From: an uncultured Ruminococcus sp.
GTDB taxonomy: Bacteria > Bacillota > Clostridia > Oscillospirales > Acutalibacteraceae
Length of the DNA: 46,875 nucleotides
Direction: 5' to 3'
NCBI GenBank assembly: GCA_902763835.1
Contig: CACWTQ010000051.1
Coordinates: 1-46,875, forward strand
Made by a program: the position numbers and the translations under genes. The number at the start of each line of letters is the position of its first letter. The first letter of the stretch is position 1. Positions 1 to 46,875 of this stretch are shown piece after piece. The notes below the pieces were generated by a model. That model saw nothing but the letters and a program-made list of their open reading frames with translations. It was not told the DNA's origin and did no database searches.

Positions 1-96
1 AACACCGCAGGAATACTGACGTATTTCAAGGTGTTGTAACAACACACAAGGCAAATTAGACAAGTATAAATGTTCAAGTTATTTTCTGACAGTTCC
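1..96 (+). repeat. MITE-A copy 1, right part, cut by the window start
   Basis: This is the right two-thirds of the dispersed element. It runs from the central palindrome to the terminal inverted repeat, which ends in ACAGTTCC at 96. The next bases are TTA (97-99), matching the TWA target duplication seen at other copies. The left end lies outside the window. Confidence 0.9.
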
Positions 97-107
97 TTAG
101 TGCGTAT

Positions 108-261
108 GGGGCTCTGCCACTGCCGGTGCAAGACCACTAGGAACACCTCCCAATCAGCTTTCTCCTACGGCTCGGATTCTTGGGGTGTTCCGTCGCCCAC
201 AAGCTTTGAAAAGCTTGACCAAACTTTAAAATGCTAATCCTTTTAGATTTTGAGTATAATA
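108..261. repeat. REP2 copy a
   Basis: A stretch of about 150 bases that recurs, with few differences, at 44249-44401. It runs from GGCTCTGCC to GAGTATAATA and contains AAGCTTTGAAAAGCTT, then GACCAAACTTTAAAAT. It fills the space between MITE-A copy 1 and the 3' end of the histidine kinase. The second copy lies in the same arrangement between a MITE-A copy and the 3' end of the SDR gene. No gene is seen in 1-286. Confidence 0.85.
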
Positions 262-286
262 AACTAACGACTATCACAATTACGAA

Positions 287-1696
287 TTAATTTCTCAATA
301 TTTCTTCGTCGTCGCTGTCAAGTACGGGAATGCTTATTGTAACAGTCGTTCCGACATCTTCTGTACTTCGGATTTCAAGCCTGCCTTTGTGAAGCGTTAT
401 GATCTCATCGGCAACAGCAAGACCTATTCCGCTGCCACGAACCGTTTTATTAGCCTTATAGAATTTATCTTTAATCCTTGGTAAATCCTTTTCCGCAATA
501 CCGCAGCCGGTGTCACTGATTACAACATTGATTATATCGTTTTCCTCGGTAACCTGAATTCCGATTACTCCGCCCTCGGGAGTATATTTAAGTGCATTAT
601 CTATGATATTTATAAATACTTGTCTTAATCTGTTTTTATCACCCAGAACAGGCGAAATATTTTCGGGTATTTCATAAACAAAATGCTTTTTCTCGCTTGC
701 GGCACGTTCTTTGAGCATATAAACAGCCTCATCAAGCTCGGCAAGCATATCTATTTTATCCATAACCATTATCATTCTGCCGTTCTGTATTCTCGAGAAG
801 TCAAGAAGCTCCTCAACCATTCCGGTAAGACGTTCCGATTCCTTGATAATAACACTCAATCCTTTGTTAATAGTGGCAGGGTCGGGTTCGCCTATCGACA
901 TTGTTTCCGCCCAGCCTTTAATCGCTGTGAGCGGAGTTCTCAATTCATGCGAAACGGAAGATATAAAATCATTCTTCATACTGTCGGAAGATTTAAGTTC
1001 CTTTGACATATAGTTAATGCTGTCGGCAAGCTCGCCGATTTCGTCGTCATACATCTTGTCAACACGAGTTTCAAAATCTCCCTGAGCAATTCGCCGTGAA
1101 GTCGCACTCAGCTCCCTTACGGGTTTAACAATCGTACCTATAAACATTAATCCTGGAATAATAAAAGACGCAAGGATTATCATAACTGCTGCAATAAGAA
1201 TAAGTATAACAATCAGCATTTTATTGTCGGTATCATTGAGCGATTTCACGAACCTGAACGCCGTGACAAAATTACCGTCAGTGTCACGAATAACAACCGT
1301 ATGCGACAAAATTTTATCCCCCGAACCGAGGTCGCCTATCCACGTTGCCGTGTTGTCAGACGAATTCAAAGCCTGCTCGAAGTCATCAGTAAGCTGCGTT
1401 GAAGACTCCGGTTCAACCTCTCCGTTTTCGGAAACAACCGAAAGAATAATATTTTCCTTTTCGGAAAGATTATCGGCATATGACTTAATAGGTGTTTCGT
1501 TGGACTCTTTCAGTTCACCGTCTGAATTATAGAAGTTGTAAACAACATTACTGCCAATCTTTGAAACATCATTTTTTACATTTTCATAGAAGTAACTTCT
1601 GACCGCAAAAGCACCTCCGAAAATCACCAAAAGCAAAAAGACAATAGTAACAGACAAGTACTTTAAAAGCCATCTTTGCGTAATACTTTTTGACAT
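287..1696 (-). CDS. Membrane sensor histidine kinase (HAMP, HisKA, HATPase)
   Basis: Sensor of a two-component system that autophosphorylates and passes phosphate to the adjacent OmpR-type regulator. The 469-residue protein has a membrane segment near 12-32, an extracytoplasmic sensor of about 125 residues, and a second membrane segment near 161-190. A HAMP domain follows. The HisKA motif SVSHELRTPLTAIKGW puts the phospho-accepting histidine near 250. The ATP-binding domain shows DTGCGIAEKDLPRI (G1) and GSGIGLAV (G2). I chose the ATG at 1696 because AAAGGAGG lies just upstream. A start ten codons earlier lacks such a site. The stimulus cannot be read from the sequence. About 240 bases, including a REP3 fragment, separate it from the regulator, which is transcribed first. 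Confidence 0.93.
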   Translation of the reverse strand: MSKSITQRWLLKYLSVTIVFLLLVIFGGAFAVRSYFYENVKNDVSKIGSNVVYNFYNSDGELKESNETPIKSYADNLSEKENIILSVVSENGEVEPESSTQLTDDFEQALNSSDNTATWIGDLGSGDKILSHTVVIRDTDGNFVTAFRFVKSLNDTDNKMLIVILILIAAVMIILASFIIPGLMFIGTIVKPVRELSATSRRIAQGDFETRVDKMYDDEIGELADSINYMSKELKSSDSMKNDFISSVSHELRTPLTAIKGWAETMSIGEPDPATINKGLSVIIKESERLTGMVEELLDFSRIQNGRMIMVMDKIDMLAELDEAVYMLKERAASEKKHFVYEIPENISPVLGDKNRLRQVFINIIDNALKYTPEGGVIGIQVTEENDIINVVISDTGCGIAEKDLPRIKDKFYKANKTVRGSGIGLAVADEIITLHKGRLEIRSTEDVGTTVTISIPVLDSDDEEILRN

Positions 1697-1775
1697 ATCT
1701 CCCCTCCTTTTCCCAAATATCCTCAATTCAAAAAAATCCCTGTCATTTATTCATTATTCTTTAACAAAGTAACTT

Positions 1776-1904
1776 GAACTGCCCATTGTCTAAATCCAAT
1801 AGGATTCCTGCTTCATCGTCCTTTTAACCTACTAACTCCACAGGCGTAAAATCGGGCTGAACCGTCCCACTGTATAATGCCCTCATGCTTTTGGCAACCT
1901 TGAC
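1776..1904 (-). pseudogene. REP3 copy a, decayed coding fragment
   Basis: About 130 bases that recur at 6767-6896. On the minus strand both copies encode the same peptide core, GTVQxxFTPVELVG followed by DDEAG and ending NGQF. This copy has an in-frame TAA after ELVG and no start codon. I do not recognise the parent protein. It looks like the 3' end of a gene spread by recombination and now decaying. It sits between the response regulator and histidine kinase genes. Confidence 0.6.
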
Positions 1905-1936
1905 CTACACAATAATCATAATTATGCACTGCAATA

Positions 1937-2641
1937 TCAGGCATCCCACTTGTAGCCAAGACCCCAAACAGTTACAATATACTTTGGGTTAGACGGCTCG
2001 TCTTCAACTTTCATTCTAAGTCTTCTTATATTAACGTCCACTATTTTTTCTTCGCCGACGTAAGCCACACCCCAAACGTGATTCAAAATATTTGTTCTGT
2101 CGAGAGCCGTACCGGGATTGGAGAAGAAGTACTCCATAATTTGGAACTCAACCTGAGTAAGCTCAATAACCTTACCGTTTTTGAGCAAAGCACGATTTCT
2201 GAGATTAAGCACAAAGTCACCCGACTTGATTTCCTCTTTAAAGTTGCTTTCGATATTAGCCTTTGCAAGAGAAACACGTCTGTAAAGAGCGTCCACTCTA
2301 GCCACAAGCTCCGAAGGACTGAACGGCTTTGTAACATAGTCGTCCGCACCGAGCATAAGACCGGTAACCTTGTCCATCTCCTGAGTTCTTGCGGTAAGCA
2401 TAATAATACCTATTCCGCCGCTTTTTGCACGAAGCTCCTTGCACACGGCGAAACCGTCCTTGCTGCCCGGCATCATAACATCGAGAATGGCAACGTCCAA
2501 ATCGCCGTTTTGCTCCTCATACTTAGCGAGAGCCTGGTCACCGTTCTCAGCCTCGATAACATCATAGCCTGCTCTTGTGAGGTTGATTACGATAAAGTCA
2601 CGAATCGTAGCTTCGTCCTCGCAAACCAAAATTTTCTTCAT
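1937..2641 (-). CDS. OmpR/PhoB-family response regulator
   Basis: DNA-binding partner of the histidine kinase encoded next on the same strand. The 234-residue protein has an N-terminal receiver domain with acidic residues in CEDE, the phospho-acceptor aspartate near 54 in AILDVMMPG, and the conserved lysine in YVTKPFSPSEL. The C-terminal half is a winged helix ending in the usual VTVWGLGYKW motif. I placed the start at the ATG at 2641, preceded by AGGAGG, rather than at an upstream TTG that precedes that site. It lies 51 bases after trmB, so it may share trmB's transcript. Its targets are unknown. Confidence 0.94.
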   Translation of the reverse strand: MKKILVCEDEATIRDFIVINLTRAGYDVIEAENGDQALAKYEEQNGDLDVAILDVMMPGSKDGFAVCKELRAKSGGIGIIMLTARTQEMDKVTGLMLGADDYVTKPFSPSELVARVDALYRRVSLAKANIESNFKEEIKSGDFVLNLRNRALLKNGKVIELTQVEFQIMEYFFSNPGTALDRTNILNHVWGVAYVGEEKIVDVNIRRLRMKVEDEPSNPKYIVTVWGLGYKWDA

Positions 2642-2692
2642 AACAAAATTTCCTCCTGTCAACCGTTCATTTAAAATATAATATTTATCGAA

Positions 2693-3349
2693 TCATCTAT
2701 ATACAGCGATACAATAATTAATTTTAATGCCCTCTTCACTGAACATTATTTCGTGTTCGGTAAAAATATTATCCGTAACATTGCTGTTATGCAAATCGTT
2801 AGTTTTATAAACAACATCGTAGCCTGTTTGAGCGAAATACTCAAGCGTATCGTTAAAAAGCGGAAGGTCGTCCGTTTTAAAGCGAATCTCACCGCCTTGC
2901 TTAAGAAACTGCTTATACTTTTCCAGTTTAATTGGGTAAGTAAGTCTTCGTTTATTATGTTTTCCTCTTGGCCAAGGGTTGCAGAAATTAATGTAAATTC
3001 TATCAACCTTATCTTCCAAAGATAACATATTCTCAATCTGTTCAACATTAAAGGCAGTCAAAACAAGATTATCGACTTCACGGTTATTTTCCTCAAAGAG
3101 CTTAACGATATTACGTCTTGCGACACCGAGCATATCGCTTTTTATATCCACAGCGAGAAAATTCACATCAGGATTTTTCAACGCAATCTCGGCAGCGAAT
3201 CCACCCTTTCCGCAGCCAAGCTCTAAGAACAGCGGCTGTTTCTTTTTGAATACGGAATTCCAATTACCTTTTTGAGCCGCTGCATCGTCTATAAAAAACG
3301 GACAAACGGCGAGTTCGGGTCTTGCCCACTTTTTTCGTCTGATACGCAC
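2693..3349 (-). CDS. trmB: tRNA (guanine-N7)-methyltransferase
   Basis: TrmB transfers a methyl group from S-adenosylmethionine to N7 of G46 in the tRNA variable loop. The 218-residue length is normal. The SAM-binding motif LELGCGKGGFAAEIA lies near residues 42-56, followed by an acidic loop (AVDIKSDM). The family signature before the C-terminal part reads NFCNPWPRGKHNKRRLT. The family usually has Asp-Pro-Trp-Pro here and this protein has Asn, which may be a lineage variant. The start is GTG at 3349, with AGGAGG about ten bases upstream. The gene precedes the response regulator by 51 bases. Confidence 0.93.
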   Translation of the reverse strand: MRIRRKKWARPELAVCPFFIDDAAAQKGNWNSVFKKKQPLFLELGCGKGGFAAEIALKNPDVNFLAVDIKSDMLGVARRNIVKLFEENNREVDNLVLTAFNVEQIENMLSLEDKVDRIYINFCNPWPRGKHNKRRLTYPIKLEKYKQFLKQGGEIRFKTDDLPLFNDTLEYFAQTGYDVVYKTNDLHNSNVTDNIFTEHEIMFSEEGIKINYCIAVYR

Positions 3350-3363
3350 GAACAGTCCTCCTA

Positions 3364-3724
3364 TAGCAAATCAATAACCTTTGTAACTAAAAAGCTACAA
3401 ATTATATTACACAAATCTTCAAACTAACGTGTTAATCCGAATTCGATTACACTTATATTTAATTATATCAAATTTTGCGAGATTTATATTTCTTTAAAAG
3501 AATTAAACTTAATGATTTGTAATATTATTGTATTTTTTCACGTGTTTTTTTTGCACTTGAAGCCGGTTTGTTTTAGCCCTACTTCATCTACCCGACCAAG
3601 TTGACAATAACGGCAGAAAATATCAGTCGGATTCATATAGTTAAGATTATAAATAATTTCAAAAAAAAGAAAACCGCAAACTGTACATTAAAATACAATT
3701 CACGGTATAATATTTCTTTTAAAA
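3364..3724. other. Intergenic region with one GTCGGGTAC stem-loop repeat
   Basis: About 360 bases without a credible gene. The only structure recognised is a copy of a short repeat at about 3540-3602, similar to the inverted sequence at 28891-28960. The rest is AT-rich. Confidence 0.5.
3540..3602 (-). repeat. GTCGGGTAC stem-loop repeat, diverged copy
   Basis: Read on the minus strand this matches the repeats at 28681-28740 and 28891-28960. Shared segments are GGTCGGGTA, GAAGTA, AAAACAAAC and CTTCA, in the same order. It is more diverged than those two copies. Confidence 0.55.
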
Positions 3725-4588
3725 TTAAGCCGACTTCTTCAACTCATTCACTTCTTCTATTGTAAGCTGGCAAAACTCTGCTATCTTCTCTTCGGAAAAT
3801 TCACCCGACAAGAGCATAGTTCTTGCTATTGCCCTTGATTTTTCTGCCTGTCCTTCTTCTCGTCCCTCTGCACGTCCTTCTTCTCTGCCCTCTGCACGTC
3901 CTTCTTCAAACCGCTTGTCGCCAAGTGCCTTAAATCTAAGTTCCAACAATTCTGACATATCATCCAACTCCTTTTCTGTAGGGTGTTTTTTCAGTTCTTC
4001 AAATCTTGCCCGAAGAACACTGTTACGTATATCATCTACATTTTTACATTTAAAATCGTGTATAATCTCCTCCAACTTTGAATCACACTTGCCTTTATAT
4101 GCGAGATTTACATATATAATATGTGACCCGTCGTTAAACTGTCTATCCATATCCATAATAGTCCGTTCAATTCGGTAAATCGGCTTGTTACCTTTTAATA
4201 CATCATGTTCGGTTATGAAAATGACGTATGAATCTGTCATATTCTCAAAATCCTCTTGTCCCTCCAGCGACCGCACATCAAGGAAACTTGAATGAAATCT
4301 CGCTCTCTGAGGTTTCGCACCGTCGGAACGACGCTGCATCTCAACGTTATACTTTCTTTTTTTCAAATCCAGTGCATAAATGTTAAATATAACATCACGA
4401 CCGTACATATTTAAAACCTTGTATTGCGTATTAACGGTTTGTACCGATAAATCAACAGACAACACCGCATTCAATACCTGCTCAACACATTCCGGATTTT
4501 CTCTGAAAAAAACCGACATAAAAAAATCTTCCATCAATGTTGCATCGTCCAGAAATTCACTGCTGTCAATAAGTCTTTTTCTGCTCAT
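3725..4588 (-). CDS. Rpn-family PD-(D/E)XK nuclease / putative transposase
   Basis: Belongs to the family annotated as Rpn recombination-promoting nuclease or PD-(D/E)XK transposase, abundant in gut Firmicutes. The 287-residue protein has the nuclease core GRDVIFNIYALD followed by NVEMQ, which supply the acidic residues and the E-x-Q expected of this fold. The C-terminal region carries the charged repeat RAEGREEG two to three times, a typical variable linker, and then a helical tail. I chose the ATG at 4588, nine bases after AAAGGAAG. A GTG three codons earlier is possible. It has its own promoter at 4625-4653. Members are mobile or self-duplicating in related genomes (family knowledge). No flanking inverted repeats were seen here, so current mobility is doubtful. 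Confidence 0.85.
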   Translation of the reverse strand: MSRKRLIDSSEFLDDATLMEDFFMSVFFRENPECVEQVLNAVLSVDLSVQTVNTQYKVLNMYGRDVIFNIYALDLKKRKYNVEMQRRSDGAKPQRARFHSSFLDVRSLEGQEDFENMTDSYVIFITEHDVLKGNKPIYRIERTIMDMDRQFNDGSHIIYVNLAYKGKCDSKLEEIIHDFKCKNVDDIRNSVLRARFEELKKHPTEKELDDMSELLELRFKALGDKRFEEGRAEGREEGRAEGREEGQAEKSRAIARTMLLSGEFSEEKIAEFCQLTIEEVNELKKSA

Positions 4589-4624
4589 CGTTATCACTTC
4601 CTTTACGTATTCCTTGTTAAAAAT

Positions 4625-4653
4625 ATTATATCACATTTCAAATGAAAATACAA
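4625..4653 (-). promoter_or_regulatory. Sigma-A-type promoter of the Rpn gene
   Basis: On the minus strand TTGTAT and TATAAT are separated by 17 bases, just upstream of the Rpn-family gene. Confidence 0.6.
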
Positions 4654-4695
4654 TATGAAATGCGTAATTGCGATAGCTGAAAGTTTAGCGTTCCA

Positions 4696-4736
4696 CTAAA
4701 AAAGTCCGTTCCCACACATAACTGCGTAGGAACGGC
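4696..4736 (-). terminator. Rho-independent terminator of the GH13 gene
   Basis: On the minus strand CCGTTCC pairs with GGAACGG across a 16-base loop, followed by ACTTTTTT. It lies 26 bases beyond the stop of the GH13 gene. Confidence 0.8.
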
Positions 4737-4761
4737 AAAAGGAAATGTTTTATCGAAAAAA

Positions 4762-6642
4762 TTAGTTGTTAGCAATTTTAATAAACAGACAGCTGAGTTC
4801 GGGCAAGGAAACCTTGTTGTTCTCAAGCTTAATATTCTCGTGAGTCGAAAGCAGAATTTCACCCTCTGCAAACTCATACGGTACAGGTGCTTCAACAACC
4901 TCATATCCTGCATTGAAAATACAAAGAACCTTGCACTTTTCATCGTGTCTTATGTAAGACATAATGTTGTTTTTGCAGTAAGTATCCTTAAACTCACCGT
5001 CATTAAAACAAGAGTTCTCACGGCGAACCTTTCCGAGCGACTTATGCCATTCAAGCAAGGTTTTATCCTCTTTGCCCCACGGATATGTAGAACGGTTGAA
5101 TGGGTCTTTGTAACCCTCAACGCCTGCTTCGTCACCGTAGTAAACGCAGGGGAATCCCGGAAGTGTGAACATCAAGCCGGCAGCAAGCCTCATAAGACGA
5201 ACACCGTAACCTCTCTGCTCTTCTGTCATCTTTGTATTGAACTGGAACTCCCTGTTTCTGCCGTTGAGCGGCTCACCTGCAAGAATTGTTATAGCTCTCT
5301 CGGTATCGTGGGTTGTGATGAAATTCATCAAATTTCTGATAACCGGACGTGGATAGTTCTCCAGAATACAAAGGATACCCTCCATAATATGGAATGCATC
5401 AATACCTTTCAAATACTCGAGAATAGCACTTCTGAAAGGATAGTTCATAACGGTGTCGAGTTGGTCGCCAAGCAGGAACTTTCTTCTTGAACCGTAGCTC
5501 TCCTTGTTTGAAGCGTCTTCCCAAACCTCACCTATAACGATAGCCTGATCGTCCTGAGCCTTAACAGCTTTTCTGAGATTTTCTATAAACACATCGGGCA
5601 ATTCATCCGCAACGTCAAGCCGCCAGCCGCTGTTGCCTGCTTTTATCCACTTGCGAATAATACCGTTTTCACCATTGATATACTCATTGTATCCGGGGTC
5701 ATCTTCTCTTGTATTCGGAAGAGTGTCAAACCCCCACCAAGAGTTGTAGCCGTAGGGCCAGTTATTGAAGTCGTACCAGCTGAAATACGGCGACTCTTTG
5801 GAATTGAACGCACCTATAGTTTTGTATCTTCCCTGACGGTTAAAGTATTTACTGTCACTTCCCGTATGAGAGAACACACCGTCATTCACAATTCTTATGC
5901 CACGCTTTTTAGCTTCTTCGCAAAGAGTTTTGAAGTCCTCTTCATTACCGAGCAACGGGTCGATATCCTCATAACTTGCTGTGTCGTAGCGGTGGTTGGA
6001 GTAAGCTTCAAAAATCGGATTGAGATAAATACAAGTAACACCAAGCTCCTGCAAATAATCAAGCTTCTGAGTAATACCTTTCAAGTCACCCTCAAAGAAG
6101 TCGGTGTTGGTAATGATACCGTCCTTGTTAGGTCGCCATTCCGGAAGTTCTTCCCAGCTGTTGTGATATTCTCTGTCCTCTCTGCCCTCACGCTTGCTTT
6201 CGCCCGAGAAGAAAAATCTGTCGGGGAAAATCTGATACATAACTCCGCCGGGTGTCCAGTCGGGAGTTTTAAAGCCTTTTTTATAGCATGTAAGCTGCCA
6301 TGAATAAATGATATTATAGTCGATTCTTGAATTACTTCCGAAATCTCTCACAAGATATCTGGTACCCTCAACCGTATCAAGCTGGAAAGTATACCAATAA
6401 AGACCCATTTTATTCGGAGCAAAGTCGCATTCCCAAATTTCGGCTTCATCGGCAGTGCCGCCCCATATCATTGTGTAGTTATCTCTTTTTGAGTTTCTGC
6501 TTTCATCGATAACAATAAGGTGAGCCTTACTGCACTTAAGATAAAGCGGAACTTTAATTCTGAAATGAATAGATGTACCCTCTTCAACCGCTCCGACAGG
6601 ATTACGGTAATAGGGAATTCTTGAACAAAATATTTGATCCAT
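4762..6642 (-). CDS. GH13 alpha-glucan hydrolase (cyclomaltodextrinase / neopullulanase type)
   Basis: Hydrolyses alpha-1,4 (and perhaps alpha-1,6) bonds of maltodextrins. No signal peptide is visible, so it probably acts in the cytoplasm on imported oligosaccharides. The 626-residue protein starts with a CBM34-like beta domain of about 130 residues. The barrel follows with YQIFPDRF, DGVFSHTG (region I), GWRLDVADE carrying the nucleophile near Asp343, VIGEVWEDA with the acid/base near Glu372, and FITTHDTER with the third acid near Asp446. A short beta domain closes the protein. The ATG at 6642 follows AAAGGGGAA. An ATG 14 codons upstream lacks a clear site. It is monocistronic with its own terminator. 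Alpha-glucan use fits a starch-degrading Ruminococcus. Confidence 0.92.
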   Translation of the reverse strand: MDQIFCSRIPYYRNPVGAVEEGTSIHFRIKVPLYLKCSKAHLIVIDESRNSKRDNYTMIWGGTADEAEIWECDFAPNKMGLYWYTFQLDTVEGTRYLVRDFGSNSRIDYNIIYSWQLTCYKKGFKTPDWTPGGVMYQIFPDRFFFSGESKREGREDREYHNSWEELPEWRPNKDGIITNTDFFEGDLKGITQKLDYLQELGVTCIYLNPIFEAYSNHRYDTASYEDIDPLLGNEEDFKTLCEEAKKRGIRIVNDGVFSHTGSDSKYFNRQGRYKTIGAFNSKESPYFSWYDFNNWPYGYNSWWGFDTLPNTREDDPGYNEYINGENGIIRKWIKAGNSGWRLDVADELPDVFIENLRKAVKAQDDQAIVIGEVWEDASNKESYGSRRKFLLGDQLDTVMNYPFRSAILEYLKGIDAFHIMEGILCILENYPRPVIRNLMNFITTHDTERAITILAGEPLNGRNREFQFNTKMTEEQRGYGVRLMRLAAGLMFTLPGFPCVYYGDEAGVEGYKDPFNRSTYPWGKEDKTLLEWHKSLGKVRRENSCFNDGEFKDTYCKNNIMSYIRHDEKCKVLCIFNAGYEVVEAPVPYEFAEGEILLSTHENIKLENNKVSLPELSCLFIKIANN

Positions 6643-7295
6643 AATAATAATTTCCCCTTTTTTTCGCACGTCAAACTGCTTCAATTATAAAATCTTACTT
6701 AACGTACCCGACCGAAAGTTCTATTTCAGACGGAAGTTTTATTTTTTATTATACCCTATAAGGAGTGAACTGCCCATTTTCTAAAGCCAATGGGTTTCCT
6801 GCTTCATCGTCCTCGTAACCTACTAACTCTACAGGCGTAAAATTGGTCTGAACCGTTCCTACTGTATCATGCCCTCATGCTTTTGGCAACCTTGACACAC
6901 CGTCTAAATCGGGTGCAATTGCGGTTGCCATTTTTTCAAAATTATAAAGCTGCCGTTATTTCTTATTTTAAATATATAACACTCTACTTGATTTTATACA
7001 CAGTAAATAATAAAGTATTCAAAAAAATCATAAAAATAAAGCAACGAGGATTTTGTAAAAAATACTCCCTATATAATGATAATAAATTACAACCGCAATG
7101 TCAACCCATTTATTTTCACACTGTAAAGCATTAATTTTATGCAGATTGACGAAAAACTTCTAAACCGCCTAAATTATATGTAATGTTTTATCATTAGTTT
7201 TTCTAGGTTTGTTATATTTTTATTCATTAAGCTAACACTTTCCACTAAAAGAGAGATTGAATTTTTGTTGAATAATTTTCACATTTTTCGTAAAA
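6643..7295. other. Intergenic region, 650 bases, with repeat fragments
   Basis: Holds the leader of the GH13 gene, a short GTCGGGTAC remnant (about 6701-6720) and REP3 copy b. From about 6900 to 7295 it is very AT-rich with no credible gene. The trpS stop codon lies in a short hairpin (7287-7307) that lacks a T run, so it was not called a terminator. Confidence 0.6.
6749..6896 (-). pseudogene. REP3 copy b, open coding fragment of about 41 codons
   Basis: The repeat itself spans 6767-6896. On the minus strand a reading frame is open from 6874 to a TAA at 6749-6751. It encodes a peptide with GTVQTNFTPVELVGYEDDEA and then GNPLALENGQF. It has no start codon and is preceded in frame by TGA. Copy a at 1776-1904 encodes the same peptide with a stop inside. 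I cannot name the parent gene. Confidence 0.55.
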
Positions 7296-8300
7296 TCACT
7301 TTACGAATCCGATTTTTTTCATTGCCTTATCGAGAGTTCTCTGTGAAAACTTCTGTGCAATCTCGTCAGCCTTACGATAACACTCCTGCATATATGACTT
7401 ATCGGCAATATACTTATCATAACGCTCTCTTACGGGGCGAAGTTCCTCAACAACCGCCTCACCGACAGCCGTCTTGAAATCTCCGTAACCCTTGCCGTCA
7501 AAGTCTTTCTCAATCTGTTCAAAAGTTAGTCCCGTAACTGCCGAGTAAATTGTCATAAGATTATTAATTCCGTCCTTACCCTCCGCATAGCGAACCTTAG
7601 CTTCGCTGTCAGTTACGGCACGCTTGAACTTTTTCATAATTGTTTCGGGGGAATCCATAAGAGTAACGCAAGCGTTGACATTCTCGTCCGACTTGCTCAT
7701 CTTCTTGGTCGGGTCTTGAAGTGACATAACTCTAGCACCGTTCTTAGGAATGTACGGCTCGGGAACTTTGAACACATTTCCGTAAAGACCGTTGAATCTC
7801 TCGGCAATATTTCTTGTAAGCTCCAAATGCTGTTTCTGGTCTGCACCGACAGGCACCATATCGGCCTGATAAAGGAGAATATCCGCTGCCATAAGTGCAG
7901 GGTATGTAAACAGACCCGCATTAACATTGTCGGCATGTTTAGCGGACTTATCCTTGAACTGTGTCATTCTGGAAAGCTCACCAAATTGAGTGTAGCAGTT
8001 CAAAAGCCAAGCAAGCTGTGCGTGAGTTGTAACGTGACTTTGCATAAAGAACAAACTCTTTTCCGCATCAATACCGCAGGCAAGAATAGACGCATACGCA
8101 TCAATAATATTTTTCCGGAACTGAGCAGGCTCTTGACGAACCGTGATTGTGTGCAAATCGGCGAGAGCATAAATGCAGTTGAACTCGTCCTGCATAGCCA
8201 CCCAATTTTTAACCGCACCGAGGTAGTTGCCGAGGGTAATCGTACCGGACGGCTGAATTGCACTGAATACTATTTTCTTCTTTTCTGTTTGCTGTTCCAT
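7296..8300 (-). CDS. trpS: Tryptophan--tRNA ligase
   Basis: Charges tRNA-Trp with tryptophan using ATP. The 334-residue length is typical of bacterial TrpS. The N-terminal IQPSGTITLGNYLGAVKNW holds the HIGH-type nucleotide-binding signature (GNYLGA). The KMSKS loop appears as KKMSKSDENV near residue 195. The start is the ATG at 8300. A reading frame 27 codons longer exists but begins inside the end of the preceding aminotransferase gene. The gene starts 25 bases after that stop, so the two are probably cotranscribed. No T-box leader was seen in the gap or upstream of the aminotransferase. Confidence 0.95.
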   Translation of the reverse strand: MEQQTEKKKIVFSAIQPSGTITLGNYLGAVKNWVAMQDEFNCIYALADLHTITVRQEPAQFRKNIIDAYASILACGIDAEKSLFFMQSHVTTHAQLAWLLNCYTQFGELSRMTQFKDKSAKHADNVNAGLFTYPALMAADILLYQADMVPVGADQKQHLELTRNIAERFNGLYGNVFKVPEPYIPKNGARVMSLQDPTKKMSKSDENVNACVTLMDSPETIMKKFKRAVTDSEAKVRYAEGKDGINNLMTIYSAVTGLTFEQIEKDFDGKGYGDFKTAVGEAVVEELRPVRERYDKYIADKSYMQECYRKADEIAQKFSQRTLDKAMKKIGFVK

Positions 8301-8325
8301 AATTAAATTTTTATTCCTTTCATAA

Positions 8326-9510
8326 TTATAAAGCCTTTGCCAATTCTCCCAAAATCTCAATACCTTTTTGAAGCTGTTCATCTGTGGGAGTCGAGAAGTT
8401 AATTCTGAACGAATGTGTAACGTCCGTTTCGTTCGCCATAAACGCAGTACCCGGCACTACACAAACCTTGTTCTTAACTGCATTCATACAGAACTGTGAA
8501 ACATCAACATTCTCGGGCAAATCGCACCATATGAACAAGCCGCCGTCAATTCTGTTGTAAGTTATCTTCGGAGCAAGGTGCTTGTCCAGCAAATCCATTG
8601 CGAAATTTGCTTTCTTTCTGTAAATATTACGAAGTCTTTCAAGGTGCTTATCAAAATCGTACTTTGTAAGAAATTCATAACAAACAAGCTGTGACCATAT
8701 ATTTGTATGAACGTCCTGCCCCTGCTTGCAGACTACCATTTTCTGAATAATCTCTTTCGGAGCAATTGCATAACCCACACGCATACCCGGAGAAATAACC
8801 TTTGAAAAGCTTCCCGAATAAATCACAATCCCCTCATTGTCAAAGCTTTTTATGCACGGCAGAAACTCACCGCTGAAACGCAAATCACCGTAAGGATTAT
8901 CTTCGATAATAAGCACACCGTATTTTTTCGCAAGGGCATACACCGTCTTACGCTTTTCAAGGCTCATCGTAACACCCGAGGGATTCTGGAAATTCGGGAT
9001 AGTGTAAATGAACTTTGCATTCGGTTCACTCTTCAAAGCCTCTTCAAGATTCTCGATATTTATTCCGTCGGGCTCAATGGGAACACCGACAAGCCTAGCG
9101 TTATACGAACGGAACGTATTAAGCGAACCGATAAAGGAAGGATTCTCGCAGATAACAACATCGCCCTCATTTAGGATAGACTTAGAAGCAAGATCCATAA
9201 TCTGTTGAGCCCCCGAAGTTATCAGGATATCATCTTTATCATTGCCGACATTATGCTTTGACTTCATATATTCTTTAAGAAATTCACGGAGAGGGGTGTA
9301 GCCCTCAGTCACGCTGTACTGTAAAGCAGCGATTGGATTCTCAGCAAGAAGCCGCTGTGAAATCTGGGCAATCTCTTCTGTCGGGAAAGCATCGGGCGAG
9401 GGGTTTCCTGCCGAAAGCGACACAACGGTCGGGTCGGCTGCATATTTAAAAATTTCTCTGATAGCCGAGGGTTTCAGGCTCTGAACCCTGTCTGAAAATT
9501 TATATTCCAT
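8326..9510 (-). CDS. PLP-dependent class I/II aminotransferase (2-aminoadipate aminotransferase / MocR-like)
   Basis: Transfers amino groups between an amino acid and a 2-oxo acid using pyridoxal phosphate. The 394-residue protein has the fold-type I pattern: SLSAGNPSPDAFP near the N-terminus, ENPSFIG, IPNFQNPSGVTMS, IIEDNPYGDLRF, and SGSFSKVISPGMRVGY with the Schiff-base lysine in SFSK. There is no N-terminal GntR helix-turn-helix, so this is an enzyme, closest in pattern to LysN/2-aminoadipate or aromatic aminotransferases. The exact substrate cannot be read from sequence. The ATG at 9510 follows GGGTGG. It precedes trpS by 25 bases, so an aromatic amino acid link is possible but unproven. 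Confidence 0.88.
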   Translation of the reverse strand: MEYKFSDRVQSLKPSAIREIFKYAADPTVVSLSAGNPSPDAFPTEEIAQISQRLLAENPIAALQYSVTEGYTPLREFLKEYMKSKHNVGNDKDDILITSGAQQIMDLASKSILNEGDVVICENPSFIGSLNTFRSYNARLVGVPIEPDGINIENLEEALKSEPNAKFIYTIPNFQNPSGVTMSLEKRKTVYALAKKYGVLIIEDNPYGDLRFSGEFLPCIKSFDNEGIVIYSGSFSKVISPGMRVGYAIAPKEIIQKMVVCKQGQDVHTNIWSQLVCYEFLTKYDFDKHLERLRNIYRKKANFAMDLLDKHLAPKITYNRIDGGLFIWCDLPENVDVSQFCMNAVKNKVCVVPGTAFMANETDVTHSFRINFSTPTDEQLQKGIEILGELAKAL

Positions 9511-9601
9511 AGTTATGACCACCCATATATTTTTTATCAACTTTATAATTATACCACAAAATTACTCTTTAATCAACAACTTTTATTAATACGGAATTAT
9601 T

Positions 9602-9629
9602 AAAAGGGGCAGTTCCCCTGCCCCTTTTA
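9602..9629 (-). terminator. Rho-independent terminator, probably bidirectional
   Basis: AAAAGGGGCAG and its near-complement CTGCCCCTTTT flank a short loop. A-rich and T-rich arms on both sides allow function in either direction. It follows the dockerin gene on the minus strand. Confidence 0.8.
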
Positions 9630-9646
9630 TATAAACAATTATGAAA

Positions 9647-10324
9647 TTAAGCCACGTCAATAACCCAAGTCGCAGTTGTTTTTGTATTGGGAATACTTCC
9701 TATACAAACCAATGTGCATTTTGACGACATCATATATTGGAAAACAGTGCTGTTTTCACTCTTGTAGATATTGTAAAGCCTTTCACCGCTTATTACATCT
9801 GTACCCGATTTTTCATACGGAGAACCGTTTACATAACTAAGATTGCACTCGGCGAAAATCGTTGTAAACGACCGACCGTCCAGACGTTCGTTCTTTCCGG
9901 TTTCCTTATACTCTTTCGCTCTGATGTTTCCTGCTTCAAGCATTGCATCATTGTAATTAATTTCAGTAAGACCGGCTGCTGCTCGGTCGGCATTGAGCAA
10001 ATCAAGAAACGCAATACGATTCACTCTGTTGGGTGAATAGGTATCCAAGGTTGTCTTGTCAAGACATACAAACTTCTGAATCAAAAGTGCGTCTGTAAGC
10101 TCCACGCTGCCGCTTGAATCGAAGTCGGCGGAATTTTTCTGATTGGTACTGGGACTGAGTGAACCAACGTTAATTTTCTGTGCAAGCGTTGCATCACGAA
10201 GAGTAATATTGTTGTCACCGTTGACATCGCCCTTAATTGTTGCCGCATCTGCCGAAATCATTCCGAATGACAGGCTTGCAATGACGGTTGCAGCCGCAAG
10301 CAAAATGCTGATAAGCTTTCTCAT
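9647..10324 (-). CDS. Secreted dockerin type I plus CAP-domain protein
   Basis: A 225-residue exported protein. Residues 1-27 form a signal peptide ending near SADAA. Residues 30-90 form a dockerin with two calcium-loop repeats, GDVNGDNNITLRDATLAQKI and ADFDSSGSVELTDALLIQKF. Dockerins bind cohesins, so the protein is probably held in a cell-surface or secreted complex such as a cellulosome or amylosome. Residues 105-225 look like a CAP (SCP/PR-1) domain, with FLDLLNADRAAAGL, a helix ending AKEYKE, and ERLDGRSFTTIFAE, matching the family's RPDGR motif. CAP domains occur in secreted proteins of varied or unknown function. It has its own promoter and terminator. The host scaffoldin is not in the window. 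Confidence 0.88.
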   Translation of the reverse strand: MRKLISILLAAATVIASLSFGMISADAATIKGDVNGDNNITLRDATLAQKINVGSLSPSTNQKNSADFDSSGSVELTDALLIQKFVCLDKTTLDTYSPNRVNRIAFLDLLNADRAAAGLTEINYNDAMLEAGNIRAKEYKETGKNERLDGRSFTTIFAECNLSYVNGSPYEKSGTDVISGERLYNIYKSENSTVFQYMMSSKCTLVCIGSIPNTKTTATWVIDVA

Positions 10325-10393
10325 TATTCTCCCTCATCTCTTACGATAAATAACCTTATTGCCATACATAGAATGCCGTTAATACATATTTAT

Positions 10394-10422
10394 ATGATAC
10401 ATCATTTTCTAAAATTTGTCAA
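10394..10422 (-). promoter_or_regulatory. Sigma-A-type promoter of the dockerin/CAP gene
   Basis: On the minus strand a perfect TTGACA and TATCAT are separated by 17 bases, about 70 bases before the start codon. Confidence 0.65.
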
Positions 10423-10573
10423 CAGATTAAATCGAATTTTTTTGACTTCTTCGGGAAATTTGTTTATTTTGCTACCCGCTCTACTTTACGCTCAAACAAA
10501 GTATTCCAATAAACGATAAACACAAAAGCAGCACGATACAAAACAATCGTACTGCTTATAAAATCAATATTAA

Positions 10574-10710
10574 GGAACTGTCAGAAAATAACTTGAACAT
10601 TTATACTTGTCTAATTTGCCCTGTGTGTCGTTACAACACCTTGAAATACGTCAGTATTCCTGCGAAATTATCCTGCGTCTAAATTGTTCAACTTATTTCC
10701 CAACAGTTCC
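10574..10710 (-). repeat. MITE-A copy 2 (137 bp)
   Basis: Complete at both termini (GGAACTGT ... ACAGTTCC) and flanked by TAA on each side (10571-10573 and 10711-10713). Part of the inside is missing compared with longer copies. The right TAA touches the stop codon of the zinc-ribbon gene, so the element forms the 3' end of that transcript. The rest of 10325-10573 holds only the dockerin gene leader. Confidence 0.93.
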
Positions 10711-10713
10711 TAA

Positions 10714-11148
10714 TCACCCGGCATTTTTAGCCGCTCTGATTTTAACCTTAATTTCCTTGCCGCATTTTGGGCAGTCAACATAATGCTCGCCCGGCTTGCG
10801 TTTCACTCTGAAGTATGCACTGCAATTTTTACACTTGTAATATTTGTGAGTTTTCCTCTCCTTGAACATTCGATATCGAATTTTAAAAAACTCCGTAAGC
10901 CTACCTTTGATTTCAAGATACTTTCTGTTCTCGTTGCTTCTCTTGTAAACAGCCGTTGAAAACATTCTCAGCACAGCCACAAGAGGAAACAGCAAACTTA
11001 CAAGTGACAATATTCGACTTCTGAAAAAGTTATTGAGAAATCCCAGAATAACCCAAATTATAAGCAAATCCCTGTTGAGCTTGTCCATACCGTACTTACC
11101 GTCGGTGAGCTTCAAATATTTTGCCCTGAGTTCAGCCAAAAACTGCAT
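10714..11148 (-). CDS. Small membrane protein with C-terminal zinc ribbon
   Basis: A 144-residue protein of unknown function. Two hydrophobic segments at about 27-41 and 45-65 suggest a membrane hairpin. A basic stretch follows, then a zinc ribbon with cysteines near 106, 109, 126 and 129 (YKCKNC and VDCPKCGKE). The ATG at 11148 follows CGAGGTG. It begins 33 bases after citrate synthase and is probably cotranscribed with it. The stop codon is directly followed by a MITE-A copy, so the original 3' untranslated region has been displaced. Confidence 0.75.
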   Translation of the reverse strand: MQFLAELRAKYLKLTDGKYGMDKLNRDLLIIWVILGFLNNFFRSRILSLVSLLFPLVAVLRMFSTAVYKRSNENRKYLEIKGRLTEFFKIRYRMFKERKTHKYYKCKNCSAYFRVKRKPGEHYVDCPKCGKEIKVKIRAAKNAG

Positions 11149-11181
11149 TATTACACCTCGTGAAATATAATAAAAATTACG

Positions 11182-12561
11182 TTATCTCTTAGCCATAGGA
11201 ACATACTCACGTTCTTTTGCGATGCTCATATATGCAGGACGGATAATCTTTCCCGCATTGATAAGCTCCTCTATTCTGTGGGCACTCCAACCTGAAATTC
11301 TAGCAATAGCAAAAAGCGGAGTATAAAGCTCAATCGGAAGTCCGAGCATAGAATAAACGAAACCGCTGTAGAAGTCGATATTCGCACTTACGCCCTTATA
11401 AATATTACGTTCTCTGCCGATAACAACAGGTGCAAGCTTTCTTACGTTTTCGTAAAGTGCATACTCGTCCATCATACCCTTTTCCTGTGCCAGCTTCTCA
11501 ACGAAGCCGCTGAACACTCTCGCTCTCGGGTCGGAAATCGAGTAAACCGCATGACCCATACCATAAATAAGACCCAACTTATCAAATGCTTCTTTATGAA
11601 GAATTTTCTCCAGATAAGCAGTAACTTCGTCCTCGTCCTTCCAGTCCTTAATAACAGACTTCATCTCTTCGAACATACCGCAAACCTTAACATTAGCACC
11701 GCCGTGTTTCGGACCTTTAAGCGAGCAGAGAGCCGCAGCGATAGCCGAATATGTATCAGTGCCGGAGCTTGTAACAACGTGGGTTGTAAAGGTAGAGTTA
11801 TTACCACCGCCGTGTTCTGCATGCAGAACAAGAGCAATATCGAGAACCTTGGCTTCAAGCTCGGTATACTTCTTGTCGGGGCGAAGCATCATAAGAATAT
11901 TTTCGGCAGTAGACTTTGTGGGGTCGGGATTATGTATAAACAAACTTCTGCCGTTGGTGTAATGATACGCATGATAAGCGTAAACGGAAATCATCGGGAA
12001 CTCTGCAATCAGCTGGAGCGACTGACGGAGAACATTCTCGATAGAAATATCGTTGGCTCTGTTGTCGTATGAATGCAGCGTCAGCACACTTTTTGTAAGA
12101 GCATTCATCATATCGGAGTTCGGAGCTTTCATAATAACGTCACGAACAAAAGTATCGGGCAATGCACGGTAAGCCGCAAGAATAGTTTTAAATTCCTCAA
12201 GCTGCTCGGCTGTCGGCAGATTACCGAATAAGAGGAGATATGTCACCTCTTCAAAGCCGAAGTTTGAATTCTTTGGAAAGCCTTCGATGATATCCTCAAC
12301 ATTATAACCTCTGTAAAAAAGCTTGCCGTCACATGGCACTGTCTTTCCGTCCACAATTTTATTTTGTCTTATTTCGGAAATCTCTGTAAGTCCGGTAAGA
12401 ACACCTTTACCGTCTATATCTCTAAGACCTCTTTTAACGTTATACTTGTAGTAAAGCTCGGGGTCAAACTTTGTACTTTCCGTACAAAGCTCTGCATATT
12501 TTTTTACATACGGTAAAGCCTCTATACCATTCTTTTCAATAAATCTGATTCCGTCTGCCAT
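11182..12561 (-). CDS. gltA: Citrate synthase
   Basis: Condenses oxaloacetate with acetyl-CoA to form citrate, and in anaerobes mainly feeds glutamate synthesis. The 459-residue protein shows the family core: GTVPCDGKLFYRGYN-type N-terminal region, ALHAEHGGGNNSTFT-type segment with a catalytic histidine, GPKHGGANVKV, GMGHAVYSISDPRA with the second catalytic histidine, and NIDFYSGF near the C-terminus. The last catalytic acid is expected in the SISDPRA region. The start is the ATG at 12561, eight bases after AAGGATG. It has its own promoter at 12594-12622, although marR lies 75 bases upstream on the same strand. Confidence 0.94.
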   Translation of the reverse strand: MADGIRFIEKNGIEALPYVKKYAELCTESTKFDPELYYKYNVKRGLRDIDGKGVLTGLTEISEIRQNKIVDGKTVPCDGKLFYRGYNVEDIIEGFPKNSNFGFEEVTYLLLFGNLPTAEQLEEFKTILAAYRALPDTFVRDVIMKAPNSDMMNALTKSVLTLHSYDNRANDISIENVLRQSLQLIAEFPMISVYAYHAYHYTNGRSLFIHNPDPTKSTAENILMMLRPDKKYTELEAKVLDIALVLHAEHGGGNNSTFTTHVVTSSGTDTYSAIAAALCSLKGPKHGGANVKVCGMFEEMKSVIKDWKDEDEVTAYLEKILHKEAFDKLGLIYGMGHAVYSISDPRARVFSGFVEKLAQEKGMMDEYALYENVRKLAPVVIGRERNIYKGVSANIDFYSGFVYSMLGLPIELYTPLFAIARISGWSAHRIEELINAGKIIRPAYMSIAKEREYVPMAKR

Positions 12562-12593
12562 GTGAAACACATCCTTTTTTTTTAGATATATAT

Positions 12594-12622
12594 ATTATAC
12601 AACCAAAACGAAAATAATGCAA
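12594..12622 (-). promoter_or_regulatory. Sigma-A-type promoter of citrate synthase
   Basis: On the minus strand TTGCAT and TATAAT are 17 bases apart, 33 bases before the start codon. Confidence 0.65.
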
Positions 12623-12635
12623 GTGTTATGTAGAT

Positions 12636-13094
12636 TTAGTCTTTTTCTCTGCTTTTTATTTCTTTTTCGACATTTTCAAGCAGTTCATTTGAAAGTAAAA
12701 ACAGTTCGTTAAGCTTTTCCTCACCCATTTGATTCACAACATTATTCATAAAACAATATATTTGATTACATTCATTTTCAAAAACAGCCGTTCCGTTTTC
12801 GGTGAGCCTTACCAAAGTATTCCTTCTGTTGAGCTTATCCATATTCCGCTCGACATAGCCCTTATTTTCAAGCGTTTTGATAGTTCGTGAAATCGCAGGT
12901 GACGAAACGTGCAGGCTGTCGGCAATATTCGAGATTCTATAATTTGAACTGTTGTGAAGTCTTTCAAGCTTATTTATTGCAGACATAACGAGAAACTCCG
13001 CCTGTGAAGTCTGCGACAGCACCGCCGAAAAATTCAGCTGTGCGAGAGAGTGAATTGTAGTTAAGAAATCTAACCGTTTATCATATGTTACCAT
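12636..13094 (-). CDS. MarR-family transcriptional regulator
   Basis: A 152-residue winged-helix regulator. The recognition region reads NIADSLHVSSPAISRTIKTL, followed by the wing ENKGYVERNMDKLNRRNTL, and helical flanks form the usual dimer interface. MarR proteins usually repress their own gene and a nearby exporter and release DNA on ligand binding. Here the gene is divergent from a MATE exporter 480 bases away, and a 15-bp palindrome lies between its own promoter and start codon. It is therefore likely to control itself and perhaps the exporter (inference). Confidence 0.9.
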   Translation of the reverse strand: MVTYDKRLDFLTTIHSLAQLNFSAVLSQTSQAEFLVMSAINKLERLHNSSNYRISNIADSLHVSSPAISRTIKTLENKGYVERNMDKLNRRNTLVRLTENGTAVFENECNQIYCFMNNVVNQMGEEKLNELFLLSNELLENVEKEIKSREKD

Positions 13095-13129
13095 ACTCTA
13101 TACCCCAAAATCTGTTCAATGCTTAACGC

Positions 13130-13144
13130 TGTTATCAATTAACA
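13130..13144. promoter_or_regulatory. Palindrome, probable MarR operator
   Basis: TGTTA and TAACA flank a 5-base centre, just downstream of the marR -10 box, where a repressor would block transcription. Confidence 0.5.
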
Positions 13145-13149
13145 ATGTT

Positions 13150-13178
13150 ATTATAACTCATTTCCACAGAAAAAGCAA
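13150..13178 (-). promoter_or_regulatory. Sigma-A-type promoter of marR
   Basis: On the minus strand TTGCTT and TATAAT are separated by 17 bases. Confidence 0.6.
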
Positions 13179-13231
13179 TAGGGTATAATGAATTTTTATG
13201 CTTTAATTAGTTACGAAAATGTTAATATTTA

Positions 13232-13378
13232 TTATTTCCTTTCCTTATCACAAATATCCTTATGAGTAGAACCCGTACAGTGATTTTCGCTGTCCGAATT
13301 GTCTTTATTAATCATAACGCAAGCGATCATAGTTAATGTTACAAATATTACTGATATAATTATAATTGGTATTATCAT
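13232..13378 (-). CDS. Possible 48-residue membrane microprotein
   Basis: An open frame from ATG (13378) to TAA (13232), with GGGAG seven bases before the start. The first 23 residues (MIIPIIIISVIFVTLTMIA and a few more) form one hydrophobic segment. The remaining 25 are polar, with cysteines in HCTG and DICDKE. It lies between the divergent marR and MATE genes on the marR strand. The site, length and membrane-plus-polar-tail pattern support a real gene, but there is no family match I recognise. Confidence 0.45.
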   Translation of the reverse strand: MIIPIIIISVIFVTLTMIACVMINKDNSDSENHCTGSTHKDICDKERK

Positions 13379-13509
13379 ATAAATGCTCCCTCAAAAATTC
13401 ATCTTTACTATGCTATTTAACTAAATTATATGCAGATATTTAGTCAGATGTTACAATTTTTTATGTATAAGGAAACCCAATATTTTTATAAAAAAATCCC
13501 CGACAATAT

Positions 13510-13538
13510 TTGACTTTTTCCTACTGTAGGTGTAGTAT
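13510..13538 (+). promoter_or_regulatory. Probable promoter of the MATE gene with overlapping palindrome
   Basis: TTGACT and TAGTAT are 17 bases apart. The palindrome CTACTGTAG lies in the spacer and could be a regulator site. This position puts the transcript start near 13545, which excludes the upstream ATG at 13544 as the main start. Confidence 0.45.
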
Positions 13539-13570
13539 ATATTATGGAAAAAGAAAAGGGGTATACTTAT

Positions 13571-14959
13571 ATGACAGATTTAACACGTGACAATCCAACG
13601 AAAACGCTGATTAAATTTTCCCTTCCTATGGTGTTAAGCGTTGTGTTTCAGCAGTTTTACAATATGGCGGATAAGCTTATAGCCGGACGATATGCAGGAG
13701 AGGACGCTCTCGCCGCCGTCAGTGCTTCCTACCCAATAACAATGATTATTATGGCTTTTGCATTGGGCACAAACATAGGCTGTTCGGTAGTAATTTCGGG
13801 ACTGTACGGCGGTAAAAAGTACGGTGAAGTCAAAACGGCAGTTTCAACCTCAGTATTTCTTGCATTATGTGCCGGAATTGTACTTTCCGCAATAAGCTTT
13901 TTCCTGAGTAATCCATTGCTAAGGCTCTTGCAAACTCCCGACAATATTTTCGCCGATTCGGCACTATATCTCAGAATTTACATTTACGGTTTTATTTTCC
14001 TTTATTTATACAATATTTGTACAGGTGCATTCAATGCCCTCGGAAACTCCCGAACTCCGCTTTATTTTCTGATTGCGTCATCTGTGGGCAACATTATTCT
14101 TGATTATATATTCGTGGCAATTTTCCACTGGGGTGTTGCGGGTGTCGGCTGGGCAACGTTTATTGCTCAGGGCATATCGTCAATGCTTTCGCTTATTGCG
14201 TTAATCATCGAAATAAACAAGCTCAAAACAGACAGCAAACCTCCGCTTCTTTCGGCAAGCTCCCTCAAAAAAATACTTGTCCTTGCCGTACCGAGTATTT
14301 TGCAGCAAAGCTTTGTATCTGTGGGCGGTCTTATGATTCAGGGTCTTGTAAACGGATTCGGCTCTTCTTCTATTATTGCCGGTTACGGCGTTGCTATTCA
14401 GCTTAATACATTCGCAATCACAGTATTCAACACATCGGCGAATGCAGTTTCAAACTACACTGCCCAGAACATCGGAAGCGGAAATCTCGAACGTGTTCGT
14501 GAGGGCTTCAGGTCTGCCTTGAAAATTGGATTTGTTATCGCTCTTCCGTTCGTTGTACTGTACGCATTTTTCGGAAACGTTATGGTAAGCCTGTTTATGG
14601 ATAATCCCACAGCCGCCGCTTTACAGACGGGCAGAGAATTTTTGCTGATAGTTTCACCGTTTTACTTTACTGTTATGATTAAACTTTCTGCTGACGGTAT
14701 TATGCGAGGTGCAAGTGCGGTAAGGTATTTTGTAATGTCAACATTTTCCGATTTACTGTTGAGAGTTGCACTTGCGTATGTGCTGTCACCGCATTTCGGT
14801 ACGGTCGGAATATGGCTTTCGTGGCCAATCGGCTGGGTACTTTCGGCTATACTTGTAGTTGTATTTTACATCAAGGGTTACTGGATTCATAAGGATATCC
14901 GAGCCGAAGAGCTTAAAAAGTTTAAAGCAAATAAGAAAAAATCCGCCGCAAAGGCTTGA
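13571..14959 (+). CDS. MATE-family multidrug efflux transporter
   Basis: Integral membrane protein of 462 residues with about 12 predicted membrane segments in two similar halves, each containing a run of the type PMVLSVVFQQFYNMAD or PSILQQSFVSVGGLMIQGLV. MATE proteins export cationic drugs and dyes in exchange for sodium ions or protons. It also fits the DinF/NorM-like clostridial group. The start at 13571 follows AAAGGGG. An in-frame ATG nine codons earlier is at the predicted transcript start and lacks a binding site. It is followed by a strong terminator. The divergent MarR gene is a likely regulator. Confidence 0.93.
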   Translation: MTDLTRDNPTKTLIKFSLPMVLSVVFQQFYNMADKLIAGRYAGEDALAAVSASYPITMIIMAFALGTNIGCSVVISGLYGGKKYGEVKTAVSTSVFLALCAGIVLSAISFFLSNPLLRLLQTPDNIFADSALYLRIYIYGFIFLYLYNICTGAFNALGNSRTPLYFLIASSVGNIILDYIFVAIFHWGVAGVGWATFIAQGISSMLSLIALIIEINKLKTDSKPPLLSASSLKKILVLAVPSILQQSFVSVGGLMIQGLVNGFGSSSIIAGYGVAIQLNTFAITVFNTSANAVSNYTAQNIGSGNLERVREGFRSALKIGFVIALPFVVLYAFFGNVMVSLFMDNPTAAALQTGREFLLIVSPFYFTVMIKLSADGIMRGASAVRYFVMSTFSDLLLRVALAYVLSPHFGTVGIWLSWPIGWVLSAILVVVFYIKGYWIHKDIRAEELKKFKANKKKSAAKA

Positions 14960-14965
14960 TGAATA

Positions 14966-14999
14966 AAAAAGAACCTCACGAAACGGGGTTCTTTTTTTA
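14966..14999 (+). terminator. Rho-independent terminator of the MATE gene
   Basis: AAGAACCTC and GGGGTTCTT pair across a 7-base loop and run into seven T. Confidence 0.85.
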
Positions 15000-15160
15000 T
15001 TTCAAATTTAAACTATTATGTAATTCACAATACTAAATCCGAAATAGCACAATACAAATTCTTTAATAAAAAAATTGTATCTCTTTATAATAATATTTAC
15101 AAAGTAATCTATAATAGAACCAGTAATAATTATTACTGCCAGACACCTAAAACAAATTAA

Positions 15161-15730
15161 TTACGCATTAATAGCCACTCCGTAGTTTCCGCTTATCGGG
15201 TCTTTAAAAATCTCCAGTCTTGGCGGACTGTATGTAAAAAATGCTATCATCACATAGTACAACGCAAACAAAACAAGCGATAGTTTAAAATACTTCTCAA
15301 TACACGGTGCATTTACAATCATTCTATACGATAATATAAAAGTCATAACGGTAAATGCAAAACCGCTCAGAATATCCACAAAGGCAATATTTCTTCCGAA
15401 TATACCCGAATACGTATAGAAAAACGCAGGTATTATTATCAACATAAAGTATAAACTAAGCACCTTTGCCGATACAAATTTCCGAAACGGCACTCTCACA
15501 CAGCACAGTTCAACGAATGCCCATATTACATACGGCAGAGAAAATATTTTTAAATGTTCCCATACACTTTCGTTCACCGCAGAAAACAGGCTCGCCCACA
15601 CCTCCTTTCCGCTCCACTCATACAAAAAATGAAGCACAACCGCCGCTATCGACACAAAAACAGCACCCGACACTTCCAGCTTAAAAAGTGTTTTTCGGGT
15701 GCTTTCGTTTATCAACGCACAATTTTCCAA
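15161..15730 (-). CDS. Polytopic membrane protein (DUF6512-like)
   Basis: A 189-residue protein with about six hydrophobic segments. The motif NESVWEHLKIFSLP near residue 55 is typical of a family of clostridial membrane proteins that I associate with DUF6512, function unknown. I chose TTG at 15730 because AAAGGTGGG lies seven bases upstream. The frame extends seven codons further to another TTG without a site. It is isolated, with no operon partner. Confidence 0.7.
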   Translation of the reverse strand: MENCALINESTRKTLFKLEVSGAVFVSIAAVVLHFLYEWSGKEVWASLFSAVNESVWEHLKIFSLPYVIWAFVELCCVRVPFRKFVSAKVLSLYFMLIIIPAFFYTYSGIFGRNIAFVDILSGFAFTVMTFILSYRMIVNAPCIEKYFKLSLVLFALYYVMIAFFTYSPPRLEIFKDPISGNYGVAINA

Positions 15731-15796
15731 AATAATTCCCACCTTTGACAAGTTCTGTATTAGATACTATGCACTTTCAAAGACGGATATTCTTCA

Positions 15797-15832
15797 AAAG
15801 AAAAAATCCCGTTGGCAAGCCAGCGGAATTTT
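15797..15832 (-). terminator. Terminator at the end of the pilus operon
   Basis: On the minus strand CCGCTGGC pairs imperfectly with GCCAACGG around a 2-base loop and is followed by GATTTTTTC. It lies 45 bases beyond the pilC stop. Confidence 0.75.
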
Positions 15833-15877
15833 CCCTTAAATTTATTGCAAATGAATATCGCAAAAAGTAAATCAGTA

Positions 15878-17128
15878 TTACGAGGACTCTGCAACAACGC
15901 TGTACATACCGAACATCGGCATTACGATTGATACAGCAACTACACCTACGATACCTGCAACGATAATTGTCATAGCAGGGGTCATAGCGTCTGTCAATCT
16001 CTTTGTTGATTCATCGGCTTGTTCCTGATAGAGGTCAGCCATTTTGTGCATTGAATCGGAGAACATACCCGATTCCTCACCTACACGTACCATTGATACG
16101 AGAATTGAATCAAATACTTCATAATGGCTCATTGAAACGTTAATCGGAGTACCGATTTTAACATCTTCAATAACCTGACTTAAACAGTCTTTCATAAAGA
16201 TGTTCGAGATAACATCTCTTGAAAGCTCAAGCGATTTAAGAATACTAACGCCGGCATCTGTCAGAGTTGCCATAATGTTACAGAAACGTGCAATGTAGTT
16301 ATTTCTCATAACGTCACCGACAATCGGAATTTTCAAAAGGAACTCCGCAAGCCACATTGCGAACGACTCATTATATTTAAGAAGTGATCTGAAGCCCACT
16401 ACTATGCCTACTACTATAATAAGCAGCAGCCACCAGTAATCAAGCATAAAGTCCGAGAAAGCCATTACGGCTTTTGAAATCGCAGGCAAGTCCGAACCGA
16501 ATGCAAGGAATACGCTTGCGAACGAAGGCAATACGAACATTGACATTACTATAATCATAACAAGAGTCAAACCAACAAGGAATAACGGATACATCATAGC
16601 ACTCTTGATTTTACTTGACAACGTAAGCTCTCTGTGAAGAATATCGGCTGCATTATCGAAAGCCATATCAAGACGACCGTTCGCCTCACCGGCAGCAACA
16701 AGGCTGATTACGATTTCGGGGAATGTTTTGAACGAACCCAAAGACTGTGAAAGCGGAACACCGTTGTAAAGTTCTGTGCTGACAATTGTGAGAATTCTCT
16801 TCATTTGCTTGTCAGCTTCCGTATCAAGCAATACTTCCATTGCCATTGAAAGTGAGATACCTGATTTCATCATAATACCCATCTGATGACATGTTGTAAG
16901 AACTTTTTTCTTGGGAAGTACAACATCGTGAATATCTTTTGCGGACATATCCCTTTGCCACCAAGGCAGATTTTCCTGACTATCCACACCGTCTTTCATT
17001 TCGCCGATTTCGATAGCCGTCATACCTCTTTCCGAGAGAATTCTCTTAACGTCCTCACGACTTTCGGCGGTTACTTCATTTCGGTACTTTTTTCCTTTAC
17101 CGTCAATAGCAAGATATGAATATTTCAA
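15878..17128 (-). CDS. pilC: Type IV pilus / type II secretion inner-membrane platform protein
   Basis: PilC/GspF forms the membrane platform on which the PilB and PilT ATPases act. The 416-residue protein has an N-terminal cytoplasmic domain of about 70 residues, then two GspF repeats. The first contains MGIMMKSGISLSMAMEVLLD and is followed by membrane segments around 175-250. The second contains MATLTDAGVSILKSLELSRD, with VRVGEESGMFSDSMHKMADL before the last membrane segment. The start is TTG at 17128, after GAGGTGA. It begins 11 bases after pilT and ends the operon before a terminator. Confidence 0.93.
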   Translation of the reverse strand: MKYSYLAIDGKGKKYRNEVTAESREDVKRILSERGMTAIEIGEMKDGVDSQENLPWWQRDMSAKDIHDVVLPKKKVLTTCHQMGIMMKSGISLSMAMEVLLDTEADKQMKRILTIVSTELYNGVPLSQSLGSFKTFPEIVISLVAAGEANGRLDMAFDNAADILHRELTLSSKIKSAMMYPLFLVGLTLVMIIVMSMFVLPSFASVFLAFGSDLPAISKAVMAFSDFMLDYWWLLLIIVVGIVVGFRSLLKYNESFAMWLAEFLLKIPIVGDVMRNNYIARFCNIMATLTDAGVSILKSLELSRDVISNIFMKDCLSQVIEDVKIGTPINVSMSHYEVFDSILVSMVRVGEESGMFSDSMHKMADLYQEQADESTKRLTDAMTPAMTIIVAGIVGVVAVSIVMPMFGMYSVVAESS

Positions 17129-17139
17129 AGTGTGTCACC

Positions 17140-18261
17140 TCATCTCCTCATAGCTCCGCCGTAAGGTGGTCTTGCTCCACCCATACCGCCCATACCCGGC
17201 ATACCCATACCCGGCTGCGGCTGATCGGCATCACTGACTTCAAAGCTGTATTCTCTTGCAGTCTGCTGATTAATATAACCTCTGTCAAGAAGCATCTGAA
17301 TACTCTTGTTTCTGGTAATCATACCAAGACCCTTGCTTGTTTCAATAACCTGCTCAATCATTGAAATCTTATTTTCACGAATAAGGTTTGAAATAGCACT
17401 GTTTACAAACATAATCTCAAATGCACCGATACGTCCGGGAATATCGCTTCTCGGAAGAAGTCTTTGCGACACAACGCACTTGAGCGATGTGGAAATCTGA
17501 CCGAGAGCCTGACGCTGCTGTGCAGCAGGGAACATATCTACAAGACGGTCGATAGTTTTAGCCGCACCCTCTGTATGAAGTGTGGAGAACACAAGGTGAC
17601 CTGTTTCGGCGGCGGACAACGCAATAGACACAGACTCAAAGTCACGAATCTCACCGATTTGGATAATATCTGGGTCTTCACGAAGTACGGCACGAAGTGC
17701 GGTATGATACGAGCGGCTGTCGGGACCTATCTCTCTCTGGTTGATTACGCAGCCGATTGGGCGGTGAAGATACTCAACCGGATCCTCAATCGTTACGATG
17801 TTAAGGTTTCTCTCTCTGTTTATCTGATGAACGATAGCGGCAAGAGTTGTAGATTTACCCGAACCCGTAGGACCCGTAACAAGCACAAGACCCTCCTTAA
17901 GCTCGAGAATTTTTGCGATAGATGCCGGAAGATTGAGCTTGTCAAGTTCCGGAGTGTTTTCGTTGATAACACGCATTACGAGAGAGGCACCGTTTCTTGT
18001 TCTGAAAGCATTAATTCTGAAACGGCTGCAGCCCTCAATAGTTGCCGCACCATCGACATCGCAGGTTTCCATAAAGGTATCGAATCTCTCTTTATTGAGA
18101 ACCTGACTAATCATATATGTAACGTCCTCATCTGTAAGCGGATCGCCTTCCCAGTATCTCATCTGACCGTGAAGACGGTATGCCGGACAGTTACCTGCTG
18201 ACATATGGATATCGGAACAGCCAGCTTCAACGGCTTCCTTTACCATTGCAATAAAATCCAT
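17140..18261 (-). CDS. pilT: Type IV pilus retraction ATPase
   Basis: PilT powers pilus retraction. The 373-residue protein carries Walker A GPTGSGKSTT near 130-139, the Asp box TIEDPVEY near 158-165, Walker B IIQIGEIRD near 199-207 and the His box HLVFSTLHT. The last 30 residues are a Gly/Met/Pro-rich tail (PGMGMPGMGGMGG), likely disordered and not part of the core enzyme. ATG at 18261 follows GGGG. The leader carries a MITE-A insertion between its own promoter (18552-18580) and the start codon. Confidence 0.94.
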   Translation of the reverse strand: MDFIAMVKEAVEAGCSDIHMSAGNCPAYRLHGQMRYWEGDPLTDEDVTYMISQVLNKERFDTFMETCDVDGAATIEGCSRFRINAFRTRNGASLVMRVINENTPELDKLNLPASIAKILELKEGLVLVTGPTGSGKSTTLAAIVHQINRERNLNIVTIEDPVEYLHRPIGCVINQREIGPDSRSYHTALRAVLREDPDIIQIGEIRDFESVSIALSAAETGHLVFSTLHTEGAAKTIDRLVDMFPAAQQRQALGQISTSLKCVVSQRLLPRSDIPGRIGAFEIMFVNSAISNLIRENKISMIEQVIETSKGLGMITRNKSIQMLLDRGYINQQTAREYSFEVSDADQPQPGMGMPGMGGMGGARPPYGGAMRR

Positions 18262-18355
18262 CAGTGTTTTCCCCCATTCAGGTTTTTTATACGCTGTCTG
18301 TTATACTCCATTCTCTGTTCGTTTTTCACTCTTCTCTCAGGAAAAACCTCACTTA

Positions 18356-18485
18356 GGAACTGTCAGAAAATAACTTGAACATTTATACTTGTCTAATTTG
18401 CCCTGTGTGTCGTTACAACACCTTGAAATACGTCAGTATTCCTGCGGTGGCGTCTAAATTGTTCAACTTATTTCCCAACAGTTCC
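18356..18485 (-). repeat. MITE-A copy 3 (130 bp) in the pilT leader
   Basis: Complete termini flanked by TTA on both sides (18353-18355, 18486-18488). Inserted between pilB and pilT, downstream of a promoter and 94 bases before the pilT start. The transcript would contain the folded element. Confidence 0.93.
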
Positions 18486-18551
18486 TTATTAAGAGAAGAA
18501 ATGAACACAAAAAGAACAACGAACAACAGACCCATATTTCATCTGCTTATA

Positions 18552-18580
18552 ATTATATCACAATTCAAACAAATTTACAA
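18552..18580 (-). promoter_or_regulatory. Probable internal promoter for pilT-pilC
   Basis: On the minus strand TTGTAA and TATAAT are 17 bases apart, just after the pilB stop. The leader to pilT is about 290 bases and includes MITE-A copy 3. Confidence 0.55.
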
Positions 18581-18617
18581 CAATAAATTTAAAGTTTTTA
18601 ATTTTTTTTCGTATATA

Positions 18618-20324
18618 TTAGAGCATATCCTCACTTGCAGCTTCCATCATTGTTTCAAGTGAAATGATACCGCTGATAACGTTCATTCTGAGATTTTCTC
18701 TCATTGAAATCATACCCTCGTTTACAGCGATTTCGTTGATATCCTCTGTTGATTTACCATTCTGAATAGCTCTCTTGATAGCAGGTGATACCATAAGAAT
18801 TTCATGAACGGCAAGTCGTCCTTTATGACCGCTCTTATTGCATCGTTCGCAACCGCCTTCGGGAGCTCTGTAAAGCTGAAGTTCAAGAGTGGGGTCGTTG
18901 TCAATGCCGAGAAGTTCAAGTTCACGAGGACCTGCAATATACGGCTCTTTGCAGTTTACGCAAAGTCTTCTTACAAGTCGCTGTGCGATAACTCCGATAA
19001 CGGTTGAAGATACCATGAACGGCTCAACGCCCATATCAACAAGACGGATAACAGAAGAAGCAGCGTTGTATGTATGCAGTGTTGAAAGAACCAAGTGACC
19101 TGTTACAGCGGCAGATGCGGCGATTTCGGCAGTTTCCTTATCACGAATCTCACCGATCATGATAATATCGGGGTCTTGACGAAGAATTGAACGAAGTGCA
19201 CTTGCGAATGTAAGACCTGCCTTAGCATTGATATCAACCTGATTAATTCCCGGAATAATCATTTCGACAGGGTTCTCAACTGTAATGATGTTAATATCCT
19301 CTCTCATAACACCCTTAAGCCCAGTATAAAGTGTGGTAGATTTACCTGAACCTGTAGCGCCTGTTACAAGGATAATACCTCTGTTCTGTGAAAGGAGCTT
19401 ATCGAACTTTTCAAGATTTTCGGGGAGGAAGCCGATAGCCGACTTATCCATCTTCAAGCCGATAGCCGTTGTAATACGGGCGCAGACCTTCTCTCCGAAT
19501 ACAACCGGGAGAATGGAAATACGCATATCTACCTCTGTTGTGCCGACACGATAGTTGATACGACCGTCCTGAGGGATACGTTTTTCGGCGATGTTCATAC
19601 CGCCTATGAATTTAATACGAGATGTAACGGATGGAGCAAGCTGGGCACTTGTTTCCATATATTTCTGGAGCTTACCGTCAATTCTGAAACGGATAAGAAG
19701 AACTTCTTCCATCGGCTCGATATGAATATCGGAAGTTTTAAGTCTTACTGCCTCTTCAATCATATTATTTACGAAACGGATAATAGGCTGGTCATCAGCT
19801 GCAGCTTTTGCAGCGTCTATCTCTTCTTCCTTAACCTGACCTGCCTGACTTGCGATAAACTCTCTTGCCTCGTCCTGTGCTTTCTTTGAAGCATACAAAG
19901 CACGATGTGCCTTTGAAATCTGGGAAGGTGCTGCAATTACAGTCTGGAGCGACATCTTCGTTGTGGTCTGAATTCTGTTGAGGTTTTTGTAGTCAAGCGG
20001 ATCGGCAACCGCAATTGTGAGAGTTCTTGTCTGTTCGTCAAGCTCAAGCGGAACTACCATTGCCTGCTCGGCGAGGTCTGCCGAAATAGTGTTGACAAGC
20101 TCGTCCTTAAGCTCAACTTCATCGAGGTCTACAAACGGAATGGAAAACTGTTTTGATAACGCAAAACAAACCTTTTCCTCTTCACACATTTTTTCCTTAA
20201 TGATAATTTCACCAAGACGAAGGTTGTTTTGCTTCTGCATACTTAATGCCTGGTCAAGCTGATCGGGTGTGATAGCACTCATATTAATAAGAATCTGACC
20301 GATTTTTAAGCTGCTGCCTCTCAT
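18618..20324 (-). CDS. pilB: Type IV pilus assembly ATPase
   Basis: PilB/GspE ATPase drives pilus extension. The 568-residue protein has an N-terminal MshEN-type domain (about 1-150), a linker, and the motor domain with Walker A GATGSGKSTT near 322-331, Walker B IIMIGEIRD near 387-395 and His box HLVLSTLHT. Four cysteines near 455, 458, 492 and 495 form the usual zinc site (CVNC, CERC). The Asp box reads VENPVE near 349-354, with Asn where Asp is usual, which deserves checking. ATG at 20324 follows AAGGAG. An inverted repeat of ACCCGTG lies in the gap after pilD (20383-20401) but lacks a T run. Confidence 0.94.
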   Translation of the reverse strand: MRGSSLKIGQILINMSAITPDQLDQALSMQKQNNLRLGEIIIKEKMCEEEKVCFALSKQFSIPFVDLDEVELKDELVNTISADLAEQAMVVPLELDEQTRTLTIAVADPLDYKNLNRIQTTTKMSLQTVIAAPSQISKAHRALYASKKAQDEAREFIASQAGQVKEEEIDAAKAAADDQPIIRFVNNMIEEAVRLKTSDIHIEPMEEVLLIRFRIDGKLQKYMETSAQLAPSVTSRIKFIGGMNIAEKRIPQDGRINYRVGTTEVDMRISILPVVFGEKVCARITTAIGLKMDKSAIGFLPENLEKFDKLLSQNRGIILVTGATGSGKSTTLYTGLKGVMREDINIITVENPVEMIIPGINQVDINAKAGLTFASALRSILRQDPDIIMIGEIRDKETAEIAASAAVTGHLVLSTLHTYNAASSVIRLVDMGVEPFMVSSTVIGVIAQRLVRRLCVNCKEPYIAGPRELELLGIDNDPTLELQLYRAPEGGCERCNKSGHKGRLAVHEILMVSPAIKRAIQNGKSTEDINEIAVNEGMISMRENLRMNVISGIISLETMMEAASEDML

Positions 20325-20425
20325 AATATAGGACTCCTTTTTAGTTTGATTTTGATGTTAGATATTTGCAATAACCGCCCAAACCCGTGCAAAACACGGG
20401 TCTTAAAGCGATTATCATAATTTTT

Positions 20426-21187
20426 TTACGGCAGTACATTCATTTCCATAACCATTTTGTACATACCGAAAATATCTGCAAGCCAAGGCTGCAAAAGCAG
20501 CGTGAACACAACTCCTATACAAATATAGGGACCCATCGGACGATAAATTCCTTTTTTTGCTTTGCCTGCAAATATTAAATACAGAAAATGAAATGCCGCA
20601 ACAAATGCAGATAAAACCAGCAATACTATAATATATTTTAATCCGAACATAAGCCCCAGGGCTGCCATAAGCTTAACATCTCCAAAGCCGAATCCTGCTT
20701 TTTTGAACACAATCGTGCTTAAAAAATCGAGTACCAAAAGCACACCTCCGCCGACTGCCGCACCTATAAGCGGAGCATACCACGAAGTAATAAAATTCTT
20801 GTCGGTGAAGAAATCAATCACCGCAAAAATAAGCGATATAACTGCCACAGCAATAGTGAACTGGTCGGGAATTATAGTATACTTTGCATCCGAAGCTGAA
20901 ATAAGCAGCAGGAATATGTAAAGCAGAACCACACAGGGAAGCGTTATTGTTATGCCTGTTAAAAGAGTTGTTAAAATCATAGCCGCTGCAAGGGCAGCTC
21001 CCATAATTATACCTGTAGGCTTCACTTTATAGCGATTTCCGCTTAACAGTTCCTTTGAAGGAGTTTCGTCATAATCGCAAAGCCATTTTGCCGGTATTTT
21101 ATTTAAAATTTTGCAGCCGAGCGGTCCCAGTATAAAACCGAGAACCGCCAATGCTGACGCTGTTATAATATTTACTACACTAAACAT
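20426..21187 (-). CDS. pilD: Prepilin peptidase, A24 family
   Basis: Membrane aspartyl protease that removes the leader of type IV pilin precursors. The 253-residue protein has about eight hydrophobic segments. Catalytic aspartates lie in SASDAKYTIIPD (near Asp100) and in GFGDVKLMAALG (near Asp170). The cytoplasmic loop after the first membrane segment is short and lacks the four-cysteine zinc site of classical PilD, so methylation activity is doubtful. It starts two bases after the pilO stop, so translation is coupled. No pilin substrate is recognised in the window. Confidence 0.9.
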   Translation of the reverse strand: MFSVVNIITASALAVLGFILGPLGCKILNKIPAKWLCDYDETPSKELLSGNRYKVKPTGIIMGAALAAAMILTTLLTGITITLPCVVLLYIFLLLISASDAKYTIIPDQFTIAVAVISLIFAVIDFFTDKNFITSWYAPLIGAAVGGGVLLVLDFLSTIVFKKAGFGFGDVKLMAALGLMFGLKYIIVLLVLSAFVAAFHFLYLIFAGKAKKGIYRPMGPYICIGVVFTLLLQPWLADIFGMYKMVMEMNVLP

Positions 21188-21189
21188 AA

Positions 21190-21840
21190 TTATTCGGATG
21201 CTGTATCGGTATCTGTTGTTTCCGGTTCAACCGTAATCTTTGTGTTGTAGTAGTAGAGGTAAATTTCCATATCAAGCTCAAGTTCGCCCTCTTTAGCGGT
21301 GTAGTTGCCCAAATCTTTATCTGTATCCACCGTTTTTGCAGTGAGAGATTTAACGTAGTAGCAGCCGACAGACTCTTCCTCAACGAACTTAAGCAGCTCG
21401 ATAAGAGTATCCTCGTCAGAATAGCCCTTAAGCTTAATGGAAACGTAGTAAAGCGGAGAACCTGTAAAGCTTACCTTGCCGCTGGGGTCTTCCGTTTCCT
21501 GGCCTCGGTCGAAAGCTGTGTAATGGAACTCGATTTCGTCCATTTTCTTCTGCAAGTCATCAAGAGAAGAACCGGCATCAACGAACATATTCTTCTGGAA
21601 TTCTTCCCATTCCTTTTCGAGCTGTTCGATATCTTTCTCTATATTGGCCTGATTTGCAATAGAATCGTCATAATACTTAAGAGTGTCAACAGCCTCCTGA
21701 TGTTCCGAATCCATGGCAGGCTTCTTATTCTTGTACGGCATATAAACCGTAGGAACAAACACTGCAACAGCAATTATAACGGCAACAATAGCCACCGCTG
21801 CTCCGGGTATTTTGTTGTTAGATTTCTCATTCTTAGCCAT
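21190..21840 (-). CDS. pilO: PilO-like type IV pilus alignment protein
   Basis: A 216-residue bitopic protein. One membrane segment at about 12-30 is followed by a coiled coil (about 55-85, rich in Glu, Lys and Leu) and a globular outer domain with VSFTGSPLYYVSIKLKGYSD. This is the layout of PilO, which pairs with PilN to connect the cytoplasmic PilM to the pilus. Sequence identity to named PilO proteins is expected to be low, and the call rests on layout and position between the PilM-N fusion and pilD. It ends in an acidic Thr-rich tail. Confidence 0.75.
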   Translation of the reverse strand: MAKNEKSNNKIPGAAVAIVAVIIAVAVFVPTVYMPYKNKKPAMDSEHQEAVDTLKYYDDSIANQANIEKDIEQLEKEWEEFQKNMFVDAGSSLDDLQKKMDEIEFHYTAFDRGQETEDPSGKVSFTGSPLYYVSIKLKGYSDEDTLIELLKFVEEESVGCYYVKSLTAKTVDTDKDLGNYTAKEGELELDMEIYLYYYNTKITVEPETTDTDTASE

Positions 21841-21846
21841 TTTTTA

Positions 21847-23595
21847 TCACTCCTTTGTGTCTTCAATCATCTGATCGAAGTTTGTTCCTCGACTAATATT
21901 CACTCCGTGACCCGAGTTTTCTTCTTCTTCCTCTTCCTCCTGATAGCCTACAACATTAAATGTGTGGGTAATCTCGATAAGGTCTTCTTTCGGAAGTTCT
22001 TTTGTGGAAAGCTGAACATCTATATCAAAGAATCCGTCTTCCTTAATATCATTCTGAAGATTTACATAATCCTCAAGAGCTTTAACGTAGAACACTGTTT
22101 TAATTGTATTTTCGTCGCTCTTGACCTCATAAGACTTAACGCTTGTAACAACATCTTGATGAGTAAGCTGCTCGAATACTTGTGTGAGGATATTGTCAAC
22201 ATAAGCGTTGGGCTGCGGAAGAGCAGCCTTGTCCTCATCTGCATGATCCATCTTGTCATGCAGATTTATCTGCTCGGCAAGCAATCCTTTAATCTCATCA
22301 TATTTTGTATCGGTAAGCTTTGCCTGGTCGTTCTGTTTACGAACCTCAAGACCGTAGGACCTCATACCGATAAACGCCATAATACCTACAGCAACAACAA
22401 CAATACCCATAGCAACCATATTAATAATGCCTGCATTCACCGCACCGAGGTCAACGCTCTTAGAGCCTGTGATAACAGCAAGGTTATACTCATTCTGAGC
22501 GCCGCTGTTTACAAGATAAGAGTATGTATAGAAGCAAGCCGTCTTATAGCCTGCCTCATCGGCTTCCTTGGAAATAATAGGAACGTTTGTGAGAGAAGTA
22601 AACGCATCGGAAATAAGGTTAATCTCGTCCGCCTGAACGCTTATAGTTCTGAGGTGTTTAAGCACACCGGGGATATACGCAGCGAAATCACTTGCGTAAA
22701 TTTGGTCAAGCTCGATACGACAGCTCAAAAGAACCATACGGAGATTTCTTACAATCTCGTTTGAGAAGTTCTCAAAGGTCTGACGCATTTCACGACCTGC
22801 CTGCGGAGAATTACACTTATCGGAGATACCCACGCCATACTTTCTGATAACCTCGAAAGCCTCTTCAAGAGTACAGTTCTGGTCGTTTGCGAAGATATTT
22901 ACGATATCGCCCAGAGGAAGCTGGAATGAGTGAGCGTAAATCGGCACACCTTTCTGCATAACTAGCAATCTAGCGGAGCAGAAGTCCAAACTGATAAGAG
23001 CAACGGATTTATCGAAGCTGTAGATACCTGTCTGAGCCATCTTTACCATGCTGACTGTCGGAGGGATCAGCTTGTAAAGAGTGAGCGACTGCTCTCTGAA
23101 TGCATTTTTAAGTTCTTCAACGAAAGACTTCGGCATAACATAAACATTTGCACTGAGCTGAGCGTTGCTGTCTTCTGCTTTCTGATAGCCCGAACCGTAC
23201 TCACAGTTAATGAGAGTATAGTTGCTGATATCATCGCCTACAAGACCCTTAGCCTCGTTCTCTGCGAAGATTTTAAGGAACTTATCCTTAGCGGGAGTAT
23301 GCTGATACTCCTGGCTGATAAGCTGGTCGCTTTCAGCACAAAGGATAACGTCCTTAATTTCGATTTTGGCATTTCTCATAGCCATTCTTACAGTTTCGGC
23401 AAGCTCTCTCGGGAAATTCCAAGCCTGACCTCTCAGATTATCCGGAAGGAACACTACGAGGGGTTCTTTAAAAGTTACCTCATAATCAGGTCTTTTGGAA
23501 TTACGCTCATTACCGCTGCTGACAAACTGCTTACCTGTTTCAGCAGGGGTAATACAAACATAAAACTTTGACACCTGTACAATTACATATTTCAT
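21847..23595 (-). CDS. PilM-PilN fusion protein of the type IV pilus machine
   Basis: A 582-residue protein. The first 380 residues look like the actin-like PilM fold, including a SVALISLDFCSARLLVMQKG strand-rich segment and a long helix with IVRNLRMVLLSCRIELD. One membrane segment follows at about 389-412 (MVAMGIVVVAVGIMAF). A coiled coil and outer domain resembling PilN follow, ending in an acidic EEEEEEE-type stretch. In most bacteria PilM and PilN are separate proteins joined through the PilN N-terminus, so the fusion is natural but less common. ATG at 23595 follows GGGTGG, and the frame upstream has no better site. First gene of the pilus operon. Confidence 0.8.
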   Translation of the reverse strand: MKYVIVQVSKFYVCITPAETGKQFVSSGNERNSKRPDYEVTFKEPLVVFLPDNLRGQAWNFPRELAETVRMAMRNAKIEIKDVILCAESDQLISQEYQHTPAKDKFLKIFAENEAKGLVGDDISNYTLINCEYGSGYQKAEDSNAQLSANVYVMPKSFVEELKNAFREQSLTLYKLIPPTVSMVKMAQTGIYSFDKSVALISLDFCSARLLVMQKGVPIYAHSFQLPLGDIVNIFANDQNCTLEEAFEVIRKYGVGISDKCNSPQAGREMRQTFENFSNEIVRNLRMVLLSCRIELDQIYASDFAAYIPGVLKHLRTISVQADEINLISDAFTSLTNVPIISKEADEAGYKTACFYTYSYLVNSGAQNEYNLAVITGSKSVDLGAVNAGIINMVAMGIVVVAVGIMAFIGMRSYGLEVRKQNDQAKLTDTKYDEIKGLLAEQINLHDKMDHADEDKAALPQPNAYVDNILTQVFEQLTHQDVVTSVKSYEVKSDENTIKTVFYVKALEDYVNLQNDIKEDGFFDIDVQLSTKELPKEDLIEITHTFNVVGYQEEEEEEENSGHGVNISRGTNFDQMIEDTKE

Positions 23596-23689
23596 CTTGT
23601 GACTGCACCACCCTAAATAAATTTTCCGACCAAATTTTATGATGTTGTTCGTGAAATCCACACGTCACATCACACTATGATACGTTATA

Positions 23690-23719
23690 ATTATACAATA
23701 AATACGGCAATCTTTTCAA
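23690..23719 (-). promoter_or_regulatory. Sigma-A-type promoter of the pilus operon
   Basis: On the minus strand TTGAAA and TATAAT are 18 bases apart, about 95 bases before the first gene. Confidence 0.6.
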
Positions 23720-24033
23720 TGCAAATATACGTACAAATTATGTATCAATTTCTGTGCAATATTGCTTTGTTGTTTAATCATTGACTAAAAATCGAAATTT
23801 ATTTTGTTTATTTTATACATTTGTGATAATTCTATGTGTTTTTTGGATAATGATTCATATGTACATCTATTCACAAAAAATCCATATCCATACCAAATAT
23901 TATTAGTTATTTTTTCGCATATGTACAGTATGAAAAAAATTCGGGTACACAACAGAAAAAAAATTTGGACAGAATTAAATAATAGAGGATAAGAAGAATG
24001 AATAAATGCAGCGGCAAGCTACGCTTGCTTTTA
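23720..24033. other. AT-rich intergenic region
   Basis: About 310 bases without a credible gene. A small hairpin GCAAGCTACGCTTGC with TTTT sits near 24013-24031. The 62-codon open frame at 23804 has no binding site and unusual composition. Confidence 0.5.
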
Positions 24034-24187
24034 GAGCCTGTTTAAAATCTGAGATATGCGGATTTTTGAGCATAATTTTTCTGATAACAAGGAAAAAGGA
24101 CGCAGGCATACTGTTGTATGTCAAGTTCTTTTGACGCAGTTAGCAGGAAAATTTGCCAAAAAGACGTGTATCGCTAAGATTTTAAAA
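24034..24187 (+). repeat. MITE-B, right end lost
   Basis: Starts GAGCCTGTTTAAAATCT and runs to CTAAGATTTTAAA, the inverted form of its own start without the final CAGGCTC. A matching outer end, TTTAAACAGGCTC, occurs alone at 36781-36793. It appears to be a second small inverted-repeat element. Confidence 0.65.
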
Positions 24188-24205
24188 AATCGGGATTTTT
24201 AAAAA

Positions 24206-24316
24206 CCCCCTCCGTCAGTCTTACGGCTGCCACCTCCCCTAAAAGCAGAGGCTTTTTGGGTTCTCGATTTATCAAAGTCGCCCCTCATAAGGGAGATGTC
24301 CGCAGGACAGAGGGGT
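24206..24316. repeat. REP-D copy a
   Basis: Contains GGAGATGTCCGCAGGACAGA and a CTCGATTTATCAAAGTCGC segment. The inverted counterpart lies at 36705-36780. It is placed directly before a MITE-A copy. Confidence 0.7.
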
Positions 24317-24323
24317 TAGTTAA

Positions 24324-24490
24324 GGAACTGTTGGGAAATAAGTTGAACAATTTAGACGCAGGATAATTTGTTCTGTGTTAGGCACAACACCGCAGGAATA
24401 CTGACGTATTTCAAGTATTTCAAGGTGTTGTAACGACACACAGGGCAAATTAGACAAGTATAAATGTTCAAGTTATTTTCTGACAGTTCC
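24324..24490 (+). repeat. MITE-A copy 4 (167 bp), near full length
   Basis: Complete termini flanked by TAA on both sides (24321-24323, 24491-24493). It holds the whole central palindrome, with one 10-base tandem duplication (GTATTTCAA repeated). Confidence 0.95.
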
Positions 24491-24581
24491 TAAATACTCT
24501 ATATACAATTATTTTACTAACCACTGCCGCCTATTGAAAATCCAATTACGCATTGCAAATAAAAAAATTTACCTCTCCCTA

Positions 24582-24638
24582 TTGACAACAACGGAATAAA
24601 GTGTTATATTAAAATTGTACCAATTGAAATAATACAAT
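24582..24638 (+). promoter_or_regulatory. Promoter-operator unit 1 of the gntR-ABC operon
   Basis: TTGACA (24582-24587) and TATATT (24605-24610) are 17 bases apart. They are followed by an inverted repeat ATTGTA ... TACAAT (24614-24638), well placed for a repressor. Confidence 0.7.
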
Positions 24639-24686
24639 TAATTTGTGTGTCGCCTCAAAAAATTTTTAAAATTTTTAAAAAACCTA

Positions 24687-24743
24687 TTGACAACAGACTA
24701 ATAACGTGTTATATTTTAATTGTACTAGTTGTAGTAACACAAA
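24687..24743 (+). promoter_or_regulatory. Promoter-operator unit 2 of the gntR-ABC operon
   Basis: Repeats unit 1 exactly 105 bases downstream: TTGACA, 17-base spacer, TATATT, then TGTACTAGTTGTAGTAACAC in the place of the unit 1 operator. It leaves a leader of about 230 bases before gntR. Confidence 0.7.
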
Positions 24744-24954
24744 TAGTCTTAAAACCAATTTCTTACTATTTGTAATTAACACATATACGATAGATTCAAA
24801 TTACTAATATCAATAAAATATCAACAAAAACAAGCCATAATCAAAACAGAACGACAGAAAATCTATCAACTACATTACTTATAGATGGTAAAGAAAAGAA
24901 GTCAGGTTTACATCACATTATCGCAAACTATTGTTAAAAAAGGAGGTTTGGGAA

Positions 24955-25329
24955 TTGTTCGCTATTAACTATCAAAGCAGAGAACCGATTTACGAACAGC
25001 TTTACAATAACGTCGTAAGGCTAATCGGTATGGGCGTGCTTTCTCCTCGCGAGAAACTCCCCACAGTTCGTGCATTGGCTCAGCAGCTCGGCATCAATCC
25101 GAATACGGTGTCAAAATCGTATCAGATGCTTGAACAGAACGGCTACATCTACTCAGCCGTCGGCAAAGGCTCTTTCGTCGCTGATAACTCCACTGTCATA
25201 AACGTCAAACTGGAGGAAGCAAAAAAAGACCTTATTAAAGCCTTGAAAACAGCTTCCGATGTCGGCATTACAAAAGAAGAGGTAATAGCTGCGGTCAATG
25301 ATATATATTTTGGGGGTGACGGAAAATAA
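24955..25329 (+). CDS. GntR-family (YtrA-type) transcriptional regulator
   Basis: A 124-residue repressor-type protein. The winged helix contains LPTVRALAQQLGINPNTVSK and is followed by YQMLEQNGYIYSAVGKGSFV. Only a short helical tail follows, which is the YtrA subfamily pattern. Such regulators usually control the ABC operon they precede. I chose TTG at 24955, eight bases after AGGAGG. An earlier TTG at 24931 precedes that site and is unlikely. The stop overlaps the start of the ABC ATPase gene (TAATG). The twin operators upstream are probably its targets. Confidence 0.92.
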   Translation: MFAINYQSREPIYEQLYNNVVRLIGMGVLSPREKLPTVRALAQQLGINPNTVSKSYQMLEQNGYIYSAVGKGSFVADNSTVINVKLEEAKKDLIKALKTASDVGITKEEVIAAVNDIYFGGDGK

Positions 25330-26228
25330 TGCTAGCTATTAAGAACATTACTAAAAAATTCGGCGAAAAGGTCGCACTCAATGACCTTTCGTTCAATATT
25401 CCGGCAGGCTCGGTTTTCGGTCTTATCGGCTCGAACGGCTCGGGTAAATCGACCCTGCTAAGAATTATCTCGGGTGTCTATGAAGCAGACGGCGGCTCTG
25501 TTGAGATTGACGGCGTAAGCACATTTGAAAATCCCGAATTAAAGGGACAGTGCTTTTTCATCTCGGACTTTCCGTATTTCTACAACAATTCAACAGTTGC
25601 AAATCTCGCAACTCTCTACAGGGAGCTTTATCCCAACTGGGACGAGGATAAATTCCAAAAGCTCTGCTGTATTTTCCCGATTAAAATTACCGACAGAATC
25701 ATCAATATGTCAAAGGGTATGCAAAGACAGGCGGCTTTAATGCTCGCTCTCTCAACCCAACCCAAATATCTTATGCTTGACGAAATCTTTGACGGTCTTG
25801 ACCCTGTTGTTCGTCAGCTTATTAAAAAACTTCTGGTTGAGCTTGTCACGGAATATAACTCCACTATCATAATAGCGTCCCACAACCTCAGAGAGCTTGA
25901 AGACGTATGCGACCATATCGGTTTAATACACAGCGGAGGTATAGTTCTCGAAAAGGAGCTTGACGAAGCAAAGCTCGGCATTCACCGTGTTCAGATAGTA
26001 TTTGACAGGGAAGTCGGCGAGGGTACGTTCTCCGGTCTGAATGTAATCAAAATTCAGCGTCAAGGCAAGCTTCTCAACATGACAATCAAGGGCGATGCCG
26101 ACACGGTTGAAAGCACTCTCAGGGCACTTAACCCGATTTATATGGAAATGCTTCCGCTAACGCTTGAGGAAGTATTTATCAGTGAAATGGAGGTGGTTGG
26201 TTATGACATCGACAACATTATTAAGTAA
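25329..26228 (+). CDS. ABC transporter ATPase
   Basis: A 299-residue ATPase that powers the membrane protein encoded next. It shows Walker A GSNGSGKST near 34-42, the signature segment NMSKGMQRQ, Walker B YLMLDEIFDGLDP and the switch histidine in IIIASHNLRELED. The signature is NMSKGMQRQ rather than LSGGQ, common in the YtrB/BcrA-type exporters. It overlaps gntR by one base and the permease gene by 26 bases, so the three are translationally coupled. Related operons respond to cell-envelope stress or antimicrobial peptides (family knowledge). The substrate here is unknown. Confidence 0.93.
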   Translation: MLAIKNITKKFGEKVALNDLSFNIPAGSVFGLIGSNGSGKSTLLRIISGVYEADGGSVEIDGVSTFENPELKGQCFFISDFPYFYNNSTVANLATLYRELYPNWDEDKFQKLCCIFPIKITDRIINMSKGMQRQAALMLALSTQPKYLMLDEIFDGLDPVVRQLIKKLLVELVTEYNSTIIIASHNLRELEDVCDHIGLIHSGGIVLEKELDEAKLGIHRVQIVFDREVGEGTFSGLNVIKIQRQGKLLNMTIKGDADTVESTLRALNPIYMEMLPLTLEEVFISEMEVVGYDIDNIIK

Positions 26229-28665
26229 GGAATTCAAACCTCTTTTCAAATGGGCATTCAAACGTAACCGAACCATAATGATTATTTTTTCGATACTGCT
26301 TGGTCTGGGAATTATTCTCAATGTCTATGAAATGGGAATAAACGAATACTATGATGAAGACGCAGTTCAGATAACACTTGCGTTCTACGAAGCCGGAGCC
26401 GCATTCTTCACATTCATTTCGGCACTGAAAACATTCTCGTTCCTGCACAACAAACGGAGCGTTGATATGTTCGGAGCATTGCCCACAAACAGAACTACAA
26501 TGTTTGTATCACATTTGGCAGCCGGAGTTTCGGCGATAGCTTTACCGTTCTCAATAGGCTCGGTAATAATTATGGGAATAGCCACACGCTCGGGCGAATC
26601 GTTCAAGCTGGGTGTGTTTATGATTCTCACATCACTTCTTATGATAGTCGCAGCCTATACATTCACCGCTCTTATAGCTTACTGCTGCGGAACGGTTGTC
26701 GATACTGCTATAGTAACGATTGCTTCAAACAGTATATGGTGCGGTATGATTGCACTTTACTTCGGATTCCTTTCCGATATGATTCCCGGCTACGAATTTG
26801 AGAGTATGTTATTCTCCCCCATTCTTCCGGCACTTGCTCCCTACGGCTTCAGCGTTGCAGATCTTCTTTACTATTTGGAGAGCGGCACAGCAACTGTTAT
26901 AACAAGCATTATCTGGCAGCTGCTTTTCACAGTGGGTATTTTCTTAATCACAATATACGTTTCCAAACACAGAAAAGCAGAAAGTTCACAGAACGGTTTC
27001 GCATTTAGCTGGCTTCCTATGGTCATAAAGGCAGGTGCTTCAATCGTTGCAGGCGGATTTATCGGATTTATCGCAGCCAAAACAGCAAACAGCGGTTACA
27101 CAAATATGTACATCTTCGCATTTTGGTATGTTATCATCGGATTTGTCGCATATTTTGTACTTCATCTTATCTTTGCAAGAGGACTTAAAGGAAAATTTAT
27201 TCCGCAGGCTATAGTTTTCGGCAGTACATCTGTTGCAGTTCTTATCTTAGTATTCTCAATGACATATGGTATGGGAATAGACATATATGTTCCGAGTGCA
27301 AATTCTTTAAAGTCGGTATACTTTGACAACGATACCTACACAACACCCGAAAACATTGAGCGTATTACACAGCTTCATCAGCTGGTTGCGGACGGTGTTC
27401 GCAGTTCCACACCTTATCCGTATTTTCTGGGAAGTGACTCGTCAGAATACGAAGAAACAACCACTTACGACTACGACTACCGTGATAATAGCACTTACTA
27501 CAGAAACGGCTTTGATGTAACAAATGAAATAGAGCAAGCTAAAAAGAAATACAGCTATGTAAACTCGGCTGTTTTCGATTTCAGGTATAAAAAGAAACTA
27601 GGCTTCTCCGTATACCGTAGCTATTATATATCGGCAACGGGCAATGACGCTTTATATTACGACCTTGACAAGATGAACGAATTAATAAAACAAATTCGTT
27701 CAACGGAGGAATACAAAACAGCTCACTTCCCCGAGGTTTTTGACAAGGAAGAAAGAAATAATAATATGAAAATCACAAAAGCAACGCTTAATTATAAGGC
27801 TTACATCGATGATGACTATGATTACACAACATTAACCTATGCTTCACTTCCGACAGACGAAGCTTTCCTTGACGGTTTTTTTGAAGCCTACAAAAAAGAT
27901 TTGCTTAGTGATGACTTTTCGGATACTTCCGAAGCAAAAGTAGGCGATGAATTTATGGAGATTGATATTGAATATCGAGAAACAAAATATGGTATCGCTG
28001 ATACAAGCTCCTACGTTCCATCAAAAACCTACAGTGTAAAGGACAGCTACAAGAACACAATCAATTATCTCGAAAAAGCGAACTTGACTAAAGTAGACGT
28101 ACATTCTTCACCGGAAGAATCGGAGCTTTATTATACATCTTATATAGACTTCGGCTACAGCGGAGAGTACTATGATTTGTGGAAATATATTGATGATGCC
28201 GCACTTGCTTGGGAATACAGCTCTTGTGAAAAAGCAGGCGTTGAGGATTACTCAAAGTGGCACGAGGAAAACTACACAGCGTATCTTACTAACTTAAAGA
28301 CGGTTTCAAAGCAGCTTTATGACAGGTATATTAACGAAGACCGGTATTTTATTCCCGACTATACCAACGACTATATAAAAGAAACCGGTGACTACGGAGA
28401 TTACTTTATGCTGGAAGATACGATAATAGAAGAGCTTAGAAAGTACTCCGACAGATACGTTCAAGGTACTTTGACTAAAGACAGCGAAGATGACAAGGCT
28501 TCCGACAGTGACAAGAAAAACTCACAGGAAAATGTCGGCACAGACAGTGATACAGCAAGTGATATTGACATTAACACAAACAGTAAAGCCGACAATGAAA
28601 CAACGTCGAAAGCCGAATCATCTTCCGCAAATTTCTCAGCGGACAGTGACACGAAACCGGTCTAA
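26203..28665 (+). CDS. ABC transporter permease with a large extracellular region
   Basis: An 820-residue membrane protein. The first 380 residues hold about seven to eight membrane segments in ABC-2-type arrangement. The remaining 400 residues are soluble and rich in Tyr, Asp and Glu (for example ETTTYDYDYRDNSTYYRNGF), probably outside the cell. The last 60 are a low-complexity Ser/Asp/Thr/Lys tail such as DSDTASDIDINTNSKADN. ATG at 26203 follows GGAGGT. The reading frame extends 13 codons upstream without a site. Usual YtrC/BcrB-type partners are much shorter, so the outer region is unusual and may bind ligand or sense the envelope (inference). Confidence 0.85.
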   Translation: MTSTTLLSKEFKPLFKWAFKRNRTIMIIFSILLGLGIILNVYEMGINEYYDEDAVQITLAFYEAGAAFFTFISALKTFSFLHNKRSVDMFGALPTNRTTMFVSHLAAGVSAIALPFSIGSVIIMGIATRSGESFKLGVFMILTSLLMIVAAYTFTALIAYCCGTVVDTAIVTIASNSIWCGMIALYFGFLSDMIPGYEFESMLFSPILPALAPYGFSVADLLYYLESGTATVITSIIWQLLFTVGIFLITIYVSKHRKAESSQNGFAFSWLPMVIKAGASIVAGGFIGFIAAKTANSGYTNMYIFAFWYVIIGFVAYFVLHLIFARGLKGKFIPQAIVFGSTSVAVLILVFSMTYGMGIDIYVPSANSLKSVYFDNDTYTTPENIERITQLHQLVADGVRSSTPYPYFLGSDSSEYEETTTYDYDYRDNSTYYRNGFDVTNEIEQAKKKYSYVNSAVFDFRYKKKLGFSVYRSYYISATGNDALYYDLDKMNELIKQIRSTEEYKTAHFPEVFDKEERNNNMKITKATLNYKAYIDDDYDYTTLTYASLPTDEAFLDGFFEAYKKDLLSDDFSDTSEAKVGDEFMEIDIEYRETKYGIADTSSYVPSKTYSVKDSYKNTINYLEKANLTKVDVHSSPEESELYYTSYIDFGYSGEYYDLWKYIDDAALAWEYSSCEKAGVEDYSKWHEENYTAYLTNLKTVSKQLYDRYINEDRYFIPDYTNDYIKETGDYGDYFMLEDTIIEELRKYSDRYVQGTLTKDSEDDKASDSDKKNSQENVGTDSDTASDIDINTNSKADNETTSKAESSSANFSADSDTKPV

Positions 28666-28680
28666 AAATACCGACTAAAA

Positions 28681-28740
28681 TCAACTTTTTGTCGGGTACG
28701 TGAAGTTATGGATAAAATAAACTATCTTCACGTATTAAAA
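28681..28740 (+). repeat. GTCGGGTAC stem-loop repeat, copy 1
   Basis: Shares GTCGGGTAC, GAAGTTATGG, AAACTATCTTCACGT with the copy at 28891-28960. CGTGAAG (28699-28705) pairs with CTTCACG (28726-28732) over a 20-base loop. Confidence 0.7.
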
Positions 28741-28774
28741 AAACTTACTACTTTTATTAGCATATATACCCCAC

Positions 28775-28808
28775 GAAAACCCACTCGAGAAATTCGAGTG
28801 GGTTTTCT
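28775..28808 (+). terminator. Terminator between convergent permease and spoIIE genes
   Basis: AAAACCCACTCGA pairs perfectly with TCGAGTGGGTTTT around a 5-base loop. The symmetry allows use from both sides. Confidence 0.85.
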
Positions 28809-28890
28809 GTTATTCACTATTTAAATAAAATTTGTTGGTATTATTGTCAACGCACTCCACAAAGTTGGTCTAAAACTTCCGCATTAAACC

Positions 28891-28960
28891 AATCTTTGGT
28901 CGGGTACACGAAGTTATGGGTAAAACAAACTATCTTCACGTGTTAAAAACGTGTTAAAAA
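28891..28960 (+). repeat. GTCGGGTAC stem-loop repeat, copy 2
   Basis: Same order of segments as copy 1, 210 bases away, followed by a duplicated ACGTGTTAAAAA. It abuts the spoIIE stop codon region. The rest of 28666-28961 holds only the terminator. Confidence 0.7.
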
Positions 28961-28961
28961 A

Positions 28962-31286
28962 TTAATTCTCAACCACACGAACACCAATTACAGTAATATC
29001 GTCATCTCTGCCAAGCTTGCTTCCGATAGTAGCTTCATCGATAATATCATTCACCAGTGTTTGAATCTCATCACCGTCAAAGTCCCTCATCATAGCTCCA
29101 ATCCACTTGTCGCTAATCGACACCGCACCGTCCGACAACATTACAATAATATCGCCGTCATTAAGAACAAGATTATCATGAGTAAGCTTTATATCCGAAA
29201 GTATACCTGCCGGAAGTGAAGTTGGCTCAATCCTGTTAATCTTTCCGCTCTGACGAACAAACGTAATCGGTGCCCCTGCTTTCATAAATTCCGCATTTCC
29301 CGAGAACAGGTCAAGGCTTACAACGTCCACCGTGGCAAGCGATTCGTCCTGCGACTTCACCATTAAAGCGGAGTTTGCCACACTCAACGCACAGTCGTAA
29401 CCGAACCCGACCTTCAGCAGTTTCGACATAATACTGACCGCCATACTTGCATCTACAGCCGCTCTTCCGCCTGTACCCATACCGTCGCTGATAACAGAAA
29501 CAAACCTCCCCTGACCGTCATTGAAATAATTAAAGCTGTCGCCGCAAAGACTTCCGTTGCTGCAAACGTGCTGTGCCGAGCCTATCTGTACATCAAATTT
29601 GGGCTTCTCCGAAAACACCGCCCTGCTCCTGTTGCTCACTGCGGTTATCTGCGGAGCGTTAAGAGTTCTTCCGCAAAGCTTTGAAATCTCCCTCACCATA
29701 TTGTTCTTTTTAAGAAGCTTCCTGTCGGTATCGGCAAGCTCCAGTTCGACAGTCATTCTTCCGAGTCTGTCAATTCGGCAGCTGCACTCAATCGGTACAA
29801 ATCCGTTGGATTTCAGATACGCACACACCCTTTCCGAAGCGGCTATGTCATACGTTTCAAAGCTCTCAAACTCCTCTTTAAAATCGTGGAGAATATCCCC
29901 CAGACCGCTGAATTGCCCTGCCACAACTCCACGAATCTGAGAAACCCTCGCTTCTGCGGCTATAAAGCATTTGTAGCTTTCGTAATGACTTTTTATCGAC
30001 TGAGCCATTTCCTCACTCTTGCAGCACTTTTTATTGAAAAGCTTCTTGATATCCGAGCCGTCCACAGTACCGTAATTTTTCAGTATTGGAGTAATCTGCG
30101 AAAATCTTTCGGCTTTCTTCTCCCTCACGTCCTGCCAGCAGAACGCACGCATACCGCAGCGTGTGCAGTTCTCCTCAACACATTTTGTATAAACACTGTC
30201 AATGTCGGAGGAGTAGTAATCCTTAAGGCGGACAGCCACGGCATTTACAGCCTGAGAAATGTTTTTCAAAGAATTTGAAGCAAGGTCAAGCCGCATAATC
30301 ACGGAACGTCTTAAACCCTCACTATGGGAATTGTCGGTGTGAGGAGTTACAAAACTGGAAATCCTGTTGCCGAACTCTTTAGGCACGAAGAGGAAAATCA
30401 CCGAAGCTATTATAGTTTCGTAAAATGCGGCGGCGGTTTTTGCAGTGAAGCCGTCGCCCAGAGAGATAATACCGCTGCAAACGGTGAAAGTAATCACAGT
30501 ACCAAGTCTGCCTATATAGGAAAAAAGTCCTGCCATAAGACCGCCAAAGCTGTAGCAGGCGGAAACAAACCCGAAATTCTCCGAGCCTATCCCAAAGATA
30601 ATTCCCGTAGCGACACCGCCTATACAGCCGCCCGAAACAGAGCCGTAATACGCACAGAACAGCACCGCCGTGACGGCAAGAATACGACCTATCGAAATTC
30701 CTCCAATCGTAAGGGAATTAGCCGACAGCAAAAAGATACACCCAGACATAACAATGCAGGCTATTTCCTGCTGATTGTATGTAGAGATACCTCTGCTTCC
30801 TGCCGAGAGAAGAATAGTCTGACTGAAAAAGTAAGCACCCACTGCGGAGAGAAGAGCTTCGGTAAGGCACATAATTATGTCGCTTTGACCTTTGTAGTCC
30901 ACCGCCGCAATCACAACTCCCGTGCATACAAGAGGAATCATAGCCACAAGCGGAGCAAACAGGCGGCTGCGGCTTACAGCCTTGATGTCGTTAAGCAGCC
31001 AGCGAAGAGCGAAAATTGTAATGACTGTTGCAACGTAACGGAAACTTCCTTTCGGGTACAGAAGAATATACCCGATGATAGACCCCAATGCAGATGACAA
31101 GGAGTTTTGATAAGGCACAGCCGCACAGAAAGCCGCTCCAAACGGAGCGTAGCTTCCGAACACAGCACCGTGAGAAACCACCGCACCGCACAGGAAATAA
31201 ACAAACTGAATGACGATTGAATTATAAGCACCCTTTTCAAAGATATCGGAAACCAAGCTTTTACCTTTTAGCTGAATTGTCCGCAT
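28962..31286 (-). CDS. spoIIE: Stage II sporulation protein E, membrane PP2C phosphatase
   Basis: SpoIIE dephosphorylates SpoIIAA and so activates sigma-F in the forespore, and also acts at the division septum. The 774-residue protein has about ten N-terminal membrane segments (to about 310), a central region with a Cys-rich stretch (CVEENCTRCGMRAFC), and a C-terminal PP2C domain with SVISDGMGTGGRAAVDA and LNDGDIIVMLSDGA holding metal-binding aspartates. Length and order match the family. ATG at 31286 follows AAAGGATG. It implies that the host carries an endospore programme, although gene presence does not prove spore formation. Confidence 0.95.
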   Translation of the reverse strand: MRTIQLKGKSLVSDIFEKGAYNSIVIQFVYFLCGAVVSHGAVFGSYAPFGAAFCAAVPYQNSLSSALGSIIGYILLYPKGSFRYVATVITIFALRWLLNDIKAVSRSRLFAPLVAMIPLVCTGVVIAAVDYKGQSDIIMCLTEALLSAVGAYFFSQTILLSAGSRGISTYNQQEIACIVMSGCIFLLSANSLTIGGISIGRILAVTAVLFCAYYGSVSGGCIGGVATGIIFGIGSENFGFVSACYSFGGLMAGLFSYIGRLGTVITFTVCSGIISLGDGFTAKTAAAFYETIIASVIFLFVPKEFGNRISSFVTPHTDNSHSEGLRRSVIMRLDLASNSLKNISQAVNAVAVRLKDYYSSDIDSVYTKCVEENCTRCGMRAFCWQDVREKKAERFSQITPILKNYGTVDGSDIKKLFNKKCCKSEEMAQSIKSHYESYKCFIAAEARVSQIRGVVAGQFSGLGDILHDFKEEFESFETYDIAASERVCAYLKSNGFVPIECSCRIDRLGRMTVELELADTDRKLLKKNNMVREISKLCGRTLNAPQITAVSNRSRAVFSEKPKFDVQIGSAQHVCSNGSLCGDSFNYFNDGQGRFVSVISDGMGTGGRAAVDASMAVSIMSKLLKVGFGYDCALSVANSALMVKSQDESLATVDVVSLDLFSGNAEFMKAGAPITFVRQSGKINRIEPTSLPAGILSDIKLTHDNLVLNDGDIIVMLSDGAVSISDKWIGAMMRDFDGDEIQTLVNDIIDEATIGSKLGRDDDITVIGVRVVEN

Positions 31287-31420
31287 TTTTCAACATCCTT
31301 TCAAATTTGTAATGATTGATGTAACCATTGTAACATATTCAATGTTAGAAAACTGTCTTTTTTTAACACGTGAAGAAATTTTTTAATGCGTAATTATTTT
31401 TGTTTTCCATAGGAGGAAGT

Positions 31421-31459
31421 AAAGAATAGAGAATAGAGAATAAAGAATATTGAATAAAG
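31421..31459. repeat. Short AT-rich tandem repeat
   Basis: Several imperfect units of AGAATAG or GAATAAA in a row next to MITE-A copy 5. Confidence 0.5.
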
Positions 31460-31463
31460 CTAA

Positions 31464-31683
31464 GGAACTGTCAGAAAATAACTTGAACATTTATACTTGT
31501 CTAATTTGCCCTGTGTGTCGTTACAACACCTTGAAATACGTCAGTATTCCTGCGCGGAGGTTAATCTACAGAAAAAGTTGTAGCTATACGGTTGCGAAGC
31601 CTGTTAAAGCTTGACCAAACTTTAAAATGCTAATTCTTTTAGATTTTGAGTATAAATTGTTCAACTTATTTCCCAACAGTTCC
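31464..31683 (-). repeat. MITE-A copy 5 (220 bp) containing a REP2 fragment
   Basis: Both termini are intact, with TAA on the left (31461-31463) and TTA on the right (31684-31686). The inner third has been replaced by unrelated DNA ending in REP2 sequence (31604-31654: GCTTGACCAAACTTTAAAAT and onward). The two repeat families are therefore nested. Confidence 0.88.
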
Positions 31684-31828
31684 TTATTGCCTGCATCAAA
31701 ATTCCTCTTTAAGGAAAGTTTAACGAACGTTGCCCGACTTTCTTGCTGAAAAAAATGATTAAAAAAAATATTCCGAATTTTTCTATTTTGTGCTAACCTC
31801 TGAAATTTTTTCTTCATTTCTTAAAAAT

Positions 31829-31857
31829 TTGACTTTTTGCTTTTAAAGGTATATAAT
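31829..31857 (+). promoter_or_regulatory. Sigma-A-type promoter of the lysine-rich protein gene
   Basis: TTGACT and TATAAT are 17 bases apart, 60 bases before the start codon. Confidence 0.65.
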
Positions 31858-31916
31858 TATATAAGTGAAGTAAATTCTGTTTTTTAAAGAAAAGTTTAAG
31901 AAAGAAGGTTTTTATT

Positions 31917-32348
31917 ATGGCAGCAAAGAAGACAACAGCAGCAACAAAGAAGTCTGCAGCAACAACAAAGAAGTCTACAAAGGCAGCCGAGGTTAAGGAA
32001 GAAGTTAAGGTTGAAGCTCCCGCAGCCGAGGTTAAGGAAGAAGTTAAGGTTGAAGCTCCCGCAGTTGAGGAGAAGAAGCCGGCTGCAAAGAAGTCAACTA
32101 AGACAACAGTTGTTAAGGAAGAAGTTAAGGCTGAGGTTAAGGCTGAAGCTAAGGCAGAGGTTTTCGTTGAGTTCAACAACGCTCAGGAATCTATTGACGA
32201 GTTAGTTGAGAATGTTAAGAAGAAGTTCGCTGCCGATGGCAACACAGAGGAGATTAAGTCTGTTAAGATTTACCTCAAGCCTGAGGAGAGAACTGCTTAC
32301 TACGTTGTAAACGATACAATTCACGGTCAGATGGACGTATACTTCTAA
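31917..32348 (+). CDS. Lys/Ala/Glu-rich protein with DUF6465-like C-terminal domain
   Basis: A 143-residue protein. Residues 1-80 are low complexity, rich in Ala, Lys, Thr, Glu and Val, and resemble histone H1 tails (AAKKTTAATKKSAATTKKS). They include two exact 13-residue repeats, AEVKEEVKVEAPA, from a 39-bp tandem repeat at 31983-32060. Residues 82-143 form a compact domain (FVEFNNAQESIDELVENV, then VKIYLKPEERTAYYVVND, ending DVYF) of a type I associate with DUF6465, function unknown. Strong promoter, good binding site and terminator suggest high expression. The basic tail could bind DNA or RNA (inference). Confidence 0.82.
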   Translation: MAAKKTTAATKKSAATTKKSTKAAEVKEEVKVEAPAAEVKEEVKVEAPAVEEKKPAAKKSTKTTVVKEEVKAEVKAEAKAEVFVEFNNAQESIDELVENVKKKFAADGNTEEIKSVKIYLKPEERTAYYVVNDTIHGQMDVYF

Positions 32349-32391
32349 TAATTTTCACTGTACGGATTTTATAATTTTAATTAACCGATTT

Positions 32392-32428
32392 GCCGAGTAA
32401 TGCTGTTGTGTTACTCGGCGATTTTTTA
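32392..32428 (+). terminator. Rho-independent terminator of the lysine-rich protein gene
   Basis: GCCGAGTAA pairs with TTACTCGGC around a 10-base loop and is followed by GATTTTTT. Confidence 0.85.
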
Positions 32429-32523
32429 ATTGGGATTATTGATAATCGTAAATTGGTTTACAATAGAAAGTTATTTTAATTTGTAATGTTGTAATTATAA
32501 AAGAGTTGAAAGGATTGGATTAT

Positions 32524-32859
32524 ATGACAGTAAACGAGTACCAAAAGCTTGTGATGAAAACCTTAAACCCCGACTTAGATAAAAAAGATGTACTTATAAA
32601 CGGTGTAATGGGTTTATGCGGAGAGTCGGGCGAAGCTATAGACATAGTGAAAAAATGGCTTGCACAGGGTCACGAGCTTGACAAAGAACACCTTGCAAAG
32701 GAACTGGGTGACATTGCGTGGTATCTTGCGGAAACGGCAACCGCCCTTGATTTGAGTTTGTCGGATATCTTTGAAGCGAATATCGAAAAGCTTAAAAAAC
32801 GTTACCCTGAGGGTTTTGACAGTGAGAAATCCGTTAATCGCATTGAAGAGGATTTGTAG
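32524..32859 (+). CDS. MazG-like nucleotide pyrophosphohydrolase
   Basis: A 111-residue single-domain member of the all-alpha NTP-PPase superfamily, which hydrolyses nucleoside triphosphates to monophosphates and pyrophosphate. The metal-binding motifs are seen as GLCGESGEAID (E-x-x-E) and KELGDIAWYLAE (E-x-x-D). The short length fits the MazG-like house-cleaning group rather than full MazG. I chose the ATG at 32524 after AAAGGA, rather than an ATG six codons upstream. It is followed by a truncated MITE-A. Confidence 0.88.
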   Translation: MTVNEYQKLVMKTLNPDLDKKDVLINGVMGLCGESGEAIDIVKKWLAQGHELDKEHLAKELGDIAWYLAETATALDLSLSDIFEANIEKLKKRYPEGFDSEKSVNRIEEDL

Positions 32860-32928
32860 TGATATTAAGATTGATAGATTTTGAGCGTGACCATAGGCAA
32901 GAAAAATTTGATGATAAAAAGAACATTA

Positions 32929-33024
32929 GGAACTGTTGGGAAATAAGTTGAACAATTTAGACGCAGGATAATTTGTTCTGTGTTAGGCACAACACCGCAG
33001 GAATACTGACGTATTTCAAGGTGT
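32929..33024 (+). repeat. MITE-A copy 6, left half only
   Basis: Begins GGAACTGTTGGG after TTA (32926-32928) and stops in the central palindrome at CAAGGTG. The right half is missing, and the lepA promoter region follows directly. Confidence 0.92.
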
Positions 33025-33038
33025 GTATATTTAAATTG

Positions 33039-33067
33039 TGGACTACAGTGGTTGTTTGTGATATAAT
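33039..33067 (+). promoter_or_regulatory. Probable promoter of lepA
   Basis: A perfect TATAAT (33062-33067) with the weak -35 TGGACT 17 bases upstream. It begins 15 bases after the broken end of MITE-A copy 6. Confidence 0.5.
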
Positions 33068-33103
33068 ATAATTAAGAATTTTAAAAAAAGGACTGATATA
33101 AAA

Positions 33104-34915
33104 ATGTCTTTTCCGAAAGAACAAATAAGAAATTTCAGTATAATCGCTCATATAGACCACGGCAAAAGTACGCTTGCCGACAGAATCCTTGAGCAGACAA
33201 AATCCGTTGCTCTCCGTGATATGGAAGACCAGCTCCTCGATAATATGGAACTGGAGCGTGAACGTGGCATTACTATCAAAGCCCACGCAGTTACACTTAA
33301 CTATATGGCAGATGACGGCAAGGAGTATGTATTTAATCTTATCGATACTCCCGGTCACGTTGACTTTAATTATGAGGTGTCACGTTCTCTTGCTGCCTGT
33401 GAGGGTGCGGTGCTTGTTGTGGACGCTTCTCAGGGCATTGAGGCTCAGACACTTGCAAATACTTATTTAGCCGTTGACGGAGGTCTTGAAATCGTTCCCG
33501 TTATTAATAAAATCGACCTCCCCAGTGCCGACCCTCAGCGTGTCATTAACGAGATTGAAGATGTTATCGGCATTCCTGCTGAGGACGCTCCCCAGATATC
33601 TGCCAAGGTCGGTTTGAATATCCACGCTGTTATGGAAAAAATAGTTTCAGATATTCCTGCCCCCGAAGCGGATGAGGATAAACCGCTTAAGGCTTTGATT
33701 TTCGATTCCTATTACGACAGCTATAAGGGTGTTATTATTTACGTAAGACTTATTGACGGTCAAGTTCATGTCGGTGACGAAATCGAGCTTATGGCTAACG
33801 GCAGTAAGTTCACGGTCGCAGAGTGCGGATATCTCCGTGCAACCTCCCTTGACCCTGTGGGGTCGATATATGCAGGTGAGGTAGGATATATCGCAGCTTC
33901 CATAAAACAGGTTCGTGACGCTCAGGTCGGCGACACAGTAACTCTCAGCAAGAACCGCACAGAGGAGGCTCTTCCCGGTTACCGTCCTGCACAGCCGATG
34001 GTTTACTGCGGTATCTATCCTGCCGACGGTGCGAGATATTCCGACCTCCGTGACGCTCTCGATAAACTCCGCCTTAATGACGCTTCCCTTTCCTTTGAAC
34101 CCGAAACATCTATCGCTTTGGGATTCGGCTTCAGATGTGGATTTTTAGGTCTTCTTCATATGGAGATTATTCAGGAACGTCTTGAACGTGAGTATAATCT
34201 TGACCTCGTAACGACTGCTCCGTCCGTTATCTACAAAATTACTAAAACCGACGGCTCTGTAGTTATGATTGACAACCCCACAAACTACCCCGACCCTGCC
34301 GTTATCGCAGCAGCCGAAGAGCCTATGACAAACGCACACATCTATGCACCAAGCGAGTATGTCGGAAATATTATGGAGCTGTGTCAGGACAGAAGAGGTA
34401 TCTTTAAAGATATGACTTACATAGATTCCGACAGAGTTGATATCCATTACGAATTACCGCTTGCGGAAATCATTTATGATTTTTTTGATACTCTCAAATC
34501 TAAAACAAGAGGTTACGCTTCATTCGACTACGAGCTTAAAGGCTATGCGGAGAGTAAGCTTGTCAAGCTTGATATTATGCTCAACGGTGATGTTGTGGAC
34601 GCATTGTCGTTTATTATTCACGCTGATAAAGCATACCCGAGAGCAAGGAAAATGGCAGAGAAGCTAAAGGAGAAAATCCCCCGTCAGCTTTTTGAAGTGC
34701 CGATTCAAGCTTGTATCGGAGGAAAGATTATCGCAAGAGAAACGGTTAAGGCTCTCCGTAAGGACGTTCTGGCTAAATGCTACGGCGGTGATATTACCAG
34801 AAAGAAGAAGCTTCTGGAGAAGCAGAAAGAGGGCAAGAAGAGAATGCGTCAGCTAGGTTCGGTGGAAGTTCCGCAGGATGCGTTTATGGCGGTGCTTAAG
34901 CTGGATACGGATTAA
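33104..34915 (+). CDS. lepA: Elongation factor 4 (LepA)
   Basis: Translational GTPase that binds stalled ribosomes and can promote back-translocation. The 603-residue length is normal. It shows [14 protein letters not shown] (G1), RGITI (G2), DTPGHVDF (G3), NKIDLPSA (G4), domains II and V as in EF-G, and the LepA C-terminal domain with [20 protein letters not shown] and a basic end ([16 protein letters not shown]). ATG at 33104 follows AAAAGGA. The gene is complete. Its surroundings are odd: a left half-MITE-A ends before the promoter and an inverted half-MITE-A starts within a few bases of the stop codon. Confidence 0.97.
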
Positions 34916-34917
34916 GA

Positions 34918-35031
34918 GCCTGTATGTCGTTACAACACATTGGAAATACGTCAGTATTCCTGCGGTGTTGTGCCTAACACAGAATAAATTATCTTGCGTT
35001 TAAATTGTTCAACTTATTTCCAAGCAGTTCC
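34918..35031 (-). repeat. MITE-A copy 7, one terminus only
   Basis: Starts inside the element within a few bases of the lepA stop and runs to the terminus at 35031, followed by TAA (35032-35034). The terminus kept is the same one kept by copy 6, in opposite orientation. It is more diverged than most copies (CCAAGCAGTTCC). Confidence 0.9.
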
Positions 35032-35160
35032 TAATATGCTACAAAAAACTCGATAAATACGCTATATTCATCTAAAATAACACTTCACAGCTATATACAA
35101 AAATTAAAGTAAACAAAATTCGGCAGATATATTTGTACAGTTTTTTAATACGGTAAAGTA

Positions 35161-35189
35161 TTGGAATTATAAGCTTATGCTGTTATAAT
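35161..35189 (+). promoter_or_regulatory. Sigma-A-type promoter of the DUF5677-like gene
   Basis: TTGGAA and TATAAT separated by 17 bases, about 20 bases before the start codon. Confidence 0.6.
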
Positions 35190-35208
35190 AGTAAGTGGAG
35201 GTGGGAAA

Positions 35209-36048
35209 ATGGATTTTACCCCTTTGGAGCTTGAACTCGGTGCAAGCCGCTGGAATTATTATTCTGCGGTGGAGATTGTAAAGAAATGTGAAAAACTTGC
35301 ACTCGGCAGCGATTTGCTCAATATCCCCAATACTTTCACCAGGGTTATCAGCGAATCGTATTCAAAGGCTATTATAACAACTAAGGAAATTTTAACTCTG
35401 CTTTATCACGGATACCCCGAGGGTGCTATGGCGTTAAGCCGTATTCTGTATGAATCTATGGTAATTATGCGTTTCTTGTACGTTCACCGTGATAACGAAC
35501 AGCTGTTAGAACGTTATATTGACGACTATTATGTGAAGGTTTCACGTGACAGAATTAAATATTGCAACTACCTTATTGACTATTCTCAGAGCGACGAGGA
35601 AAGAGAAGAAGCACAGCGGCTGAAAATTGAGGCAAGGAAAGAATATAATAAATTAAAGGATAAATATTCGGATTATCTTTCATATAACAAGCAAGGCAAC
35701 TATCTTCACGATTATTGGTGGATTGGCGACGTTATGAGAAGCCGCAACTTCGGAGCAATTCAGAATGAAATTACTCTTGAAAATTTGAAAATTCTCTATG
35801 TGCTGTCGTGTTATCGGGCTCATTCGGGCATTGTTGGCAACAGCGTCCGCTTCGGCACAATTCTCGATGAAACAAAGCTTTCCACTAAGGGCAGTCTGGA
35901 CGGCTTTCAGATTCCGCTTTGCTTTTCAATGGTCTGCTTCGGTATTCTTACGGAAACTATGTTTGAATCTGTTTCTATAGACTGCGGAAATATAATTGAC
36001 CGCATTGAAGAAATAATTGCACCGTACGAGAATTGTTTGTACAGGTAA
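35209..36048 (+). CDS. DUF5677-like uncharacterised protein
   Basis: A 279-residue protein, probably soluble and largely helical. The region around TKEILTLLYHGYPEGAMALS and RILYESMVIMRFL resembles proteins grouped as DUF5677, which have no firmly assigned function. A charged helix rich in Glu, Lys and Arg (about 125-150) follows. No catalytic motif or membrane segment is evident. ATG at 35209 follows GTGGAGGTGGG. It has its own promoter and no operon partner. Confidence 0.7.
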   Translation: MDFTPLELELGASRWNYYSAVEIVKKCEKLALGSDLLNIPNTFTRVISESYSKAIITTKEILTLLYHGYPEGAMALSRILYESMVIMRFLYVHRDNEQLLERYIDDYYVKVSRDRIKYCNYLIDYSQSDEEREEAQRLKIEARKEYNKLKDKYSDYLSYNKQGNYLHDYWWIGDVMRSRNFGAIQNEITLENLKILYVLSCYRAHSGIVGNSVRFGTILDETKLSTKGSLDGFQIPLCFSMVCFGILTETMFESVSIDCGNIIDRIEEIIAPYENCLYR

Positions 36049-36170
36049 TTTCCGCACATATTTCAAGAGAAGAAATTCATCTAATTTACTGCACAACGTG
36101 AGTTTAAAGTGCATTATGTAAAGTAAAAAGAAAAAGATGGAAAATTAATATAAAATATATCAGATATCTC

Positions 36171-36198
36171 TTGAAATTTTGCAAAAAATTGATATAAT
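36171..36198 (+). promoter_or_regulatory. Sigma-A-type promoter of the small membrane protein gene
   Basis: TTGAAA and TATAAT are 16 bases apart, about 40 bases before the start codon. Confidence 0.6.
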
Positions 36199-36236
36199 AT
36201 AAGTACAAGGTTTTTTATCTGAGAGGGGCAGTATAT

Positions 36237-36602
36237 ATGAACAAGTATATCAGAAAATTGGGTTTCAGAAGTTCTGATGAAATGGAAATGAAGGTTACCA
36301 TTAAGTCAATCAAGTACTCATGGATTTACACTATGGCATTTCTTGCAGTCTGGGCGGTTCTGTCTGCAATTAATACAAGTGAAATTCCTATGGTACATAT
36401 TGCACTTATTCTTACAGCTGAACTGTTGTTCCTTGCCTTGCAGTGGTTCTTCACGAAGAAAGAGATTAAAGAGAGCCAAAACAAGCACAGCGGAGTAAAG
36501 CACCTCACAGCGAAAGGCAAAGGCAAGCACTCGTATGAGTACATTTACGAGGACGAAGAAGGCAACAAGTATATCTATGAAGAAGTTGACGTTAAAGAGT
36601 AA
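36237..36602 (+). CDS. Small two-pass membrane protein, unknown function
   Basis: A 121-residue protein. A basic N-terminal segment (about 1-28) is followed by hydrophobic segments near 29-47 and 53-72, then a charged cytoplasmic-type tail rich in Lys, Glu and Tyr (KGKHSYEYIYEDEEGNKYIY). ATG at 36237 follows GAGAGGGG. It is monocistronic with its own promoter and a strong terminator. I do not recognise a named family with confidence. Confidence 0.75.
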   Translation: MNKYIRKLGFRSSDEMEMKVTIKSIKYSWIYTMAFLAVWAVLSAINTSEIPMVHIALILTAELLFLALQWFFTKKEIKESQNKHSGVKHLTAKGKGKHSYEYIYEDEEGNKYIYEEVDVKE

Positions 36603-36633
36603 TTGCTGCTTAACAACAGAATAGCTCCCCAAG

Positions 36634-36673
36634 AAAAAGCGGCGATACATTTTTTATGTATCGCCGCTTTTTT
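36634..36673 (+). terminator. Strong rho-independent terminator
   Basis: AAAAAGCGGCGATACA pairs with TGTATCGCCGCTTTTTT around a short T-rich loop. Confidence 0.92.
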
Positions 36674-36704
36674 ATACTAGTTAGCAGTAAGATTTAGCAA
36701 ATCC

Positions 36705-36794
36705 CCTTAACCCCTCTGTTCTGCGGACATCTCCCTATAAGAAGCGACTTTGATAAATAGAGAACCAAAAATCCTCCACTTTTAAACAGGCTCT
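36705..36794. repeat. REP-D copy b fused to a MITE-B end
   Basis: Bases 36705-36780 are the inverted counterpart of REP-D copy a (CTGCGGACATCTCCCT, GACTTTGATAAAT). They run directly into TTTAAACAGGCTC, the outer end of MITE-B. MITE-A copy 8 begins nine bases later, so families are stacked here as at 24034-24490. Confidence 0.7.
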
Positions 36795-36803
36795 CAAGTA
36801 TAA

Positions 36804-36922
36804 GGAACTGTCAGAAAATAACTTGAACATTTATACTTGTCTAATTTGCCCTGCGGTGTTGTGCCTAACACAGAACAAATTATCCTGCGTCTAAATTGTT
36901 CAACTTATTTCCCAACAGTTCC
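36804..36922 (-). repeat. MITE-A copy 8 (119 bp, internal deletion)
   Basis: Both termini are present with TAA on each side (36801-36803, 36923-36925). The segment between two CCTG motifs of the full element is missing, so part of the central palindrome is lost. Confidence 0.93.
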
Positions 36923-36929
36923 TAATTGA

Positions 36930-37424
36930 TTAACAAGGTATAACGGAAACAGAACCGTTGCTGCTTACCGCACGGCAACAGTCAACATATACCTCAACAA
37001 ATTCATAACCGCCTCTGTACGCAAGCGAACGTGCCTTTTCAAGTCCTCCGGGCATAGCATGACCGCTTTGATAATGCTCGATAATTCTTCCTGTTATGTC
37101 AAGCGAATGAACCTCATACGGTCTTCCGAGATAGCATGTTGCTACCACTCCGAGCATTATTCCCGTAATCTCAACCTCGGGGAATTCTTCCCTTATTGCA
37201 TTTATTATTTTGTCAACCTGTGCCTGATTGTGAACGTGACCACCTGAGTCAAGCTTCGTCATCGCTTCCATATAAGCTTTTGAGCGTGGCTTTCTGAGAA
37301 GCCTGTCAACCACCATTTTATTCATTTGAGCGTTTTGCTGCTTGTTCTCCTGCTTATGAGATGCACTCAGCGAGCTTTCCATCTTGGTTTCCGTTTGCGG
37401 TCTTCTTAACATCGGCTTTGGCAT
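36930..37424 (-). CDS. Uncharacterised protein, last gene of the Ycf46-like AAA cluster
   Basis: A 164-residue protein of unknown function. Residues 1-60 are polar and rich in Gln, Lys and Met and probably flexible. Residues 60-164 look like a folded alpha/beta domain with ITGIMLGVVATCYLGRPYEV, then HYQSGHAMPGGLEKARSLAY and YEFVEVYVDCCRAVSSNGS. Several His and Cys residues could bind metal but no known motif is matched. ATG at 37424 follows GGGAGG, 30 bases after the ATPase gene, which suggests cotranscription. MITE-A copy 8 lies five bases beyond the stop codon. Confidence 0.65.
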   Translation of the reverse strand: MPKPMLRRPQTETKMESSLSASHKQENKQQNAQMNKMVVDRLLRKPRSKAYMEAMTKLDSGGHVHNQAQVDKIINAIREEFPEVEITGIMLGVVATCYLGRPYEVHSLDITGRIIEHYQSGHAMPGGLEKARSLAYRGGYEFVEVYVDCCRAVSSNGSVSVIPC

Positions 37425-37454
37425 TGTAAATTACCTCCCTGCTGAAATTTTTAA

Positions 37455-39029
37455 TTATACCAAAACTTTTCTTGTTCTGGGTCCCGTTTTTTCCTGCGAA
37501 AGCTTCTCAATACCTATCGGACGACCCGATGCCGGCACAGCCCTCTCTCTGCCCCAGTCACGAATTGCTTCAATCTTTTCGGGACTTGTCTGCGAAAGTG
37601 GAACAACATTGTCAAACGCATTTATTATATTCTCCACATTCAGCACAAAGTTCTCATTGGCTATAACTCTGTACGACAAATCCCTGACTGTGGACTCCAA
37701 ATCTGCACCTGTAAATCCGTCTGTCAATTCAACTATTGTATCGGAGAACAGACCCGCAAATTCAACGTCCAAATATTTTCTCATATAAAGAGAAAGTATA
37801 TCTCTTCTTTCATCGGCTGTAGGAAGGTCAACAAAGAAAAGTTCGTCGAAACGTCCTCTTCTCAGAAGTTCCGAGGGCAGCATGGAAACATCGTTTGCCG
37901 TAGCCACAACAAACACCTGTTTTCTGCACTCCTGAAGCCAAAACAGAAACTGACCGACCATTCTTGTGGAAACACCGCCGTCACCGGAATTGCCTGCACC
38001 GGACAAGCCTTTTTCAATTTCGTCAATCCACAGAATACACGGAGAAACATTTTCTGCCGTGGTGAGAGCGTCTTTCAGCTGCTGCTCCGTCTGACCCACA
38101 TAGCTTCCCTGAACGGTAGCAAAATCAAGCCTGTAAAGAGGAAGCTTCCAGTTCGCTGAAATCGACTTTGCAGAAAGCGATTTTCCGCATCCCGGCACTC
38201 CCACTAATAAAATTCCTCTCGGAGGCTGCAAGCCCTTAGATCTAAGCAAATCACGCTTCTCGGGCGTGAGCAGTTCTTTCTTTTCGTCAAGCCATTTTCT
38301 AAGACCTGCAAGCCCTCCCACGTCTTTTACATTATCGTTAACCTCAATCTTTTCAAGTCCCGAAATATCGGAGAACATTCTGTCCTTTGCAAATCTAAGC
38401 TCGTCCATATCCGATTTGCTTATACGCTTGTTTGCGATAAGAGCGGCCATCACATTTTCAGCTTCAATTCTTGTAACGCCGGTAAGAGTGGAGGCTGCTT
38501 CTCTTATGTCGGAATTGTCCCATTCAATCGGAATTTCCGAACGGTATTCGTCTATAAACTCCTTAATAATGGAGTACATTTCAGCTTCATTCGGAAGGTC
38601 TACCTTAACACTCATTCCCAAACGCTGGAGGTGATTCCAGATAGGAGTATTTCCGAGAACCACAATTGCTCCGCTTGCTTCGTTTGCAAGCGTTGCAAGT
38701 GCAAGAATATGTTGTGCGTCGCCGTTGCCGTCGCTTAAATCGGGCGGGTCTGTCAGAACCAAGGTCAGATGCTGCCTACGCTTCATCTGTTCGCTCATAA
38801 AGTCTATTGCACCGTAAACGGACTTATCGTCGTTTACAACCTTTTCGGAAGAAATATCATAAACTCCCTTTGAAAGAGAATGCACATAAAACGACAAATT
38901 AAGCTCTTCGGCAACTTCCTTTAAAATTTCCAATGCCCGTGCTTTTTCGATTGTGTCTACGGCAATAAAAGGTATTCTTGCTATAGCATATCTTTTAAGC
39001 AGCTCTTTACTTTGAAAATAATCGCTCAT
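37455..39029 (-). CDS. Ycf46-like AAA+ ATPase
   Basis: A 524-residue ATPase. The N-terminal 230 residues resemble the inactive P-loop-like domain of Ycf46 proteins ([15 protein letters not shown], then [17 protein letters not shown]). The C-terminal AAA domain has Walker A GVPGCGKS near 277-284, Walker [11 protein letters not shown] near 332-341, and a second region of homology [20 protein letters not shown] with arginine fingers. A helical lid with [17 protein letters not shown] follows. Ycf46 proteins are widespread in cyanobacteria and scattered elsewhere, with a poorly understood role. ATG at 39029 follows AGGAGG. It is the likely motor of the five-gene cluster. Confidence 0.88.
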
Positions 39030-39043
39030 TAAATATTTTCCTC

Positions 39044-39499
39044 CTAGAACTTATTGACCTTGTGATTTCTGACAATACTTGACATTTTACCGCTTCTGTC
39101 ACTTTTTGCGGAATCTTCAAGGGAACGCTGCACGTTGTTTGCGTGGTCGATAACCATTTGATAAATCTGCTGCCTTTGTTCCTCGGGAACAGCATTAAGA
39201 TTTGTTATCAAATCTGCAAGAAACTTAAATTCCTTGCGAAGTGCAAGCAAAGCCCTGACCACCGCTCCCTCGTCACGAGCTCTTCCGTTGTCCTTATCAA
39301 ACTTATCCGATGCCGCATTCAAACGGTAATTAACGGTTTCCATAAGCTTCTGCAAAAACCTTTCCGCAACACCCGACTGCCACGCAAGATTTCCTCTGCT
39401 CATCAAGCCGAGAACAGCAGCATCATCTGTTTTATTCCTAAGCATATCCAGAAGAGTTACCCACTCCGAATATGTTTTCGGGGGATTCATATTATACAC
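39044..39499 (-). CDS. Uncharacterised helical protein of the AAA cluster
   Basis: A 151-residue protein predicted to be mainly helical, with no membrane segment. Segments such as YSEWVTLLDMLRNKTDDAAV and VVRALLALRKEFKFLADLIT suggest a helical bundle, and the last 20 residues are basic. The start is GTG at 39499, seven bases after AAGGAGG. The ATG three codons later is too far from it. It overlaps the end of the zinc-ribbon gene by eight bases and precedes the AAA ATPase by 14, so the proteins are probably made together. No family recognised. Confidence 0.7.
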   Translation of the reverse strand: MYNMNPPKTYSEWVTLLDMLRNKTDDAAVLGLMSRGNLAWQSGVAERFLQKLMETVNYRLNAASDKFDKDNGRARDEGAVVRALLALRKEFKFLADLITNLNAVPEEQRQQIYQMVIDHANNVQRSLEDSAKSDRSGKMSSIVRNHKVNKF

Positions 39500-39848
39500 G
39501 TTTTTTCCTCCTTACAACCACCTGCGGCGGCTCTATACTCCATTCCGGAAGACCATCGGCAAACACGCTTGTCGGCTCTTCGTCTTCCTTTAACGTACTT
39601 TTAACGGCAGGAGCGAAAGCTGGCGAATCACTTTTTGCTATAGAAACGCTTGAGCTTTTTTTCTTTGCGGAATCGGAAGATACTTTTTGAAATGCTTCTT
39701 CCGAAGAATTTTTTCTCACAAGCTTAGTACCGCAAACGCAGCAAAACAACGCTTCGGGTTCGTTCTGCGTATTGCAGTTAAGACAGGGAATCATTTTCCC
39801 CGACGCTGCCGAATTGATAAACTCCGCTCTGCTTGCTGCACTCATCAT
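39492..39848 (-). CDS. Zinc-ribbon protein with disordered linker
   Basis: A 118-residue protein. A zinc ribbon near 20-44 reads PCLNCNTQNEPEALFCCVCG, with two CxxC pairs. The rest is a Ser/Lys/Ala-rich linker ending in a short hydrophobic and basic segment (FADGLPEWSIEPPQVVVRRK) that may bind a partner. The start overlaps the stop of the membrane protein gene (ATGA). The kinase encoded divergently also begins with a zinc ribbon, which suggests a shared module. This looks like an adaptor rather than an enzyme (inference). Confidence 0.75.
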   Translation of the reverse strand: MMSAASRAEFINSAASGKMIPCLNCNTQNEPEALFCCVCGTKLVRKNSSEEAFQKVSSDSAKKKSSSVSIAKSDSPAFAPAVKSTLKEDEEPTSVFADGLPEWSIEPPQVVVRRKKRV

Positions 39849-41584
39849 TTAATCCCCCTGTTTACGTTTATTTTTCTGCTTGAATTGGAAAGCTTCGCAA
39901 CATACTGCTCCGGGGTGATTTGCTCAAGAAAATCAATAACCTTTTGGCTCTCCCTGTCTGCTCTTGCGAACTCCGCACGGTAGTCTACAATCTCCGCCAT
40001 TATAGCACGAATAATCTGTTCACCGCTTTTACGCTTTTCGCCAAACTGAAACTGAATATTATTTTGACCGTTGGTAACACTTTTCTTCTTGGAAAAATGA
40101 TTTGAAAGAAAAGCAATACCTCCGACAATAGCTATCAATCCCAAAAAGATATTTCCCGTTAAAACCATAATCAAACCCAGACCGCCTATTACAGCACCGC
40201 CCGGCAGACAGAACTTATCAAATCCCGAAAGCTGACACTGAGCCAAAGCGGAATTTTTTTCGCTTTCAACCATTGTGTAAAAGTTTGCGAGAACTTCCTC
40301 TTCATTCTGACCGTCCGTTGAAGAACTGTTGAAATTATCAACGTTAATTTCAATTATATGAGGAACTTTCATTCTGTTCTTGGCGGTTACATCGTTGTAT
40401 GCGTCCATTATCCAATCCTTTGAAAGTGCAATTGCAAACTTCTGCGTTGAAACGCTCGAATGAGCCAGCTCGGGATTCATCGCCGCATCTGTGAGCAGCT
40501 GTGTAAAATCCTTATGAGTTTCAAAGGCAGTTTCCTCGATCGCCATATTTTGCTTTGCTCGTCTTTCGTCGCCGTCAAAATCAATTACAAGCTGTTCGTA
40601 CTTTTCCTTTTTTCTTAAAGGAAGCTCTTCATCATCAAAGTCGGTAACAAGACTGTCGAGAATTTCATCAAGTTGTTCTTTCAAAGTTTTTGTAGTTACC
40701 TTTTGTTCAAAGATATCCGTAAAGTACTGCAAAATATCCGCATGAAGCTGTGCGCCCTCCATAACATCTTTAAGTGCCGACCATGTGTGGCTGTACTTGC
40801 TAAGATACTGATAGCCGGAACCGTTTAAAGGTTTTCTTTTAGCGGATATGGCTTTTGACCACTGCGTTGTTTGTTTCTCAACAAAGCCGGGTGTTTCGGC
40901 AAGCTTATCCATCCATTCATCTATTTGCTTTGATATAAGCCCTTCGGTATCTGCTCCCATAAGACCGCTTGCAAAGGCATCCAAAACAATAATAGCCTTG
41001 CGGTCAAGGTTCTCCTCGTCTTGATTTGCAAGGTATCTTTGAGTCCATTTAAGAGAAGCCTGTTTTCTTCCCGCACGTCTGCACACCAAAGCAAAGAACA
41101 GAGAAGTTTTCTCATCATTTCTTTTAATAGCTTCCCTCAAAGCCTTATCGGCAAGCTCGGGCTGGTCGTTTATCCAAGCTGCAAGAGCAACAAGGCAAGG
41201 TGCAAGCCAATAATTCGGTGTGGAAATCATCAGGTCTTCCGTTGCGTTGCTTATGGTATCCTTTTTGACTATTCCCAAATCGTCTGCCTGAAGAATACCC
41301 GTCGTGCTTCTTCTTACGATATCGTAATGACCGTACTTATTATCAAGCTCCTGACGAATTTTCACGACCTTGGTGTGAGCGAGCTGAAGTCTGTCTGCCT
41401 TGTCTTTTCTTGCGACATAATCGTGAAACTCTTTGGCTAGGTCGCCAAGCTCTTTGTAAACAGTTGATACTTCTTTACCGACACCGGAAACTTTATTTTC
41501 GATACTATCCAGATTATTGTAAATAGTTTTCAGGTTATTTTCAATACCTTTCAGATCGGCATACGGTATTGCATAATCCGACAC
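39845..41584 (-). CDS. Large membrane-anchored protein with N-terminal coiled coil, first gene of the AAA cluster
   Basis: A 579-residue protein of unknown function. Residues 1-60 form a helical, heptad-like segment (KGIENNLKTIYNNLDSIENK) reminiscent of small secreted helical proteins. Residues 115-230 contain helical repeats that could be TPR-like (ALREAIKRNDEKTSLFFALV). One or two hydrophobic segments at about 458-495 (PGGAVIGGLGLIMVLTGNIF and on) anchor it. A soluble C-terminus follows. The start is GTG at 41584, after GGGGGA. It has its own promoter and heads the five-gene operon that ends at 36930. Confidence 0.75.
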   Translation of the reverse strand: MSDYAIPYADLKGIENNLKTIYNNLDSIENKVSGVGKEVSTVYKELGDLAKEFHDYVARKDKADRLQLAHTKVVKIRQELDNKYGHYDIVRRSTTGILQADDLGIVKKDTISNATEDLMISTPNYWLAPCLVALAAWINDQPELADKALREAIKRNDEKTSLFFALVCRRAGRKQASLKWTQRYLANQDEENLDRKAIIVLDAFASGLMGADTEGLISKQIDEWMDKLAETPGFVEKQTTQWSKAISAKRKPLNGSGYQYLSKYSHTWSALKDVMEGAQLHADILQYFTDIFEQKVTTKTLKEQLDEILDSLVTDFDDEELPLRKKEKYEQLVIDFDGDERRAKQNMAIEETAFETHKDFTQLLTDAAMNPELAHSSVSTQKFAIALSKDWIMDAYNDVTAKNRMKVPHIIEINVDNFNSSSTDGQNEEEVLANFYTMVESEKNSALAQCQLSGFDKFCLPGGAVIGGLGLIMVLTGNIFLGLIAIVGGIAFLSNHFSKKKSVTNGQNNIQFQFGEKRKSGEQIIRAIMAEIVDYRAEFARADRESQKVIDFLEQITPEQYVAKLSNSSRKINVNRGIK

Positions 41585-41653
41585 ATTTATCCCCCCATAT
41601 AAAGAATATTTTTGATATATTGATTTTAGAAAATTATGGAAAATTCACAAAAA

Positions 41654-41682
41654 ACTATAATATAATTTAGTTGATAATACAA
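41654..41682 (-). promoter_or_regulatory. Sigma-A-type promoter of the AAA cluster
   Basis: On the minus strand TTGTAT and TATAGT are 17 bases apart, about 70 bases before the GTG start at 41584. Confidence 0.6.
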
Positions 41683-41786
41683 TACCATAATTATCTATAT
41701 TTATATTATAGTAAATTTGTTATAATTTGTAAAGAGTTATTTCTACATTTTTTGAACTTTTTCTTAAATAATATGGTTATAATAAG

Positions 41787-41887
41787 TTAAAGTTTGGGGC
41801 AGAGCCTCTGCCGGCTGACGGAAACAACTTGCAAAAAAAAAAAGAAAAAAACGAACACCGCCGCTTTAAAGCTTGACCAAACTTTAA
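41787..41887. repeat. REP2-related repeat with inverted ends, copy c
   Basis: TTAAAGTTTGG at the left and CCAAACTTTAA at the right are exact inverted repeats. Inside are GGGCAGAGCCTCTGCC, a long A run and GCTTTAAAGCTTGACC, the last shared with the other REP2 copies. MITE-A copy 9 follows within 13 bases. Confidence 0.7.
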
Positions 41888-41899
41888 AATAATAATTAA

Positions 41900-41968
41900 G
41901 GAACTGTTGGGAAATAAGTTGAACAAATTAGACAAGTATAAATGTTCAAGTTATTTTCTGACAGTTCC
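41900..41968 (+). repeat. MITE-A copy 9, minimal 69-bp form
   Basis: Only the two terminal inverted repeats and a short loop remain, flanked by TAA on both sides (41897-41899, 41969-41971). The join lies at TTAGAC, a motif present in both halves of the full element. It could form one long hairpin. Confidence 0.94.
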
Positions 41969-41994
41969 TAAGCATTATGAATAAAAAAAAGCTA

Positions 41995-42023
41995 TTGATT
42001 AATCCAAACTTTTTTGATATAAT
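41995..42023 (+). promoter_or_regulatory. Sigma-A-type promoter of the kinase gene
   Basis: TTGATT and TATAAT are 17 bases apart. The promoter lies 26 bases beyond MITE-A copy 9. Confidence 0.6.
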
Positions 42024-42072
42024 GTATAATATAATTTGTATATTTTTACACAAAAAAAGGACGGTGAATATT

Positions 42073-44040
42073 ATGCGTTACTGCTGCCATTGCTTTGCGG
42101 AAGTAAACGATGAAGAGGGTGCATTCTGCCCCGAATGCGGTAAGGAACACAGCGAGCATTACGGTCAGAGCTACGAGCTTCCTGCCGGAACATATCTCAA
42201 CCACGGAAGATACTTTGTAGGTGAAAGTCTTGGTTCAGGCGGATTCGGCATAACCTATCTCGGCTATGATACTAATTTGAAGAAAAAGATTGTTATCAAG
42301 GAAACTTTCTACATCGGCTATTTTAAAAGAAATGTTTATAACAAAAAAGCCGCAAATCCCCTTGAAGTCGAGTACGACAACACAATCTCACTCGAGTATA
42401 TTATGAATAAGACCCGAAAGGAATGTGAAAGCCTTTCCGAGGGCGAAAGTCTTAATAACATTATGAGAGTGTACGATTTTTTTTCCGAGAATAATACGGC
42501 TTACATTATAACGGAGTACATAGAGGGCGAAACTCTCTTTGACAGAATAAACCGCACAGGCAAAATCGAATGGAATACTCTCTATTCCAAAATGAAACCC
42601 CTTATGCAAAGTCTTTCGGTGCTGCACAAGAAAGGTATTCTTCACAGGGATATCAAACCCCACAACATTATGATTAAGCATACCTACAACTTTGAAGAAA
42701 ATTATATTCTAATCGATTTCGGACTTGCACGCTCCGCCGAAGTGAAAACACTTTCATCAGCGGGAATTGCTTTCAGTCCGGGATATTCTCCGTTTGAGCA
42801 GCGAACATTTACCCAGCCTGACGGTACATACACAGACGTTTACGCACTTGCGGCAACTATGTATCATGCACTTTGCGGAGATATTCCGAACAATCTGGCT
42901 TCGGGTACGGTTGACGAGAACTTCCCGAAATTGTCGGAACTTAAATTAGGTAATTCCGTTCCAAGTTATGTTGCAGATACATTAAGATATGCCTTGAATC
43001 CAAACTTTAAAGCACGCTGTCAGACAGTGGACGAATTTATCGAGCTGCTCGAAAACAAACGAACCGTACCTCAATACGACAGTGAACTTCCTCAGCCCGA
43101 CGGCGGAAATGCGTATTCTCCTCTTTCGTCAAAAACAGTTTATGCACAGCCTAATACAGGAAACTTAGACTCAACCAAAACACAAATTGCTGCAAATAAT
43201 CCGTTTGCAAGCACCGAACCAAACGTAAATATACCGCAGCATAGTCCCGATTTTCAGCCGCCTGCGACTACAACCACGCAACAGACTATACAGAAACCTA
43301 TCACATATCAGGATATCGTTCCGGCAGCTCCGAAAAAGCGTACAAGCTTGTATGCGGTAATCGGCGGATTATGTGCCGTTTTCATCGGAGTGGCTGCATT
43401 TGCAATATTCAAAAGCGTTGGCTCGGACACTCCCGGAGAACGTGATTATACAACCACCAGCTCGCAAGAATCGTATTCAACACGAAGCAGAGTTACTTCT
43501 TCCGCAGACGAAGAAAATTCAATTTACGATACAGTAAGTGAAACTGTTTCAATTGCAGAAGAAGAGGACGTGTTCGATCCACTTTACGGCGAAGGTGCAA
43601 ACGGCACAATCAAACTTAAGGTTTGGGGTTCTGATGCAGCTCAGGAAATTCTCAATGAGCAGTGTAAAACTTTCTCCGAGAATATGAAGGATTATGGCGA
43701 CATTCAGATTGAGGTTGTTCCTCAGGGTGAAGCCGACTCAGCCACTCAGGTTCTCACAGATGCCGAAAGTGCCGCCGACGTGTTTGGATTTGCCTGTGAC
43801 AATATCAACAAGCTCGTAAAAGCAGGTACTCTTCTTGAGGTTACAGGTGCAGAGAAAGATCTCGTAGAGTCTTCAAACAGTGCAGAGTCCGTTGCAGCTG
43901 CTACTGTTGACGACAAGATTTACGCTTATCCCGAAACAGGCGACAACAGCTATGTTCTCGTATACGATAAGTCTGTTGTAAGCGATGAGCAGGCTAAGGA
44001 ACTGTTGGGAAATAAGTTGAACAATTTAGACGCAGGATAA
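42073..44040 (+). CDS. Zinc-ribbon Ser/Thr kinase with extracellular sugar-binding-like domain, truncated by MITE-A
   Basis: A 655-residue protein. Residues 1-25 form a zinc ribbon (CCHCF and FCPECG). The Hanks-type kinase domain (about 47-325) has GSGGFGITYLG, the ATP lysine in IVIKE near 76, HRDIKPHNIM near 191, DFGLA near 215 and GYSPFEQ. A Pro/Gln/Thr-rich linker leads to one membrane segment near 427-446. An acidic Ser/Thr linker follows, and residues 512-642 resemble the N-terminal part of a family 1 solute-binding protein (KLKVWGSDAAQEILNEQCKT, DVFGFACDNINKLVKAG). The MITE-A at 43998 cuts this domain at about a third of its usual length and supplies the tail ELLGNKLNNLDAG. ATG at 42073 follows AAAGGAC. 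It is divergent from the AAA cluster. Confidence 0.85.
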   Translation: MRYCCHCFAEVNDEEGAFCPECGKEHSEHYGQSYELPAGTYLNHGRYFVGESLGSGGFGITYLGYDTNLKKKIVIKETFYIGYFKRNVYNKKAANPLEVEYDNTISLEYIMNKTRKECESLSEGESLNNIMRVYDFFSENNTAYIITEYIEGETLFDRINRTGKIEWNTLYSKMKPLMQSLSVLHKKGILHRDIKPHNIMIKHTYNFEENYILIDFGLARSAEVKTLSSAGIAFSPGYSPFEQRTFTQPDGTYTDVYALAATMYHALCGDIPNNLASGTVDENFPKLSELKLGNSVPSYVADTLRYALNPNFKARCQTVDEFIELLENKRTVPQYDSELPQPDGGNAYSPLSSKTVYAQPNTGNLDSTKTQIAANNPFASTEPNVNIPQHSPDFQPPATTTTQQTIQKPITYQDIVPAAPKKRTSLYAVIGGLCAVFIGVAAFAIFKSVGSDTPGERDYTTTSSQESYSTRSRVTSSADEENSIYDTVSETVSIAEEEDVFDPLYGEGANGTIKLKVWGSDAAQEILNEQCKTFSENMKDYGDIQIEVVPQGEADSATQVLTDAESAADVFGFACDNINKLVKAGTLLEVTGAEKDLVESSNSAESVAAATVDDKIYAYPETGDNSYVLVYDKSVVSDEQAKELLGNKLNNLDAG

Positions 44041-44150
44041 TTTGTTCTGTGTTAGGCACAACACCGCAGGAATACTGACGTATTTCAAGGTAACGACACA
44101 CAGGGCAAATTAGACAAGTATAAATGTTCAAGTTATTTTCTGACAGTTCC
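43998..44150 (+). repeat. MITE-A copy 10 (153 bp) inside the kinase gene
   Basis: Complete termini flanked by TAA (43995-43997, 44151-44153). It is inserted in the extracellular domain of the kinase and ends the frame after 13 codons. No sequence continuing the solute-binding domain was seen downstream. Confidence 0.95.
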
Positions 44151-44248
44151 TAAGGGTTGCTTTGGTCTATTTTTTTTTACAGAAAGTTTACCTAGTTTCG
44201 CTGAGGGTAATTCATTTTTCTACGATAATTTGCTCCGTCAGCGAGCAA

Positions 44249-44401
44249 GGGCTCTGCCCCTGCCGGTGCAAGACCACTAGGAACACCTGCCAATCAGCTT
44301 TCGCCTGCGGCTCGGCTTCTTGGGGCGTTCCGTCGCCAGCAAGCTTTGAAAAGCTTGACCAAACTTTAAAATGATAAATCTTTTAGATTGTGAGTATAAT
44401 A
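44249..44401. repeat. REP2 copy b
   Basis: Near-identical to copy a (108-261). It lies between MITE-A copy 10 and the 3' end of the SDR gene, the same order as copy a. The interval 44154-44248 holds no gene. Confidence 0.85.
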
Positions 44402-44405
44402 CGCA

Positions 44406-45179
44406 TTACATACAGGTATAGCCACCGTCAACCGGAAGATTAACACCGGTAACGTAAGACGAAGCAGGAGAAGCAAGGAAAATAGCAGCTGTATCAAGCT
44501 CGCCTGTATTTCCGTAACGCTCCTCGGGAATCATAGTCTTTGCATTCTGCTGGAAGAAATCACTGTCGAGAGTAGCACGAGTGAGGTCGGTGTAAAAATA
44601 ACCCGGGCAGATAGCATTCACTGTGATGTTATATTTGCCCCACTCGGCAGCAAGAGCACGAGTAAGATTAACTACGCCGCCCTTAGCAGCATGGTACGGT
44701 GAAGAGCCTGCAATCTTGTTGCCTACAAGACCGTACATTGAAGCGATATTAATAATTCTGCCGTACTTGGCATCAATCATTGCTTTTTTAGCAACAGCAC
44801 GAGCAACCTTAAACGAACCGAAAAGGTCAATATTCATTTCGTTTTCAAACTGTTCGTCTGTAATATCCTCAGCCGGAGCAACAGCACCTGTACCTGCATT
44901 GTTGATAAGAATATCAACTTTGCCGAACTTTTCGAGAACTGTGTCAACCATAGCTTCAACTTGCTCAGTGCTTGTGATGTCGCAGCGAACAGGAAGAGTT
45001 TCCACACCGAATTCCTTGGAAATATTATTGGCAACCTCTTCGATAAGGTTTTGACGGCGAGCAACAACAACGATATTTGCCCCCTGATTTGCAAGAGCCT
45101 TTGCCATCTGCACACCAAGACCGCCGGAGCAGCCTGTAACAATAGCGACCTGTCCTTTTAAGTCAAAATAATTTTTCAT
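44406..45179 (-). CDS. SDR-family oxidoreductase (gluconate 5-dehydrogenase-like)
   Basis: A 257-residue short-chain dehydrogenase/reductase that uses NAD(P). It shows the cofactor motif TGCSGGLG near 16-23, NNAGTG, the catalytic Ser in IASMYG, YHAAKGG with catalytic Tyr and Lys, and CPGYFYTDLT. The region DFFQQNAKTMIPEERYG and the ending GVNLPVDGGYTCM are typical of gluconate 5-dehydrogenase or 2-deoxygluconate dehydrogenase types, but the substrate cannot be fixed from sequence. ATG at 45179 follows AAAGGAAAG. The frame extends upstream without a site. Own promoter at 45223-45251. Confidence 0.88.
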   Translation of the reverse strand: MKNYFDLKGQVAIVTGCSGGLGVQMAKALANQGANIVVVARRQNLIEEVANNISKEFGVETLPVRCDITSTEQVEAMVDTVLEKFGKVDILINNAGTGAVAPAEDITDEQFENEMNIDLFGSFKVARAVAKKAMIDAKYGRIINIASMYGLVGNKIAGSSPYHAAKGGVVNLTRALAAEWGKYNITVNAICPGYFYTDLTRATLDSDFFQQNAKTMIPEERYGNTGELDTAAIFLASPASSYVTGVNLPVDGGYTCM

Positions 45180-45222
45180 AACTTCTTTCCTTTCTGTTTT
45201 CAAAATCGGTTTGCTATTACTC

Positions 45223-45251
45223 ACTATACCATATTTTAACATATTTGTCAA
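45223..45251 (-). promoter_or_regulatory. Sigma-A-type promoter of the SDR gene
   Basis: On the minus strand TTGACA and TATAGT are 17 bases apart, about 45 bases before the start codon. Confidence 0.7.
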
Positions 45252-45319
45252 ATCATATTTTAAAAATATATGAAATTTTATCACTTTGTTTGAAGTGATT
45301 TATATCTGTTAAATACTTA

Positions 45320-45355
45320 GTATATATTATACTGTGAAATCCAGCAAAATTATTC
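45320..45355 (+). repeat. Direct repeat flanking the MNT-HEPN pair, left copy
   Basis: Shares ATATATTATACTGTGAAA and then CAAAATTAT with 46219-46254, in the same orientation. Confidence 0.6.
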
Positions 45356-45406
45356 GTATAATTTGCAGCAATCCAATAAAATCAAACCGACTCTGCCAAA
45401 ACTAAT

Positions 45407-45814
45407 TTATTTATCATTCAATTGTTTATCTATGTAGAATTTAACGGAATTCAAAAATATCTCTGCATTTTGAACTTGTGCTTCAACTTCCGACGGAATA
45501 ATATCATAAGAATCATCATAATCGCAAAAATGCCTCATATCAAAAGCGGTAGTTATAAAATTAGATAACTCAACATCAAATATATGTGTTTTTATATATG
45601 TTTTTTCTAAAGTGAGATATTATGCCCGAATGATGTTTAAAATCCACATTTTCAAGAGCGTTTAATGCTCTCATTGCATAAAAAATTGCATAGTATGACC
45701 TATTGGCTGCAATATCATAATCTTCAATAGCAAGATTTTTCTGAGCTTTTTTAAACAGTCTTCCGCTTTAGCTAATCTCATTCTGCATATATCTATAATA
45801 TCTTGATTATACAA
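45407..45814 (-). pseudogene. HEPN-domain protein, frameshifted
   Basis: On the minus strand three frames join into one HEPN protein: CRMRLAKAEDCLKK, then NLAIEDYDIAANRSYYAIFY and FKHHSGIISHFRK, then TYIKTHIFDVELSNFITTA to a TAA at 45407. Frame changes occur at two runs of six A (on the minus strand), at 45747-45752 and 45601-45606, and they cancel each other. The RxxxxH-type ribonuclease motif of HEPN toxins is not clearly seen; the conserved NRSYYAIFYAMRAL helix is. It starts at TTG (45814), overlapping the MNT gene by eight bases, or at ATG 45781. It is either decayed or a candidate for slippage or sequencing error. Confidence 0.75.
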
Positions 45815-46160
45815 CTTTTATTCCCTCCCTGATTACATTTTGAAAATACGGTAATGCCTTTTCGTATTTGCTAAATGTTTCAATATCCTGAACTTTCAAG
45901 GAAACAAACACATCATAATCCAATGCAATATTATCCACAGTAATTATAGCCGTAGTTCTGTACTTAAATAAATCTTCTTTCGGAATATCAACTAATGCCA
46001 TAACGTCAATATCGGATTCCTCGTCTTGGTCGCCCCGTGCATACGAACCGTACAATATCACCGCTTTCAGCTTTTCACCAAAAACCTCTTCAAGTGCAAG
46101 TTTGGTTTTCTTTAAAACCTTTTGTAAATTTTCCTGTGTGCATACTTGAAGTTCACTCAT
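45807..46160 (-). CDS. MNT-family nucleotidyltransferase (antitoxin-type)
   Basis: A 117-residue minimal nucleotidyltransferase with the signature ILYGSYARGDQDEESDIDVM, which holds the G-S catalytic motif and the D-x-D metal ligands, and a third acid in LDYDVFV. Such proteins pair with HEPN proteins in a common toxin-antitoxin layout, where the MNT protein can AMPylate the HEPN toxin (family knowledge). The HEPN gene follows with overlap but is frameshifted. ATG at 46160 follows AAAGGGGG. Confidence 0.88.
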   Translation of the reverse strand: MSELQVCTQENLQKVLKKTKLALEEVFGEKLKAVILYGSYARGDQDEESDIDVMALVDIPKEDLFKYRTTAIITVDNIALDYDVFVSLKVQDIETFSKYEKALPYFQNVIREGIKVV

Positions 46161-46218
46161 ATTGTTACCCCCTTTTCTTAATTATAACTCATTCACCAAA
46201 ATATTTCAATCACCCGTA

Positions 46219-46254
46219 ATATATATTATACTGTGAAAATGAACAAAATTATCC
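46219..46254 (+). repeat. Direct repeat flanking the MNT-HEPN pair, right copy
   Basis: Second copy of the repeat at 45320-45355, about 900 bases apart with the MNT-HEPN pair between them. Confidence 0.6.
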
Positions 46255-46314
46255 CAAAAAATCACATTGATTCAACAAACACGAAAAATATATATTTCGC
46301 AATGCAATGTATAC

Positions 46315-46364
46315 TTGACATTTTGAAATTTATGTTGTACAATAGTCTTGTAAGAAAACTTACA
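46315..46364 (+). promoter_or_regulatory. Promoter and operator of the XRE regulator
   Basis: TTGACA (46315-46320) and TACAAT (46338-46343) are 17 bases apart. Directly downstream TGTAAG and CTTACA form a perfect inverted repeat over four A (46349-46364), a good site for autorepression. Confidence 0.75.
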
Positions 46365-46394
46365 GCACTTTAGTGTAAAGAGGACTCAATACAT

Positions 46395-46598
46395 ATGAAG
46401 AACAAAAGAATGAAAATTGCAAGAATGGAAAAGGATATGAATCAGGAACAGCTTGGAAAAGCTGTCGGAGTTACAAGGCAAACCATAGGTATGATAGAAT
46501 CGGGGAACTACAACCCCACGCTAAAACTGTGTATTGCAATATGCAACGCACTTGACAAAACTCTTGACGAGCTTTTCTGGCCGGAGAAAGGGGAATAA
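46395..46598 (+). CDS. XRE-family HTH regulator
   Basis: A 67-residue single-domain Cro/CI-type regulator. The helix-turn-helix reads NQEQLGKAVGVTRQTIGMIE, followed by SGNYNPTLKLCIAICNALDK and a short tail LDELFWPEKG. Such small regulators often sit next to a membrane protein gene in Firmicutes. ATG at 46395 follows AGAGGA. It precedes the truncated membrane protein gene by three bases and has an operator-like palindrome at its promoter. Confidence 0.93.
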   Translation: MKNKRMKIARMEKDMNQEQLGKAVGVTRQTIGMIESGNYNPTLKLCIAICNALDKTLDELFWPEKGE

Positions 46599-46601
46599 TT
46601 T

Positions 46602-46823
46602 ATGAACGGAAATCAGATTGAAACAAACATTACAAAAAGTATCAAAAAACAGAACGGCGAAGTTATTCAAGATGAACGTCAAAGGCTTTACAATATGTCT
46701 GCTTTGACGTGCGGTTTGGTCGCAGGGTTAATTTTGGATATTGTAATGATATTTTATCATTTTTTTACAAGAAACATTAAGGAACTGTTGGGAAATAAAT
46801 TGAACAATTTAGACGCAGGATAA
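46602..46823 (+). CDS. Membrane protein encoded with the XRE regulator, truncated by MITE-A
   Basis: A 73-codon reading frame. The native part covers about 59 residues: a polar start (NITKSIKKQNGEVIQDERQR) and one hydrophobic segment (LTCGLVAGLILDIVMIFYHF). MITE-A copy 11 then supplies KELLGNKLNNLDAG and a stop. Similar regulator-plus-membrane-protein pairs usually have two or more membrane segments, so the 3' part is missing. ATG at 46602 follows AAAGGGGAA. It may be inactive. Confidence 0.7.
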   Translation: MNGNQIETNITKSIKKQNGEVIQDERQRLYNMSALTCGLVAGLILDIVMIFYHFFTRNIKELLGNKLNNLDAG

Positions 46824-46875
46824 TTTGTTCTGTGTTAGGCACAACACCGCAGGAATACTGACGTATTTCAAGGTG
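46781..46875 (+). repeat. MITE-A copy 11, cut by the window end
   Basis: Starts GGAACTGTTGGG after TAA (46778-46780) and runs to the central palindrome, where the window ends. Its last 33 bases equal the first 33 bases of the window. Confidence 0.93.

What the first reader, a model, noticed from the sequence alone, without database searches (positions are those of the whole stretch)
36930..44040. Uncharacterised AAA+/zinc-ribbon/Ser-Thr kinase system
Five coupled minus-strand genes encode a coiled-coil membrane protein, a zinc-ribbon adaptor, a helical protein, a Ycf46-like AAA+ ATPase and an orphan alpha/beta protein. A Ser/Thr kinase that also begins with a zinc ribbon is divergent from them. 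Overlapping stops and starts (39845/39848, 39492/39499) point to a complex. None of the non-ATPase members matches a family I know. The layout suggests a membrane-tethered, kinase-regulated AAA+ machine. Function is open: signalling, protein remodelling, secretion or defence.
Basis: partly seen in the sequence, partly recalled or inferred. Interest (0 to 1): 0.8.

Follow-up and report, generated by a model that had tools for sequence, protein, structure and literature searches.

The report
Mobile five-gene membrane AAA+ module
Five neighbouring genes that travel together between very different bacteria appear to encode an ATP-driven protein-remodelling machine tied to the cell membrane; in some relatives it sits beside toxin-like genes, and the protein kinase next to it in this genome is an unrelated older resident.

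Summary
The five minus-strand genes at 36930-41584 are intact and a genuine unit. P5 (membrane solenoid), P3, P2 (AAA+ ATPase) and P1 are all present in 66 of 68 relatives with enough flanking DNA, across Bacillota, Fusobacteriota, Pseudomonadota and Bifidobacterium, and on a streptococcal satellite phage and plasmids. P1, P3, P4 and P5 reach no Pfam or NCBIfam cut-off. P4's constant part is a C-terminal motif; its zinc ribbon is optional (40 of 72).

The kinase does not belong: its kinase part matches in 21 of 22 genus genomes, a relative lies in 1 of 86 module loci, and sibling G007 has an empty site with an intact kinase. Here a repeat element cuts the kinase; inverted copies of the element bracket the module.

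Function is inferred. In 7 loci a HerA-like ATPase precedes the module; in 6 of these an acidic repeat gene follows P2, one with a papain-fold toxin domain, one with a SUKH neighbour. The same ATPase and acidic genes occur elsewhere with Hsp70/DnaJ or a DO-GTPase. I read the module as a membrane-tethered client-remodelling engine of biological conflict; anti-phage defence is the main rival.

The parts
36930..37424 (-). P1, 164 aa, conserved orphan; predicted helix-3 strands-helix-3 strands in its C-terminal half
   Evidence: ORF; alignment A5, 68 sequences, 14 invariant residues; AlphaFold2 pLDDT 75.8; no PDB or BFVD fold match with E<=0.001; no PDB sequence match at E<=0.1; ten Pfam families hit by 1 of 68 members each at E<=0.05
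37455..39029 (-).
   Evidence: PF00004 99.9 bits; PHROG 8638 332 bits; alignment A4; AAA half aligns to an archaeal VCP-like ATPase, E=3.6e-57
39044..39499 (-). P3, 151 aa, orphan, no fold computed
   Evidence: ORF; 46-member alignment A7; only weak annexin-like hits (PDB profile E=1e-4; 2 of 46 members Pfam Annexin, best E=0.01)
39492..39848 (-). P4, 118 aa, optional zinc ribbon plus conserved C-terminal motif GLPEWSIEPPQVVVRR
39845..41584 (-). P5, 579 aa, membrane protein: N-terminal coiled coil, helical solenoid, hydrophobic hairpin about 457-498, C-terminal coiled coil
   Evidence: AlphaFold2 pLDDT 83.1, pTM 0.63; hydrophobic peak in 62 of 62 members of alignment A6
36801..36926 (.). Copy of a ~160-nt repeat element with terminal inverted repeats, at the left border of the module
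   Evidence: 40 near-full-length places reported in the genome (which scored 40 of 425 candidates)
41897..41973 (.). Shortened copy of the same element in opposite orientation, at the right border of the module
   Evidence: inverted repeats I10 and I11
42073..44040 (+). Zn-ribbon Ser/Thr kinase with solute-binding-protein-like part, 3' end lost; judged NOT part of the module
   Evidence: PF00069 108 bits; genus-wide family; intact 895-aa copy at the empty site
43995..44155 (.). Element copy that interrupts the kinase gene

Best explanation
The five genes are a horizontally mobile module that builds a membrane-tethered AAA+ remodelling machine. P5 sits in the membrane with its solenoid and coiled coils in the cytoplasm; P2 forms the ATP-driven ring; P3, P4 (through its GLPxW...VRR tail) and P1 connect ring, anchor and client. 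The machine unfolds or re-arranges client proteins for systems of biological conflict. In clostridial versions with a HerA-like ATPase the clients are most likely toxin-like proteins with acidic, repeat-bearing N-termini that are encoded after P2; in core-only versions such as this one the client is unknown or encoded elsewhere. The neighbouring kinase is an independent older resident. Shown: gene content, co-conservation, presence on mobile elements, empty site, active-site motifs, hydrophobic segment. Inferred: complex formation, topology, client handling, conflict function.
For: Co-conservation: P1, P2, P3, P5 all present in 66 of 68 loci with at least 5.5 kb 3' and 0.7 kb 5' of P5; pairwise distances of the four proteins correlate with r 0.89-0.93 over 72-78 loci, without correction for shared descent. 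Two gene orders: P5-P3-P2-P1 in 53 of 87 rows (one row a duplicate record), P1-P5-P3-P2 in 18 of 87. Mobility: satellite phage Javan368 carries the module, identity 77% (P2) and 64% (P5); two Komagataeibacter plasmids; P5 in only 2 of 60 relatives, own genome included; empty site in G007. Toxin link: c8 plus c7 (HerA-like, PF01935 36.6 bits in L053) directly upstream of P5 in 7 loci; an acidic FDDC-repeat gene after P2 in 6 of those 7 and, by the same pattern, in 0 of the other 79; PF15644 toxin domain 57 bits in L060; SUKH neighbour PF09346 38 bits in L069. The divergent version in congener G018 also lies beside an acidic-repeat gene. Other engines beside the same HerA-like ATPase plus acidic gene: Hsp70 (434 bits) and DnaJ in G410, DO-GTPase2 (38 bits) in G318.
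Against: The window copy has no HerA-like gene, no acidic toxin-like gene and no immunity-like gene. Acidic-repeat genes occur in only 6 of 86 loci, and one of those six (L077) is cut by its contig, so the link may concern one sub-lineage. Three further loci with a HerA-like gene of the same cluster (L079, cut; L083; L123) and one with c8 alone (L061) show no such gene. The toxin N-terminal domain gave 1 weak hit (E=0.0035) in 22 genus genomes and none at E<=1e-5 in 391 class genomes, the latter without a positive control, so clients elsewhere are not shown. The G018 acidic-repeat protein and those in G410 and G318 have no Pfam match. L052 and L088 keep P5 without P1-P3, and P5 relatives also sit beside SPFH proteins, so P5 is not exclusive to this machine. 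No result supports an actual complex; P1 has no fold match.
Confidence: 0.42

Rival explanations
1. A stand-alone anti-phage defence system: the AAA+ ring senses or remodels a phage product and releases P5 (membrane hairpin) or P1 as the effector that stops the cell.
For: Carried by a satellite phage and plasmids and patchy; inserted at an empty site; 80 of 86 loci lack an acidic-repeat gene; P5 model has weak similarity to alpha-pore-forming toxins (best E=0.052, probability 0.97, TM 0.20 on the query).
Against: No PADLOC model covers the module; IetA matches only the AAA part, 111 bits, and NCBIfam IetA scores 86.5 bits against a cut-off of 510. The pore-toxin similarity is not significant. 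Enrichment of defence genes in the neighbourhood was not measured.
Confidence: 0.27
2. A membrane-integrity or protein-quality system, with P5 as a membrane stress scaffold and P2 as extractor of damaged membrane-associated proteins.
For: P5 relatives in G237 and G440 follow an SPFH-type gene (Band_7_1 98.7 bits in L169; its G440 counterpart in L170 by eye) and Zn-ribbon genes; Zn-ribbon M48 peptidases directly follow P1 in L080 and L096. The listing of PMC8581546 (title and start of abstract only) links a B. subtilis SPFH protein to PspA.
Against: Patchy, mobile distribution and toxin-like cargo fit a conflict role better than housekeeping; only 2 SPFH loci seen, and they show no P1, P2 or P3.
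Confidence: 0.17
3. One reading: a kinase-regulated AAA+ machine that includes the divergent kinase.
For: Physical adjacency and a shared Zn-ribbon theme; Zn-ribbon genes follow P1 within about 110 bases in 12 of 86 loci.
Against: Kinase present at the empty site without the module; kinase part in 21 of 22 genus genomes; kinase-domain relative in 1 of 86 module loci; the window copy has lost its 3' part.
Confidence: 0.03
4. Chance neighbours without common function.
For: None found.
Against: 66 of 68 loci keep the set.
Confidence: 0.01

Closest known systems
NTP-dependent conflict systems of Kaur et al. 2020 (PMC7159879; outline, passages and sections 29 and 33 seen)
   Same: Membrane-linked, Zn-ribbon-rich, an NTPase engine with exchangeable partners; the P5 homologue of L052 (67% identity) stands beside VWA, Tubulin_2 and DO-GTPase2 genes, a theme that section 29 describes for Firmicutes
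   Different: No MoxR, vWA, GTPase or GAP1 family matched in the five-gene module; the word searches Ycf46, Cdc48 and solenoid found nothing in that paper's text and HerA only in its references
[quoted passage not shown] 2012, PMC3482391; passages seen)
   Same: Six relatives carry a shared kind of N-terminal part, five of them with visible and differing tails, and small following genes, including PF15644 and a SUKH neighbour
   Different: The secretion routes named in the passages seen do not include this module; the window copy has no toxin
IetAS anti-phage system
   Same: An AAA+ ATPase of similar AAA domain (PADLOC IetA 111 bits)
   Different: Below the NCBIfam IetA cut-off (86.5 of 510 bits); no protease family in the module proteins
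Phage-encoded AAA ATPases (PHROG 8638)
   Same: Match over residues 121-501, 332 bits
   Different: 29 of 31 IMG/VR loci with a P2 relative show no blastp hit (E<=0.01) to P1, P3, P4 or P5 within the DNA held, up to 8 kb each side

Membership tests
AAA+ ATPase, Ycf46-like | Active C-terminal AAA domain with Walker A, Walker B and arginine finger | tested here: met
   PF00004 99.9 bits, cut-off 21.2; motifs invariant in 7 orthologues
AAA+ ATPase, Ycf46-like | Degenerate ATPase-like N-terminal half | tested here: inconclusive
   The N-terminal half is conserved, but no model of Ycf46 was scored; the label is recalled
IetAS defence | IetA over curated cut-off | tested here: not met
   86.5 bits against 510
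IetAS defence | Partner subtilisin-like protease (recalled) | tested here: not met
   No protease family in the other module proteins
MoxR-vWA or GTPase-centric conflict system | MoxR plus vWA, or TRAFAC GTPase with GAP1, in the operon | tested here: not met
   Pfam scan of all five proteins; VWA, Tubulin_2 and DO-GTPase2 only beside the lone P5 of L052
Polymorphic toxin system | Toxin with variable C-terminus and adjacent immunity gene | tested here: not met
   Absent in the window; acidic toxin-like genes in 6 of 86 loci, one with a scored toxin domain, one with a scored immunity-type neighbour
Contractile injection system (PVC, T6SS) | Phage-tail-like structural genes | tested here: not met
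   No tail family at E<=0.001 among the five proteins, the kinase and two neighbours (a sub-cut-off Pfam HK97-gp10_like hit of P3, E=0.089); rest of the genome not tested
Kinase-regulated module | Kinase conserved with the module | tested here: not met
   1 of 86 loci; empty-site kinase
Anti-phage defence system | Protection against phage | not testable with these tools
   Needs plating assays

The most novel reading that the evidence does not exclude
An undescribed toxin-deployment apparatus of Gram-positive bacteria: a HerA-like pump plus a Zn-ribbon membrane protein handles toxins with acidic repeat leaders, and is powered by one of several interchangeable chaperone engines (this AAA+/P5 module, Hsp70/DnaJ, or a DO-GTPase). 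The AAA+/P5 module is the engine that also moves alone on satellite phages and plasmids.
Probability: 0.22. Interest if true: 0.85.

Novelty: new variant of a known kind. Interest (0 to 1): 0.6.

Why it matters
A tightly co-conserved, mobile five-gene set in which four proteins reach no Pfam or NCBIfam cut-off is a good experimental target: it is small, self-contained, spread over four phyla and cargo of a satellite phage. If the toxin link holds, it adds a chaperone-driven route to the ways in which bacteria handle polymorphic toxins and suggests that AAA+, Hsp70 and GTPase engines can replace one another in one apparatus.

Tried and rejected
Kinase as a member: rejected by the empty site and the family's distribution. 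P1 as a type-III-secretion-like (TY) chaperone: its strand order and passages of PMC9503650 suggested it, but Foldseek gave nothing with E<=0.001 in PDB or BFVD, and hhalign against the TY-Chap1-like protein of L167 (itself E=0.003, below its cut-off) gave probability 0.8%. P5 as alpha-pore-forming toxin: E 0.05, TM 0.2, not accepted. P3 as annexin: PDB profile E=1e-4 without a stretch that passes alone, 2 of 46 members in Pfam; not accepted. Toxin N-terminal domain as a marker in other genomes: nothing usable. Literature: no paper held Ycf46 + AAA + zinc ribbon; 32 papers hold Ycf46, 15 seen in the listing, mostly plastid genomes by title; searches with HerA, polymorphic toxin, zinc ribbon, AAA+, DO-GTPase and TY-Chap listed no title about this set. 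Only three papers were opened, in part: PMC7159879, PMC3482391, PMC9503650. The library is open-access full text only.

Limits: the 86 loci were picked by P5 similarity: the best 80 of 216, one satellite phage, four plasmid-collection records (one of 2.1 Mb is probably a chromosome) and one viral record; L122 duplicates L098, and L040 and L041 are near-identical plasmids. Gene calls in scripts are simple longest-ORF calls; the zinc-ribbon and acidic-repeat counts rest on patterns.
Full report
What is there. The window holds five intact minus-strand genes, here P5 (39845-41584), P4 (39492-39848), P3 (39044-39499), P2 (37455-39029) and P1 (36930-37424), in order of transcription. P2 is an AAA+ ATPase (PF00004 99.9 bits) whose C-terminal half resembles Cdc48/VCP and whose nearest PHROG is a family of unknown function (332 bits). 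P5 has a hydrophobic stretch in 62 of 62 members of alignment A6 and an AlphaFold2 model with N- and C-terminal coiled coils around a helical solenoid and a hydrophobic hairpin (pLDDT 83.1). P1, P3, P4 and P5 reach no Pfam or NCBIfam cut-off and have only weak PADLOC and PHROG hits (E 0.008 or worse). P1 and P5 have no PDB fold match with E<=0.001; P3 and P4 were not folded. In PDB sequences P1 finds nothing, P5 only coiled-coil or helical designs and fragments (best E=0.0025) and P3 annexins (best E=1e-4). P4 has a sub-threshold zinc ribbon.

It is a unit. A scan of 84,980 species found 216 relatives of P5, best 80 kept. With plasmid-collection, phage and viral records there were 87 rows, 86 without a duplicate record. 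Order P5-P3-P2-P1 occurs in 53 of 87 and P1-P5-P3-P2 in 18 of 87; the other 16 have split frames, extra copies or partial sets, several on short contigs. Of 68 loci with enough room, 66 hold P1, P2, P3 and P5; the exceptions are L052 and L088. One counted locus, L115, has broken frames. Named hosts include Streptococcus, Enterococcus, Paenibacillus, Selenomonas, Fusobacterium, Comamonas, Achromobacter, Komagataeibacter and Bifidobacterium. P4 with the tail GLPxW...PP...VRR was found in 72 of 87 rows (4 rows without P3 could not be scored), with a zinc ribbon in 40 of those 72; P2 ends in a basic-hydrophobic tail such as TRKVLV in 73 of 80 copies.

It is mobile. The satellite phage Javan368 of Streptococcus oralis ends with the module; two Komagataeibacter plasmids carry it. 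Among 60 relatives, own genome included, only the own genome and G018 have a P5 match. Sibling G007 has the same locus, LepA to SDR gene, without window 36675-41984 and without P5. It is the only empty-site comparator: in G004, G014 and G020 only the SDR region aligns. In the window the module lies between two inverted copies of a ~160-nt element with terminal inverted repeats; one search lists 40 near-full-length places in the genome, having scored 40 of 425 candidates. Whether the element moved the module is not shown.

The kinase is not part of it. In G007 the kinase is 895 aa and intact with no module beside it. All 22 genus genomes match the query at E<=1e-40, but G001 only in the solute-binding part, so the kinase part matches in 21 of 22; of the 13 matches in this genome 11 cover the kinase part, the window's own included. 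A related kinase domain (blastp E<=1e-5) lies in 1 of 86 module loci, L084, 3.5 kb upstream. In the window the gene runs into an element copy at 43995, its 3' part is missing, and a stretch that lies upstream of the kinase in G007 is found downstream of it here.

Cargo and partners. In seven loci (L049, L053, L057, L060, L069, L072, L077) two genes precede P5 on its strand: c8, a Zn-ribbon protein with a hydrophobic C-terminal end by eye, and c7, a HerA-like ATPase (PF01935 36.6 bits in L053). In six of the seven, all but L057, a gene with acidic repeats and FDDC-like motifs follows P2; none of the other 79 loci has one by the same pattern. Among those 79 are L079 (c7, contig cut after P5), L083 and L123 (a HerA-like gene elsewhere in the locus) and L061 (c8 without c7). 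The tails differ: PF15644 papain-fold toxin domain in L060 (57 bits); in L069 an HNH-like tail by eye, followed by a SUKH protein (PF09346 38 bits); metallopeptidase-like motifs by eye in L049, L053 and L072 without Pfam support; L077 is cut by its contig before any tail. Small following genes in L053, L060 and L072 have no Pfam match over a cut-off. In congener G018 a divergent version with three P5-like genes, a P3-like gene and a P2-like gene lies beside another acidic-repeat gene, without a Pfam match. Zn-ribbon genes follow P1 within about 110 bases in 12 of 86 loci: L045, L050, L057, L060, L066, L069, L072, L078, L080, L084, L093, L096. Two of these were scored as M48 peptidases (L080, L096), L084 clusters with them.

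Engines seem exchangeable. Close c7 relatives (E<=1e-100) occur in 2 of 391 class genomes, G410 and G318, neither with a P5 match. In G410 c7 is followed by an acidic-repeat gene without Pfam match, a small TY-Chap1-like gene (E=0.003, below cut-off), Hsp70 (434 bits) and a DnaJ-TPR gene; in G318 by an acidic-repeat gene, also without Pfam match, with a DO-GTPase2 gene (38 bits, cut-off 27) upstream. P5 alone (L052) stands with VWA, Tubulin_2 and DO-GTPase2 genes, a combination like one that Kaur et al. 2020 describe for GTPase-centric systems (PMC7159879, section 29). P5 relatives in G237 and G440 follow SPFH-type and Zn-ribbon genes. These are few loci, and the pattern is a lead.

Mechanism. 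I commit to a membrane-tethered AAA+ remodelling machine serving conflict systems (0.42). P5 anchors, P2 works, P1, P3 and P4 connect. Steps shown: gene set, motifs, hydrophobic segment, presence on mobile elements, empty site. Steps inferred: assembly, client, direction of threading, outcome. Defence without toxins is the chief rival (0.27).

Results against my reading. The window lacks c7 and toxin-like genes; a c7 paralogue (31% identity over query residues 201-757) sits on another short contig. The toxin-domain searches gave one weak hit in 22 genomes and none in 391, the latter without a positive control. 80 of 86 loci show no acidic-repeat gene by the pattern used.

Novelty. The word searches made listed no paper on this set; only open-access full text is covered, and three papers were opened in part. 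That is weak evidence of absence.

Noticed in passing
window 31461-31686, 32926-33022, 34943-35032, 36801-36926, 41897-41973, 43995-44155, 46778-46875: A ~160-nt inverted-repeat element family; 40 near-full-length places listed in the genome. One copy truncates the kinase, two inverted copies bracket the module.
   Followed up: partly
window 42073-44155 and 44149-44400; L162 4576-4711: The kinase region is rearranged relative to sibling G007: the 3' part of the kinase is missing and an upstream stretch lies downstream.
   Followed up: partly
window kinase residues 496-640; G000:C23:9299-9733: The solute-binding part of the kinase is 88% identical to part of a 456-aa open frame elsewhere in the genome, which looks like a recent fusion or gene conversion with a free binding protein.
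   Followed up: no
L131 (G000:C177) 136-3183: A 1015-aa HerA-like ATPase with a low-complexity Ala/Gly/Ser-rich insert, paralogue of c7, on a 3.3-kb contig; neighbours unknown.
   Followed up: no
L169 6685-11275 and L170 6629-11222: P5 relatives as last gene of an SPFH / membrane / Zn-ribbon gene row; the P5 of L169 also passes the Pfam cut-off of EspC (PF10824, 27.1 bits, cut-off 23.5), possibly through its coiled coil.
   Followed up: partly
L096 12109-13482, L060 6366-7280 and P2 C-termini: A basic-hydrophobic motif like RTRKVL(L/V) or RRQVLMGG recurs at P2 C-termini, at P3 C-termini of Paenibacillus and Proteobacteria, inside c8 and inside the Zn-ribbon M48 peptidase.
   Followed up: partly
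window 15878-20324: Genes that look by eye like type IV pilus PilC, PilT and PilB homologues; not scored.
   Followed up: no
L047 15880-18207: A TIR-domain protein (48.9 bits) 0.3 kb beyond a membrane gene that follows P1.
   Followed up: no
NZ_CP084075.1 (L038): A 2.1-Mb record listed as a Fusobacterium plasmid, with almost no annotation, is more likely a chromosome.
   Followed up: no
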